From: Zanthoxylum bungeanum
Taxonomy: Eukaryota; Streptophyta; Magnoliopsida; Sapindales; Rutaceae
Direction: 5' to 3'
DNA: 64,000 bases
NCBI GenBank assembly: GCA_019454045.1
Contig: SKCR01018436.1
Location: 62,001 to 126,000, forward strand
Shown here in pieces: positions 1 through 64,000 of this stretch (positions are counted from its first letter, which is position 1; each line of letters begins with the position of its first letter). Both the position numbers and the translations under genes were made by a program. The notes beneath the pieces are model-generated. The model did not search any database. It saw only the letters and a program-made list of their open reading frames with translations, and was not told the DNA's origin.

Positions 1-194
1 GTAAGTAAGGAACCATTTCGAACCCAACGGTTTGAGGTCTTCCCTTGCGAGGGGTGAGTGCGGCCTTAAATCATTTCCCAGTTCACACTGGGTGGCGACT
101 CCATTTCTTCTCCGGTTTAGTCCCCCGCGGGCTACTCCGTACTCTCGATCGGGCCGCGAGCCCGGGACAGCGTCGTCGATTTCTGTGTTCTACA
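1..194 (+). repeat. Element B 5' LTR, 3' terminal part only
   Basis: The sequence from about 10 to 194 matches 6407-6591 with about ten substitutions, mostly transitions, and ends in the same ttctaca. The shared segment is GC-rich and contains two small self-complementary motifs, cccttgcgagggg near 43 and cgggccgcgagcccg near 149. These are probably structured R/U5 RNA. The LTR start is upstream of the window. Confidence 0.9.
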
Positions 195-197
195 GTC

Positions 198-215
198 TGG
201 AGACTCCACTGGGGA
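198..215 (+). other. Element B primer-binding site (Arg-tRNA-like)
   Basis: The sequence tggagactccactgggga begins three bases after the LTR end and has the TGG start of a site complementary to a tRNA 3' CCA end. It looks like the Arg-tRNA PBS known for Ogre-type elements with one difference near the start. The tRNA assignment is from memory of the family, not a search. Confidence 0.6.
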
Positions 216-1155
216 TAGTGAATTTTCCCCGAAATAATGTCTTGTAATGTTTGTGATTTTTTTTTTAGTTAACCGTGTCTACAGTGGGTTGAAGGGGTTT
301 AATCAAAGGCACTATTAGAGCTAGGTAATGGTTTGGTGTCTTCCTTCATTCACTACCTTTCTATAAGGAAAAGCTGTGAAGGCACCTAGATAATCATTTA
401 CTCGAAGCTTACCGTGATGGACTAATTTGGAGGACCTATTGTTTATTCCTATCACCAAGGCGATAAGAGCCTAAGAGGCAAGGGTATTTAAGAGAGTTCG
501 CTCCACCCTCCCTCTGGGGAATCTTCAATAAGAAATCCATTTGACAGTCAGTCATGTATCATCTCTAGTTGGCACGTACCTTAGCGTATAAAAAATGTGC
601 GCTCACTTTGTCGCTCGAACCCTTGAGTGGGAAGACCTAGTTGTGGGCAATCATTCGCCAGCGGGAGCCTTTATCTACACTCTCATAAACCCACATTTGA
701 ACCGTAGTTATATGACCAATAGAAACCATCCTTTTATGCTTATGTTTGGGACTATCATCATTTGGATTCAGTTAGACCTTTCGTCATGAGCTGTGAACTT
801 GTTGGGCCATTTAAACTAGGACGAGTTCGTGTCTTATGACAATTGGGCCAAAAGCTTCTAAAATGCTGATGGGCCACTTTGTGCTTGGGCCCTGTATCAT
901 TTGAGGTTATTTAGCCACGTTATCGCGAAAGTGTAAACCTGTTGGGCCTTTTTCAACTGGGACAAGTTTACATCTCGCAATAGTATGATTGAATGCTTTA
1001 AAATGATAATGGGCCAACTTGCACGAAAAACATTTGACGGGCTTATATATTCCATACATCGCACGCATACATGCTAACTCACGATTTTGAAAGACACCAT
1101 AGATACTCGTTGGGTAAGGGAAGAGGGAAGACTCATCAAAAGGCCGTTAGCAAAC
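216..1155 (+). other. Element B 5' untranslated leader
   Basis: About 940 bases between the PBS and the gag start. No ORF with recognisable similarity is present; the short open frame at 595-789 has no family features. Long leaders are normal in Ogre/Tat elements. Confidence 0.6.
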
Positions 1156-2566
1156 ATGAGCGAGTCAGAGAACGAGGGATCTCGTATGGATCAGCTAGAG
1201 ACTAGTCTCACTAAGGTTACCGAGTAGTTGCAAGCTTTGACCACCTCTATGGCTAATATGGCTGTGCCCCGCGCTGGGGGAGGCTCTGAGAATGTGAGGC
1301 GTGAAGAGCCTCCAAATAGGTTGAGTGATGATATCCATGTTTTTGATGATGACGTGGCTGAGTATGCCGCGGGGGAAGGATAACCGGATCTTAGGCAGAG
1401 TTGCAAAAACTCAGGGATCAGGTAGAGTCAGTTACCCGTAAGCTGAAGGGTAAACATGAAGATTTGCTAGACTATGAGGCGATGAATTTTGAGGAGCAGC
1501 TGCCGGCTCAATTCAAGATGACTGACATAGCCAAGTTCAATGGGAACGGGGATCCGAGGGTCCATCTCCGACAGTATGTTTTTGTGATGAGTTCAGTGGC
1601 TCTGTCGAAGCGTCAAGTTCAGAAGATGTTTGGAATGTCACTTGAGGGAGCACCTGTGGTTTGGTATCATGGCCTTAATAGGAAGGTCAATGATGATTGG
1701 AGGGCATTAGCGGAAGCCTTTCTAAAATAGTATGTCACGGATTTGGAGATCGACTTGTCGCTCCGTGACTTGGAGAATACCAACCAGAAGCCGGAAGAGA
1801 GCTTCAAGGATTATGTAGATCGCTGGAGGAGCCAACTTTTGAAGATACAGACTCGGCCCTCGGAGAAGGTCCAGATCAAAATGATCATCAAGGGCAATAA
1901 GCCCTCTATTTACGGAAAGCTAAGGAGGATGACGTCTATGATTGGTGACTTTTGACAGTTGAAGGAGACTGTTATGGATATTGAAGAAGAAGAAGCTGAG
2001 AACAGAAAGTTCTATGGCCAAAATATGAGGACCATCGGGGGGCTTCAGGGACCATGCCCGCTACTGCTGAGGTCGCTGCCATCAAAAATAGGCGATTCTC
2101 CAACCTTGGTAAGCTTCTTTCAAAGGTGTTTGAAAAGCTGAAAATGCAAGGACTCCTAAAACCTTTAGAACCCAGACCATTTCCAAACCTTGTGCCACCT
2201 CACCTCAACCTAAACTTGTACTGTTACTTTCATCGAGAAAAATGACATGATACCGACAACTGCACACGCCTTAGGCATGAGATCCAAAACCTCATTGACG
2301 TCCATAAAATACCTGACCCAAAAAAAGAACAACCCAACACACACAGAAACCCCATACCTAACTATCACTCTGTTCCACCACCCACCTACATGATCAACTC
2401 CGGCCTACCCGAAAGATTTTTCCTCCAAAATCTCGACCACCAAGCTTCTTGCATGGGGATAGGGAATGGCAGTAGTGAAGAAATATAGTCCGAGGTAGAA
2501 GGCAATGCTGCAAACGATAAAGATGTTTTCCCTGGTTTATTTGATTGCAATCCTGCATTTTTTTAA
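1156..2566 (+). pseudogene. Element B gag (capsid plus Cys/His tail), broken
   Basis: Structural gag protein that would package element RNA into cytoplasmic particles. The proposed start is the ATG at 1156. The capsid core is readable from 1401 (FKMTDIAKFNGNGDPRVHLR, then WYHGL and SFKDYVDRWRSQ), the usual retrotransposon gag order. Near 2212 the Cys/His motif CYFHREK, a stop, then HDTDNC, resembles the zinc motif at the end of Ogre/Tat gags. It is inactive: in-frame stops at 1225, 1728, 1953 and 2243, a frame change near 1390 and another near 2040. A weak reading tail continues to 2566. No protease or polymerase follows. Confidence 0.8.
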
Positions 2567-3716
2567 ATAATAAAGACATTGATTTTTCCTACTTGTTCGA
2601 GTCTTTTCCTCAATAGTTAAGCATTAGTCCGATGATGAAATTGTTTGCTTTAGGGTGAAACCTTAGAAACGATAAGCACGAAAGGTACTCTCATCCGATA
2701 TTTTGAGTAGTTGATCTTGACTAGACTCGCGAGCACTTAATTATAGGATCTTAGTAGTGAAAGCCTGAGTAGTCGGCAATGTGACTAGTTGAAGAGATTG
2801 CGGATCGATGAATGACCATTCGTTTAGATGTCCATCCTGACTTACTTGTGTTACGATATGTGGTATGGTTGGAAACCAAAGAAAAGTCTCTAAAGAAGAA
2901 AATATAAACCACATATACCGATAAGCGTGAAGCTACCCATGGGCGAGTATTAGGACCACCATGAGGAGAAATGCTACCTTAAAGGGTATGTGTGTTGATT
3001 GAAAAAAAAAAATAGAGAGAAAGGAAAGAAAAGAGACGAAAGAAAAGAAAAAGAAAACCATATCATATTGAGTACGAAGAAGTATTTGCAGAGCACGATG
3101 AAGACATATAGGTTGGTTTGACCCACCGATCCCATTTTTTGAAACAAAATCATTGGGTTGGCTTACCTAAGGATCAAGCTATAAAAGAACCTGAGCACAC
3201 ACACATTTTGAGTCTGGTTCATATCATTTATTTAAACGCTCGGATTTGAGTTGCATCGAGTACTTTGAAGGTTCTCTGGTTTCGACATTGGGCATCCTTT
3301 GAGGCAACAATATGTATAACTATTGGGACTATTTCGTAAGAGGCAGTATAGTATGATGATATAGAATGCCATATCATGTAGTCCACCTTGACCAAGTGCA
3401 AACAACGGAGAACAGAAAGCTAAACCAAGTCTGGGGGCGACCAGTCTACCACCCCGAGAATAAGGGATATAACAGGAACTTGAGCCATGAGACAAAAGAG
3501 AACTGACCAACCACCAGAAAAGATTTGGCAGAAGGAAATTGTTAGCCGACCTAGGGGGCGATCAAAGACTTTTGTAGGCGAGAAGCACCGAGGAGAACAA
3601 AGAAGACCTAACCCATCGGAATAGGAAATACATTCATGCATACACGTCACATGCACACAATTTTTTGTTTTGATTTTGTTCACAGATTTTGAAGGAAATG
3701 AAAAAGCGGCAAAGAC
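2567..3716 (+). other. Element B non-coding 3' region
   Basis: About 1.1 kb between the gag remnant and the tandem repeats. It has no family-like ORF; minus-strand open frames at 3232-3510 and 3420-3683 have no recognisable features. A purine-only run lies near 3000-3055. In autonomous relatives the pol gene would lie before this region; here it is missing. Confidence 0.6.
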
Positions 3717-4680
3717 AAGAAGTTTCGGGAATGAATCCCAGGGTCGAGGCCCACAATCAATTCAGTTCGGGAATAAAGCCCACAGTCAACACAGTTCGGG
3801 AACAAACCCCAGGGAATAAAGCCCACATTCAACACAGTTCGGGAACAAAGCCCAGGGAATAAAGCCCACAGTCAACACAAGTTCGGGAAAAAAGGCTAGG
3901 GAATAAAGCCCACAATCAATTCAGTTCGGTAATAAAGCCCACAGTCAACACGAGTTCGGGAACAAAGCCCAGGGAATAAAGCCCACAATCAATTCAGTTC
4001 AGGAATAAAGCCCACAGTCAACACAGTTCGGGAACAAAGCCCAGGGAATAAAGCCCACATTCAACACAGTTCGGGAACAAAACTCACTCTTTACACAGTT
4101 CGGGAACAAAGCCCACAATCAATTCAGTTCGGGAATAAAGCCCATAATCTACACAGTTCGGGAAAAAAGCCCAGGGAACAAAGCCCACTTTCTACACAGT
4201 TAGGGAACAAAGCCCAGGGAATAAAGCCCGCATTCACTATAGTGCGGGAATAAAGCCCACAATCTACAGAGTTCGGGAACAAAGCCCACTTTCTACACAG
4301 TTCGGGAACAATGCCCACAATCAATTCAGTTCGGGAATAAAGCCCACAATGTACACAGTTCGGGAACAAAGCCCACTTTCTACACAGTTCGGGAACAAAG
4401 CCCAGGGAATAAAGCCCACATTCAGTACAATTAGGGAACAAAGCCCACTTTCTACACAGTTCGGGAACAAAGCCCAGGGAACAAAGGCCACATTCAGTAC
4501 AGTTCGGGAATAAAGCCCACAGTCAGCTCAATTCAGGAACAAAGCCCACTCTTAACAAAGCCCAGGGAATAAAGCCCACAATCAGCACCTTTTGGGAACA
4601 AAGCCCACTCTCAGTACAGCCAGGGAATAAAGCCCACACTCGGTGGTTCAGGAACAAAGCCCAGAGGTCGAAGCGTCTCG
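3717..4680 (+). repeat. Tandem-repeat block in the 3' untranslated region of element B
   Basis: About 960 bases of imperfect short repeats built on ttcgggaataaagcccac and its variant ttcgggaacaaagccca, followed by spacers such as aatcaattcag or attcaacacag. I count 32 exact aaagccc cores. Spacing is mixed (about 19 and 28-29 bases), which suggests higher-order repeats. Ogre/Tat elements are known to carry variable tandem repeats here that can seed satellite DNA. Confidence 0.9.
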
Positions 4681-4998
4681 CCAACAACTCAACTCAGTAA
4701 TAGTTCGGGAATGAACTACCTCACAGTAACAGTTTGGGAATAGACCACCCCATACAGTAACGGTTCGGGAATGAACCACCTCACATCAGCTCAGTTCGGT
4801 AATGAATCCTAGAGATCGCAGTATCTTACAGGGAAGAACCTTAAGGGTCGCAGCACCTCACCAGATCAACTCAGTTTGAAGCATCTCAGAACAACAGTCA
4901 GGCAACAGCTGGCGAGCCAGGTAAGTAAAAATGCATGCATGACTTTGATAGGATTGTCACTGTCACACACTGCACAAGCCCATCAAAGTGGGGGTGAC
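4681..4998 (+). other. Element B region between tandem repeats and 3' LTR, with polypurine tract
   Basis: Degenerate continuations of the repeats (ttcgggaatgaacc style) run to about 4870. The sequence then ends in catcaaagtgggggtgac immediately before the LTR. That G-rich tract is the likely plus-strand primer. Confidence 0.65.
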
Positions 4999-6591
4999 TG
5001 TAGACACTGTATTTTTACATAAGGCCCGATGATGAGCCTCGTATGGAGGCACTACCCTTTAAGTTGCGGAAGTCGCGGGAAACGGACGTCGGAAGGGAAA
5101 ATTAAAAAAAATCAATACCTTGTCAGATTTCATTCGTTTGCTTTGCCTCGGGTTTGCTCGATTAATCTCTGTTTTAACTGTTAGTCTTGGCCTAAAACCC
5201 CGCATTCATCCAAAGCATTCACGCCTAAAGCAAAGAAAAATAGCCTTCCACCACCGAAACCAACAAGCCCTAAAACATCTCCTCAATTGCCATGAAAACA
5301 GCAAGCTCTAAAACCCCCCCTCCATTACCGTGAAACAGCCATTCAAAACCCCCTTCTTCACCGAAAATATAACATGGAAAACAGCCCCAAATTCCCTCAA
5401 ATAGCCGCATAAAACACCCCCTAAAAAACCCCCCCAAACAGCCGCATACAACAGTCCCTAAATACCCTTGCAACCATCGCAAACTGCAGTCCCAAAATAG
5501 TCCATCACTACCGCAAACTATAGTCCCAAAACAGTCCATCACCACCGTGAAAACTGCACACAAAACAGTCCATCAATACCGTAAAAACAGTCCCTAAAAA
5601 TCCCCCTAAATACCACAAACAAAAACACAAAAAACAGCAGCAAAAATAGCAGCCCAAAACAGCAGCCCAAAACAGAGAAAATAGCAGTCCAAAACAGTGA
5701 AATAGCGAAGGAAAATGTTGAACTGGTGAACCGGAGGAGTTGCGGAACATGAACCCTTCCGACGGCTGTGTAACGCACTTCCAAGAGGCGACTTAAAAGG
5801 TAAGACCTGAGGGCACTCTTTTATTTATTCCCGTTCATTTTTTTTATTATTTATTAGTAATTCTTCGCATGCGTATTTTTGATTTATGTATGTTGTGGCC
5901 ATGGGATGAATGATTTTGTGCTATCTCTCGTGGTATATCGGATGGAAACCCATACATAAATTCCGTAGCCGATTCCGAATGGACGGTAGTGCGGTCTGAA
6001 CTTGGGATACAATTCCACGTACCGCTCAAGAAACGCACATATTTCGTTTCATCTAATCTTGTGTTTATTCATTATTTATTGGAAATAGTATGTTATTATT
6101 ATGCATGATTTAGTTGTTTCTTTTGCATTAAGAGCTTAATTGTATCTCTTTAATTTTTTATGTTTAGACAATTATTATTTATTTCTATTTCCGCATTTGT
6201 CAATCTAATATGTTTATGAAATTGTGTGCTTTCAGTTATGTCGATTTACTTTTATGCATGCAAACTTAGATATAGGTTCTACTCCTATGTATGCAAACCT
6301 AGATATAGGTTGTGTGCAAACTTAGATATAGGTTATTCTTGCATGTGTATGTTGCGTGGACTCGGTTATATTATCGCATAAATCTGTTCATTACAAGTGG
6401 CGTAAGGGACCATTCCGAACCCAACGGTTTGAGGTCTTCCCTTGCGAGGGGTGAGTGCGGCCTTAAATCATTTCCCAGTTCACACTGGGTGGCGACTCCA
6501 TTTATTCTCTGGTTTAGTCCCCCGCGGGCTACTTTGTACTCCCGACCGGGCCGCAAGCCCGGGACAGCGTCGCCGATTTCTGTGTTCTACA
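4999..6591 (+). repeat. Element B 3' LTR (about 1.59 kb)
   Basis: Starts TGTAGACACTG and ends GTTCTACA. The last 185 bases match the window start. Its first part matches a fragment in opposite orientation at about 55450-55775, so the family has other copies. A short direct repeat (tgcaaacttagatataggtt style) occurs at about 6259-6333. The next base begins coding sequence of copia element A. Confidence 0.9.
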
Positions 6592-6803
6592 ATGTCAGTT
6601 TTCAAAAACTTCAAAGCACAAATTGAAATAGAAACTGGAAAGAGAATCAAGTGTTTAAGGACAGATAATGAAGGAGAATATTGCAGCAAGAATGCATCAA
6701 AAGTCAAACTACTACATCATACTCCTCAACAATGGTGTGGCAGAAAGCATGAATAGAACGATGTTGGAAAGAGTATGAGTTATGCTCAGAACAACTAGTC
6801 TAC
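6592..6803 (+). pseudogene. Copia element A, integrase core fragment
   Basis: Reads as the middle of a Ty1/copia integrase, including GKRIKCLRTDNEGEY and, after a frame change and a stop, a decayed NGVAESMNRT-like stretch. Integrase joins element cDNA to the host chromosome. The left part is lost to element B. The right side is cut by element C and resumes at 15344 after the duplicated tctac. A near copy of the LRTDNEGEY stretch occurs at 54604-54652. Confidence 0.8.
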
Positions 6804-8116
6804 TGATGAACACTAAAAAAATGTACATTTATTAAAAAGAAGAATCAGTCATTTTACAGTTGTAGTTTCATTTATCCCCTTAATTTAGCATAATAATTAA
6901 ATTTATGTTTTATATATTTTTATTGTGATTTTATCTTTTATGTAAGTGAAATAATACTTTAGATGCATATCTAGAAAAATGGACTTAATATTTGGATTTT
7001 GGAGGCCAGAAATTTAATAGGGTGTTCTAATAGTGTATAACTTCGGAAATTCCAACCATGTGCAATGTTCGTATTTTTGCCATAACTATTTACTCCGATA
7101 TCAGATTAAGGTGATTCAAGTTCTAGATGAAAGAAGACTCAAAAATCTACAACTTTGATGCGCATAAGATGTTCGAATTCTGAAGTTTTCAAGGCCGAGA
7201 TTGATAAAAAAAAAAATTCAAAGTGTATTATATATAATATTTAAAGAAAAAAACAAGAAGAAAAAAATAAAAAAAATAAAAATGAAAGGTGGGAATTGAC
7301 ATCCACCTTTCGGTAGATTGTCAATTCCCACCAATTTTTTAATTTGTAATTGCTTTTACAATTTGCAAATTGAATGAGAGGTGTGCTGAGCTTTCTACTA
7401 CAAATAAAGGTGCTCATCACCTTAAGAAATCAGTCTGGATTCCATAGCTTTCTCTGAAAATTTATGGAGTTCTTGCTCTTGTGTTTTATTTTTTTAAAAG
7501 CTTTCTTGTAATTTATTTTATTTCAGTAATAAAATTATGTGTGTTTTTATTAAAATATGAGTAGTAATTTCTTTTTTTGGGGTAAAGGTAGAAGTTTTTA
7601 ATATGAAAATTTAGATTAATCTCACTTATATTATAATATATAAATTATAATCTAATGATTAATATTTAATTTAATTCTGGATTAATTATTAACAAACTTT
7701 GTTATCGCCTATGTGGCTGGTTTTATTTATTTGGCATAATTGAGTACCTAACTGGACTTGTTATAGATAAAAGTTATCACCGCCTTCATGGCTGGTTTTA
7801 TATATTTTTCATACTTAATTCCTGAAATAAATTAATTGGGTAATAATGATAATTTATATATCATAAAAAGTGAGATTTCTAAATTTGAAATATTAAAAGT
7901 GGATCCCCTAACCCCCCAATATTTTATTTTATTATTGCAGTCCAATTAAAAAAATTCTTCAATCACTTCAAACAAATCAAACCTTTTATTTTTATTTAAA
8001 TTATTATTTTATTTTACTAAATATATTCCATGTGGATCGATCCGGTCTTACCGGGTTATTTTATTACTTCAACACTCTTATACTTGGGAGTAAAGAACCA
8101 TTTTTTGAGCGTGTCA
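6804..8116 (+). repeat. Element C 5' LTR
   Basis: Starts TGATGAACACT and ends GAGCGTGTCA. It differs from the 3' LTR by scattered changes, by a hairpin-forming segment near 7288-7332 that the 3' LTR lacks, and by TACAAATA at 7399-7406 where the 3' LTR has TATAAATA. Two copies of a cgcctatgtggctggtt-type motif lie near 7708 and 7780. Confidence 0.9.
7288..7332 (+). repeat. 14-base perfect inverted repeat in element C 5' LTR
   Basis: GGTGGGAATTGACA at 7288-7301 is the exact reverse complement of 7319-7332, with a 17-base loop. The equivalent place in the 3' LTR (about 14545) keeps only the right-hand part, attcccaccaattt. Confidence 0.85.
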
Positions 8117-8122
8117 AGTTTT

Positions 8123-8140
8123 TGGCCCCGTTGCCGGGGA
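8123..8140 (+). other. Element C primer-binding site (Asp-tRNA type)
   Basis: tggccccgttgccgggga, starting six bases after the LTR end. It differs at one base from the intact site in element E at 17730-17747. This tRNA choice is typical of Athila. Confidence 0.85.
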
Positions 8141-8796
8141 ATAAATTTAGCAGATAGAATAATCTTTGTATATATCTATATATATATTTTTCTTTCTATT
8201 CCTTCTTTTTCTTTTTATTTTGATTTGTATTTTTTGTACTTTTGTATTTTTTTCTGCATCTCATTTTCTTTCATCTTTGCATTGGTGTAGATTCAAAATG
8301 TCTTGATTGATCCTAAATGGATCCTGAACCCAGAAATCTCACATATAGACAGACCCTGTTTTTAATTCTTCAAGGTTACAATAGACAAAAAAAATCAAAT
8401 AAAATTGAGCTTGTATTTTGTCAAAGAATTTCTTGAATCATCCCCATCTAGAGATTGTTCCATAATTTTTTGTGAGAACTTAATTCGAGAGATTGAGACT
8501 GCTGAACGAGAAATTAAATTGAGATCTGAATTGACAAGAATCAGAGGACGTTTTTAGATCTAAATCACTACACTTTTATTTTCTTTATTTGTGTTTCTTT
8601 TCACTTTTTGTTAATTTAAATTTTATTTTATTTTTATTTTTTTTCCTTTTGTTTATTATTTTCTTTTTGTAAGTATTGTATTTGTATTTTTTAAATTTTA
8701 GCATATAGTTTGCATTTAAGTTGCATGAAATATTGGAATCAATCATCTAATGGTTGATTAAATAGAGAGTCTCCATCACCTTCATCGTCAGTCAAA

Positions 8797-9165
8797 ATGA
8801 CCGAGAACAAAAATGAAAATTCACCTGCTCGAGTTGAAAATCCAGTTGATCAGGAAGAAAACGAGTCTCAACATGGAGATCTTAATCATCATATGATACT
8901 CAGAAAATTCATGAATTCAACTAGGACATGATCACCATCTTGCATTGTTTTCCCCTCAGATGTAGTACGTTTCAATTTTAAGTCAAGTGTAATCCAACTT
9001 TTACCCACATTCCACGGTCTAGAATCAGAAAATCCTTATCAGCACTTAAGAGAATTTGAAGAAGTATGTAACACTTGCACAGACCAAAATTGCAGCATGA
9101 ATATAATTCGATTAAATTTTTTTCCCTTTTCTTTAAAGGATAAAGCTAAAATTTGGCTGCAGAAC
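8797..9165 (+). pseudogene. Element C gag, 5' part
   Basis: Proposed start ATG at 8797 (MTENKNENSPARVENP). It then reads as the Athila capsid segment LLPTFHGLESENPYQHLREF and, after a short gap, SLKDKAKIWLQN. A stop (TGA) lies in the stretch before FPSDVV near 8930. A further 5' reading segment upstream (8318-8555) resembles the leader peptide region of Athila but is full of stops. The frame is cut by solo LTR D at 9166 inside the capsid region. Confidence 0.75.
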
Positions 9166-9475
9166 TGATGAGTGGTAATTATATCACTATTTCCCACTCA
9201 TTTAACCTAATATTTTGTATAGTTTCTCGGGTTTTGTGAATATTTTGAAGTGTTTTGTGTTATTTTGTAGATAAATAAAGTTTCAGGACTCTCTGGAGGT
9301 GATTTGGGCCCAAAACAGTGAAAATTGGAGAAAAGGGTATTTTTGTAATTCTGCTCGTCGCGACTTGGAAGCCTTAGGCATCGCAACGCCTAACATGCAC
9401 CAAGACTTGCTAACGTGCGCCGGGTCCACAAATCAGAATCTGAGAAAAGTTTGACTTTGCTAACGTGCGTCGTGC

Positions 9476-9842
9476 CACGTGTCATCATCACAGCCGATCT
9501 GCTAACATGCACCGTGCCACATGTCATCATCCTACGATGCCGACAGTCGCCATCGCCACATGTCGCCACATGTCACTCCATGTGTCTGCCACGTCATCAT
9601 CCACATCACCAGTTGACCGAGTCAACGTGCCACATCATCGCCACGTCATCATCAGCCAATCACAGGGTGCCACGTGTCGCAATTCTATGGTGCCGACAGT
9701 CACTTTCGCCACATGTTGCCATGTCAGCGCCAATTATTGACTCACTTATCCGCAATTGACACGTGGCAGATAAGAATCTTCATCAGCCAATCACGAGCCG
9801 CCACGTGTCGCAATAATTGAGTCTCAACCACTTTGCCACGTG
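9476..9842 (+). promoter_or_regulatory. Cluster of five CACGTG (G-box/ABRE-type) motifs in LTR D
   Basis: CACGTG occurs at 9476, 9671, 9760, 9802 and 9837, mostly as GCCACGTGTC. Near-copies (CACATGTC, CCACGTCATC) lie between them. In plants this core is bound by bZIP and bHLH factors in light and abscisic-acid responses. The cluster sits 115-480 bases upstream of the TATA box of the same LTR. Activity is inferred. Confidence 0.7.
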
Positions 9843-9955
9843 TCATCTTATCACCTTATCCAGAAACTCACCCGACGAACTAGAAGCTGCCACGTCGACA
9901 AAACGCGCGTCGCGACGCGAGCTCGACATCGCGACGCTGACCCCCTACTGACGCC

Positions 9956-9964
9956 TATAAATAG
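9956..9964 (+). promoter_or_regulatory. TATA box of LTR D
   Basis: TATAAATAG in the context gcctataaatagagctcg, directly after the GC-rich repeats gcgtcgcgacgcgagctc. It matches the placement of TATAAATA in the element E LTRs. Confidence 0.75.
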
Positions 9965-10247
9965 AGCTCGAAATTTCAGTTTCAGATGTACCTTCCTCTC
10001 TGAATTCTCTGATGTAAATATGGAGTTTTCTATCTAGTTTCTTTTAAAATTTTAGTTTTGTAATTAATTTTAATTACGTTATGTAATAATAGTAATTTAC
10101 TTTCTTTACTTTTTACAGTTTTTACTATTTATCATGAGGAGGTAACTTCCCCCTGCTAGAGTGAAAGGTAATTCTTTTACTGTTGCTATTTAGATTAATC
10201 TCCCTTAAATATAATATATTCACTTTTAAAATATTGACTTAAAAAGG

Positions 10248-10441
10248 ATACCCATATATGGTCGGTTGGTAATTCATTTTAATCTGGTTTAAACCTGACT
10301 AATCAAGGATACCGCTAGATTGGTCGGTTGGTAATTAAATTTTCTTACCGCCTATATGGCAGGTTTTTTTTTGTACCGCCTTTATGGCTGGTTGGACTTA
10401 ATTTGACTTAATCAGGTTACCGCCTATATGGCTGGTTGGTA
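10248..10441 (+). repeat. Repeated ggtaccgcc-type units in LTR D
   Basis: Five imperfect units of the pattern taccgcctatatggctggtt(ggtaatt) lie in tandem with AT-rich spacers. Three similar units occur in each element E LTR (16530-16660 and 24357-24492) and two in each element C LTR. Confidence 0.75.
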
Positions 10442-11358
10442 AAATAATCACAAGTTAATATATTATATTAAGGGAGATATCTAAATAGTAATTAGTAAAA
10501 GTTGATCCTTTTACCTTAGCATTTTATTTTATTGTAATTTACTTTTCAGCTTTTACTTTACCGCAATTACTTTTCAGCATTTTTACTTTATGTCTTTTAC
10601 TTTTATCTTTTTACTAGCCCTAGTTATGTGTTGTAACTAAGTTAGTTATATGGGGTTGTGATGAATTCTAATATCACCGGTTTATAAGGGGTTATTTTAT
10701 AGTTTGGGTAATTTAAAGGTTTACTTATTAAGTCTTTAGCTTAATGCTTCTTGTTGTCTGATCACCAATAAGATTGATGTGGTAAATCTAAAATAAACTT
10801 GACAAAGGAATTTTAGGTTTCAGCCTTAGACTTAATAGCCAACGATCTTCCTTGGGGATAGATAACCCTTTAATAGATTTCCTTACAGGATAGACATATA
10901 CCTGTCGGGCGGGGGTAGCCATAATTGGAACTTAAACTTAATGAATCCAGATAATTTGGTTGACATAGACATATGGTTCAATTGGGTTAAACTGGGTATT
11001 TGCGTCTGACCATCGACAGAGGCTTTTGCATAATTTAGTATTCCAGGTTAGTAAACCGATTTATTACACAAACATGAAATAACCACTTCATCTTTTAAAA
11101 GATATTAGAAAGATTCACAACCCTATATAGTTTTTAATATTGAATTTTCTTAAACTACTTTTGTGCAATTTTATTTACTTGTTTTTAAATTTAAAATCTT
11201 CACCATTTCAAATCAATCAATCAACCTGTTAGATACTAGTAATCATTTGACCTCATAAAATTAATAGATTAGGTATTAAGTCCTCGTGGGATCGATACTT
11301 TTTATACTACTTGAACGATACATGCGCTTGCGTTATACGTGTGTGTTTACGCCGGTCA

Positions 11359-12700
11359 AGAACCTTAGGTAATGATCCATCCGTACATGGGATGATTTGC
11401 AAGAACAGTTTCTAAAAAAATACTTTCCCCCTCACAGGAAAAACTCCTTTAAGAGGAGAATCACAATATTCACACAAAAGTCGAGGGAAACATTTTACCA
11501 ATGTTGGGAGAGGTTTAAAGAGATGTTGAATATTTGTCCACATCACGGGTTTGAAACATGGAGGCTAGTCACATACTTCTACGAGGAGTAATGATGTGTA
11601 GACAAGTAGTGAAAATGATGTGTAATGAGGAGTTTAGGGACAAAAATCCCGAAGATGCACTAGATTACCTAGAACACATAGCAGAGAATGCATAAAAATA
11701 GGACACAGCTGGAACTTATGAGTCGTGTGTAAAACCACAGCCATCTGGTAGAGGTATGTTTAACCTTAGGGAAGACCATGACCTTTCTGCTAAGTATGCA
11801 TCTATAGCTAAAAAAGTTGAGGCATTAGAAATGAGGAAGAGTGATCATGTCAAGTCAGTTCAAGAAGTCACATGTCAAATTTGTAATTCAAATGAACATG
11901 TCACACAAGTTTTCCCAACCTTGCCAGCCCTATAAGAATGTCTTTATGACCAAGTCAGTTCCATAAACACTTTCAATAGACCAAATCCAAACCCAAACCC
12001 ATACTCTGAAACCTATAATTTCAGTTGGAGAAACCATCCAAACTTCAATTGGAGGAATGATAACCAAGAACAACCATTGCAACAACCTCCCCGGGTACAC
12101 CAGAATTTTCGAAATTCCCAGAATTATGCACTATATATCCCACCACCTAGGAAAACCCTTGAGGATACATTGCATGCATTCAATGAGAAACAAGAAGCCA
12201 TCAATAACAAAATGTGCAAACATTGATTGATCTGAAAGATACTTTTTCCAAAATCACATATGCATTAACCATTAATGAGAAATGAAACTTTCCTGCACAA
12301 CCACAGCCGAACCCCAAGAGTCATCAAAATCCGTACGAAGGTAGTTCTGGTAGTCAACATATAGACCAAGTCAAATCTGTTATTACTCTTTGCAGTGGTA
12401 AGGTCATCCACAGATCTATTCTTGAACCTCGCGAAGATGAAAATAAATCAGATTCAGAGGGTAAGGAATGGGTTGATGAATTATTACCTATCATTGATGA
12501 TAATAATTTTTCTCATGCACCTCCATTTCCACAGGCATAAATAAATTGAACAATTCCCCAGAGATATATGAAATATTCAAACAGGTAAAAGTCAATATTT
12601 CTTTGTTAGATGTCATCCAACAGATACCATCTTATGCCAAATTTCTGAAAGACTTATACACCGTTAAAAGAAAACATCAGGTAAGAAAGAAAGCTTTTCA
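11359..12700 (+). pseudogene. Element C gag, 3' part
   Basis: Continues the capsid after solo LTR D: TWDDLQEQFLKKYFPPHRK, then WERFKEMLNICPHHGFETW to 11591. Decayed sequence follows with a CQICNSNEHV zinc-knuckle-like motif near 11875, a polar Asn/Pro-rich stretch (RPNPNPNPYSETYNFSWRNH near 11980) and the pre-protease segment. There are several stops and frame changes. These are the same segments in the same order as the gag of element E. Confidence 0.75.
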
Positions 12701-12809
12701 ACCTGAATAGGTAAGTTCCATTCTCTCAACCAATAATGCATTAAAATACAAGGACCCTGGTTGTCCAACTATTTCATGTATTATTGAAAATCAAAAAATT
12801 GAACATGAT

Positions 12810-13808
12810 TTGCTTGATCTTGGAGCCAGTGTCAATTTGCTTCAATTTTCGATTTACCAACAACTTAATATTGGTGAGTTAAAACCAACATCAACTATTC
12901 TTTTACTTGTCGATAGATCACTCAAGGTACCGAAAGGAATTATGGAAGACGTGTTAATACAAGTCGATAAATTCATATGTCATGTGGATTTTATTGTCCT
13001 GGAAATACATGTAGCTGATAGTTATAAGCCAATTCCTGTAATATTTGGTTGCCCATTTTTAGCAACAGTTAATGCTTTAATTAATTGCAGGAATGAAATC
13101 ATGAATTCGCCCTTTGGCAATATGACATAAAAGCTTAATCTTTTTAACATGTGCAAACAACCATACGACGAGGATAATGAAGACGAGAACATAGAATTAA
13201 TTGAACCAATTGTGGATGAATATATTCATGGGAGTTTATCTGATCTTATGGAAATTTGTACAACTAATTTTCTTGAATCAAGTACACAATTATATTCAGA
13301 TATTCCTAATGAATTTTTACTTGATTCTACACAGGTACTGGAAGATGATGGAGAAAAGCAAAATCTTGAGGAGCTAGAAACACTAGAAGAAGAAAAACAA
13401 GAGGAATCACCAAATTTGGAATTGAAGACTTTGCCAGAAGAATTAAAGTATGCATCTATTGGAGATGAACAAACTCACTCAGTGGAAATTTCTTCCTCTC
13501 TCATAAGCGACCAAGAAGAAAAAATACCTCTAGACTGGAGTCATCAAGGTATGGAAGAAACTCTTGCAAAACTCCACAGATATTTTCCTTCTCTCTCCCA
13601 AAATGCTATGATGAAAATTTACAAAGCACACACCGAAAGAATGAGGCTTCTTATGATTCATGGTATTCTTAGTGATATTCGTTGGGTTGTCTTAACACCT
13701 AGTGCCCTAAATCCAACTGGTTTGAGAGTCACTGGCCCAAAGTTCGTTACGATGATTGAAGATGCATCATTATTTAAAAAAAAAATCTATTTTTGTATTT
13801 ATAAATAA
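12810..13808 (+). pseudogene. Element C protease and linker fused to the N-terminal part of a downstream ORF
   Basis: One frame with a single stop (TAA, 13128-13130). The first part is an Athila aspartic protease: LDLGASVNLLQFS with the active-site D-x-GAS pattern, then GCPFLATVNALI. The second part is the acidic linker that in complete elements leads into reverse transcriptase (ELKTLPEELKYA near residue 95 of 13149-13808). Instead of RT it jumps to MEETLAKLHRYFPSLSQNAM, which corresponds to the start of the ORF at 20631 in element E. Protease would mature the gag; here it is probably dead. Confidence 0.8.
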
Positions 13809-14079
13809 ACTTTCATTGCCAAAAGGCGTGAACTCTAATATTATTTTTGGACTGAAATATTACTCTATTTTCAATGAGACATGTGAATATTATGAGCACA
13901 ATGAATTTATTAATACCTTGTTTTATGTGTGTATGGAAGAAGAGTAAAAAGTATATGAGAATTTACTTGTTTGATCATTTAGAAAGAAAGAAAACAATTA
14001 TTAATTTGGAAAATAATTTGTTTTTTTAAAGTTTTTCACTTAAATTACTAGGGACTAGTAATAAGCTGGTTGGGGGGTA
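13809..14079 (+). other. Element C 3' non-coding part and polypurine tract
   Basis: AT-rich sequence with a small open frame of no known type, ending in gctggttggggggta just before the LTR. That tract is the likely plus-strand primer. Confidence 0.65.
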
Positions 14080-15338
14080 TGATGAACACTAAAACGTGTA
14101 CATTTATTAAAAGGAAAAATCAATCATTTTACACTTGTAGTTTCATTTATCCTCTTAATTTAGCATAATAATTAAATTTATGTTTTATATATTTTTATTG
14201 TGATTTTTATCTTTTAAATAGGTGAAATAATACTTTGGATGCATATCTAGAAAAATGGACTTGATATTTGGATTTTGGAGGCCAGAAATTTAATATGGTG
14301 TTCTAACAGTGTACAACTTCGAAAATTTCAGCTTTGTGCAATGTTCATATTTTAGGCATAATGTTTTACTCAGATATCGGATTAAGGTGATTCAAGTTCC
14401 AAATGAAAGAAGACGCAAAGATCTACAACTTTGATGTTCATAAGATTTTCGAATTCTGAAGTTTTTAAGGCCGAGATTGATAAAAAATTCCAAAATGTAT
14501 TATATATAATATTTAAAGACAAAAACAAGAAGAAAACAAATAAATGATTCCCACCAATTTTGAAATTTGCAAATTGCAAATTGCATGGGAGAGTGTTGAG
14601 CCCTCTACTATAAATAGAGGTTCTTAGCACCTTAAGAAATCAGCCTGGATTCCATAGTTTTCTCTGAAAATTTATGGAGTTCTTGCTCTTGTGTGTTTTA
14701 TTGTTTTTAAAAGCTTTCTTGTAATTTCTTTTATTTCAGTAATAAAATTATGTGTGTTATTATTAAAATATGAGTAGCTAATTTCTTTTTGCTGGGATAA
14801 AGGGATAAGCTTTTAATATGAAAATTTAGATTAATCTCACTTATATTATAATATATAAATTATAATCTAATGATTAATATTTAATTTGATTCTGGATTAA
14901 TTATTGATAAACTTTGTTACCGTCTACATGATTGTGTTTATTTATTTGGCATAATTGAGTACCTAACTGGAATTGTTATAGAAAAAAATTATCATCGCTT
15001 TCTTGGCTGATTTTATATGTTTTGGCATAATTAATTCCTGAAATAAATTAATTGGGTAATAATGACAATTTATACATTATGAAAATTGATATTTCTAAAT
15101 TTGAAATATTAAAAGTGGATTCCATAACCCCCAGTATTTTATTTTATTCTTACAGTCCAATTAAAAACAAAAAATTCTCCAATCATTTCAAAAAAATCAA
15201 GCCTTTTTATTTTTATTGAAATTTTTATTTTATTTTACTAAATTTATTCCCTGTGGATCGACCACGGTCTTACCGGATTATTTTATCACTTTGACACTCT
15301 TATACTTGGGAGTAAAGAATCACTTTTTGAGCGTGTCA
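14080..15338 (+). repeat. Element C 3' LTR
   Basis: Starts TGATGAACACT and ends GAGCGTGTCA. It contains TATAAATA at 14609-14616. It is about 54 bases shorter than the 5' LTR, partly because the hairpin segment is missing. TSD tctac follows. Confidence 0.9.
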
Positions 15339-15601
15339 TCTACCAAAAGTGATTTTGGGTAGAAACAGTTCATACAACATGCTATGTTGTAAATAGATCT
15401 CCATCAACAGCAAATGATTAGAAGACACTGATGGAGATGTGGAGCGGAAAGCCAACTGATTACTCATCTCTTCACATTTTTTGTTGTCCTATATACGTGA
15501 TGGACAACGCTCAAGAAAGAACAAAGCTAGATCTAAAATCTAGAAAATATATTTTCTTAAGTTATGCTGATGGAGTAAATGAGTATCGCTTGTGGGATCC
15601 C
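15339..15601 (+). pseudogene. Copia element A, integrase 3' part
   Basis: Follows directly from 6592-6803 once element C is set aside. Readable pieces in shifting frames include SSLHIFG-like and DNAQERTKLD, a copia integrase C-terminal region. There are stops and a frame change. It is cut at 15601 by element E, and the reading resumes at 25531-25532 plus 35055. Confidence 0.75.
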
Positions 15602-16193
15602 TGATGAGCAGAAAATATATCAATATTTACCGCCCCTTTTATTTAATATTTTGTTTAGTTTCTCGGGTTTGATGAACGTTTTGGTGTGTTTTAGTTTATT
15701 TTACAGATAAAATAATATTGGGACACAATGAAATCATTTAGGACGAAATGTGGGTCAAATAAGGGTAAAAATTGGACTTGACATATTAATTTTGGAGATT
15801 AGAAATTTGAAAGGGCGTTTTAACGAAGTGCAGTTTTGGAAATTCCAATTTTGCGCATCTGTCGTATTTTGGGCATAAATTTTTACTCTTATCGGATTGA
15901 GCTGATTCAAGTTCAAGATTAAAGAAGACTCAAAGATCTACAACTTTGAAAGACAAAATAATTTCGAATTCTGAAGATTTCATGCCCGAAATTGATGAAC
16001 CATCCAGAAGTGTGTTGTGTGTAATTATTAAAGTCATTTTCAATCATTTTCAAAGCAAAAAAAAAAATAAATTAATAAATAAATAATAAAAATTATCAAA
16101 TCACCACCAAACATGATAAGCAATTAGTGGAGCAATTAGTGGAGCAATTAATAATGGATTTGGTGGATGATTTGATGGAGGCAAAATTTTGCC

Positions 16194-16201
16194 TATAAAT
16201 A
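16194..16201 (+). promoter_or_regulatory. TATA box of element E 5' LTR
   Basis: TATAAATA in gcctataaataccaag; the same motif is at 24024-24031 in the 3' LTR. It is the probable promoter for the element RNA, including the transcript that carries the LOG-family ORF. Confidence 0.7.
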
Positions 16202-16754
16202 CCAAGCCATTTCATTTGTAAATTCATACTTTCTTCTAAGGAATTCCTTAAGAATACTAAGAAGATTGTATATTGTTTGTTTATTTACAGCTTTCAGTAA
16301 TTAATTTCCGCTTTTGCACTTTCTTTTCTTTACTTTTCAGTTTTTACTTTCCGCAATTTACTTTTACGCACAATACTCTTCTTTCTTTAATTTTCAGTTT
16401 TTACTTTTCAGTAATGAGGAGGTAACTCCCCTTTGCTGGGGTAAAAGGTAAAAATTTTATTACTAATATTTAGATTAATCTCCCTTAATTATAATATATA
16501 AACTAGTTAAAACCTGACTTAACGAGGATACTGCCATATTGGTCGGTTGATAATTATTTAAATTGGTTTTAACCTGACTAAACTGGATACCGCCTGATTG
16601 GTCGGTTGGTAATTAATTATTAATTTGACTTAATATGGATACCGCCTATATGGCTGGTTGGTAATTATCATGCAAAGTTAATATATTATATTAAGGGAGA
16701 TATCTAAAATAGAAGTAATAAAAGTGGATCCTTTTACCTCAATATTTTATTTTA

Positions 16755-16945
16755 TTGTACTTTTACTTTATTTACTTTTCAGTAATTTACTTTCAGCATT
16801 TACTTTTCAGCAATTTACTTTCAGCATTTACTTTTCAGTAATTTACTTTCAGCATTTACTTTTCAGCATTTAATTTTCAGTATTTATTTTCAGCATTTAC
16901 TTTCCGTCATTTACTTTTCAGCAATTTACTTTTCAGCATTTTACT
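16755..16945 (+). repeat. Minisatellite in element E LTR
   Basis: Imperfect repeats alternating tttacttttcagcaa and tttactttcagca. A matching, slightly shorter block is at about 24590-24745 in the 3' LTR. The differing copy number shows change since insertion. Confidence 0.8.
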
Positions 16946-17729
16946 TTATGTCTTTTATTTTATTTAAGTTTTTACTAGCTCTAGTTATGTGTCGTAACTA
17001 AGTTAGTTATCTGGGGTTGTGATGAATTCTAATATCACCGGTTTATAAGGGGTTATTTTATAGTTTGGGTAATTTAAAGGTTTACTTATTAAGTCTTAAG
17101 CTTAATGCTTCTTGTTGTCTGATCACCAATAAGATTGATGTGGTAAATCTAAAGTACACTTGACAAAGGAATGTTAGGTTTCAGCATAAGACTTAATAGC
17201 CCACGATCTTCCTTGAGGATAGATAACCCTTTAATATATTTCCTTACAGGATATACATATACCTGTCGGGCGGGGGTAGCCATAATTGGAACTTAAACTT
17301 CATGAATCCAGGTAATTTGGTTGACATAGACATATGGTTCAATGGGGTTATACTGGGTATTTGCGTCTGACAATCGACAGAGGCTTTCGCATAATTTAGT
17401 GTTCCAGGTTAGTAAACTGATTTATTATACAAACATAAAATAACCACTTCATCTTTAAAATGATATTGGAAGAAATCACAACCCTAGATAGTTTCCTAAT
17501 ATTGAATTTTCTTAAACCTACTTTCTCGCAATTTTATTTACATGTTTTTAAATTCAAAATCATCACCATTTCAAATCAATCAATCAACTTATTACATACT
17601 AGTAATCATTTGACTTCATAAAATTAATAGATTAGGTTTTAAGTCCTCGTGGGATCGATACTTTTTATACTACTTGAACGATACGTGCGCTTGCATTATT
17701 CGTGTGTGATTACGCACCGGTCAAGTTTT

Positions 17730-17747
17730 TGGCGCCGTTGCCGGGGA
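17730..17747 (+). other. Element E primer-binding site (Asp-tRNA)
   Basis: tggcgccgttgccgggga, six bases after the LTR end. It is the standard site of Athila elements. Confidence 0.92.
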
Positions 17748-17855
17748 CTTATTTATCTTTCACTATTAGTTTAGAGGTTAGATACATTTACTTGTATCTA
17801 ATTTCTTTTTACTTATTGTTTTTGTTTTATTGTGTTTCAGGTTCTCAGATCCTTC

Positions 17856-19475
17856 ATGAGACGAACCAGAAACTTTGAACTCCGTTCGCTTGACCCAGAA
17901 ATTGAAAGAACCATCAGACAGTTGAGAAGGGAAATGCGAGAAGCCCAAGAAGCTTTAGTCAACATGGAACCTGAACCTTTGGAGATTGCACCACCAATTC
18001 CCATTCGAGAAAGAACCATTCCGATGGTTGAAAAACTCATTTCATGTATTGTACTTCCTCCCTTACCAGCAAATGCAGGTGACATCAGCAGTCGGTTCAG
18101 TTTGGGGGGAATGCAACTGAAGATCCTAATGCCCACATCATCAACTTCCTGCAAGTTTGTGACACTTTCAATTACAACCGAGAAGCTGAAGAAGCAATGA
18201 GACTGTGTATTTTCCTATACACCTTGAAAGACAGAGCTAAAGCTTGGCTACATTCACTACCAGCAGGTTCCATCACAACTTGGAACACTTTAGCCACCAA
18301 ATTTCTTGCAAAGTACTTTCCACCAGCCAGAACTGGAAAGCTGAGGAATGACATCACATCTTTTGTGCAACAAGACTCATAAACTCTCTACGAAGCTTGG
18401 GAAAGATACAAAGATTTGCTCCGGAAATATCCTCACCATGAGATTCCAAAATGGCTTCAAGTCCAAACCTTCTATAATGGACTTTCTGGACTGATGAGAA
18501 CCACAATCGATGCTGCTGCTGGAGGAGCTTTAATGGCAAAAGGAGAAGATCAAGCCTGGGACCTAATCGAAGAAATGGCCAACAACAATTCCTTGTGGCC
18601 AACAGAAATGAGCATGATCCAAAGAATTACAGGAATTTATGAAAGTTGAGCCAATACAGCAGTCAACGCCAAGATGGATCAGATATGCAAATTCATGGAG
18701 ACTTTCAGCACTGGATCCACAAGTTCACCATATGGAGGAGCACCAGAACCAAACCAACTTGAAGAAACGGTGAATTTTGTCAACAATTTCAACAGACAAG
18801 GGAACAATCCATATTCCAACACCTACAACCCAGGGTGGAGGAATCATCCCAATTTTTCATGGAGCAACAATTCAGGACAAAAGAACAATCCACCACCTGG
18901 ATTTCAACAGCAAAACTATCCACCACTAGGATTTCAACAACTGAACAAAGGCCAGGAACATGAAAAAGAACCATAAATGAAAGAATGGATTGCAGAGATG
19001 TTCAAAAAGCAACAAGCAGCATATGATGTTATCTTTCAAAGCCAATCTGCTTCCATCAAAGCACTGGAGAATCAAACCGGACAACTGGCCAATGTTCAAA
19101 GTTACAGACCGCCAGGTAATCTTCCCAGCAACACAGAACCCAATCCAAGGAACCGAGGGAATGAGCAATGTCATGCCATCATGTTAAAAAGCGGTACTGA
19201 AATCAACAAAGATGTTGGAGCCAAAACAACTGCTGAGGAAGTTCCAAAAGAAACAAAGCAACAGATGGAGGAAAAAGAAGCAAAGGAAAAAGAACAGATC
19301 ACTCAACCTCCACATTTTCCTCAGCGTCTTCAGAAAAACAAACTGGACAAGCAGTTTGCTCGTTTCCTGGAGGTGTTCAAAAAACTGCACATCAACATTC
19401 CATTTGCAGAAGCCTTGGAACAAATGCCCAGCTATGTAAAATTCATGAAAGACATTCTTTCACGAAAAACGGAGA
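17856..19475 (+). pseudogene. Element E gag, broken
   Basis: Structural gag. Start ATG at 17856 (MRRTRNFELRSLDPEIER), 16 bases after an acceptor-like tttcag. The capsid core is readable from 18119 (DPNAHIINFLQVCDTFNYN), then LKDRAKAWLHSLPAGSITTW and WERYKDLLRKYPHHEIP. A polar Asn/Gln/Pro-rich region follows (18680-18970), then the conserved pre-protease segment FLEVFKKLHINIPFAEALEQ. Frame changes occur at the G-run near 18103-18109 and near 19470. Stops are TAA 18380, TGA 18647 and TAA 18974. It is Athila type by sequence order. Confidence 0.85.
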
Positions 19476-20492
19476 TTGGGAGATTACGAGACAGTAGCAT
19501 TGACAGAAGAATGCAGCGCCATCATTCAGATGAAGCTTCCCCCAAAGTTGAAAGATCCTGGCAGTTTCACCATTTCTTGCATCATAGGAGAACATAACTT
19601 TGGTAGGGCTTTATGTGATTTAGGTGCAAGTGTTAACTTGATGCCTTTTTCTATTTTCAGGAAATTGTAGATTGGAGAAACAATGACAACTTCAGTCTCT
19701 CTACAACTTGCTGATAGAACGCTCGTATTTCCAAGAGGCGTAGTTGAGGATGTGCTGGTCAAGGTTGACAAATTCATTTTCCCAGCAGATTTTATTATCC
19801 TTGATATGGATGAAGACGCAGATGTTCCAATCATCATCGGGAGACCATTCTTGGCTACAGGTCGAACCATTATTGATGTACAAAAAGGAGAATTAACCAT
19901 GAGGGTACAGGACCAAGAGGTAACATTCAATGTTTTCAAGGCCATGAATTTCCCAGAGGATGAAAAGAAGGAGAAATGTTTCAGACTTGATGTGATACAC
20001 AGTACCATTCAGAACTCCAATGCAATGCAAAGTTCTACTGACAAACTTAAAACATGTCAATTGCTTGTGGAGCCTGAAGATAAATCGTATTTTGCACTGA
20101 AAAAGCCAATTCTTGCACTACAAGCAACAAAAGAGAAAAAGTTCCACCAGCTCAACGAATTGGAGGAATTTCACAATCAGCCTTTTGAGGATGCCAAATT
20201 GTACAAAGAAAAGGCCAAGAAGAGACATGATGAGAAGTTAGTACGCATACAACTGGAACTAGGGCAGAAGGTACTGTTAAACAAATCAAGGGTGAAATTC
20301 TTCCCATGGAAGCCAAAATCACGGTGGTCAGGTCCATTTGTGATCACCAAAGTTTTACCAGATAGAGCCGTTGAGATACATGATCCTGACTCCAACAAAA
20401 CTTTCAAGGTTAAAAACAAGCGTGTTAAGCACTACTGGGGAGAATCGTTTGAGCGACAAAAAGAAAGTGTCACACATTCAGATCCAGCCTAA
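19476..20492 (+). pseudogene. Element E protease joined to integrase C-terminal tail
   Basis: A single frame with one stop (TAG 19668-19670). The aspartic protease begins with ALTEECSAIIQMKLPPKLKD; the active-site region is ALCDLGASVNLMPFS, then DVPIIIGRPFLATGRTIIDV. After about residue 115 of the 19683-20492 part the sequence changes to the C-terminal integrase region: LNELEEFHNQPFEDAKLYKE, then KSRVKFFPWKPKSRWSGPF. The polymerase, RNase H and integrase catalytic core that belong between them are absent. This is a large in-frame internal deletion. Confidence 0.85.
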
Positions 20493-20612
20493 CGATCGAG
20501 AAGTCACGTCTAGCTGACGACGTTAAACTTAGCACTAGCAGGGAGGCAACCCATGCAATTTGTGTATATATTGTGATTTGGTGTGATTTAATTTTGTGTG
20601 TCTAGTTTTTGC

Positions 20613-20614
20613 AG
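20613..20614 (+). promoter_or_regulatory. Candidate splice acceptor before the small basic ORF
   Basis: Pyrimidine-rich tctagtttttgcag ends 16 bases before the ATG at 20631. Not tested; a short acceptor-like string alone is weak evidence. Confidence 0.35.
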
Positions 20615-20630
20615 ATTAAGACATTTAAGG

Positions 20631-21179
20631 ATGGAAGAAGTTCTCGCAAATCTTCACAAGTAATTTCCTTCTCTCCCTCAAAACTCTCTGATGAAAGTCT
20701 ACAAAGCTCGCTTGGAACGAATGAGACTACAGATGATCCATGATATTCCTGATGACATTCGTTGGGTAATTGAAGCACGAGTCTGATTGGCAGGTGAGTC
20801 TTCTGACTCTTTTATTTCACATCTGCCTGGTTTTGGAAGAAGCACTTATGCAAAGAAACGTAGAGCTAAGCAAATGGGTGTTTGTTACAAATATGCACGC
20901 TGGAATTGCAATACTCGTTGTCGTTCTTTAGGAATGGTGTATGATAATCACGAAGATAAAATTAAATTCATTAGAGATGGCTTGAGTAAGGAGCCTGTAG
21001 ATAATATATCTTCGACTCTTGAGACGCATCCCAGTGGATATGTTCATATAGTCATTCGCAAATTACATACACAATTTCAAAAAGAAAGACAACAGTTAAG
21101 TCTTGGGAATCTGACTCAAAAAGACCCTGTTTGCCAATTTATAAGAAAATTGGATGGGAAGCTTGTCCCTGATGCATAG
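20631..21179 (+). pseudogene. Small basic/Cys-rich ORF of element E, broken by two stops
   Basis: A 183-codon frame from ATG 20631 with stops at TAA 20661-20663 and TGA 20784-20786. The N-terminal 50 residues match the segment kept in element C (MEETLAKLHRYFPSLSQ). The second half has a basic patch GRSTYAKKRRAKQ followed directly by C-x11-C-type spacing (CYKYARWNCNTRC), then a polar helix-rich tail to 21179. An Arg/Lys patch of this form followed by a Cys cluster is the layout of the cysteine-rich, nucleic-acid-binding, silencing-suppressor proteins of carlaviruses and relatives. That likeness is recognised by eye, over one segment, and could be chance. It could equally be an undescribed retroelement accessory protein. 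Confidence 0.5.
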
Positions 21180-21278
21180 ACGTCAATCAAGCTGCTACTT
21201 TCCTTGTAAATATTATATCTCTTTGTCTTTTCCTAATAATTATAATTTGTTTTGTTGTTTTCTTTTATTTTCTCCGAC

Positions 21279-21280
21279 AG
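21279..21280 (+). promoter_or_regulatory. Candidate splice acceptor upstream of the LOG-family ORF
   Basis: A 40-base T/C-rich tract ends in tctccgacag. A second candidate, accattttcag, ends at 21377. No ATG occurs between 21281 and the ORF start at 21430, so splicing here would make the LOG-family ATG the first start codon. Confidence 0.4.
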
Positions 21281-21429
21281 GATCCAGACCTTTTTGACTA
21301 TCACGATTTATTTTACTATTAACTAATAATTGTCATTTGGTAGGTAGTAGTGCTATTATTTTACTCACCATTTTCAGATATTATAAATTTAACTCATCAT
21401 TGCACTTTTGAAGACATCTAGAGTAAAAC

Positions 21430-22083
21430 ATGGAAGCCACTTCAAGAAGACGAGTTGAAAACATCTGTGTGTTTTGCGGTACTAGTGTTGGTGTTAAGCC
21501 ACAATACGTAAAAGCAGCACAGGAATTGGGTCGAGTCTTAGCTGCAAGGAATATGCACTTAGTATATGGCGGAGGCAATCTTGGACTAATGAGGATCGTT
21601 TCAAAGGCCGTACAGGAAGGAGGCAGTCATGTTTTGGGAATCATCCCAAAACCTTTGGCAGAGGCAAATCTTATTGGACCATCAAACAGAGAAGAGCTAA
21701 TTGTGCCAAGTATGTCTGAACGACTGGTAGAAATGATTAACCATGCTGATGCTTTTATTGCTTTGCCAGATGGCTTGGGTATATTGGAGGAAATTTTTAC
21801 AGTATTATCTTGGGCAAACTTGAACATACACCAGAAACCACTTGGACTGTACAACGTTGAAGTATTTTATGATTTTCTTTGTGTGTTTCTTGATGATGCC
21901 CGGAGAAATGGGTTCGTGACAAAACATATGAAAGAACTCCTCTTTACTGCCAGAACTGCTCCGGATCTAATAAACCAACTCTTAGCCTATGAACCACAAG
22001 TTGACCCTATCCTTTCAAAGATAAATTGGTCCGAGGACGATCATGGTAAGATGCGTCAGATTAATCTGGATCTTAACCTTTAA
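21430..22083 (+). CDS. LOG-family protein (cytokinin riboside 5'-monophosphate phosphoribohydrolase-like) captured in element E
   Basis: An intact 217-codon ORF without introns. LOG enzymes release active cytokinin bases from their nucleoside monophosphates in the cytosol. Family marks: ICVFCGTSVGVKPQYVKAA (12-30), LVYGGGNLGLM (44-54), GGSHVLGIIPK (64-74), then the catalytic region. The usual PGGxGTxxE reads PDGLGILEE (113-121): Asp replaces the second residue and Ile replaces Thr, while Glu121 stays. The upstream Arg (R98 in MSERLVEM) stays, but the Lys normally next to it is Leu. Activity is therefore uncertain. The protein ends INLDLNL; LDLNL is an EAR-type repressor motif in other plant proteins. 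Start chosen at 21430: good context (aacATGG) and the family N-terminus. It is the longest undamaged ORF of element E with a known fold. Host LOG genes have several exons, so capture of a spliced mRNA is likely. Confidence 0.9.
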   Translation: MEATSRRRVENICVFCGTSVGVKPQYVKAAQELGRVLAARNMHLVYGGGNLGLMRIVSKAVQEGGSHVLGIIPKPLAEANLIGPSNREELIVPSMSERLVEMINHADAFIALPDGLGILEEIFTVLSWANLNIHQKPLGLYNVEVFYDFLCVFLDDARRNGFVTKHMKELLFTARTAPDLINQLLAYEPQVDPILSKINWSEDDHGKMRQINLDLNL

Positions 22084-23407
22084 TTTCCTGTAGAATTTCA
22101 GCTAACCAGGTATTATCTTCTAAACTCTTCTTCTACTGTTTAAGACATTGGGGACAATGTCTCATTTAGGTTTGGGGGAGGAAATTAGTTGATCAGTACC
22201 TTGTTTTTAGTTTGTGTGTTGTTTTTATTTTTAGTCCAAAATTTTTCGAAAAATACAAAAAAAAATTGAAAAATTTTCAAAAATTACAAAAATATTTTGT
22301 GTTTTTGTGTTTTTATTTTGACTAAAAAGGTGAAATTGGTAAAAGATAGCTGTGTAAGGAATTTCCACTCCTGAGACGTATCTCAAACCATTTTTAAAAC
22401 AAGTTAGTTTTTGTTTATTTCATTTTAAATTATTTAATTTGTAAATTCTCCATAAAACTGACTAAAATGGATCTTCATATGCTCAGTTAGCAGATACTAT
22501 CAACATGCATTGTAACATACAGACATGAGTTAAAATTGAAAAGTTTGTAATATTCAATGTTCTAGTTTAATTGGAGGAAGCATCTAAAAAAGCAATGGAG
22601 TAAAAAAAAAAAAAGTCTGAGATCCGAGTTTTTAAGTCTGTAAGGGTGTTTTAACACCTAGTGCCCTAAAGCCAACTGGTTTGGAGTCACTGGCTCAAAG
22701 CTCGCTACATGGATCAAAGATGCTGCAAAAATATATATATATCTGAAGTCTGAGTAATTAAGTCTGTAGGGGTGTCTTAACACCTGGTGCCCTAAAGCCA
22801 ACTGGTTTGGGAGTCACCGACCCAACACTCGCTACATAGATGGAAGATATTGTATATAAATAGAAAAAAAATCAAAAATCAAAGAAAAAATCAGAAAAAT
22901 TATTCCATTGCTGCAAAAAGATGTGAATTCTGATAAAACTTTAGGACAAAAATATTACTCTCTTATCAACTGCACTTGTGACTGTTGTGGGCAAAAATGA
23001 GTTGATTAATATTTTGTCGACTGTGTATATGGAGAATGGTAAAAGTAATCGGAGAATTTACTTATTCGGTAATTTAGAATGAAACAAAACAACGATTGAC
23101 TTGGATTAGATGTTTCATCTGTTTAGTCACTAACTTATTTATTCTCTTTTCTCTTGTCTTTTTGCTTTTGTGTGCATTAGTTTTATTATATTTTTTACTT
23201 TTGTAAAACGTTTGTGGGTATCGTTGATGTAAGCCCTCACGAGACTATAACTCGTCCACTAGGGACACCTAGTGGTTTAAAGGCTTGTTGCATATGCTAA
23301 ATGCAACTGTGATCCATACGAAAGTGGCTTAGTTTAATTTTAATTGTTTCTTGTATTTTATTTTGTTGTTTTGCTCGAGGACTAGCAAAATGTTAGGTTT
23401 GGGGGTG
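22084..23407 (+). other. Element E 3' non-coding region
   Basis: Contains a hairpin GACATTG-ggga-CAATGTC (22144-22161) followed by aggtttgggggagg, both also typical of the area after pol in Athila. A duplicated block of about 110 bases follows, then degenerate AT-rich sequence. The final tract ttaggtttgggggtg abuts the 3' LTR. No further ORF of recognised type; in Athila an env-like ORF may lie here, but none is readable. Confidence 0.65.
22614..22850 (+). repeat. Direct duplication with a conserved palindrome
   Basis: Two copies (about 22614-22720 and 22749-22850) share GGTGT(T/C)TTAACACC followed by tagtgccctaaagccaactg and ctcgctacat. The first 14 bases form an inverted repeat. A third, single copy lies in element C near 13685-13765. 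Confidence 0.8.
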
Positions 23408-25525
23408 TGATGAGCAGAAAATATATCAATATTTACCGCCCCATTTACTTAATATTTTGTTTAGTTTCTCGGGTTTGATGAACGTTTTGATGTGTTTTAG
23501 TTTATTTTGCAGATAAAATAATATTGGGACACAATGAAATCATTTAGGACAAAATGTGGGTCAAATAAGGGAAAAAATTGGACTTGACATATTAATTTTG
23601 GAGATTGGAAACTTGAAAGGGCGTTTTAACGAAGTGCAGTTTTGGAAATTCCAGTTTTGCGCATCTGTAGTATTTTGGTCATACATTTTTACTCCGATAT
23701 CGGATTGAGCTGATTCAAGTTCCATATTAAAGAAGACTCAAAGATCTACAACTTTGAAAGACAAAATAATTTCTAATTCTGAATATTTCATGCCCGAAAT
23801 TGATGAACCATCCAGAAGTGTGTTGTGTGTAATTATTAAAGTCATTTTCAATCATTTTCAAAGCAAAAAAAAATAAATTAATAAATAAATAATAAAAATT
23901 ATCAAATCACCACCAAACATGATAAGAAATTAGTGGAGCAATTAAAAATGGATTTGGTGGAGCAATTAGTGGAGCAATTAATAATGGATTTGATGGATGA
24001 TTTGATGGAGGCAAAATTTTGCCTATAAATACCAAGTCATTTCATTTGTAAATTCATACTTTCTTCTAAGAAATTCCTTAAGAATACTAAGAAGATTGTA
24101 TCTTGTTTGTTTATTTACAACTTTCAGTAATTAATTTCCGCTTTCGCACTTTCTTTTCTTTACTTTTCAGTTTTTATTTTCCGCAATTTACTTTTACGCA
24201 CAGTACTCTTCTTTCTTTAATTTTCAGTTCTTACTTTACAGTAATGAGGAGGTAACTCCCATTTGCTAGGGTAAAAGGTAAAACTTTTATTACTAATATT
24301 TAGATTAATCTCCCTTAATTATAATATATAAACTAGTTAAAACCTTACTTAACGAGGATACCGCCATATTGGTCGGTTGGTAATTATTTAAATTGGTTTT
24401 AACCTGACTAAACTGGATACCGCCTGAATGGTCGACTGGTAATTAATTATTAATTTGACTTAATATGGATACCGCCTATATGGCTAGTTGGTAATTATCA
24501 TGCAAAGTTAATATATTATATTAAGGGAGATATCTAAAATAGAAGTAATAAAAGTGGATCATTTTACCTCAGCATTTTATTTTATTGTACTTTTACTTTA
24601 TTTACTTTTCAGCAATTTACTTTCAGCATTTACTTTTCAGTAATTTACTTTAAGCATTTACTTTTCAGCATTTAATTTTCAGTATTTAATTTCAGCATTT
24701 ACTTTCCGTCATTTACTTTTCAGCAATTTACTTTTCAGCATTTTACTTTATGTCTTTTATTTTATTTAAGTTTTTACTAGCCCTAGTTATGTGTCGTAAC
24801 TAAGTTAGTTATCTAGGGTTGTGATGAATTCTAATATCACCGGTTTATAAGGGGTTATTTTATAGTTTGGGTAATTTAAAGGTTTACTTATTAAGTCTTA
24901 AGCTTAATGCTTCTTGTTGTCTGATCACTAATAAGATTGATGTGGTAAATCTAAAGTAAACTTGACAAATGAATTTTAGGTTTCAGCCTTAGACTTAATA
25001 GTCCACGATCTTCCTTGAGGATAGATAACCCTTTAATAGATTTCCTTACAAGATAGACAAATACCTGTCGGGCGGGGGTAGCCATAATTGGAACTTAAAC
25101 TTAATGAATCCAGGTAATTTGGTTGACATAGACATATGGTTCAATTGGGTTATACTTGGTATTTGCGTCTGACCATCGATAGAGGCTTTCGCATAATTTA
25201 GTATTTCAGGTTAGTAAACTGATTTATTATACAAACATAAAATAACCACTTTATCTTTAAAATGATATTGGAAGAAATCACAACCCTAGATAGTTTCCTA
25301 ATATTGAATTTTCTTAAACCTACTTTCGCGCAAATTTATTTACATGTTTTTAAATTCAAAATCATCACCATTTCAAATCAATCAATCAACCTGTTAGATA
25401 CTAGTAATCATTTGACCTCATAAAATTAATAGATTAGGTATTAAGTCCTCGTGGGATCGATACTTTTTATACTACTTGAACGATACGTGCGCTTGCGTTA
25501 TTCGCGTGTGATTACGCACCGATCA
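23408..25525 (+). repeat. Element E 3' LTR
   Basis: Starts TGATGAGCAG and ends CACCGATCA; TATAAATA at 24024-24031; followed by TSD atccc. It differs from the 5' LTR by single-base changes and repeat-number changes in the minisatellite. Confidence 0.93.
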
Positions 25526-25532
25526 ATCCCAC

Positions 25533-27937
25533 TGAAGGGGTTTTATTGCGGATATCCGGTAACGCAGAGGAATAATGGAAAATCAAAATTTTTCGATTTC
25601 AAAAATTTTTCTCTATTAATAAATTAAAATTATTTATTTTATTATCCAATAATCAAATTATGAAATAAAACATTATAAATCAAATTTATGTGAATTTACC
25701 GAATTACCCTTATACTTTGTATTTTGTTCATTTTAGTCCGAAATTGTTCAAACTAATTTTGAATGATTCTAAATCATTACTAATATGAATTTAACATATC
25801 ACAAATGTCAAAATACAATTAGCAACAAAATTCCAATTTTAGCCACCAAGGCCGTGAGCCTCACTAGGGGGGATAAGTGCATTTTGCACTTCCATTGTTC
25901 AAAACACATGCAAATGAAATCCAATCAACATAAGATTTAAAATGTATCATATACACCTCCAAATACACCATATAAATGAAAAGCCCCAAATTTGAAAGTG
26001 GTCTCAAACCCTAATTTTTCAATTTCTACAAATTGGACAAATTAGACCAAATTAACAAAATTCAATACTTCAATCATGTTTCTTCAACACCAATCAAGCC
26101 TCATCACAATGAAACAACTATAGAACAATTCTAGGTCATTTAAGAGTGGGTCAATAACTCTAGAATGGCAACAAGGTTCTAAAACCATGAAAAGAATGCT
26201 TACTACATCATTAGTAACATTCTATCAACTTTATACATGCTCAACCCTTTTATCAAACTTTCATCCACCAAAAATACAAAGAATAAAGAATAGAAAAACT
26301 CAAGAACATCACTAGATGAAGCCCACAACAAGATGAACATTTTTCTCTCTAATGGAAGGTTGGAAATACTTACTAAATTCCAAGCTTTTCTTGATTTTTG
26401 CATTTCTTTCTCTCAAGCTTCTTTTTCTTTCTTCAATGGAGTTTTTTGATAAAGTGTATTAGGTTATTAAACCCTAAAATAAAAGAAACAATATATACTC
26501 CATCATTAGGCCTTTGGCCGAATTTTGTATACAAACAATATCAAGATATTTTCCTTTTGTTTCAATTAATTTTAACTTTACAACTTGCTAACTTTAATCA
26601 TGAAACCATTAAATGAATTAAAGTTAGTCAACAATTGCAACTCAAGCCATTAAATTAAATATCATAACCTTAAGATATTTATACTTTAATTAATTTAATC
26701 ATTTAACAATTAAATAATTAATTAATTAATTAAATACAAATATATTAAATATATGTATTATATTTACATTAAAAATTAAATACATATATATATTTATGAT
26801 ATTAGTCAAATATCTCAATTTGACAATTAATTAATGTGTATTTGAATTAATCTAACATTAAATGCAAATACACAAAAATTAAAGAAATGACTATCGGGTC
26901 CCTACACATGTATTTTTCGTTTAACCTTTAAACGACTTAATAAATAATCAGTATTATTTATAAATGTTGCCCTAGTGCTCTACAAGTATGTTTCATTAGT
27001 GAGACTCTCTAGATTCAGGCATATCCGTCACGAAATCCAATTTCGTGTCCATAATTTATCCACCCGTAAATTATGATGAACACAGATAAACTCATTGAAT
27101 CAAACAGGTCGAGGTCATGGCAAATGTATAATTCCTCCGTCACAGGTATCCGGATAAATCCCAGAGATATAGATGTAAACGTCAAATCTCTATAGGGATT
27201 ATCCAGTCGACTATTCTATTAACAATCTCAAAAAGAACATTTAGAACTAACTTTAAAATTGTACCACGGGCCCATGGTTTTTATCTGATTGCTAATCATA
27301 TGGACTACGTATGCTCTGATACAGAGAACTGACGGATCATATCTCGATACACACAGGACACCCTGAGGATCTATCCACACCCAACGAACAGGCGGAGGTC
27401 TGATCTAAAAATATCGTGACGTGACTTCCATCTAAGTGTGGAAGATGTCTCATGCGCCCACAGTGGTACATCAAGTCGAAGAATCACAAGTGCTACCCAA
27501 CCCGATAAGATTCTTATTAACAATGGTGTACCATCCATTAAGAATCTTCGGTGAGTCGTTCAGTGTTTATCCGCCATAAATACCTACACGTCTATACTAG
27601 TCTCCAAGATTTATGGTTCATTGAGAAACCATTGGAATCATATATTCATGTATACGACATGTACCGGTCTCATCGGGTTTACTATACTGACCAAGTAGTG
27701 TAAACCTTGATCAGGAACAGTCTGAGAATGACAACGTCATTATACTACTGAATGTCAGTTGTGACGCTTTTGGAACAGAACCATGACTAGTCATTCTAAG
27801 GTCATTACGTCTTTACCATTTTAAAAGATACATTATATTATATAAACTGCATATATTATTCATAATAATAATGTTTTACAGAAGTATTCATAAAGAAATA
27901 CAACCGGGAATTGGCGCTCTGAGCACCAACCCCAACA
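25533..27937 (-). repeat. Element F 3' LTR
   Basis: About 2.4 kb, closely matching 32664-35049 over its whole length with scattered changes. It contains an aagtgca-ttt-tgcactt hairpin at 25875-25891. The minus-strand sequence just before it (caagtgagagttttt) is a weak polypurine tract. Confidence 0.92.
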
Positions 27938-27953
27938 AAAACTCTCACTTGCT

Positions 27954-28459
27954 CTAGTGCCAATAACGATTGTATCTAATACCCATCGAATCCACGTGTT
28001 TATCAAACAACTTCGGAGGTATGGCCTTCGTCAGTGGGTCTGCTACATTATCTTCACTCGGTACCTTGCACACGACAATATCCCCTCGCGACATAATCTC
28101 TCGAATGATGTGGTACTTGCGTTCCACATGCTTCGACTTCTGATGCGCCATCGGTTCCTTTACTTGCGCAATGGCTCCAGTATTATCACAGTATAACAGA
28201 ATCGCATTCTCGATACTTAGGACAACTCCCAATTCTGTGATAAAGTTCTTTATCCACACAGCCTCTTTTGCAGCTTCAGAAGCTGCAATATATTCCGCCT
28301 CAGTGGTGGAATCTCATGTTGATCCCTGTTTGGAACTCTTCCAACAAACTGCACCTCAGTTAAGGGTAAATACGAATCCAGGTGTAGACTTTCTATCATC
28401 GGGATCTGATTGGAAATCAGAATCCGTATACCCGTTAACTTGCAGTTCGTTTCCTCCAT
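27954..28459 (-). pseudogene. Element F RNase H
   Basis: Two overlapping minus-strand frames. The second contains LYCDNTGAIAQVKEPMAHQK and HVERKYHIIREIMSRGDI, the C-terminal copia RNase H. RNase H removes the RNA strand during cDNA synthesis. There is one frame change near 28255 and a loss in the segment before it. Confidence 0.85.
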
Positions 28460-28465
28460 AAATTA

Positions 28466-29200
28466 TTAACTTATCCTAGTACCTTTAAGATACTTGAGGA
28501 TATGTTTAATGGCCATCCAATGGTCATTACCTGGATTGGACTGATATATGCTAGTTACGCTAACAGCGAAACTGATATCAGGCCTTGTACATAGCATGGC
28601 ATACATTATGCTACCCAAACAGAAAGCATAAGGTTGGTTAGATATTCTAACTTTCTCATCTTTTGTTTCTGGACTCATCTTCTTAGAAAGATGAATCCCA
28701 TGTCTGAACGGTATGTTTGCTGTCTTACAGTTACCAAAATTATACCGTTCTAAGATCTTATCTATGTAGGTTGATTGGGATAACTCAATCAGCCTCATTT
28801 GTCTATCTCTATAGAGTTTTATCCCTAAAACATAGGAAGCTTCTCCCAGGTTGTTCATGGAGAAATTCTTACAGAGGTACGCTTTGACGCTTTGTAACAT
28901 ACCTAAATCATTCCCAATGATTAGGATGTCATCAACATATAGGACTAAAAATACGACCATGCTCCCACTGGCCTTCTGATACACACAGGATTCTTCCGAA
29001 TTCTTGAGAAAACCAGACAATCTAATAATCTCATCGAATCAAAGATTCCAACTTCGTGACGCTTGTTTGCGTCCATAAATGGACTTCTTAAGCTTACATA
29101 CCATACCCAAGTTTTCGCTGGATGTAAAACCTTCCGGCTGTTCCATATAGATTTCTTCATCAAGAAATTCATTTAGAAAAGCCGTTTTGACATCCATTTG
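28466..29200 (-). pseudogene. Element F reverse transcriptase, C-terminal half
   Basis: Contains the catalytic pattern VLYVDDILIIGND and, later, YLKGTR at the end of RT. The piece 28945-29172 carries the segment before it in another frame, with a stop near 29040. Together with 29201-30187 it completes the RT domain. Confidence 0.85.
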
Positions 29201-30187
29201 TCAAATCTCGTAGTCATGATATGCAGCTATAGAAAGCAAAATCCGAATAGACTTAAGCATTGCTACTGGCAAAAAAGTTTCATCGTAGTCGATACCAGGT
29301 CGCTGCGTGTAACCTTTTTCTACCAGTCGGGCCTTGTAAGTTTCAACCTTACCATCAGGCGCGTACTTCCTCTTGTAAACCCATTTACAACCGATAGGAA
29401 CAATTCCTTCGGGAAGCGGAACCAAGTCCCAAACTTGATTCTCATGCATTGAGTCTAACTCGGATTTCATGGCACTTTGCCATTTCATGGAGTCGATGTC
29501 CAACATCGATTCTCTATAAGTGAAAGGATTAGTCTCTTCAACTAAGAAAACATCTAGACTCTTCTCTTGTATCAAATAAATGCGTTCAGGAGGTCTAGAT
29601 ACCCTTTCTGACCTACGGAGTGTGTGTGTTGAAGGTCTTTCATCTACTTGAACTTCAGGTTCCTCCGTTGGTTCGTTGTTTTCAGGTTGGACTTCATCAA
29701 GCTCAACATGTCTATGATTACCACCTTCTGAAAAAAATTCTACTTCTAGAAATTTTGCGAAGCGAGCTACGAACACATTTCGATGCTCGGCATCATAAAA
29801 CATATATCCCCTCGTATTCGAAGGATATCCGAAAAACCTAAACTTTTTCCCTCGAGGCGAAAGCTTATCTTGCTGAGTCACCCTGACATAAGCAGGACAA
29901 CCCCAAACCTTAATGTAACTAAGATTTGGTCTCCTACTGAACCATATCACATACGGTGTCGTAGGAACAGCTTTTGAAGGAATCTTATTCAAAAGATGTG
30001 TAGCTGTTAAAAGAGAGTAGCCCCATAAGTAATAGGGAAAATTTGTGAAACTCAACATCGATCGGACCATATCCAATAAAGTTTGATTTCTCCTCTCAGA
30101 CACTCCATTGTGTTGTGGAGTACCCGGAGGAGTATATTGAGCGAGAATCCCATTCTCCTTCATATAATCCATGAACTCACCACTCAT
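29201..30187 (-). pseudogene. Element F integrase C-terminal part and reverse transcriptase N-terminal part
   Basis: A 328-residue open frame. It begins in the integrase core (TPQHNGVSERRNQTLLDMVR), continues through the integrase tail (KVWGCPAYVRV, FFGYPSNTRGYMFYD) and a Pro/Glu-rich linker, and enters RT (WDLVPLPEGIVPIGCKWVYK). It is the longest undamaged coding piece of element F. Confidence 0.9.
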
Positions 30188-30243
30188 ATATTTGCCGCCT
30201 CGATCGGATCGAAGGAATTTAATATATTGACCAGTTTGTTTTT

Positions 30244-30720
30244 CTACTTCATTTCGGACTCTTTGAACTTTTCAAAGGTTTCCGATTTATGTCGCATCAA
30301 ATAGACATAACCGTACCGTGATAGATCATCGGTAAAGGTAACGAAGTACGAATAACCACTATGAGCAGTCTGACTTAGTGGACCACATACATCAGAATGT
30401 ACGAGTTCCAGTAAGTTAGTGGCGCGGTGTCCAACACCAGAAAATGGGGCTTTGGTCATCTTACCCTGAATACAGGATTCACAAGTTGGATAGGATTCAA
30501 TGGTAAGATCTGGTATCAAACCATTCCTAACCAATTGGGTAAGGCGTTTAACGCCTATGTGACCCAACCGCATATGCCAAAGTTCAGTATTATTAATTAC
30601 ATGTAAACTACGTTTATTAACTCTAGTATTTAAAATATCTTTTGAAGTTTGCAATGTATAATGACCATGCTGGTTGGGACAACAAAGGATCTGAATATTA
30701 CTTTTATCATATAAATACAA
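30244..30720 (-). pseudogene. Element F GAG-pre-integrase and integrase N-terminal part
   Basis: LWHMRLGHIGVKRLTQLVRN with the His of the HHCC zinc finger, then CESCIQGKMTKAPF with its Cys pair. The start of the catalytic core follows: LVHSDVCGPLS with the first Asp, then FVTFTDDLSRYGYVY with the second. Confidence 0.9.
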
Positions 30721-30750
30721 AGAATAGTTATTAATATTAATACGAAAGCC

Positions 30751-31335
30751 TTATGTATCCAATACAAAAAGAGATATAATATTAGCTACACATCCTGGTA
30801 CAAAATGACACTCATTTAACAAAAGTGTCCCATTCGGCAATGAGATCTCGCATACTCCCACTACAACTGCATCCAGAGAGTCTCCACTCCCGAATCGCAA
30901 ATGCATCTCTCCAGGCTTCAGTCTTCTACTTTCCTTCAGCACCTGCAACGAATTGCAAATGTGAATGGGACAAGCAGAATCTAAAATCCAGTTGGATGTA
31001 ACGGCTTCACAAGCCAAAGATAAATCAATAACTGGAAAAATAAATGACCCATATGTAGATGCTCTCTCCCTCCTCAGCTGGGCTATGTAGTCAGGACAAT
31101 TCCTTTTCCAGTGCCCGACTTTGCTGCAGTGATGGCACTTGTCTTCAAAAGCCCTTTTGGGCTTTGCTATCTTTGCCTGTGGTTGAGGACCGAGACCCTT
31201 CTTCATCTTCTTCACTTTCTTCTTATTTCCCTTTGACCAAGTCTGGGAAGAAGCAGAAAGTGAAGTAGGTCTAGGAGGGCGAGTCGGTACTCCCTTCTTG
31301 AGGTCATCTTCCGCCGTGAGCAACATCCGATACAT
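30751..31335 (-). pseudogene. Element F gag zinc knuckle and protease
   Basis: CHHCSKVGHWKRNC is a CCHC knuckle. The protease follows at NWILDSACPIHIC, where the usual DSGAS active site reads DSACP, a likely inactivating change. A frame change separates it from the gag part at 31377. Confidence 0.85.
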
Positions 31336-31376
31336 CTCTTAGTAGGTACAGATAATCCCGTTCATGTTGAAGTACA

Positions 31377-31901
31377 TCACGAACTGGTGATAAGAAGCTG
31401 GGAGAGAACCAAAAATGACACTCTACCGAGAATGTCATTCAGAATGAGATTATGTTGCCTCAATTGATCGATCAAATCGATCATCTGAAGAACATGTGGG
31501 CTAATAGCTTGCCCCTCATCCAATCGCGCATGGAACAGTTCCATTGCGACCTTATAAACAACAACTTGTTCTTGGTTCTCAAACGATTGTCTTAATCGTG
31601 TCATCATAGTATGAGCATCTGACATGCAATAATACTGTTTCTTGAGTCCCGATGAAAGCGAACTTAAGATGTATGATTTAACCCTTAAATCATCATCCTT
31701 CCAAGCTTGGAAGACTTCGCGTTCTTCTGGTGTAGCGTCCTCTGCCAGAACAAGAGGCAGTGGACCCTCAAGAATATATCCCAACCTCTCGGAATCGAGG
31801 ACAATCCTCAAATCTAGATCCCAATCGGCGAAGTTATCAGCGCCTTTTAGTTTGTTTGCATCAAGCATACGCGCAAACTGATTTGTGGATGGTGCCGCCA
31901 T
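31377..31901 (-). pseudogene. Element F gag capsid region
   Basis: Start taken at the Met at 31901 (MAAPSTNQFARMLDANKLKG), the normal beginning of this gag type; a Met further upstream (31958) lies in the leader. It then reads FADWDLDLRIVLDSERLGYI and later VVYKVAMELFHARLDEGQAI. This is a typical copia gag (UBN2-type). It loses frame near 31380. Confidence 0.85.
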
Positions 31902-32099
31902 CGCAAATCTATCATATAGATCACGAAAAACGGTTAGCAGAAATTTAAGCGGTTTCATATAATATCTAAAGCATTAACTAGATCATGGATTTTTAATCTA
32001 AAAATGCCTCTCCCACTAAATAATGCAATACTGTAATCCTCAAACAGAATACAAAGATTTAATAATTAAATTAAATACAAATAGTGAAATATGGATCCC

Positions 32100-32425
32100 G
32101 TGAATATATTTCAGCTCACAGCAGATGCATGGTCTCGCCTACATATATTCATCAGGTAGACAACTCATTTGTCAATCACTCACTAGTGACTCTTGGGTTT
32201 CCGGTCCTTGTCGTTTCTCGTTATCGCTGCTAAGGCAGGCCCACAAGGAGACGTACCAAGGTTAAACTCGTCAATGATAAACTCAAGTTAATTGTGTAAC
32301 CCTGACAGCTAGGGCACGTTCAGGATTGCGCTTTCGCTTGAATTTATCTAGTATCTGATATACATCCGGTATAAATAAATCTCTATCGGCTACACCCTCA
32401 CAGCAGAGGCACGGTCTCGGATGTA
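32100..32425 (-). repeat. Repeated motif in element F 5' leader
   Basis: Four minus-strand units of the form (g)accatgc...ctgctgtgag or cgtgccctagctgtcag, at about 32114-32138, 32219-32242, 32301-32325 and 32398-32421. The leader of element H (58598-58894) carries four corresponding units. Confidence 0.65.
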
Positions 32426-32648
32426 GTCACGGAGAAATATTTATAAACCGTATTGACAAGACGGACCACATAACATGCATCAAATACATAATTACATTTA
32501 AACCTTATTAATTAGGGATTTTACGCTAAGTGTCATACACCCTAAATCTAATCAAATTAGATTATAACATGCATGTATAAAGTCAAGAAAACATGATTAA
32601 ACATTGAATTAAAGGGCTAATCATATTAGGGGGCCTAGAATCAGACTC

Positions 32649-32660
32649 GCTCTGATACCA
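32649..32660 (-). other. Element F primer-binding site (initiator Met-tRNA)
   Basis: The minus strand reads tggtatcagagc three bases after the 5' LTR end. This is the usual copia primer site. Confidence 0.92.
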
Positions 32661-32663
32661 TTT

Positions 32664-35049
32664 TGAAGGGGTTTTATTGCGGATATCCGGTAACGCAGCG
32701 GAACTGTGGAATATCAAAAATTTTCAATTTCAAAACTTTTTCTCGGATTTATTATCCAATAATCAAATTATGAAATAAAACACTATAAATCAAATTTATG
32801 TGAATTTACTGAATTACCCTTATACTTTGTATTTTGTTCATTTTAGTCCGAAATTGTTCAAAACAATTTTTAATGATTCTAAATCATTACTAATATGTAT
32901 TTAACATATCCCAAATGTCAAAATACAATTAGCAATAAAATTCCAATTTTAGCCACCAAGGCCGTGAGCCTCACTAGGGGGGATAAGTGCATTTTGCACT
33001 TCCATTGTTCAAAACACATGCAAATGAAATCCAATCAACATAAGATTTAATATGTATCATATACACATCCAAATACACCATATAAATTAAAAGCCCCAAA
33101 TTTGGAAGTGGTCTCAAACCCTAATTTTTCAATTTCTACAAATTAGATCAATTAGACCAAATTAACAAAATCCAATACTTCAATCATGTTTCTTCAACAC
33201 CAATCAAGCCTCATCACAATGAAACAACTATAGAACAATTATAGGTCATTTAATAGTGGTTTAATAACTCTAGAATGGCAACAAGGTTCTAAAACCATGA
33301 AAAGAATGCTTACTACATCATTAGTAACATTCTATCAACTTTATACATGCTCAACCATTTTATCAAACTTTCATCCACCAAAAATACAAAGAATAAAGAA
33401 TAGAAAAACTCAAGAACATCACTAGATGAAGCCCACAACAAGAGGAACATTTTTCTCTCTAATGGAAGGTTGAAAATACTTATTAAATTCCAAGCTTTTC
33501 TTGATTTTTGCCTTTCTTTCTCTCAAGCTTCTTTTTCTTTCTTCAATGGAGTTTTTTGATAAAGTGTATTAGGTTATTAAACCCTAAAATAAAAGAAACA
33601 ATATATACTCCATCATTAGGCCTTTGGCCGAATTTTGTATACAAAAAATATCAAGATATTTTCCTTTTGTTTCAATTAATTTTAACTTTACAACTTGCTA
33701 ACTTTAATCATGAAACCATTAAATTAATTAAAGTTAGTCAACAATTGCAACTCAAGCCATTAAAATAAATATCATAACTTTAAGATATTTATACTTTAAT
33801 TAATTTAATCATTTAACAATTAAATAATTAATTAATTAATTAAATACAAATATATTAAATATATGTATTATATTTACATTAAATATTAAATATAGATATA
33901 TATATATATGATATTAGTCAAATATCTCAATTTGATAATTAATTAATGTGTATTTGAATTAATCTAACATTAAATGCAAATACAGAAAAATTAAGGAAAT
34001 GACTATCGGGTCCCTACACATGTATTTTTCGTTTAACCTTTAAACGACTTAATAAATAATCAGTATTATTTATAAATGTTGCCCTAGTGCTCTACGAGTA
34101 TGTTTTATTAGTGAGACTCTCTAGATTCAGGCATATCCGTCATGAAATCCAATTTCGTGTCCATAATTTATCCACCCGTAAATTATGATGAACACGGATA
34201 AACTCACTGAATCATACAGGTCGAGGTCATGGCAAATGTATAATTCCTCCGTCATAGGTATCCGGATAAATCCCAGAGATATAGATGTAAACGTCAAATC
34301 TCTATAGGGATTATCCAGTCGACTATTCTATTAACAATCTCAAAAAGAACATTTAGAACTAACTTTAAAATTGTACCACGTGCCCATGGTTTTTATCTGA
34401 TTGCTAATCATATGAACTACGTATGCTCTGATACACAGAACTGACGGATCATATCTCGATACACACAGGACACCCTGAGGATCTATCCACACCCAACGAA
34501 CAAGCGGAGGTCTGATCTAAAAAGATCGTGACGTGACTGCCATCTAAGTGTGGAAGATGTCTCATGCGCCCACATTGGTACATCAAGTCGAAGAATCACA
34601 AGTGCTACCCAACCCGATAAGATTCTTATTAACGTTGGTGTACCATCCATTAAGAATCTTCGGTGAGTCGTTCAGTGTTTATTCGCCATAAACACCTACA
34701 CGTCTATACTAGTCTCCAAGACTTATGGTTCATTGAGAAACCATTGGAATCATATATTCCTGTATACGACATGTACCGGTCTCATCGGGTTTACTATATT
34801 GACCAAGTAGTGTAAACATTTACCAGGAACAGTCTTAGAATGACAACGTCATGATACTACTCAATGTCAGTTGCGACGCTTTTGCAACAGCACCATGACT
34901 AGTCTTTCTAAGGTCATTACGTCTTTACCATATTAAAAGATACATTATATTATGGAAACTGCATATATTATTCATAATAATAATGTTTTACATAAGTATT
35001 CATAAAGAAATATAACCGGGAATTGACGCTCTAAGCATCAACCCCACTA
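32664..35049 (-). repeat. Element F 5' LTR
   Basis: The counterpart of 25533-27937. The outer end reads accccacta where the other LTR has accccaaca, a small mutation of the terminal tgttgggg. TSD cccac follows at 35050-35054. Confidence 0.92.
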
Positions 35050-36421
35050 CCCACTACCCACAAGATCATCAGCAACAGAGATGTGATATTTGCAGAAGAT
35101 CAACTGCAGAAAGAATGAAATTATAACACTTCAAAAGAAAGTACATAGACTACAACAGTATTTATGGAAAATAATCTAGAATAAGAAAATTCAGATTCTT
35201 CTGAAGCAGCACTAGAGCACTACGTACCAGAACCAATTGAGTTTGAAGCTTCTGAAGTTTTCCGATCAACTAGAGAAATAAGACATTTAGGTTGGCACTT
35301 AGAGTATGTTACGGTGAATAATATTGTATATTATCTTTTAATAGAGGATGGAGAGCCATCAACTTTCTATGAAGCTATAAATGGAGTAAATATATCTTTG
35401 TGGATGACAGCAATGCAAGAAGAAATAAAAGCTTTGTATAGAAATAATACATGAGATCTAGTACCATTACCATGTGGAAGAAAAGTCATTGGTAATAAAT
35501 GGGTCTACAAGATCAAGCGATATAACAATGATCAAGTGGAGCGGTATCGTGCAAGATTGGTGATAAAATGATATGCTCAGAAAGAAGAGATTGATTTCAA
35601 TGAGATATTTTCTCCGATGGTTCGACTTACAACAGTTAGAGTAATCCTGGCTATGTGTGCTATTTTTGACCTACATCCGGAACAGTTGGATGTGAAAACT
35701 ATATTTCTTCATGGAGAACTTGAAGAAGAAATTAATATGCTCCAACCAGAAGGTTTTGCTTAAATAGGCAATGAGAACTTGGTTTGCAGGTTGAAAAAAT
35801 CTCTATATGGTCTCAAACGGGCGTCGAGATATTGGTATAAGTGATTTTATTCCTTCATTATTTGCCTTGCGTATAACAGACTCAGTTCAGACTATTGCAC
35901 ATATTCAAGAGGTTTGGAAATAATGACTTTATTATTTTATTGTTGTATGTGGACAACATGTCAGTAGCATGCCCTAACAAAGATCGAGTCCAAGAATTAA
36001 AGGCACAATTAGCTAGGGAGTTTGACATGAAGGATCTGAGACCAGCAAACAAGATTCTAGGGATGCAAATACACTGAGACAGAAATAACATCGAGATTTG
36101 GCTTTCTAAGAAAAATTACTTGAAGAAAATCTTATGACGGTTCGACATGGAAAATTATAAGTCACTTTCTATCACACTTCCTGTTAATTTCAATGTATCC
36201 TTTTTCATGTGTCATAGCAATGAAGCTGAAAGGAATGAGGTGTCTCGAGTACCGTATGCATCAGCAGTGTGAAGCTTAATGTACATCATGATTTGTACAA
36301 GACCAGACATTGCACAAACAGTGGGAGCAGTTAGTCGTTTTATGAGGAATCCTGGTAGAGAGCATTAAAATAATGTTAAGAGGATCCTTAGATATATCAA
36401 AGGAACCTCGGATGCTGTATT
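35050..36421 (+). pseudogene. Copia element A, end of integrase and reverse transcriptase
   Basis: Reading resumes with the HKIISNRDVIFAEDQLQKE segment. RT follows: MQEEIKALYRN, LVPLPCGRKVIGNKWVYK, then QLDVKTIFLHGELEEEI with the first catalytic Asp, and LLYVDNMSVACPNKD where the usual YVDDM has Asn in place of the second Asp. It ends with RRP-like TRPDIAQTVGAVSRFM. There are many stops and frame changes. It is cut by solo LTR G within the last residues of RT. Confidence 0.85.
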
Positions 36422-39031
36422 TGTTGGGGTTTTGGGCAAAATATCCGGGTTACGCAGCAGAATGCGGGAAAATCAAATTTTCCCATTTCTTTGATTTTTC
36501 TTGGGTAATTAAAATAAATTTATTTATTTTAATCACTCAATACTCAAAAACAGAAACTTTTTAACCCAGAAATCATAATTTCAATAAATTACCATAAGAC
36601 CCCAAAACTTACCATTTTCTTCATTTTAATCCTAAGTTGTTCAAAACAAGCTTAGGTGATTTCCAATCACAACAAAAATGATTTGTACATCAAATATACA
36701 TTAAAAGCAGAATTCGGAAAAAAATTTCAGATTTTCAATAATTACAGAAATGCCCCAAAACTTTGCATTTTGTTCATTTTAGTCCTAGTTTGTCAAATAC
36801 ATAATTAGGTGATTCCCAATAACTACCAAAATGATTTATGCATGTCATACATGTCAAAATAAAAATTGCAATTCAAGAAAATAATTTTTCCAAAATTACC
36901 GAGAGGTCCCTCAATTTTCCAAGAATTGCACTTTAGTCCAAATTGGTTCAAAACCATTCAAGATCAAGTCCAATCAATACCAAAATTAATATACATCATA
37001 TACACATCATTAATTAACACATATATGAAAAGCCCCAAATTTGGAGTGGGTTATGAACCCTAATTTCTCAAATTGTCCAAATAGCCAATAAACACCAAAT
37101 TAATAAAATTCAACACTTTAATTTAATCCTTACTAAACCAAACAAGTCTTACCACCATGAAACAACTCAATAATAATTTGAGGTTATTTATGAGTGGCTA
37201 AGAAACTCTAGAATGGCTACTAAGTTATCAAATAACCAAAAGTAAGCTTAATAACACTTAATAAGCTTTCTTTGCTAAATACACATGCTAATATCTTTCA
37301 TTCATGCTTCAAACAAACTTATTACAAACTCGAGAGAATAGAGAAAACATAACAACATCATATGTTGAAGTCTAAAGGCATAGAAACAATTTTCAAGTAA
37401 AGAAAAGTATGAAATTACCTTAATTTTCAAAATTTTCTTCACAAATCTCCTTTAGCACTTAAGTTTTCTCTCAAATCCCTAATTTTTTAATCTATTTTTT
37501 AAGCCAAAAGTTGAAGCAAAATGAAAAAATCCAAGCTTAAAAGATAAGGGTTTGGCCGGCTTAGAGGGGTAAAAATGGAAATTTGATTTTTACAAATTTA
37601 ATCAATATTAAATATGTCAAAAATCAAGTTGTCAACCATTTTAATTAATATATGCACAAATGTACCAATTACATTTTGCCATATTGAAGTTAAAAGATAT
37701 TTATATTTAATTAATCTAATTATTTAACAATTAAATAATTAGATAATTACAAATATAAATATCCAAATATATATATATATAATATATATATATATATAAT
37801 ATTTACATTAAATATTCCATAATACTTATATTCGTGACAAGTGTCAAATACTTTATTTGACAATTAATTAATTTGAATTCAATAAAATCAGGTATTTAAA
37901 TCAAATATACATTAATTAGGAAATAGCCGGAAAAACCCTTAAAGTGTGTATTTATCGTTTAACCGTTAAACGATCTATAAATAATCAATATTATTTATAA
38001 AAGTAGCCCTAGTGTTCTACAAGTATGTTTCATTAGTGACACTCTCTAGATTCAGGCATATCCATCATGAAATCCAATTTCGTGTCTATAATCTACCCAC
38101 CCGTAAATTATGACGACCACAGATAAACTCGCTGAATCATACAGGTCGAGTTCATCGCATACGTATAATCCCTTCATCACAAGTATTTGGATTATCCAAG
38201 AGATATAGATAAAATGTCAAATCTCTATAGGTATAATCCCGTCGACGATTCTATTAGCAACCTCTTAATAACACTCAGAACTAACTTCTACAGTGTACCA
38301 CGGGCCCATGGATTTAACAGATTGCTAATTGCACATTGAATACCTATACTCTGTACACATAATTGATGGATCATATCTTGATACACACAAGATATCATGA
38401 GGATCAGTTCACACCCAACGAATAGGCGGAGGTCAAATCTAAATAGATCAGTGACATGACTGCCATCAAAGTGTGGAGGATACCTCATACATCCACAGTG
38501 GTATCTCAAGTCGAAGGACCATTATGCTCACTTGACCCGAGAAGATTCATATTGACGTTAGTGTACCATCTATTAGGAAATCTTCGATGAGTCGTTCAGT
38601 GTTTATCCACTATAAACACCTACACGTCTATACGAGTCTCCCAGACTCATGTTTCATTGGGAAAACCATCGGACCAAGTCTCTATATACGAAGTGTACTG
38701 GTCTCAGCAGATTTTACTAACCGACCCATGTTAGTAAATCTTGACTAGGAACTTTATTTGATAATATGCTTATAGTAGTGTCACTTCCTAATGTCAATTA
38801 CAAACTACTTTGTAACCGCGCACTACAAAATATATGTTCGGGTCTTTGTCTAATATATACATATCACTAAATCATATTTAGTTTCAATCTAATCGTAATT
38901 ATATCGAATATGTATATAAAAGCAAGAAGTATTACCATAAATAAGTAATATTATGGAAAACAAAATTATTCGTATTCATGAATCGGACATGAATATGATC
39001 CGGATTGGCACTCTGAGAACCAACCCTAAGA
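36422..39031 (-). mobile_element. Solo LTR G (copia type, minus orientation) inside element A
   Basis: 2610 bases flanked by the perfect TSD gtatt (36417-36421 and 39032-39036). In minus orientation it starts with a gggttggttctcagagtgcc-type end. It is related to the element H LTRs (the 62526 copy opens with gggttggtgctcgaagtgcc) and more distantly to element F's LTRs. There is no internal coding sequence. Open frames at 36373-36564, 36866-37063 and 38288-38509 are LTR sequence, not genes. Confidence 0.92.
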
Positions 39032-39602
39032 GTATTATGTTATGGAGGATCTAAATTAGTTGTCAGAGGTTACGTGGATTCAGATTTTACATGAGATATT
39101 GACAAAAGAAAATCCACTACAGGTTATGTGTTTGTACTTGCAGGAGGAACAGTGAGCTGGGTATCCAAGTTACAGAGTATTGTGGCTTTGTCTACAAAAG
39201 AAGTTAAATACATGGCAGCTACACAAGCTTGCAAGGAAGCTATTTGGTTTCAAAGGTTATTGGAGGAGCTCAGGCACAAACAAGAGAAGATTTTATTATT
39301 TTGTGACAGTCAGAGTGCTTTGTATATTGTAAAGAATTCAGCTTTTCATTCAAGAACAAAACATATAGGGGTACAATATCACATTGTTCGTGAAGTAGTG
39401 GAAGAAAACAGTGTGGACTTATTGAAGGTACACACCAATGAGAACCTTGCAAAAGTAATTACCAAGCTTATCAATATAGACAAGTTTGTATGGTGTATAT
39501 CCTCTTATGGCTTAGCAGAAACGTAAGCATCTTGAAAACGGCAAAGTAGAACGGATGGTATGGAAACTTATTGTTTCTCAATCAAGTTTCCCAGTGGGAG
39601 AA
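39032..39602 (+). pseudogene. Copia element A, RNase H
   Basis: Continues element A: YGGSKLVVRGYVDSDF, a stop, then STTGYVFVLAGGTVSWVSKL, then LFCDSQSALYIVKNSAFHSR and HIVREVVEENSVDLL, ending at 39526. This is a typical copia RNase H. It is followed by tttcccagtgggagaat, the polypurine tract before the LTR. Confidence 0.88.
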
Positions 39603-40165
39603 TTGTTAAGCATCTAACACCTTTCGGTGCTTAAAGTCAGCATCGAAAGGTGCAAATGAAAAATATATATTTTAAAATTATTTTAGGTGGGCTCCACACA
39701 CAAAAAGAAAATAATAAAAAATTAAAATTCATTATTTGCAAAGTGAATCTCATGCCTATAAATAGATGCTTCATTTCATTATTTTATTCATTCCATTCTC
39801 AACCAAATCCTCTAAATTCTAAGGGAAAAAAATATTATTTCTTTTTAAGAGTTTTTGAGAGAGTTGTAATTCTCCTATTATAAGAGAGAGTGAGATTGTT
39901 CACTCATTCTGTTTACAGAGGTTATAAAATTCTTTCTACTAAAGTGAAATCCTTCTCATTTTGCCCGTAAATATTTCACTCACATTAAAGGGTTTTACCA
40001 CGTTAAATCTATGTCATATTGTTTTATTTTATGTTAATATTTATGGTAGGCTAAGCCTCTTAATTATTATTGTATTATTATATGGTAGGCAACACCTCAT
40101 GAACTAACAATTGTTCTCAATTTTACTTTACTTGCGTGTCAGCTTCAGCTCACGATCCCCTAACA
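39603..40165 (+). repeat. Copia element A 3' LTR
   Basis: Starts TGTTAAGCATC and ends CCCTAACA, 563 bases. A TATA box TATAAATAG is at 39757-39765. The 5' LTR lies upstream of the window, so its TSD cannot be checked. Confidence 0.85.
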
Positions 40166-40934
40166 AAAATGGCCCTTATATTCATAAGGTATGATGATTT
40201 TATACCAACCTTATTCAAATACTAGAATCTCATTCATTCTAACTCTAGATCACAACTTATAAAAAATTATATGTACTTAGCATTCACATTTATAACTTTT
40301 ATCAACAAATCTCTCTCAAATTTAGACTTCTACAATGTCAAAATTTGTCCAAGAATTATTAAGTTGCACATACTATACAACACGAAAGTTTGTATGCTTA
40401 CAAAAAAATGTTAGTATGCTAAAAAAAAATGTGATTGCGTTTATAAAAAAAAATGTGATTGTACTCAGAAAAATGTGTTGTGATCACAAAAATGTGATTG
40501 TATTCACTAAAATGTGATTATCTTTATTGACTAATTTTTTTCGACTAGTATCGACAATAGTACTCATTAGAGAAATTATTATTTATAAATTAATAAGATG
40601 TAATTTTTTTATAAACTATTTTATATTTTGAGAGATATTTAGTTTTTAAAATAAAAATTTAAGGAAAAATGAAACACATGGCAATTCAAAAATAAATGAA
40701 ACAGGTTTAAAATAGATATTTTTTACTCGCACTCTCCTCACAGTGTCTAAGAGAGTGTATATCATTTTAGGACTAATAATAACAAAATCCATGAAGATTT
40801 TGTAGATTTTTTAATAATTACATATTCGAACTTTATAATTTATCGATAATAAAATAATAATCAGTAAGTAATATATATTCTCTTTAATAATTTCGTATTT
40901 GAACTTTATAATTTATTGATAATAAAATAATAAT

Positions 40935-40968
<34 letters not shown>

Positions 40969-41096
40969 TTTTATTTTATTTTATTTTTTAATTAACAAAC
41001 TTGTTCTCTAGCTTTGGTGGTTCTCAAACACTATAGGAAGTCTCACTATATACATTATTTGCTGTAATTAAATTTGGATAGCATGGGCCCATAAAA
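40166..41096. other. AT-rich intergenic sequence with simple repeats
   Basis: No ORF of recognised type. A cluster of five to six imperfect aaaaaatgtgattg(t) units lies at about 40405-40520, and a (TA)n microsatellite at about 40939-40967. The sequence ends at the TSD tatat of solo LTR I. Confidence 0.7.
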
Positions 41097-42473
41097 TATA
41101 TTGTTGATGGTGATTTTTGTGACAAGGTATTTGAACAGTTCGGCAATGGTAGAGATAAGTTTTCTCCTTTTGAAAAGATAGATGTTCAGAAGGTGTTGAT
41201 CAGTCCTCGGCCAAGGAGAGAATCCGGACTTAGCTCCCGGATCCGGCCGACTAGAGGACACAATATGGTGCAGATCGCATAGCTCGACCACATCAGAGCC
41301 GTGACCGACCACAGTATCCCAGTAGCTCGGTTCAGTTCCACCTTCTCCTTAGACCGGAATAGTGAGTTCGGGTATTTTTGGTCGGAACGGTAGCAGTTTG
41401 GGTAGTTCGGCAGAACATTTGACCAACATCTTGAAGTCCGACACATGATCAGGATAATTTGGACTTTTCCTTCTGACATGCACCACTGTTTGAAGCTCTT
41501 TACAGGCTGGTTTCATTATGTTGAATGTGGCATTGTATAAAACTGGGTGATGTGACAAGCCGTCAGGTGGCGGGTTTGCTTTCGGTGAAGACAGTCTTGG
41601 GGCAGAGAGCCCGTCAATCAGCCGGAAATCACGTAGATGACGTCAAGAAAGCATGAGAATAGTGTTGTAATTCTCTTAGTATATAAATGAAAGTTAGTCT
41701 CATTTGTAGAGGATAGCAAATTTTGTAATGAAAGAGGGAGCACTACTTGTAAGAAAGAAACATAGACAAACAGCTTGGTTCTTTTAGACCTTCCTCAAAA
41801 CAGGTCGGCCGAGCTCGGTTTGATAATAAAAAGCAACCCCCCACTTTGTGCCCGTGGACGTAGGCTGGATTTGCTCCACCGAACCACGTTAAACTCTCTT
41901 TGTCGATCTTGTGTTCATTTTGCCTTTTGCTACATTTTCTTTTGGTCTCCTATAACCAAACAAATTCAAGGTTGAAAGAGGATTATCCTGGGAGAGTTAT
42001 CTCAAAACTGCCCCTGGGATGAAAATCACCCGTCAACTAGGGGTGAACAATTTTACGGGTCAGAAGCCGACCCGACCCGACCTGGTCGGGTTTCAAAATT
42101 CGGGAAAAAAATCGGGTTGATATGACCCGACCTGATTATTTCGGGTCGGGTCACGAGTTTTGTCAAAAACATCGGGTCAAACCCGACCCGACCCGATTTC
42201 AGTCAATATAAATTCTAAAAAATAAAAATTAGGTTTTCATTGTTCTTCTCTTCTCTCGCCCCTCACTCAGCAGCAGCCATCTCCTCCTCCTCACTCTTCT
42301 TTTCTATTCTCTTTAATCTCCAATTCTCCATTGACAACGCCACCCACCAACATTAAACTTTTGCCACTGCCCAACGGCCCCAACCAATCTCCCTTGACGA
42401 CAGTCACGACGCCACCAAGTCACCCCCAATATGCCACTGCCCTCCATTGACGACGCCGCCAGTCACCACCTCG

Positions 42474-42960
42474 GTAAACTTGCAAAATTTTCTTCTTTTC
42501 TCTAATTCTCTGTGATTGACTGCTTGTAATGATATCAAATTGGTCTGTGCTTGTAATGACAGTTTGGAACCCTAATTGGCTAATTGCTGAAGTTTATAAG
42601 GTTTCTGGTTTCGTATTTTGGACTTTTGGTATATTGTAAGTTTGTAACTGCCTTTTAATAAGTTTAATTTTTCTTAGGAGAAGTTTATAAACTTAATGAA
42701 GATTGATTCTGCCTTTGTTTTTTATAAGTTCAAATTGGTCTGCCTTTATTTTTGAGAAATTTTGATTGTAGATAGATTCTGTTACTTTTCGTATTACATC
42801 ATGTGGTAGTAGATTCTGTAATAAAATTATAAAAAGTTACAGAATTTATCAAATTTAAGTAAGTTTATAAACTTACTGAAATTTGAAATCTGAAATTGGA
42901 CTTGGAATTGATAATTTAGATGGCTCTGATGTTTCTCTTTGTGTATTTTTTCATTATTAG
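42474..42960 (+). other. Probable 5' UTR intron of the hAT transposase gene
   Basis: A GT at 42474 (ctcg|gtaaac) and a T-rich end with ttttcattattag immediately before the ATG at 42961. The GC-rich upstream exon, 42250-42473, has short Ser/Pro/His-type reading but no long frame. Confidence 0.5.
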
Positions 42961-45296
42961 ATGGAAGCATTTGACCCAATGATTGAGGAGATTGAGAATT
43001 GTTCAAGCGAGGAAGAGAATAATGAAGCTACAAATATAAATCCTTCTGCAACTCAAAGTAAGTCTCTTTCACCTAAAAAAAGAAAATATACTAAGAAGGT
43101 GAAGTCTAAGCTGCAAGGCAGTAATAATTTTGATTATTCTGTTTGGGAGCATTTTGAGAAGATAGTTGTTGATGGTGCACAAAAAGCTAAGTGTAATTAT
43201 TGTGGAGATGAGTATATGGCTGATTCTCGTTTCCATGGTACTAAAAATTTGCGTACCCATATAGATGTGAGGTGTAAGAAGTACCCTTATAGAGTTGTTG
43301 ACCCTAAACAACAAACCTTGAAATATGAAAAAGTGGTAGATGGTAGAGGGGTGGGTAACTTAAAAGCAGTTCATTTTACTATTGAAGAAGCAAGGGTTAT
43401 GCTTGCTAGGATGATAATAGTTGACGAGTTAGCATTTAAAATGGTGGAAGGGGAAGGATTTAGGAATTATTCTCAATATTTGAATCATCGAATGATAGTT
43501 CCTTCTCGTATAACTATTGCAAGGGATTGTTTGAAAATGTATCAAAATGAAAAGATGAAATTGAAAAATATAATTAAGTCTCAACGTGTGTGTCTAACCA
43601 CAGATACTTGGACTTCAATTCAAAATTTAAATTATATGTGTCTCACAGCCCATTGGATAGATGATGATTGAAAGTTTCAAAAGCGAATTTTAAACTTTTG
43701 TCAAGTGTCTAATCACACAGGGGAGACAATTGGTAAATTCATTGAGGCATGTATGTTAGATTGGGGAATTGATAAAATTTTCACAATCACTGTGGATAAT
43801 GCTAGTTCTAATGATGGTGCAATAAGGTATATAACACGTAGAACTAAAGAATGGCCTACCACTATTTTAGGTCATAAATTTCTTCACATGAGGTGTTGTC
43901 CACATATTGTTAACCTTATTTTAAAAGATGGCTTGCGAGATAATAATGAAGTGATTGAGAAAATAAGAAATGCGGTAAGATATGTGAGATCGTCCCCTGC
44001 TAGGAAGTTGAGTTTTAAGAGTAGTGTGGAGCGGGAGAAGATTGAGCGTAAAAGTCCTTTATGTCTTGATGTGGAAACTAGATGGAATTCCACCTACTTG
44101 ATGTTGGAGGCGGCGGAGATTTTTGAGAAAGCCTTTTATAGGTTAGAAGATGATGATCCTAGGTTTAGATTGTACTTTGATGGGGTTAAAATTAAAGGGC
44201 CTCCTAGTTCGGATGATTGGAGTCGATGTAGATGCCTAGTGAAGTTTTTGCAAGTATTGTATGATGTTACTCTTTCATTTTCGGGTTCTTTGCATATGAC
44301 TTCAAATAATTTTTTCAATGAATTTGTAAGGATTCAAACCATATTACTTTAATATGCGAAAAATGGTGATTTGTTGTTAGAAAAAATGGCCATTGATATG
44401 AAAAACAAATTTAACAAATATTGGGAGAATCCTACATAAGTGAATTGGGTGTTATTTGTTGGTATTGTGCTTGATCCAAGATGTAAGATGAAATATGTCA
44501 AGTTCTTCCTCTCTCAAATTTACGATATTGCTAAGACTTTTGATGTGGAGACTCGGGTGCAAGATGCCTTGAATGATTTGTATAAGTACTTCAAGGATGA
44601 GACTTCAGTGGGGTCATCTAGTGGGGTAAGTGTGTCAACTACTAATGCAAATATTTCATAGGATAAAACTAATTTTGTTGGAGAAGCTCGAAAGATTCTT
44701 AATTTTCAATTCAAAAAGTATTTGTTGGATGAGCAAAATGTGGAGACTCAATGTGATATGATTAGATATTTAGCAGATGGGTGTGAAGAAGATTCAGAAA
44801 CTTTTGATTTGTTGAATTGGTGGAAAGTGAATTCTTCCAAATATCCAACTCTCTCTAAGGTAGCAAGGAGTGTTTTGTCTATTCCGATTTCTACAGTGGC
44901 TTCCGAGTCGGCTTTTAGCACAGGTGGAAGGATAATTGATCCGTTTAGAAGTTCATTAGCTCCTGCAACGGTGGAAGCTTTAATTTGTGCTCAAAATTGG
45001 TTGCGATCTATGCCAACTCAAATTGATCTTCGAGCTGCGATGGATGATGTTGAGAAATTTGAGGAATTCGCTTCAGGTATTTGTTATAGTGTTATGCTTT
45101 AAAGTTTAAATTTATTGAAACTAATATTTTCTTAATAAAAGATAATGTGAATTCTAAGTAATTGGGTTGTTCATTTTTGTCATTGTATGTTGTTATTGTA
45201 GAATTGTCAGGATCAAATTCTACTTGTACGATTGAGTCTAACTTGCTTGGTGCTGATATGAACGAAGATGTTGATTCAGATGCTGAATTCATATAA
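42961..45296 (+). pseudogene. hAT transposase gene (two exons), four in-frame stops
   Basis: The enzyme would cut and paste the element using its terminal repeats. Coding runs 42961-45076, a GT-AG intron is at 45077-45201, and coding resumes at 45202-45296 in the same frame, giving about 736 residues, a normal hAT length. N-terminal region: a Lys-rich patch, then a BED-type zinc finger, CNYCGDEY with HGTKNLRTHIDVRC. Middle: VCLTTDTWTSIQNLNY, with the first acidic residue of the catalytic core. C-terminal dimerisation motif: LLNWWKVNSSKYPTLSKVAR and SIPISTVASESAFSTGGRII. In-frame stops are TGA 43669, TAA 44350, TAA 44437 and TAG 44659. There is no frameshift, so inactivation is recent or gradual by point mutation only. 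Confidence 0.88.
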
Positions 45297-46166
45297 GGTT
45301 ATAACTTGTTTTTTTTTTTTTTAAATTTTCAGTTGAGACTTGTTGTTATTGAACATTGTGTGACATAATCATAGTGTTGTAACAATTTCTTTCGGTTCTA
45401 TGGTTGTTTTTAGTAGAGGCTGCACAATCACTGGCATCCCTTTGGACTTGCAAGATCCTCCTCTCTTGGCCATTGTAATTTTGATGAGGCATCTCATGCT
45501 TGTATATTTCTTACACAATATCCATCACTCACTGGTCTAAGGAACCAAACTTGTTTTTTCCAAGTTACTTTAGCAGGTTGCTATCGCTTTTAGGATAGAC
45601 TAGTGGAAGCCCTTTCAGTCCTTGCATTCATCGCAATGAAGTATTTAAGTCTGAGTTTGCTACACAATGACTATCAGTTCTTCAGAAATGAAAACTTGTA
45701 GCAATATAATCTTATCATTTGCAAGCTATATTGACCATGGTTTTCATGTTTAGGTTTTGCTGCACCTACTTAGGGCTGGCTATTTTTTGCATAAAAGGGG
45801 ACCTTTGTATATTTCTTCCCAAATCAAAATGAGTAAATGACAAACTGTGATGCTAAAATGAGTAAAAAAAAATAAGGAAAAAAATTCTGCAAGCAGTGCA
45901 AGAGTTGGGAATCGAACTTGTAACTCATTTAGTTTTAACCCAACAATTTTCCACTTGAGCTACTCCATCACTTCATGAATTATGTACCATTAAAAATATA
46001 TAATTATATATTTTCAGATTCACTTTGACCCGACCAAACCCGCATCAACCCGACCCGACCCGCTCGGGTCGCTCTTCATAATTTCGGATTTCGGGTCTTG
46101 TTTTGGAAACGACCCGACCCGATCGGGTCAATTAAAATTTACCGGAACCCGACCCGTGTACACCGG
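45297..46166 (+). other. hAT 3' region with tRNA-like segment and GC-rich subterminal repeats
   Basis: Non-coding 3' part of the hAT. Sequence between 45340 and 45780 has no recognised type. From 46020 to 46155 repeated gacccgacc units form the right subterminal region, matching the left one in opposite orientation. Confidence 0.6.
45903..45969 (-). other. tRNA-like segment with pol III box A and box B patterns
   Basis: On the minus strand, tagctcaagtgg (plus 45951-45962) fits box A and gttcgattcc (plus 45908-45917) fits box B, about 33 bases apart. That spacing is usual for tRNA-derived SINE heads. Acceptor-stem pairing was not established, so it is not called a tRNA gene. Confidence 0.5.
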
Positions 46167-46174
46167 CGTCAACA

Positions 46175-46497
46175 TATATTCTTCAATTTTTTAATGAATT
46201 GAAAAATCAGTTTGAAAATTTTCAAGAGCATACGGTCGATAAATCATAATTCTGACAGAATATAAGATATTATCATGGAAATTCCATCAGTAATGTGTGC
46301 TTTTTGTAGTGCTTAAATTATAATATAAATTTAAAATTTTAGATACAAATTTTTTAAAATTTTATGGATCGTCATTTGATTTTTATTTGTTCAAAAAATA
46401 TTTTAATAATAGCAAAAATATTCATATGCCACACAAAAATCAAACATGATTGATAAAATTAGGGATTTTCAAAATAAATAAAAAATCAAATGATTTA
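46175..46497. other. Spacer between solo LTRs I and J
   Basis: About 320 bases of AT-rich sequence with no ORF or family features. It is the only unique sequence between the two inverted LTRs. Confidence 0.6.
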
Positions 46498-47418
46498 TGT
46501 TGACGGGTGATTTTCGTCCCAGATGTAATTTCGAGATAACCCTCCCGAGACAATCCTCCTTCAACCTTTAATTTGTTTGGTTATGGGGAGACCAAAGACA
46601 AATGTAGTAAAAAGCGGAGAAACACAAAGATCGACAAGAGAGTTTTAACGTGGTTCGGCAGAGCAAATCCAGCCTACGTCCACGGGCACAAAATGAGATG
46701 TTACTTTATTACCAAAACCAGCTCGGCCGACCTGTTTTCATGGATGGCCTAATGAAAACCGAGCTGTTTTGCTTACGGTGTTTTACAAGTAGTGCTCATT
46801 TTCTTTCAGTTACAAGTTTTGCTATATCTCTACAAATGAATTTTGCTTCTTTTTATATACCCAGAGGATTACAACACTGTTACTCCACTTTTATGACGTT
46901 TCCCGCGTGGTCTCCGACTGATTGATGGGCTCTCTGCCCCAAGACTGTCGTCGCCGAAAGCAAGCCTGTCGTCTGATGGCCCGTCACATCACTCTGTTTT
47001 CTCCGCTGCCACACGCAACAATAATGAAGCCAGCCTGTAAAGAGCTCTCAAGCTGTGACACGTGTCGGAGGGAAAATCAAACTACTCTGGTCTCACGTCG
47101 TCCTTCAAGAGGTCGACCAAATGATCTGCAGAACTTCCCAAGTTGTTTCCGTCCTGATCCGAAATGTCCGAGCTCATCCGCTTGCTCCAGGGGGTAAGGC
47201 CAAATCAAACAGAGCCGCTGGTCCGAAGTGGTCGGCCTTGGTTCCGATGTTGCCGGTCTCTGAAATCTGCACCAATTCCGAGAAAGAAGTGCTCTGATTC
47301 TCTTACCGCCCGAGAACTTACCGATACATCTAGACGTTTGACCCTTTGAAAATGGGAGTTTCTTATTTGTCCTTATCGAACTGTTCAGATACCTTGGCTG
47401 CGGAAATCTCCATCAACA
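46498..47418 (-). mobile_element. Solo LTR J (same family as I, opposite orientation)
   Basis: Ends TGTTGACGGG and CATCAACA, 921 bases; inverted and diverged relative to I (long matches such as the tttgtttggttat block near 46573 and the cgtggttcgg block near 46650). Flanks attta (46493-46497) and actta (47419-47423) are a TSD with one mismatch. TATATAAA lies on the minus strand near 46852. The open frames at 46650-47349 are LTR sequence. Confidence 0.75.
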
Positions 47419-50049
47419 ACTTATTTAGAAACTTGAGTTGGCGATACTTATAATTTGGGGATAAATGATGAAATATTATTATTATTATTATTTTAGAATA
47501 TAAATGATGAAAGATTATATAAAGAACACTGTAAAAATTTGACTTACGAATCACGAAAAATTACACGAATTGCCAAGCAAAAATATCTTAAATTAAAGAG
47601 ACGAAAAACGACAAACAAAAGAGTAAAGTTGTATTTTTCTTATATTTTGCTCCGTAAAGGAAAGAGAAGCTTTTTTGTAATATTTTTTTTTAAAGAAAAA
47701 TATCAATCGAATATCTAATTTTGACCCGTTATTAAAAATACACAAATCTTGAAATTTTATTCACCGCTCCTCAAAAATTACAAAACGTATCAAAAATGTA
47801 AAAAATATCCACATATTTTGTATCATATATATTCCTAATGTTCGATACATGTTCAATTATATACTCAAATTTGGTACAAATTTGACACATTTTATCGTCC
47901 TAAAATGGACTAGTGAATAAAATTTCAAAATTTTTGTATTTTTACAGCGTGTCAATCGGTAGGTATATAATTGATAATTTCCTTTTTTTAATTTTTTTTT
48001 TTGTGTTTTTCTTTATCTCTTGTACTTTATTATTTATTTGTTTTATATTAATATTCGCTGTTATATTTCTATTTTTTACTTTAATATTTATTTTCTTTTG
48101 TATTTTTCTATTTTACGCTAATGCTTATTGTATTGAGGTTTCTTTAAATTTGTAATCACTTTTTAAATTAATTAGATTTATACCATTAAACTCACAAAAC
48201 ATTAAATATTTTAAAATTAATTGGAATATTTTTATAATTTTAAAATTAAAAGGAGACACTTCCATAATTTTGAAAAAAATGTAGTGTCTTTTTCTAAATA
48301 TTCTTTAAAAAAAATTAAAATCCAACTAAACACGTGCCCTAAGCCTCAACATGGCTTCGCCACTGGTGGTCGCAATGGAAAGATTTTGACAATCTCCTTA
48401 AATTTCAATCACTACCAGTCTCATAATATTTTAATCATCATCGATCCCCCTTTGCTTGAAAAACACCATCTCATCTTTATCATTCCTGGAGATAATAGAG
48501 GCCACTGGCCAGAGAAATGCATTATACGTTGATTAAAATTAAGTGTGTAAAAGCAGAAATTGACATAATTAATTAGTGAATTGGAAGCAAAATGAACCCC
48601 CGAAAGAAGGGTGGTGACACGTGAATATGATAAATTAGCGGTGAGGGTAACACGTGACAGTAACGATTGAATCAGGTGGTGGCAGTGACCGTTGGAACAT
48701 TTACTGTGAAATTGCAATAATTGGTACCTAGGTAGAAAAATTCAACAAATAATAATGATGCTGTTGACGAAGCCTCCATAAATGAACGGATACAGTTTGT
48801 TGATTCTTTTTTGTATTTTAGTTTTGATGTGGTTGTTGCATATACATCCGGATCATCTAGTGCATTATTTGCTGTATGGCAAAAGAGATTTGCACCAAAT
48901 CTTCCTGTGCATGCGGATCCTAAAATTGTCTTTATTTATTTATAGGCATAAATCAATCATCATTTCATTTGGCTGTCTTATTTTTATTGCTTGAATAGTG
49001 TGCTACGAAACTTCAATCTGTTTCTTGATGTAATTCACTGGACATGCACAACCAACTAGGTGCAAAACAATATATAGTGGACTAAGATTCTTTAGTTCAA
49101 TTGTCTATATGAAATTGAAAATTGAATTTTGATGCACTGCCTGTGCAATTTTTTTTTTTTTTATTTATTTATTGTTATGATTTAAATATAAATTTTTATC
49201 ATATAATTATAAATCATAATTAATAAAAAATTTAACTCAATAAAGAATCCAACGACTTTAAAAAGTTTACATCACCACCTAAAAAGGTAAAAAGCAACCA
49301 CCTGATCCAAAGCTTTTTTTATAAGACTGAATCTTTAGATGAAATCTGAACTTGTATCATAACATTTGAATTCAATGAAACAAGCCTCTTTCAAATTGAA
49401 ATTATTACAATAAGAATCATTACTAACCAACAAAACTTTCAAATCTGATGATATGAATCCAATTCTCCTTATAGCGCTCCTCTACATGTGGCATGCAGTT
49501 GAGTTGATGCTCCCTCAATTTGCTACAAAGCGTGGATTTGAAAACTACAGCGGAATCCAAACGACAGCGTTTAACTTGCTTATTTGACGAGCATCATCGA
49601 GTCATCGAATGTGATGATCATCATTAAGCTGTCCCACTCCCAGCGCACTTTGGCAGTTGTTTTGATTCGAACCAAACTTCACTAAATTGGGACCCATCAA
49701 CGTTTTTTCATTCGAGATAATATGCACACGTGCGCCGGTGCCTATCTCGAAAGCTAGCCAGAAAAGCTCCACAAACATACATATACTTTTCATATTCCTT
49801 TTTTATATACAAAACCAAAACCAAAACCAAAACCAAAACCAAAATTAAAATGAAATCTAAAAGCATGTAATTCAATTTGAACTAGAAAAGGCTGTATTTT
49901 ATTTTCTTTAATATTCAATCATATAAATGAATAATATAACGTAATTTGAACTCTTTTAAATGCTTTGTTTCATAGTACAACGGCGTTTCCCCATATATTT
50001 CTATAAACAAGAGAAAAATAAAAAGAAGAATCTTTTGATTGATGCCGTA
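47419..50049. other. Intergenic, AT-rich, no supported gene
   Basis: Small open frames here (47913-48155, 48221-48532, 48782-48994, 49602-49793) show no recognised motif and low-complexity composition. Simple repeats: (ATT)n at about 47475-47495 and (AAAACC)n at 49811-49850. Long T-runs occur near 49149. No LTR ends were recognised. Confidence 0.6.
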
Positions 50050-51243
50050 CTATGACTGGGAAACCGATTCAGCCAGTTTCCCAAATCTTTCAACGAGCTC
50101 AGGTGGCAACTGCTTAACTGGCTTTCTTTCCTTCTCTGGTCGAAAATCAAACCCCAAAGCATCCGAAACTTCCTCGGAGCTCCACCCAGATTTTCTAAGA
50201 GAGTCCGAAAACCTATCCGCTTTCAAAAGCAAAGCATCCAAAACCGACTGATTATCCAACATGACCATCTCACCTTCGAAAAAACCAGAAGCCGAAACGT
50301 TGACTATCTCCTCAATATCTGACCCGCTCCACCCGCCTGCTCTTAAAACAGACCCGATTTGACCTAGGTACTCATCGACCCATTTAGGGATTTCGAATCT
50401 GGGCATGTCAATGAACCTCTCTGGCGAACAAGAAGAAGATGAGTTTCTACGGCGCCGATCGATTGCCGCTTCGCTCCAGAACTCCACCCATCTCGGGGTT
50501 CTTGACCCGAGACCCGTATCTAAACTTCTCCGTGAGAAATTCGACGATGACCCAGCTGTTTTCTCACTCACGGATCTTTGTTTTTTAAGCACCTGCGGGT
50601 CGGATTCAGTGCTCCCGCTCCGGAATAACGATTCACGTTCGAAAAAATCAGATAGATCAAAACCGCAACAGAATATCCGATTCTCATCAACGTAAAATAT
50701 CGGATTACCCGCCAAAGTTGGGTTACAAGGAATATAACAATGGTTGAAAATGGGGATTAAGAGCGGGGCTCTTTTAAGCGCATTCCTCGCGACCCGTAAA
50801 GCCTTCTCCGGGTTGGATGGTCTCGGGCCCCAAGATTTTGACCAGAGAGCGTTTCGAGCAATTTGGAACGTTATAGCAACTATGGGAAGATCAAGAGAGG
50901 CGCGGAGGTGGAGACGAGCGGAGCCAGTGGCGCGCCAGTCGGGGAAGCCGGGACCAAGAGGCAAGCCGGCCGAGAGGACGGCGCGGAGGTCAGGAGGGAA
51001 GACGAAGCCGAACTCAGCCTCGGCTCTGGCGAACTCGGCGTCGGATAAACCCGGCTGGACTTGGATACCCGAGTTTTTTAAATGCGTTATGACTTTATCA
51101 GCTAACGAAGAGAATGAAACAAGACCGTTGCGGACTGGGAGTGACGTAGCTGCAGATGGAGCGGCTGCTCTGGCTGATAGACGGCGTAAACCGGCTATGT
51201 GAGCCGGATTAAGGCCGGTCATTCTCTGGTCTACGTCAACCAT
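50050..51243 (-). CDS. Conserved plant protein with SMI1/KNR4-like (SUKH) character, function unknown
   Basis: A 397-residue intronless ORF. The start is set at 51243 ([20 protein letters not shown]), 51 codons inside the longest open frame, because the upstream part is poly-A leader and has no family match. It is higher in GC and codon structure than its surroundings, the only such gene in the window. The region [20 protein letters not shown] followed by [19 protein letters not shown] is the SMI1/KNR4-like pattern. Next come [17 protein letters not shown], then [20 protein letters not shown] and the Cys pair [16 protein letters not shown] Ser/Arg-rich stretch follows. The C-terminus has two similar short blocks, [14 protein letters not shown] and [18 protein letters not shown]. 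In yeast KNR4 relates to cell-wall signalling; the plant role is not known to me. I am confident it is a real gene, less so about the fold. Confidence 0.88.
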
Positions 51244-51404
51244 TTTTTTTTTTTTTTTTGCCTTTAATAGGAGAAAAAAAAGATTAAAATCAATTGCTGA
51301 GTGTCTTTGTAAGTAAAGAAAACAAAAGCAGAAAACAGAGGATGAAAGGAGAGGTGTTTTGGGAATGGGAGTGGGGAGTTTTTGCTTCGCGATCAAAGGT
51401 TATG

Positions 51405-51412
51405 TATTTATA
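51405..51412 (-). promoter_or_regulatory. Likely TATA box of the SMI1/KNR4-like gene
   Basis: The minus strand reads TATAAATA in gctataaatacataacc, about 160 bases upstream of the ATG, which leaves a leader of about 130 bases. A pure A-run of about 18 bases lies directly before the ATG on the minus strand. Confidence 0.6.
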
Positions 51413-54337
51413 GCTATTATGACTGTGGAGCCCAGCTTTAGATTTTGCTAATGCTCCATTTTCTTAATTTTTTTTCTTAATTAATCTTTTGATTTTTATT
51501 GATAATGATTGGAGTATGTGTTTGGGGTAATAGGTCTGGAAAAGTCGGGATTTGTGAATTTTTATTCCATCTCCGTTATAGATTTATGGTCAAAAATTAT
51601 TTTAAATTTAGTATTTATTTTTGATTTGATATGAAAAATCCTTATGAATCAATCTTGATTCTCGATTGATATTTGATTTTTTTTTTTTTAAATAAAAATT
51701 TGAGATTATAGTGAAAAATCATCTCTAATCTGAGAATAATTTTTTATTCATAACACAAAATTATTTTAAATTCCATTTATATGATAGAAGTTTGAGGTTT
51801 GTTGTCATCTCTAATTTTGAGGGCTCTTTTACGTTAATAAAGGCAATGGATTAAGTTGAATGAAATTTTAGAAAAAGTATTTATGTGAAGTATTATTTGA
51901 ATATAAGGATTGGACCGATTGTAATACTTATTTGTTATGATTTTTAGTAGAAGATTTTTTTTTTTTAATCTCAATTTTTTTTTTCAAAATTTGTGGTAGT
52001 GTTTGTTGAATTTAAATAGAGTTGTTGAGCATTTAAAAAAAATTTATTATGCCTCCACTAATAACTTCTCAAAATTTGAGTTTTGAAAGTAGAGATTGAA
52101 ATGTTTTTTTTTTTTTTTTGGAATTATATAGTCTAAAATACTCTTATTTTATTTTATTATATTATTTCATTTATTTCATAACATGAATTTAAAAAAAAAT
52201 AATCTTTATGATAATTTTATAATTTTGATAAAAACTATTATTAATAACTAAATATCTACCTTTTTTTTTTGGGTCAAAATGCTATTTCTAAAAATGCTAT
52301 TTGTATAAGCATGAAATGCTCAAGTAAGCTTTAATGTTGTGTAATTGATTATCCTGACCTGATCATAAAGAATTTAAAATTTGATTATCATATTATGCGT
52401 TCGAGTTCATGGAATATATTTTTTATAAGAATCTATTATAGTCGAAAATTTTATCTACCACACTTAAACTCAAATCGGATAATTTAACGGTAGAATGTTG
52501 AAGATTGAAAAAAAAAAATTGTGTAATTGACCGTAAAATGTCTGATACGGCCAAATCTGGGACCCAATTAGCAATCGTGAATAAGCTTTGACAGCTTAGG
52601 TAAAGCTAGGCACACAATCATAATATCACATTCCTGTTGTATGCGAACGTTAACTACTTTTATTATTATTTTTATGATAAAGATAATAGTCCAATTTTTC
52701 TTTAAAAAAAAAAAAAAAAAATCAAATGATTAGTCAGATTGATACTTGGTCTCCATGCTTTTTAATTGTTTTTAGTTAAAGAAAATTAAGAATCCATGCG
52801 GAACAAGATATTTGTTTGTGAATGAGAAGGCAGATATAATCATCTCATTAATTAGCATCCTAAGTACCATTCTTATTCATCATTTTTCTAACATAATTAT
52901 TTGATATTTTTTTTCTTGAAATTCAGGGATGGAGAGAAAGTGAAAGAGACTTGAAAGATTATTCTAGATATTATTATTATGCTCCTGTTATTATAAAGCA
53001 AACCTATTAATTATTATAAAATAAATATTAAATAATTTTATCATATTACTGTTTGAGAGATCTAGCCATAGTTTCTTTTTGACAAAATATGAGTTAGGCA
53101 TGTGAATGATAGATGTTAGTGTGGTCTTAATCCCTTAACTTAATCATAATAAAAGCAATTTAATTTCCGTTGTTCGATTACATAAATGGGGTAATAATTT
53201 GAATTCCAATTGAATTCAATTCGCCTCAAATTGTGAAATTTTGATTGGTCATAAGAAATATAAATAATATTTTGATTTTCTGACCTCAAATTCATATTTT
53301 AGAACATATAAATGTTTGCATGCTAGAATTTTCCTATTGATACAATAAATATTTGTCATTTTAAATTTATTGAAAATATAGAAGTATATATTCTTTTAAT
53401 ATTTACTATCACTCATAAATTATTCATGTAATTAATTTTTTTTTGAATAGTTTACCAAACGTATAAGTTAACATAATGTAAAATATTTGGATTTACAACT
53501 CTCATTACTCTCATCTTTGACGTTTTATTATTGAATCGTTTATAGTTGTATTGCTTATTAGACAATACTACCCTTAAAATTGGATTTACTATTTAAATAA
53601 AATTTATTAATAGATATTAATATTTAATATAATAAGTAAATTTCTTATTTGTCTATAAAATTATGTAATTTTTTTTTTCTTAAATTTCATATACAAACCA
53701 AACAATTCATCTATTTAATTTCCCCCCCTTCTTTTCATTTCTCTCATCTCCATTCATCTCCGCACATTTCTTTTTATAAACCTAATTAGTGTCACGAGTT
53801 GCCCGAGAAATTGGATGATGAGTGTTGATAAAGTGAATGAATGGTAATTTGAATGTAGTTGAGAAGTAAGACTCCAGCATTATCGTCGACAGAAGGTGTA
53901 TCCAGTAGTAAAAAATTTACATCTCGGCAAAGAATTAGGTGTTTCCAGTACTCACGTGGCCTTCTAATTCCAAGTATCATCTAAAACCAAAATAATAATT
54001 ATAATAACAACAACGATAATAAATGTGACATCATGTGTTATTGGAAAAGAGATTGATGATCTGTTTAATTATAAAAAGATACAATTCAATTAATTAAACA
54101 CGTGCTTGAGATCAATTATAACTCTAAATTAATGATTTAGCTATTCATAATGTGCAATAAACACATGCGATCACTATCACAAAATAAGAACTCATAAAAA
54201 TAACATTAAAGATTGAAAAGGAAGAAAGAACTCTCGTTTGCAGTCTTCGGTTTCAATCTCCAGCGCCAGTTGATGAACTCGTTTTTATCTTGCTCATGGT
54301 GTTCTTCTATGTCTTTGAGGCTTCAAAAGTATGTTAT

Positions 54338-54340
<3 letters not shown>
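51413..54340. other. Intergenic, AT-rich, no supported gene
   Basis: Long T and A homopolymers (for example near 51678, 52105, 52263 and 52704) and no recognised coding motif. The minus-strand frame 53792-53980 has no family features. No LTR or transposon ends were recognised. Confidence 0.6.

Positions 54341-54374
<34 letters not shown>
54341..54374. repeat. 34-base poly-T tract
   Basis: An uninterrupted T-run. Read on the minus strand it is a poly-A tract following LTR-like promoter sequence. Confidence 0.8.
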
Positions 54375-54377
<3 letters not shown>

Positions 54378-54603
54378 GTTTTGGACGAGCTTATATTTAT
54401 ATAGGAGGCATTGGGAGCTCTCCTTCTTAAGAAATGTGAGTTATTCACACACCAAGAATCCCATCCGTGTCGTAATACGCAGAGCTCGGCATCGCGATGC
54501 TGGCTCTTTTTGATCGGGCGTCGCGACACTCATAGACCGGCATTGTGCCGCACACAAGAAATTACATTCCGCACCGAATTTGCACTACAGCGTGTCGTGA
54601 TGT
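54375..54603 (-). repeat. LTR-promoter-like fragment, minus orientation
   Basis: On the minus strand it carries gtgtcgcgacgccc and gcatcgcgatgccgagctc followed by tatataaatataagctc. That is the same order as the GC-rich repeats and TATA of solo LTR D (9901-9970). Likely a piece of a related LTR. Boundaries and TSD are not resolved. Confidence 0.5.
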
Positions 54604-54652
54604 TGACTGGAAAGAGAATCAAATGTTTAATGATAGATAATGAAAGAGAATA
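54604..54652 (+). pseudogene. Copia integrase scrap
   Basis: Reads GKRIKCLMIDNEREYS and is a near copy of 6636-6687 in element A, so it is from the same or a sister copia family. It ends where the CACTA end begins. Confidence 0.65.
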
Positions 54653-54672
54653 TTCACTACAAAAAATAAGGC

Positions 54673-55070
54673 CTTTTGCGTCGAAAACAATCGACACAAA
54701 AAGTAAATAGTTCGACGCCAAAAATAAATGGCGTCGAATAATTTCGACGCTAAACTTAGACGCTAAAATCTGGATGAGAAAGACAATTAGCGTCGAAATA
54801 CAAATTATCGACGCTAAAACCTCTTACTTTGCGTCCAACTACTTTCGACGAAAAAGAATAATTACCGACGCTAAAGTTCATATTTGGCGACGAAAGTATT
54901 TGACACTAAAAATTAAACTTTTAGCGTCGAATTTATTCGACACTAAAAGCAATAAATTAAATATTATTTGTATACTTTTAGCGTCGAACTGTTCGACGCT
55001 AAAAGTGTACAAATATTATTTTTTTTATTTCTTTTAGCGTCGAAAATATCGACGCTAAAAATATAAAAAT
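54673..55070 (+). repeat. CACTA subterminal repeats
   Basis: About 20 copies of gcgtcga or its inverse tcgacgc, often paired as ttttagcgtcga...tcgacgctaaaa (for example 54974-55002 and 55033-55059). Such repeats bind the transposase in En/Spm elements. Confidence 0.85.
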
Positions 55071-55277
55071 ATTCTTAAAAAAATTATCATTTTACATAAT
55101 TTTGCTTTGAAATATTCAATTTAATATTTTAAAAAAATTTATTATTTCAAAAAAAAAAATCAATTAATATCATAATTACGAAATATTCTAATAATTATAA
55201 TAAAAATTTATTAAATAAAAAATACATAGTATATTAAAACTATCTGTTCTGAATGTTTATACAAATGAAAATAAAAT

Positions 55278-55449
55278 TTATTGTTGATGTGATGGGGCAC
55301 TCGAGCCCGATGCACTCCGGCCGAGTAAGGCCCCCAACATCTCCCGGAAAGCCCGTATCTGCTGGTCGAACGCCTCCATTTTCTTTTCGTGGTCCACCTT
55401 GACTTGTAGTAGCTCCTCCTGAGTCTTCTTCAGCTCGTCTTGGTTGGGT
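55278..55449 (-). pseudogene. CACTA gene, last coding part (coiled coil)
   Basis: The minus strand reads ELKKTQEELLQVKVDHEKKM then AFDQQIRAFREMLGALLG, ending at the stop at 55278. This is a helix-forming C-terminus as in En/Spm-type (Ptta) proteins. The upper boundary is set by the LTR fragment. Confidence 0.7.
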
Positions 55450-55775
55450 TTTAAGGTTGGGTTTTGGTTTCTTTATATAGTGGTGGAATAGGTTTTGGAT
55501 GTGCTTGCTAGGGTTTCTTGTTATTGTGTCGTGTGTTTGTGGGCTTGGCGTGCATGGGCTTTCATGGGTTGCGGGGGTTTTGGGGCCAAGGCTAATATTT
55601 ATAAAAGAAATCGACTAAGCGAACCCGAGGCTAACCAGTGAGTTTAAATTTGACGAGGTATTAATTTTAGAATTTTCCCTTCCGGCATCCGTTTCCCGTG
55701 ACTTCCGCGACTTATCAAGTAATGCCTCCATACGAGGCTCATCATTGGGCCTTTTGCAAAAATACAGTATCTACA
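55450..55775 (-). repeat. Truncated Ogre-like LTR (same family as element B)
   Basis: In minus orientation it starts TGTAGATACTG at 55775 and follows element B's 3' LTR start (gatgagcctcgtatggaggc; aagtcgcggaagtcacggg). It carries tatataaag near 55472, probably the LTR promoter. It interrupts the CACTA gene. The left boundary is approximate. Confidence 0.8.
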
Positions 55776-55937
55776 AGTGTCAAAAGAAACAATAATGCGT
55801 GCAGATGACGTTGTCTTCTTACGAGTGCCAAGGACGACGTTGTACGCTGTCTGGTTCTTGAAAATCAATTGCGATAACTGCTTATCTAGTATCGGGTCGG
55901 ACCATGTCTCCAGAGTTTGATGTTGGAGCTCCACCAT
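55776..55937 (-). pseudogene. CACTA gene, middle exon
   Basis: The minus strand reads MVELQHQTLETWSDPILDKQ, then LIFKNQTAYNVVLGTRKKTT. In En/Spm-type proteins a similar segment precedes the coiled coil. No clear acceptor AG is seen before it. Confidence 0.6.
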
Positions 55938-56036
55938 TTCGTTATGTTTAAAAAATATATTAAGTTAATGTTAGAATTTGAAAAGAAAAAATCAATTTAA
56001 AATAATAATTATTTTATTTTAAAAACTGAAACTTAC

Positions 56037-56138
56037 ATAGCAGCGTTCGACTTCTTCATTGATCAATTTTTTCTTCTCATTGTAGTGCGTCACTCGAAAA
56101 AAATCTGGAAATGACTGCACCTCACCCGTGTTACTCTG
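56037..56138 (-). pseudogene. CACTA gene, upstream exon
   Basis: 34 codons between an acceptor (tttttag before 56138) and a donor (gtaag after 56037). It contains GEVQSFPDFFRVTHYNEKKK. Exon boundaries are consistent with the neighbours. Confidence 0.65.
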
Positions 56139-56220
56139 CTAAAAATATAAAATAATTGTACTATTATTCAACATTAGTAAAAATGATGAATTGTTAAATT
56201 ACAGTTTAGGATATATTTAC

Positions 56221-56330
56221 CTCAGAATGTTCGACACGATGTTTGATAAATGGCTTGAAACCTCCACGGTGGTTAAAACACAAGTGACTTCGATTCTCCA
56301 CATTTCCATGACATTTATTCTCCATTTAAC
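56221..56330 (-). pseudogene. CACTA gene, first exon in window
   Basis: The minus strand reads HRGGFKPFIKHRVEHSE and ends at a donor GTAAAT (plus 56215-56220). It is cut at its 5' side by the element H LTR. Confidence 0.65.
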
Positions 56331-58230
56331 TGTTATGGTTGGTGCTCGAAGTGCCAATCCGAATTGTATTTATGTCCGATTCATGAATACGAACAATTCA
56401 TTTTCCATAATATTACTTATTTATGGTAATACTTCATGATTTTATATACATATGCCATGTATACAGGACTGACAGATTCTATCTGATACTCACGGGATAT
56501 CATAACCATCAGTCCACACCCAACGAACATGCGGAGGTGGGATTTGACGTTCTTATCTATATCCCCGGTATAATATTGATAGCATGTGACAGATGGATTA
56601 TACATATGCAATGACCTCGACTTGCATAGTTTAGCAAGATTATCTATGGTCGTCATAATTTACGAGTGGGTGAATTATCGACACGAAATTGGATTTCGTG
56701 ACGAATAAACCTAAACTTAGAGAGTCCCACAATATGAAGTGTACTCGTTGAGCACTTGGGCAACGCGTTATGAATAATATAGATTATTCATAATACTTCA
56801 CCGAATTAAATGAGTGAATTCGTGTCGTTTAAATGGTTAAACGAAAATATATGCATTAGGGGTATTTCGGTCATTTGATAATTAATGTGTATTTGTATTT
56901 GATACATATTAATTATTTATCAAATGAGATTTTGACACATGCCATTAATATATGTATTTGTTATTTAATGTAAATAAAAATACATATATAATAATAATCG
57001 CATTAATTAATTATTTAGATGTTTAAATGTTAAAATATCTAGATAATTAAATTATTCCAATATTACATAATTGTTATGCAATATGTTTGATTATTATTGG
57101 TTACATATGGCATGATTTTATTAAGCTTAAAGTTTACAAATTGGATTTGTTAACTTAAAGGTTATTATTATTAATTAATTAGATTAATTGACCAAATGAC
57201 CAAAATACCCTTCTTTAAACACCCTAAGTCAGTTTTGGCTTACTATTTAAAGTTGAAATTTTTTTTTTCTCTTTAATCAAGCTCCCATGGTTGAAACCTA
57301 TCTCCATTAAAGCACCCAAAAATTTGTTTGAAGAAACAAGAAAGAAAATGAAGAAATTCAAGAAAAAGTTTAAGGAAATTAGGAGATTTGGAGGTAATCT
57401 TCATAACTCTTAAACTTAGAAAGTTTGTTTCTTGTTCTTGAATATCTAGAATAGTTCTAGGGTTTATTCCTTTCTTAGATTTTGGGGCTTTTTCATTTGG
57501 AGGATGAATTTGGATGCTAGATGCATGTGTGAAGTTGGATTGGATGATATTAGTGTAATATTGATTCAATTTTATCATTTGATGACTTTTTGCCATTCTA
57601 GAGTGTTATGACCACTCTTGTAACTCCTAAATTTTTTTTTGAGTTCTTCATAGATGGTGGCTTTGGTTGGTGTTAATGTTGAGAAAATTGGATTTAAAGC
57701 ATGAAAAATGGTATTTTTAATTACCAAATCAGATTTGGATGTTCTGTGATTTTGGTGATGAAAAGTATGTTGTATAAATATATTGGATGTGTTTTGGGCA
57801 TTGAAACAATTGCCATAAATTATTTCGGAGTTGAAATATGCGAAAACGGTGAAAAACGGCGTTACCTGGTGAGTTTCGGGCTTACCAGATGTCCGCTGTC
57901 CAAATAGTGAATTGGTCACTGTTTGGGCAGCCCATGAACTGCCCAAGTACTATTGGAGCTGACCTGGTCAGCCCCCATGTGTGTTGGTTGGTCGGTTCGG
58001 ACAAAAATGTGTTTTATGCCATTTTGCGGAAAAATATTTTTGTAAAAGTTTTACGATGTTTCTAACCTATTTATGTCATTATTTGATATTGAATAAATAT
58101 GTTTAAGTGAAATATGAAAGAATTATTCAAATTGGATATTGAATAATTTATTTGGTAATTTTAAAAGTTTTAAAGTTATGAATTCGCCAAAACCGCGAGC
58201 TTCCGTTGCGCCAACGCTAAAACCTCAACA
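56331..58230 (+). repeat. Element H 5' LTR
   Basis: Starts TGTTATGGTTGG and ends AACCTCAACA. Relative to the 3' LTR it lacks several hundred bases after ttttatatacatat near 56455. Open frames within (56423-56614, 57273-57946) are not genes. Confidence 0.85.
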
Positions 58231-58233
58231 AAA

Positions 58234-58245
58234 TGGTATCAGAGC
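58234..58245 (+). other. Element H primer-binding site (initiator Met-tRNA)
   Basis: tggtatcagagc three bases after the LTR end, the same site and spacing as element F. Confidence 0.9.
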
Positions 58246-58597
58246 AAGTCTGATCCTTCATCCATTACATTTGTCATGCTTGATATATGATATATAATCC
58301 AATTTTGATATTTGCACATGCATGTAATTTAAATGTTTCTTAACTTTTCGGTTCTACGTTAACGAAAAAAACATAACGTAGATTTAATGGTTAAGTAAAG
58401 TTGTGTTTTCCCAAGTGGAGTTAAACTATTGAGAAATTGATCTAGATTAAAAATATGCATTTGATGTAGAGTAAAACCATCTTTAGGAATATCCCCGCTT
58501 AAATAAGACATTAAAGTAACTAGTACTAGGAATACTTATTTCTTGGTCCGCATTGTCAGTACGGATGCAAATGATTTTCTGATGCTGTAGCTATATC

Positions 58598-58894
58598 GTG
58601 CCAAAACTGTGCAGTTCTGGCTGATGGTAGTTCATTTGCACCGGTAGAAATTATATGATAAGAGACAAATTCAAGTGAAAGTGGAAATCCTGAACATGCC
58701 AAAGCTGTCAGGACTACATCGGTAGCTTGAGTTTGTCACTGACAAGTGCAGCCTTGATACGCCTCCTTGTGAATGTGCCAAAGCTGTCATAACGAGAAAC
58801 GGTCAGGACCGAAATCAGGAGTCACAGCTAGTGTGATTGACAATGAGTTGTCTACCTGTGAATATACGTAGGCGAGAACGTGCCAAAGCAGTGA
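58598..58894 (+). repeat. Four-fold repeated tgccaaagctgtca motif in element H leader
   Basis: Units at about 58598 (cgtgccaaaactgtgcag), 58695 (catgccaaagctgtcag), 58773 (tgtgccaaagctgtcata) and 58879 (cgtgccaaagcagtgag). The blocks around them match the element F leader: cgagaaac...ggaccg, gtgattgacaa(a)tgagttg and tgtaggcgag. Confidence 0.7.
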
Positions 58895-59149
58895 GTCGAA
58901 ATATATTCACGGGGTCCACTTCTCACTATGGAATTCAATTTAATTATTGGATTCCCATTTTCCGTTGGGGATTACGATATTATGTAAAGTAGTGGGAGTC
59001 ACTGCTGGGTTAAAAATCCATAACTAAGGCATTGTGTAATATTATGAAAAAGGCTGCTAATGTTTCCTTTATTCTATTGTGTATATAGAATTAAACTTCC
59101 AATCCACTGCATGCATATTATTTATATATATGTTTTCTGACTTTCTTAT

Positions 59150-62100
59150 GGTTGCAGATTTCTAGAATAGGTTCTAGATTTAGAGTAGGCTTGGATATTG
59201 TTAGATTAGATAAAACCATCGGGAACTGTTGTTCTGATTTTCTTGAAAAATCAAGATGGTTACTGACTTAGTTACTAAGTCACGATAGGTAATCTAAATA
59301 GATATCTCTTTTAGGATATAATAGTCTAGAGAGAATAGTTTCTTTTGCAGTAAGAATTGATGTGAACTAGTTCATGTCTCGAGATTCTTGATGGCATTAA
59401 GAAAACCTCATTAGGTATTTGTTTATCTGATAATGACATTTTTTGGCTTTAGTGTCCTTTAGATGTAATGTGTCTGACACAGTTTGCTAATCAATTATTT
59501 ACAATTATTGTGAATAGTTGAAGGCAAATTATAAAGCTAAAGAAATGAGATGTGTATAGTTGTGTGTAGAGAATATCAATTCTTACAATACGACAACAAT
59601 AGATATTGAATACCAGATCTCCCGTCTAGTTATTTAAAATATTGTTTGATGATTGTTTTGATATTTGATATCAGAACTTGCGACTATTGGATAGTTACTT
59701 GTTCTTTATAAACATTTATTTCATATTTTAATATGACTAGTAGTGTCATTGATGAAAAAATAAACATTAAGAAAAATATTCAGTTAACTAAATAACTTAG
59801 AACAATGTTTTATGAGATTTTAACACTTAAGCATTAGATGCTTATTCCGTATGGTAAAGGAAGGTCTGATACGAGATCACACCATATATCCTTATCCATT
59901 TAATGAATATTGTATTCGAGAATGTGATTAAATCTCATTTAACCAATGATCATCATTGGATCACAAATTTATTAAACTAATACATTGGATGTATGTAGTT
60001 TAATGAATTATAAATTACCTTGGATAGTTTTCCTTACTTCGTAACTTAGTTAATGAGTTGTTATGACTTAGTTACGTGTTTCTAAAAGAATATATATTGA
60101 ACGTCTTGAATGGTTCGAGAACTCTCAATGTGTTTCTGATGAAACACGAATAGAATATTTTGACTGGTTCAAAGATATTCAATTTGAAGTTTTGAAAAAT
60201 GTATCTTTAAAATTCATCATGAGTCTTTGAATTGTTCAAAGATGTTTGATATGATCAAACATATGAATTTATGTCAATTAGTTCTAAGGTTATTTAATGA
60301 ATGTGATTCTTACTCAATATTATTCTTCTACGATTCCATCATGTTGGAATTGGTCGGTGGGAGAAATCGAATCTTATATGATTTGATTCGTTTGATATTG
60401 AGTGTTACCGAATTAGTTTCAATACTCTGGATATGCTCCAGTAACACTAATTCATCATTTTAATTAATGTTCTATTAGTTTCTACAATTATGTATATGAT
60501 ATGTATATGTAGAAAATTCGAATCTTGAAAAGTTTGAGATTTGAATCTATCTTTTGTATAATGGTTATATAATTGAAAGTACTTGCGCCTCAGAGGTAAA
60601 AGTAAAAGTTTATCATTTATTCTATTTAATAGAATATTGTATTCTATTTGATAGAATATCTTTTCTACGATCATGAGTAATAAAATTATTTTATTACTTG
60701 GTGTGTAACATCAGATGTTAACGATTGTAGAAAAGACTTGACTTATTGAAGTTAAATGTGAGAGTGATAAACTATAAATGGAACTACATAATTAATAAGA
60801 TGAAAAGACCCTTAAAAAGCTTCCATATAAGTCCAATAAGATGTCAGATTCATTAGCGTAGTATTTGATACATAATGGTTCTGTTGTTTCTTATCGAAGA
60901 AAATTATCTATAACTTATAGTGGGAACGATATTTGATATTGATTTCAGAAGTTAGCATTGAATCATAGATTTAAGATTGTTCGTAGCTTACTACGATCAA
61001 GTTTGGAACTTGATTGAGCTCTCGTTATGAATCGTTCATAAAATGTGCAAATTGTTTGCGCAGCAAAAGCAAAGCGAGCTTATTAAAAGTTTGACCTTTA
61101 TATTATGACAGTGAGAAAGGTTATACTCAGTAATCTACTGTAGATTCTAAGAAAACTTGTCTCTAGTCACACTAATTGAACAATTAAAGATCTGTTGGTT
61201 AATGTTAATATTAAACTATGTATTTTGTCTAAAGAATGCAAACTGGCATTCCTGAATGGTTTCTTCGAATAAGGGATCCATTGTGGTTTCTTTGTTTGAA
61301 GAGTATATTCTAGAATGACCCTGGAGTTTGTATTCTGCTAAGATCGCAGTTTGGTATAATGGCTTATAAAGCCTTTCGTAGACTCATGTGAGCCTTTCAG
61401 AAATCGGTGTTCTCTAATTTTGATATAGTCAGATTGTCTGATTTTATCAAAGCATAAAGAATACATATTTGATAGTAGGGTCAGTGGGAGCGTATAATTT
61501 TCTTTCTAATATTGTATATCGTAACGACATTATCATTATTAATGTAGTAATGAGATGTTTGTAAGGTAAAAGGTTTACCTTAGTTTTATTTTCTCCGTGA
61601 AAGTAGTGAAAATAGTCTATGTTATATTTGATATAAAGTTTTATATATGATATAAAATAAGAGACTTATGAGATACTCTCATTAGTCGTGCATTAGATAT
61701 GATCTAATAAAGGACACAACAAGACTATCTGTGTGAGTTAGTATAACTGTTTGACAGTTAGTGTGTCTCTTGTATATAGTATTTATCTTTCGTAAATGAT
61801 GATTCCTTTGTCGAAAGAGAAATTGATTAGAATGTCTAATCAATCTTATGCATCATAGGATGATGGCATAATGAATACTATATTATGTGCGATTAAAGAT
61901 ATCAATTTAATTGTTACGAACTATTTTAATATGTTATAGACCATAGGATGTGTTTTGAAACATGTTCTTTATTATCTTTGAGATATTAAGAACGAGTTTC
62001 TTATTCATCGAGAATATAGTCTGCAACCATTAGGGTCAGATTAGTTTTGAGTCTAATTATGACGTTAGATGGTATACATCATATAAAGTCAGAAAAGATG

Positions 62101-62525
62101 CAGTGGGAGTGTCACAGATGATTCTACTGAATTAGTAGAATTAGTTATAACTTATGAAGTATTGACTTATAAAGTTGCATAGTGACCTTATAGATTAGAA
62201 GTTTTGATATTAGTGTTGTGCTTGCGGTTGTCTCATAATATTTGGATTTGATCTCTAAATACATAGACAACTTAGTAGCTGTAGCACAATATTGATGTCG
62301 TATCTGAGTCATATTGATGTATAGCTTAGGTTATACAATATATGAATGATACTGACTAAGGGAAATGATTAGGTTTGTTGGACAAACTCAATATGTTAAA
62401 GCGGGCCTACTTGTTGTTTCCTACCTCTTGAGTGCTAGGTCAGCTCTTGAGGACCATGCGTATGTAATACATATTTAGATGTGTATAAGATACCGTGGAT
62501 TGACACTAGATCAAGTGGGAGAAAT
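59150..62525 (+). pseudogene. Element H gag-pol remnant, largely unreadable
   Basis: Only faint copia traces remain. A RT active-site-like area lies near 61470-61540 (gtcagtgggagcg, then a decayed YVDD region). A start of the MYAMLCTRPD-type segment lies near 61830. An RNase H-like stretch, with stops throughout, lies at 61990-62320. There is no intact frame; 60227-60463 is an open stretch without features. Most bases appear heavily substituted. Confidence 0.55.
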
Positions 62526-63041
62526 TGTTAGGGTTGGTGCTCGAAGTGCCAATCCAGATCATATTTATGTCCGATTCATGAATACGAACAATTTCTTTTT
62601 CCATAATATTACTTATTTATGGTAATACTTCTTGCTTTTATATACATATTCGATCTAATTACGATTAGATTGAAACTATATGATTTAGTGATATGTATAT
62701 ATTAGACAAAGACACGATAATATATTTTGTAGTGCGCAGTTACAAAGTAGTTTGTAATTGACATTGGGAAGTGTCACTACTAGAATTATATTATCAAATA
62801 AAGTTTATGGTCAAGATTTACTGACATGGGTCGGTTAGTAAAATCCGATGAGACCAGTACATGTCGTATATCGAGACTTGGTCCGATAGTTTATCCCAAT
62901 GAACCATGAGTCTTGGGAGACGTGTATAGACATATAGGTGTTTATTTGATAAACACTGAATGACTCAACAAATATTTCCTAATAGATGGTACACCAATGT
63001 CAATAGGATTCTTCTCGAGTCGAGTAGCATAATGATCATTC
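62526..63041 (+). repeat. Element H 3' LTR, left part
   Basis: Starts TGTTAGGGTTGG after caagtgggagaaat. It matches the reverse complement of solo LTR G (for example aaatatttcctaatagatgg near 62971). It is interrupted at 63042. Confidence 0.85.
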
Positions 63042-64000
63042 TGTTAGGGATATGCCCTATACCCAACTTGTGGATGGGCTATATGTACATGTATTTGTAA
63101 TATTTTCATTAATTAATAAAATGGAAATCTTTATTATACGTGTCTTACATAACTTATATGAATCATCAACACTGTAATAAAGCCCTTGGAGTAATAAGAC
63201 GATGGCTTCCACGCCTTATGAGAATCATTACTCTTAAATGTTCATAGTCATAGTTTTGTGAATAATCTGGGCTTTCACAAAGCGGAGAGACTAGCATGAT
63301 GATATGATCTGCCCCTAAGTGGGGTAGCCGATCTCATGAGTTGCTTGTGTCCATCGAACTGACCGCCGAAAGTTTTCATATGAAGTGTTTATCCCATGTG
63401 TTTGTGAGAACTTTCATTTATCGATTATATGATTAGTCCTTAGACTTGAGGTCTTTACAATCTTATGTGTGGATCAAATAACTTTGACATTCTCCTTCCC
63501 CAGTTCAAAAGATCCTGTCATAAGGGTATGATTGGGTCATTTGATAAACACATGAAGTTTGTAAAGATACAACATAGAATCACCACTCTCTCGGATAATA
63601 TTTTCTTATAATAGTAGTATTCCAGTTCGCGGGTTGATATGTGTGATCAGTGCTTGAGATTGTGGCCACAGCGGAAGAATCATTTGAGATTCTTAGATTA
63701 GCATGATTCATGACACTATCAACATCATACCTTTGACCATATGGGTAGACACTTTCCGTACCCTAAGTCAATAGGTGGGGATACAGTGAGGCGATGGACC
63801 GTGTCATATGTAAATCGCATACATAATGAGTATATAAATCTTTCCTTCTCATTTGGGGGCATTGGCATGTTGCTAGATGTCAACCTTGGTCATTGAAATC
63901 GAACGACCATCTGATCGGAGGATAATTTATGTTCGATTAAATTATCTCGATTCATTTCATGTCCAACTTGAGGGGAACCCAAAAGGTCACACACAACAAA
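63042..64000 (+). repeat. LTR K (copia type), continues beyond the window
   Basis: Starts TGTTAGGGATATGCCCTAT at an abrupt break in the element H LTR. This is a common opening for copia LTRs. No end or TSD is in view, so it may be a solo LTR or a full element. Confidence 0.7.

Follow-up and report, generated by a model that had tools for sequence, protein, structure and literature searches.

A LOG-family open reading frame (ORF) in Zanthoxylum bungeanum lies within an LTR retrotransposon, where the order gag, protease, integrase C-terminus, a carlavirus-like nucleic-acid-binding-protein (NABP) ORF and LOG runs between the two LTRs. This form, which has no reverse transcriptase (RT), has multiplied; the LOG family is constrained; and the copy studied here has lost signature residues. 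LOG is the gene for the last step in activating the growth hormone cytokinin. The reading that we favor, with a probability of roughly 0.55, is that this ORF is a decaying copy of a LOG that has long been kept under selection as cargo of an Athila-like (OTA) Ty3/gypsy lineage, to which we infer a benefit through the hormone.

Results

Anatomy of the carrier element

The window, that is, the whole stretch of 64,000 nucleotides that was analyzed, comprises bases 62001-126000 of contig C16951 (SKCR01018436.1) in the 3.96-Gb, 51,709-contig Z. bungeanum genome. Element E within it (Table 1) is a non-autonomous LTR retrotransposon, with an LTR pair, a TSD and no RT, that multiplied after the loss. 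A first-pass annotation, made from the letters alone, had described its LTRs, TSD, primer binding site and a gag with three stops and two frame changes, and all of these were recovered; its layout of the element was sound, except that it had overlooked the NABP ORF. RT, RNase H and the integrase core were not found when the three forward frames of element E were read, and a Pfam scan of the window ORFs returned no RT domain. The protease region holds one further stop. The primer binding site is presumably complementary to tRNA-Asp. The TSD is 5 bp long, as in 93.4% of plant LTR elements according to PMC6317226. The Athila ORF-1 (PF03078) was absent among the 7 window ORFs scanned; PMC6317226 gives it as present in 16% of Athila elements, and thus not obligatory.

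Table 1. Features of element E, in window coordinates
Feature	Position	Strand	Remarks
5' LTR	15602..17723	+	TSD copy ATCCC at 15597-15601
Primer binding site TGGCGCCGTTGCCGGGGA	17730..17747	+	sequence inspection
gag remnant	17832..19597	+	three stops, two frame changes, from frame reading
Protease region joined in frame to integrase C-terminus at ~20049	19597..20492	+	
NABP ORF (carlavirus-like)	20631..21179	+	two stops, zinc-motif cysteine lost
LOG-family ORF, 217 codons	21430..22083	+	frame open; PGGxGTxxE altered, C-terminal LxLxL kept
Hairpin-like block and internal polypurine-like tract, 3' of LOG	22144..22182	+	
Polypurine-like (G-rich) tract directly 5' of 3' LTR	23395..23407	+	
3' LTR	23408..25525	+	TSD copy ATCCC at 25526-25530

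The two LTRs of element E differ at 74 of 2093 sites (K2P 0.036), which corresponds to about 1.4 My or 2.6 My at substitution rates of 1.3e-8 and 7e-9 per site and year, respectively. The element may by now be silenced. Pyrimidine-rich stretches ending in CAG, resembling splice acceptors, occur 5' of NABP (20588-20614) and 5' of LOG (21220-21280).

Other repeats surround element E. Element D has an LTR pair at 6804-8116 and 14080-15338 (89-90% identical in two matched pieces) and a PBS-like site at 8123; the first 47 NABP residues are matched at 13551-13691, after which the homology jumps to the 3' region, and there is no LOG. A solo-like LTR inside element D (9166-11352) is 92% identical to the element E LTR over its 3' part and has AGAAC on both sides. 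Directly after element E, on the minus strand (25533-35046), long ORFs that on reading look copia-like are enclosed by two LTR-like repeats, 25533-27934 and 32664-35046, which are 95.5% identical. The window also contains an inverted repeat pair (41266-42037 and 46499-47274, 75% identity) and a tandem-like array at 3710-4771 with many overlapping self matches at 72-77%.

The window LOG is an open but altered frame

The ORF matches Pfam PF03641 at 7.4e-31, its best solved relative is At2g37210 (6.8e-55), and these matches place it in the LOG family. It had been called intact: the open frame and the family assignment stand, but PGGxGTxxE retains only four of its six fixed residues, the other two being replaced, and GGGxxGLMG has changed too. 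Relative to its five nearest relatives, the window LOG carries 12 derived replacements, 8 of which fit C-to-T or G-to-A steps, as expected of cytosine deamination; of the 1427 possible single-step origins, 232 are of this kind. An earlier count of 3 window-private changes, none of the deamination type, had required absence in all relatives, which was too strict because many relatives have decayed too, and it was replaced by the present one. About 0.26-0.35 of such copies would keep an open LOG frame by chance without selection. Given the replaced signature residues, the deamination-type changes and this chance of about 0.3, the window copy is probably a dead enzyme. Selection on the ORF, which the first-pass annotation had offered as one meaning of the open frame, finds support in the family (dN/dS 0.24, see below) and not in the frame of this copy.

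LOG copies multiplied with the element

A search of the genome with the LOG DNA gave 40 scored places (hereafter window-type, the window included), each covering 654/654 bases, the other 39 at 94-95% identity. A second search with a canonical Arabidopsis-type LOG gave 150 scored places, 133 of which list no stop; some of the listed stops fall outside the LOG frame as later read. Since the two lists have no contig in common, the genome holds at least 190 LOG loci, the scored places being a part of 8,700 and 58,158 first-look candidates, respectively. We considered the 150 matches as a source of the host LOG donor, and none is intron-split, because each spans nearly the whole query in one stretch.

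NABP sequence lies upstream of LOG in 35 of the 40 window-type places, with one stop-free frame in 4; at 11 of the 40 places the LOG frame is not continuous, and another 8 contain stops. We then compared about 1.5 kb upstream of LOG in 27 other loci (L003-L009, L049-L068). The protease-integrase deletion junction of the window was crossed unbroken in 8 of them, 4 started exactly at the junction (73-75% identity) and had a longer integrase, 1 matched the protease side only, and 14 had no match there. As the junction is common to 8 other loci, the RT-less form has multiplied, presumably with proteins supplied in trans. These results support the view that a non-autonomous Athila-like element carries LOG as its cargo.

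Among 20 loci from the canonical-LOG search, 12 lacked an NABP match (E<=1e-8) in the 3.6 kb examined for each. The one LOG-bearing element of this kind read from LTR to LTR, on contig C20174 and covered by two overlapping pieces, begins with an LTR (118859-120769) and a PBS-like site; its LOG, with an open frame, starts at 122681 and the next LTR at 124508. No gag, pol or NABP was found in it when gag, protease-integrase, integrase and NABP sequences were used in tblastn, or when the whole internal region of the window was used in blastn. It matches that region only in the leader, a 62-base piece 5' of NABP, and LOG with its flanks. Its main breakpoints near LOG are common to L052 and L053, and L061, another NABP-less locus, gave a weak gag match. 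Two NABP-less copies have an acidic ORF 5' of LOG (L063:264-572 and L052:2884-3285), for which Pfam returned no family at E<=0.01.

A carlavirus-like neighbor and a relative without LOG

The window NABP frame matches PF01623 at 3.8e-5, and 19 of 22 NABP rows match PF01623, and 19 of 22 PF05515, at E<=1e-3. We found 276 NABP relatives; the 120 listed are mostly of 182 residues and include Populus, Xanthoceras, Acer, Parasponia, Rhamnella and Orobanche, and 100 of them keep a four-cysteine motif, C-x2-C-x4-C-x3-C, that the window copy lacks. Viral contigs scanned with NABP, LOG and their alignments yielded no relative. An AlphaFold model of NABP (mean pLDDT 62.8, pTM 0.30) was too poor for use.

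Contig L001 (DAIEQH010000041.1), which starts inside RNase H, encodes RNase H, H2C2 and rve domains, followed by an open NABP, in a stretch translated with X in place of one stop. Aligned with the window, the integrase end reaches 41%. L001 thus has the OTA/Athila order of RNase H, integrase and 3' extra ORF; archaeal RNase H (aRH) is the marker of Tat within OTA. After NABP comes a block resembling that found 3' of LOG in the window, and the LOG query gave no match to the contig. NABP after integrase therefore exists without LOG in this lineage, and LOG would be an extra piece inserted between NABP and the post-LOG block. The contig is filed in a Nomurabacteria metagenome-assembled genome; it is probably a stray retroelement contig contaminating a bacterial reference genome and may be of plant origin.

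Selection on LOG

In 28 one-frame window-type copies, LOG dN/dS was 0.51 (bootstrap 0.42-0.62), and between the window and the other window-type copies it was 0.62. Neutral simulation gave 0.64-0.94 over the settings tried and 0.70-0.78 at kappa 4, which is close to the value implied by the observed ts/tv of 1.8. A value of 0.18 from set B (19 copies) was biased because those copies had been chosen for their likeness to canonical LOG, and we replaced it with one from a set chosen independently of LOG. Using the 3' part of the C20174 element as query, we scored 40 places and read the LOG region at all 18 other places whose match began at query base 1. LOG was present at 18/18 of these places chosen by non-LOG DNA (3' region and LOG region read), in one piece in 12 (5 stop-free, 7 with stops) and broken in 6. 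For 11 of the 12 one-piece copies, stop-bearing ones included, dN/dS was 0.24 (0.19-0.28); one copy was dropped for a gap, four were read to residue 188 and one from 91, and one (contig C39) is also in the 150-place list. The first-pass annotation had held that several copies with common flanks and a low dN/dS would support a functional cargo. The 40 window-type places, 35 with NABP, supply the copies and flanks, and dN/dS is low at 0.24 in the LOG-independent set and higher, at 0.51, in the window-type copies.

Over the 1081 pairs of 47 copies (window-type plus set B), dN rose from 0.033 to 0.078 while dS rose from 0.017 to 0.274, which reads as the pattern of neutral decay after insertion atop lineage constraint. 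In set B, the median LOG dS (0.18) is higher than 3'-flank divergence (0.116) but not higher than 5'-flank divergence (0.18); dN/dS may thus exaggerate constraint somewhat. NABP had a dN/dS of 0.41 in 21 copies (18 window-type, 3 set B), versus 0.49 for LOG in the 14 usable ones; LOG is therefore not special, being no better constrained than NABP in those copies.

The signature PGGxGTxxE is kept in 60 of 81 LOG relatives and in 20/20 canonical rows, and GGGxxGLMG in 55 of the 81. Only 4 of 187 same-spacing placements, the motif's own included, do as well as the signature motif. Purifying selection on the LOG cargo at the level of the family is thus supported by sequence comparison.

History of the LOG cargo

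We found 430 LOG relatives, of which 120 were listed, and built a tree of 103 rows with the window, 81 listed relatives (195-260 residues) and 19 canonical LOGs, to which a LOG8 piece and one bacterial LOG were added. In this tree the window fell into a single group with the 81 relatives (99/94), separate from the 20 rows of canonical plant LOGs (100/97), a narrow canonical sampling in which 19 were hand-picked from 120; the bacterial LOG fell on the canonical side. Named members of the window clade, known here as proteins, come from Populus, Xanthoceras, Acer, Citrus, Reevesia and Orobanche. A recent capture of LOG, which the first-pass annotation had named as the other possibility, is not supported, given these relatives in several eudicots. 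LxLxL occurs within the last 12 residues in 53/81 relatives versus 0/20 canonical rows (one without its C-terminus), and in the same genome in 25/28 window-type and 17/19 set B copies.

The annotation had also known of no described LOG capture. According to PMC9289625, a YgdH (LOG) domain is present in Ty3/gypsy consensus elements of Citrus sinensis and C. clementina and, with a filter off, of Populus trichocarpa, a result presented there as agreeing with Steinbauerova et al. 2011. More generally, PMC7264820, PMC6317226 and PMC11963269 describe the additional ORFs that occur in LTR elements of plants. A literature search, with most subscription journals outside its coverage, returned nothing on NABP in plant LTR elements or on whether their LOG is under selection. 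Gypsy elements of plants were thus already known to carry LOG; new here are the selection on LOG, the carrier without detectable gag and pol, and the carlavirus-like neighbor.

Discussion

How could LOG serve the element? RNA driven by the LTR would yield LOG from its 3' part, via splicing or a shorter transcript, and, in cells with an active LTR, LOG would convert cytokinin riboside monophosphate to the free hormone. Prolonged division or a prolonged meristem state could then leave more cells and germ-line descendants with new copies, movement proteins being supplied in trans by an autonomous relative. Retention of LOG where all other functions are borrowed suggests a benefit to the expressing cell or copy rather than a shared replication protein. 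The element may thus be exploiting a hormone enzyme of its host. Our tentative proposal, which we hold at somewhat less than even odds, is that LOG is a selfish cargo, found beside the virus-like NABP and kept even without gag, pol and NABP, and that cytokinin multiplies the carrying cell lineage together with its copy. If so, this would be a plant parallel to the animal retroviruses that carry growth-promoting host genes.

The cargo might instead be selected for something other than cytokinin, either for another nucleotide (pools or signaling) or as a co-repressor or anti-silencing partner of NABP that acts through LxLxL. The LxLxL tail, which may be an EAR motif, is frequent in the relatives (53/81) and genome copies (25/28 and 17/19) and absent from the canonical rows (0/20), and LOG travels with a carlavirus-like NABP; but PGGxGTxxE and GGGxxGLMG each persist in the majority of the relatives, as expected under selection for the usual reaction, and we regard this possibility as unlikely, if far from negligible. 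Partial domestication, in which some copies now serve the plant and raise the measured constraint, would fit a Populus clade member annotated as LOGL10 and the 133 of 150 scored places that list no stop. As the constraint is spread across scattered copies and not one or two loci, we find this improbable.

Two further explanations leave LOG without a selected role in the element. Had a single LOG been captured and copied along without use, the lost signature residues of the window, its chance-compatible open frame (0.26-0.35) and the dN/dS of 0.62 against window-type copies would be accounted for. Such a neutral passenger would not explain a dN/dS of 0.24 in copies chosen regardless of LOG, the retention of the signature motif among relatives, or a LOG that persists in an element where gag, pol and NABP went undetected, and has in our judgment only a slim chance of being correct. 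LOG genes are also ordinary plant genes, so that a host locus with unrelated retroelement insertions on either side, named in the first-pass annotation as the case that would refute its reading, deserves mention. Yet the window LOG sits inside a single LTR pair with a TSD, its whole ORF is matched at 39 other places, NABP lies upstream in 35/40, and the tree sets it apart from the sampled canonical plant LOGs; this leaves an ordinary host locus with practically no likelihood. A selected cargo of the Athila-like lineage, of which the window holds a decaying copy, is the reading that we favor.

The use of extra ORFs in plant LTR elements is mostly unknown. Here the cargo belongs to a recognizable hormone-activating enzyme family and is selected over many insertions, also in an element without detectable replication genes, so that, the substrate and phenotype being known, one can ask by experiment what a plant retrotransposon gains from its cargo. 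Through its carlavirus-like neighbor, one lineage combines host-like and RNA-virus-like genes. Since this genome alone holds at least 190 such loci, some of the genes counted as LOG in plant annotations may be copies that belong to retroelements.

Like the window, the YgdH Ty3/gypsy elements of Citrus and Populus carry a LOG-family domain as cargo, and Populus and Citrus proteins fall into the window LOG clade. To that report, which in its section on the domain (PMC9289625, section 12) concerns presence only, the present analysis adds the NABP partner, the shared RT-less form, the form without gag and pol, dN/dS and a LOG-less relative. Canonical plant LOGs (Arabidopsis At2g37210, At5g11950) share with the element LOG their family, a similar length and, in most relatives, the signature motifs; they are 45% identical to the window copy and 47-50% to the 150 scored places. 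Unlike them, the element LOG forms a separate clade, has an LxLxL tail and no introns, and is multicopy inside LTR elements. The element NABP resembles carlavirus NABP (PF01623, PF05515) in the profile matches of 19/22 rows each, whereas it is encoded by a retroelement 3' of integrase, with C-x2-C-x4-C-x3-C in 100 of the 120 listed rows. The m6A demethylase-like domain of orchid Ty3/gypsy elements, as described in PMC9289625, is likewise a host-type enzyme carried as an extra domain; the orchid elements carry an RNA demethylase, whereas the LOG elements carry a member of a hormone-activating enzyme family.
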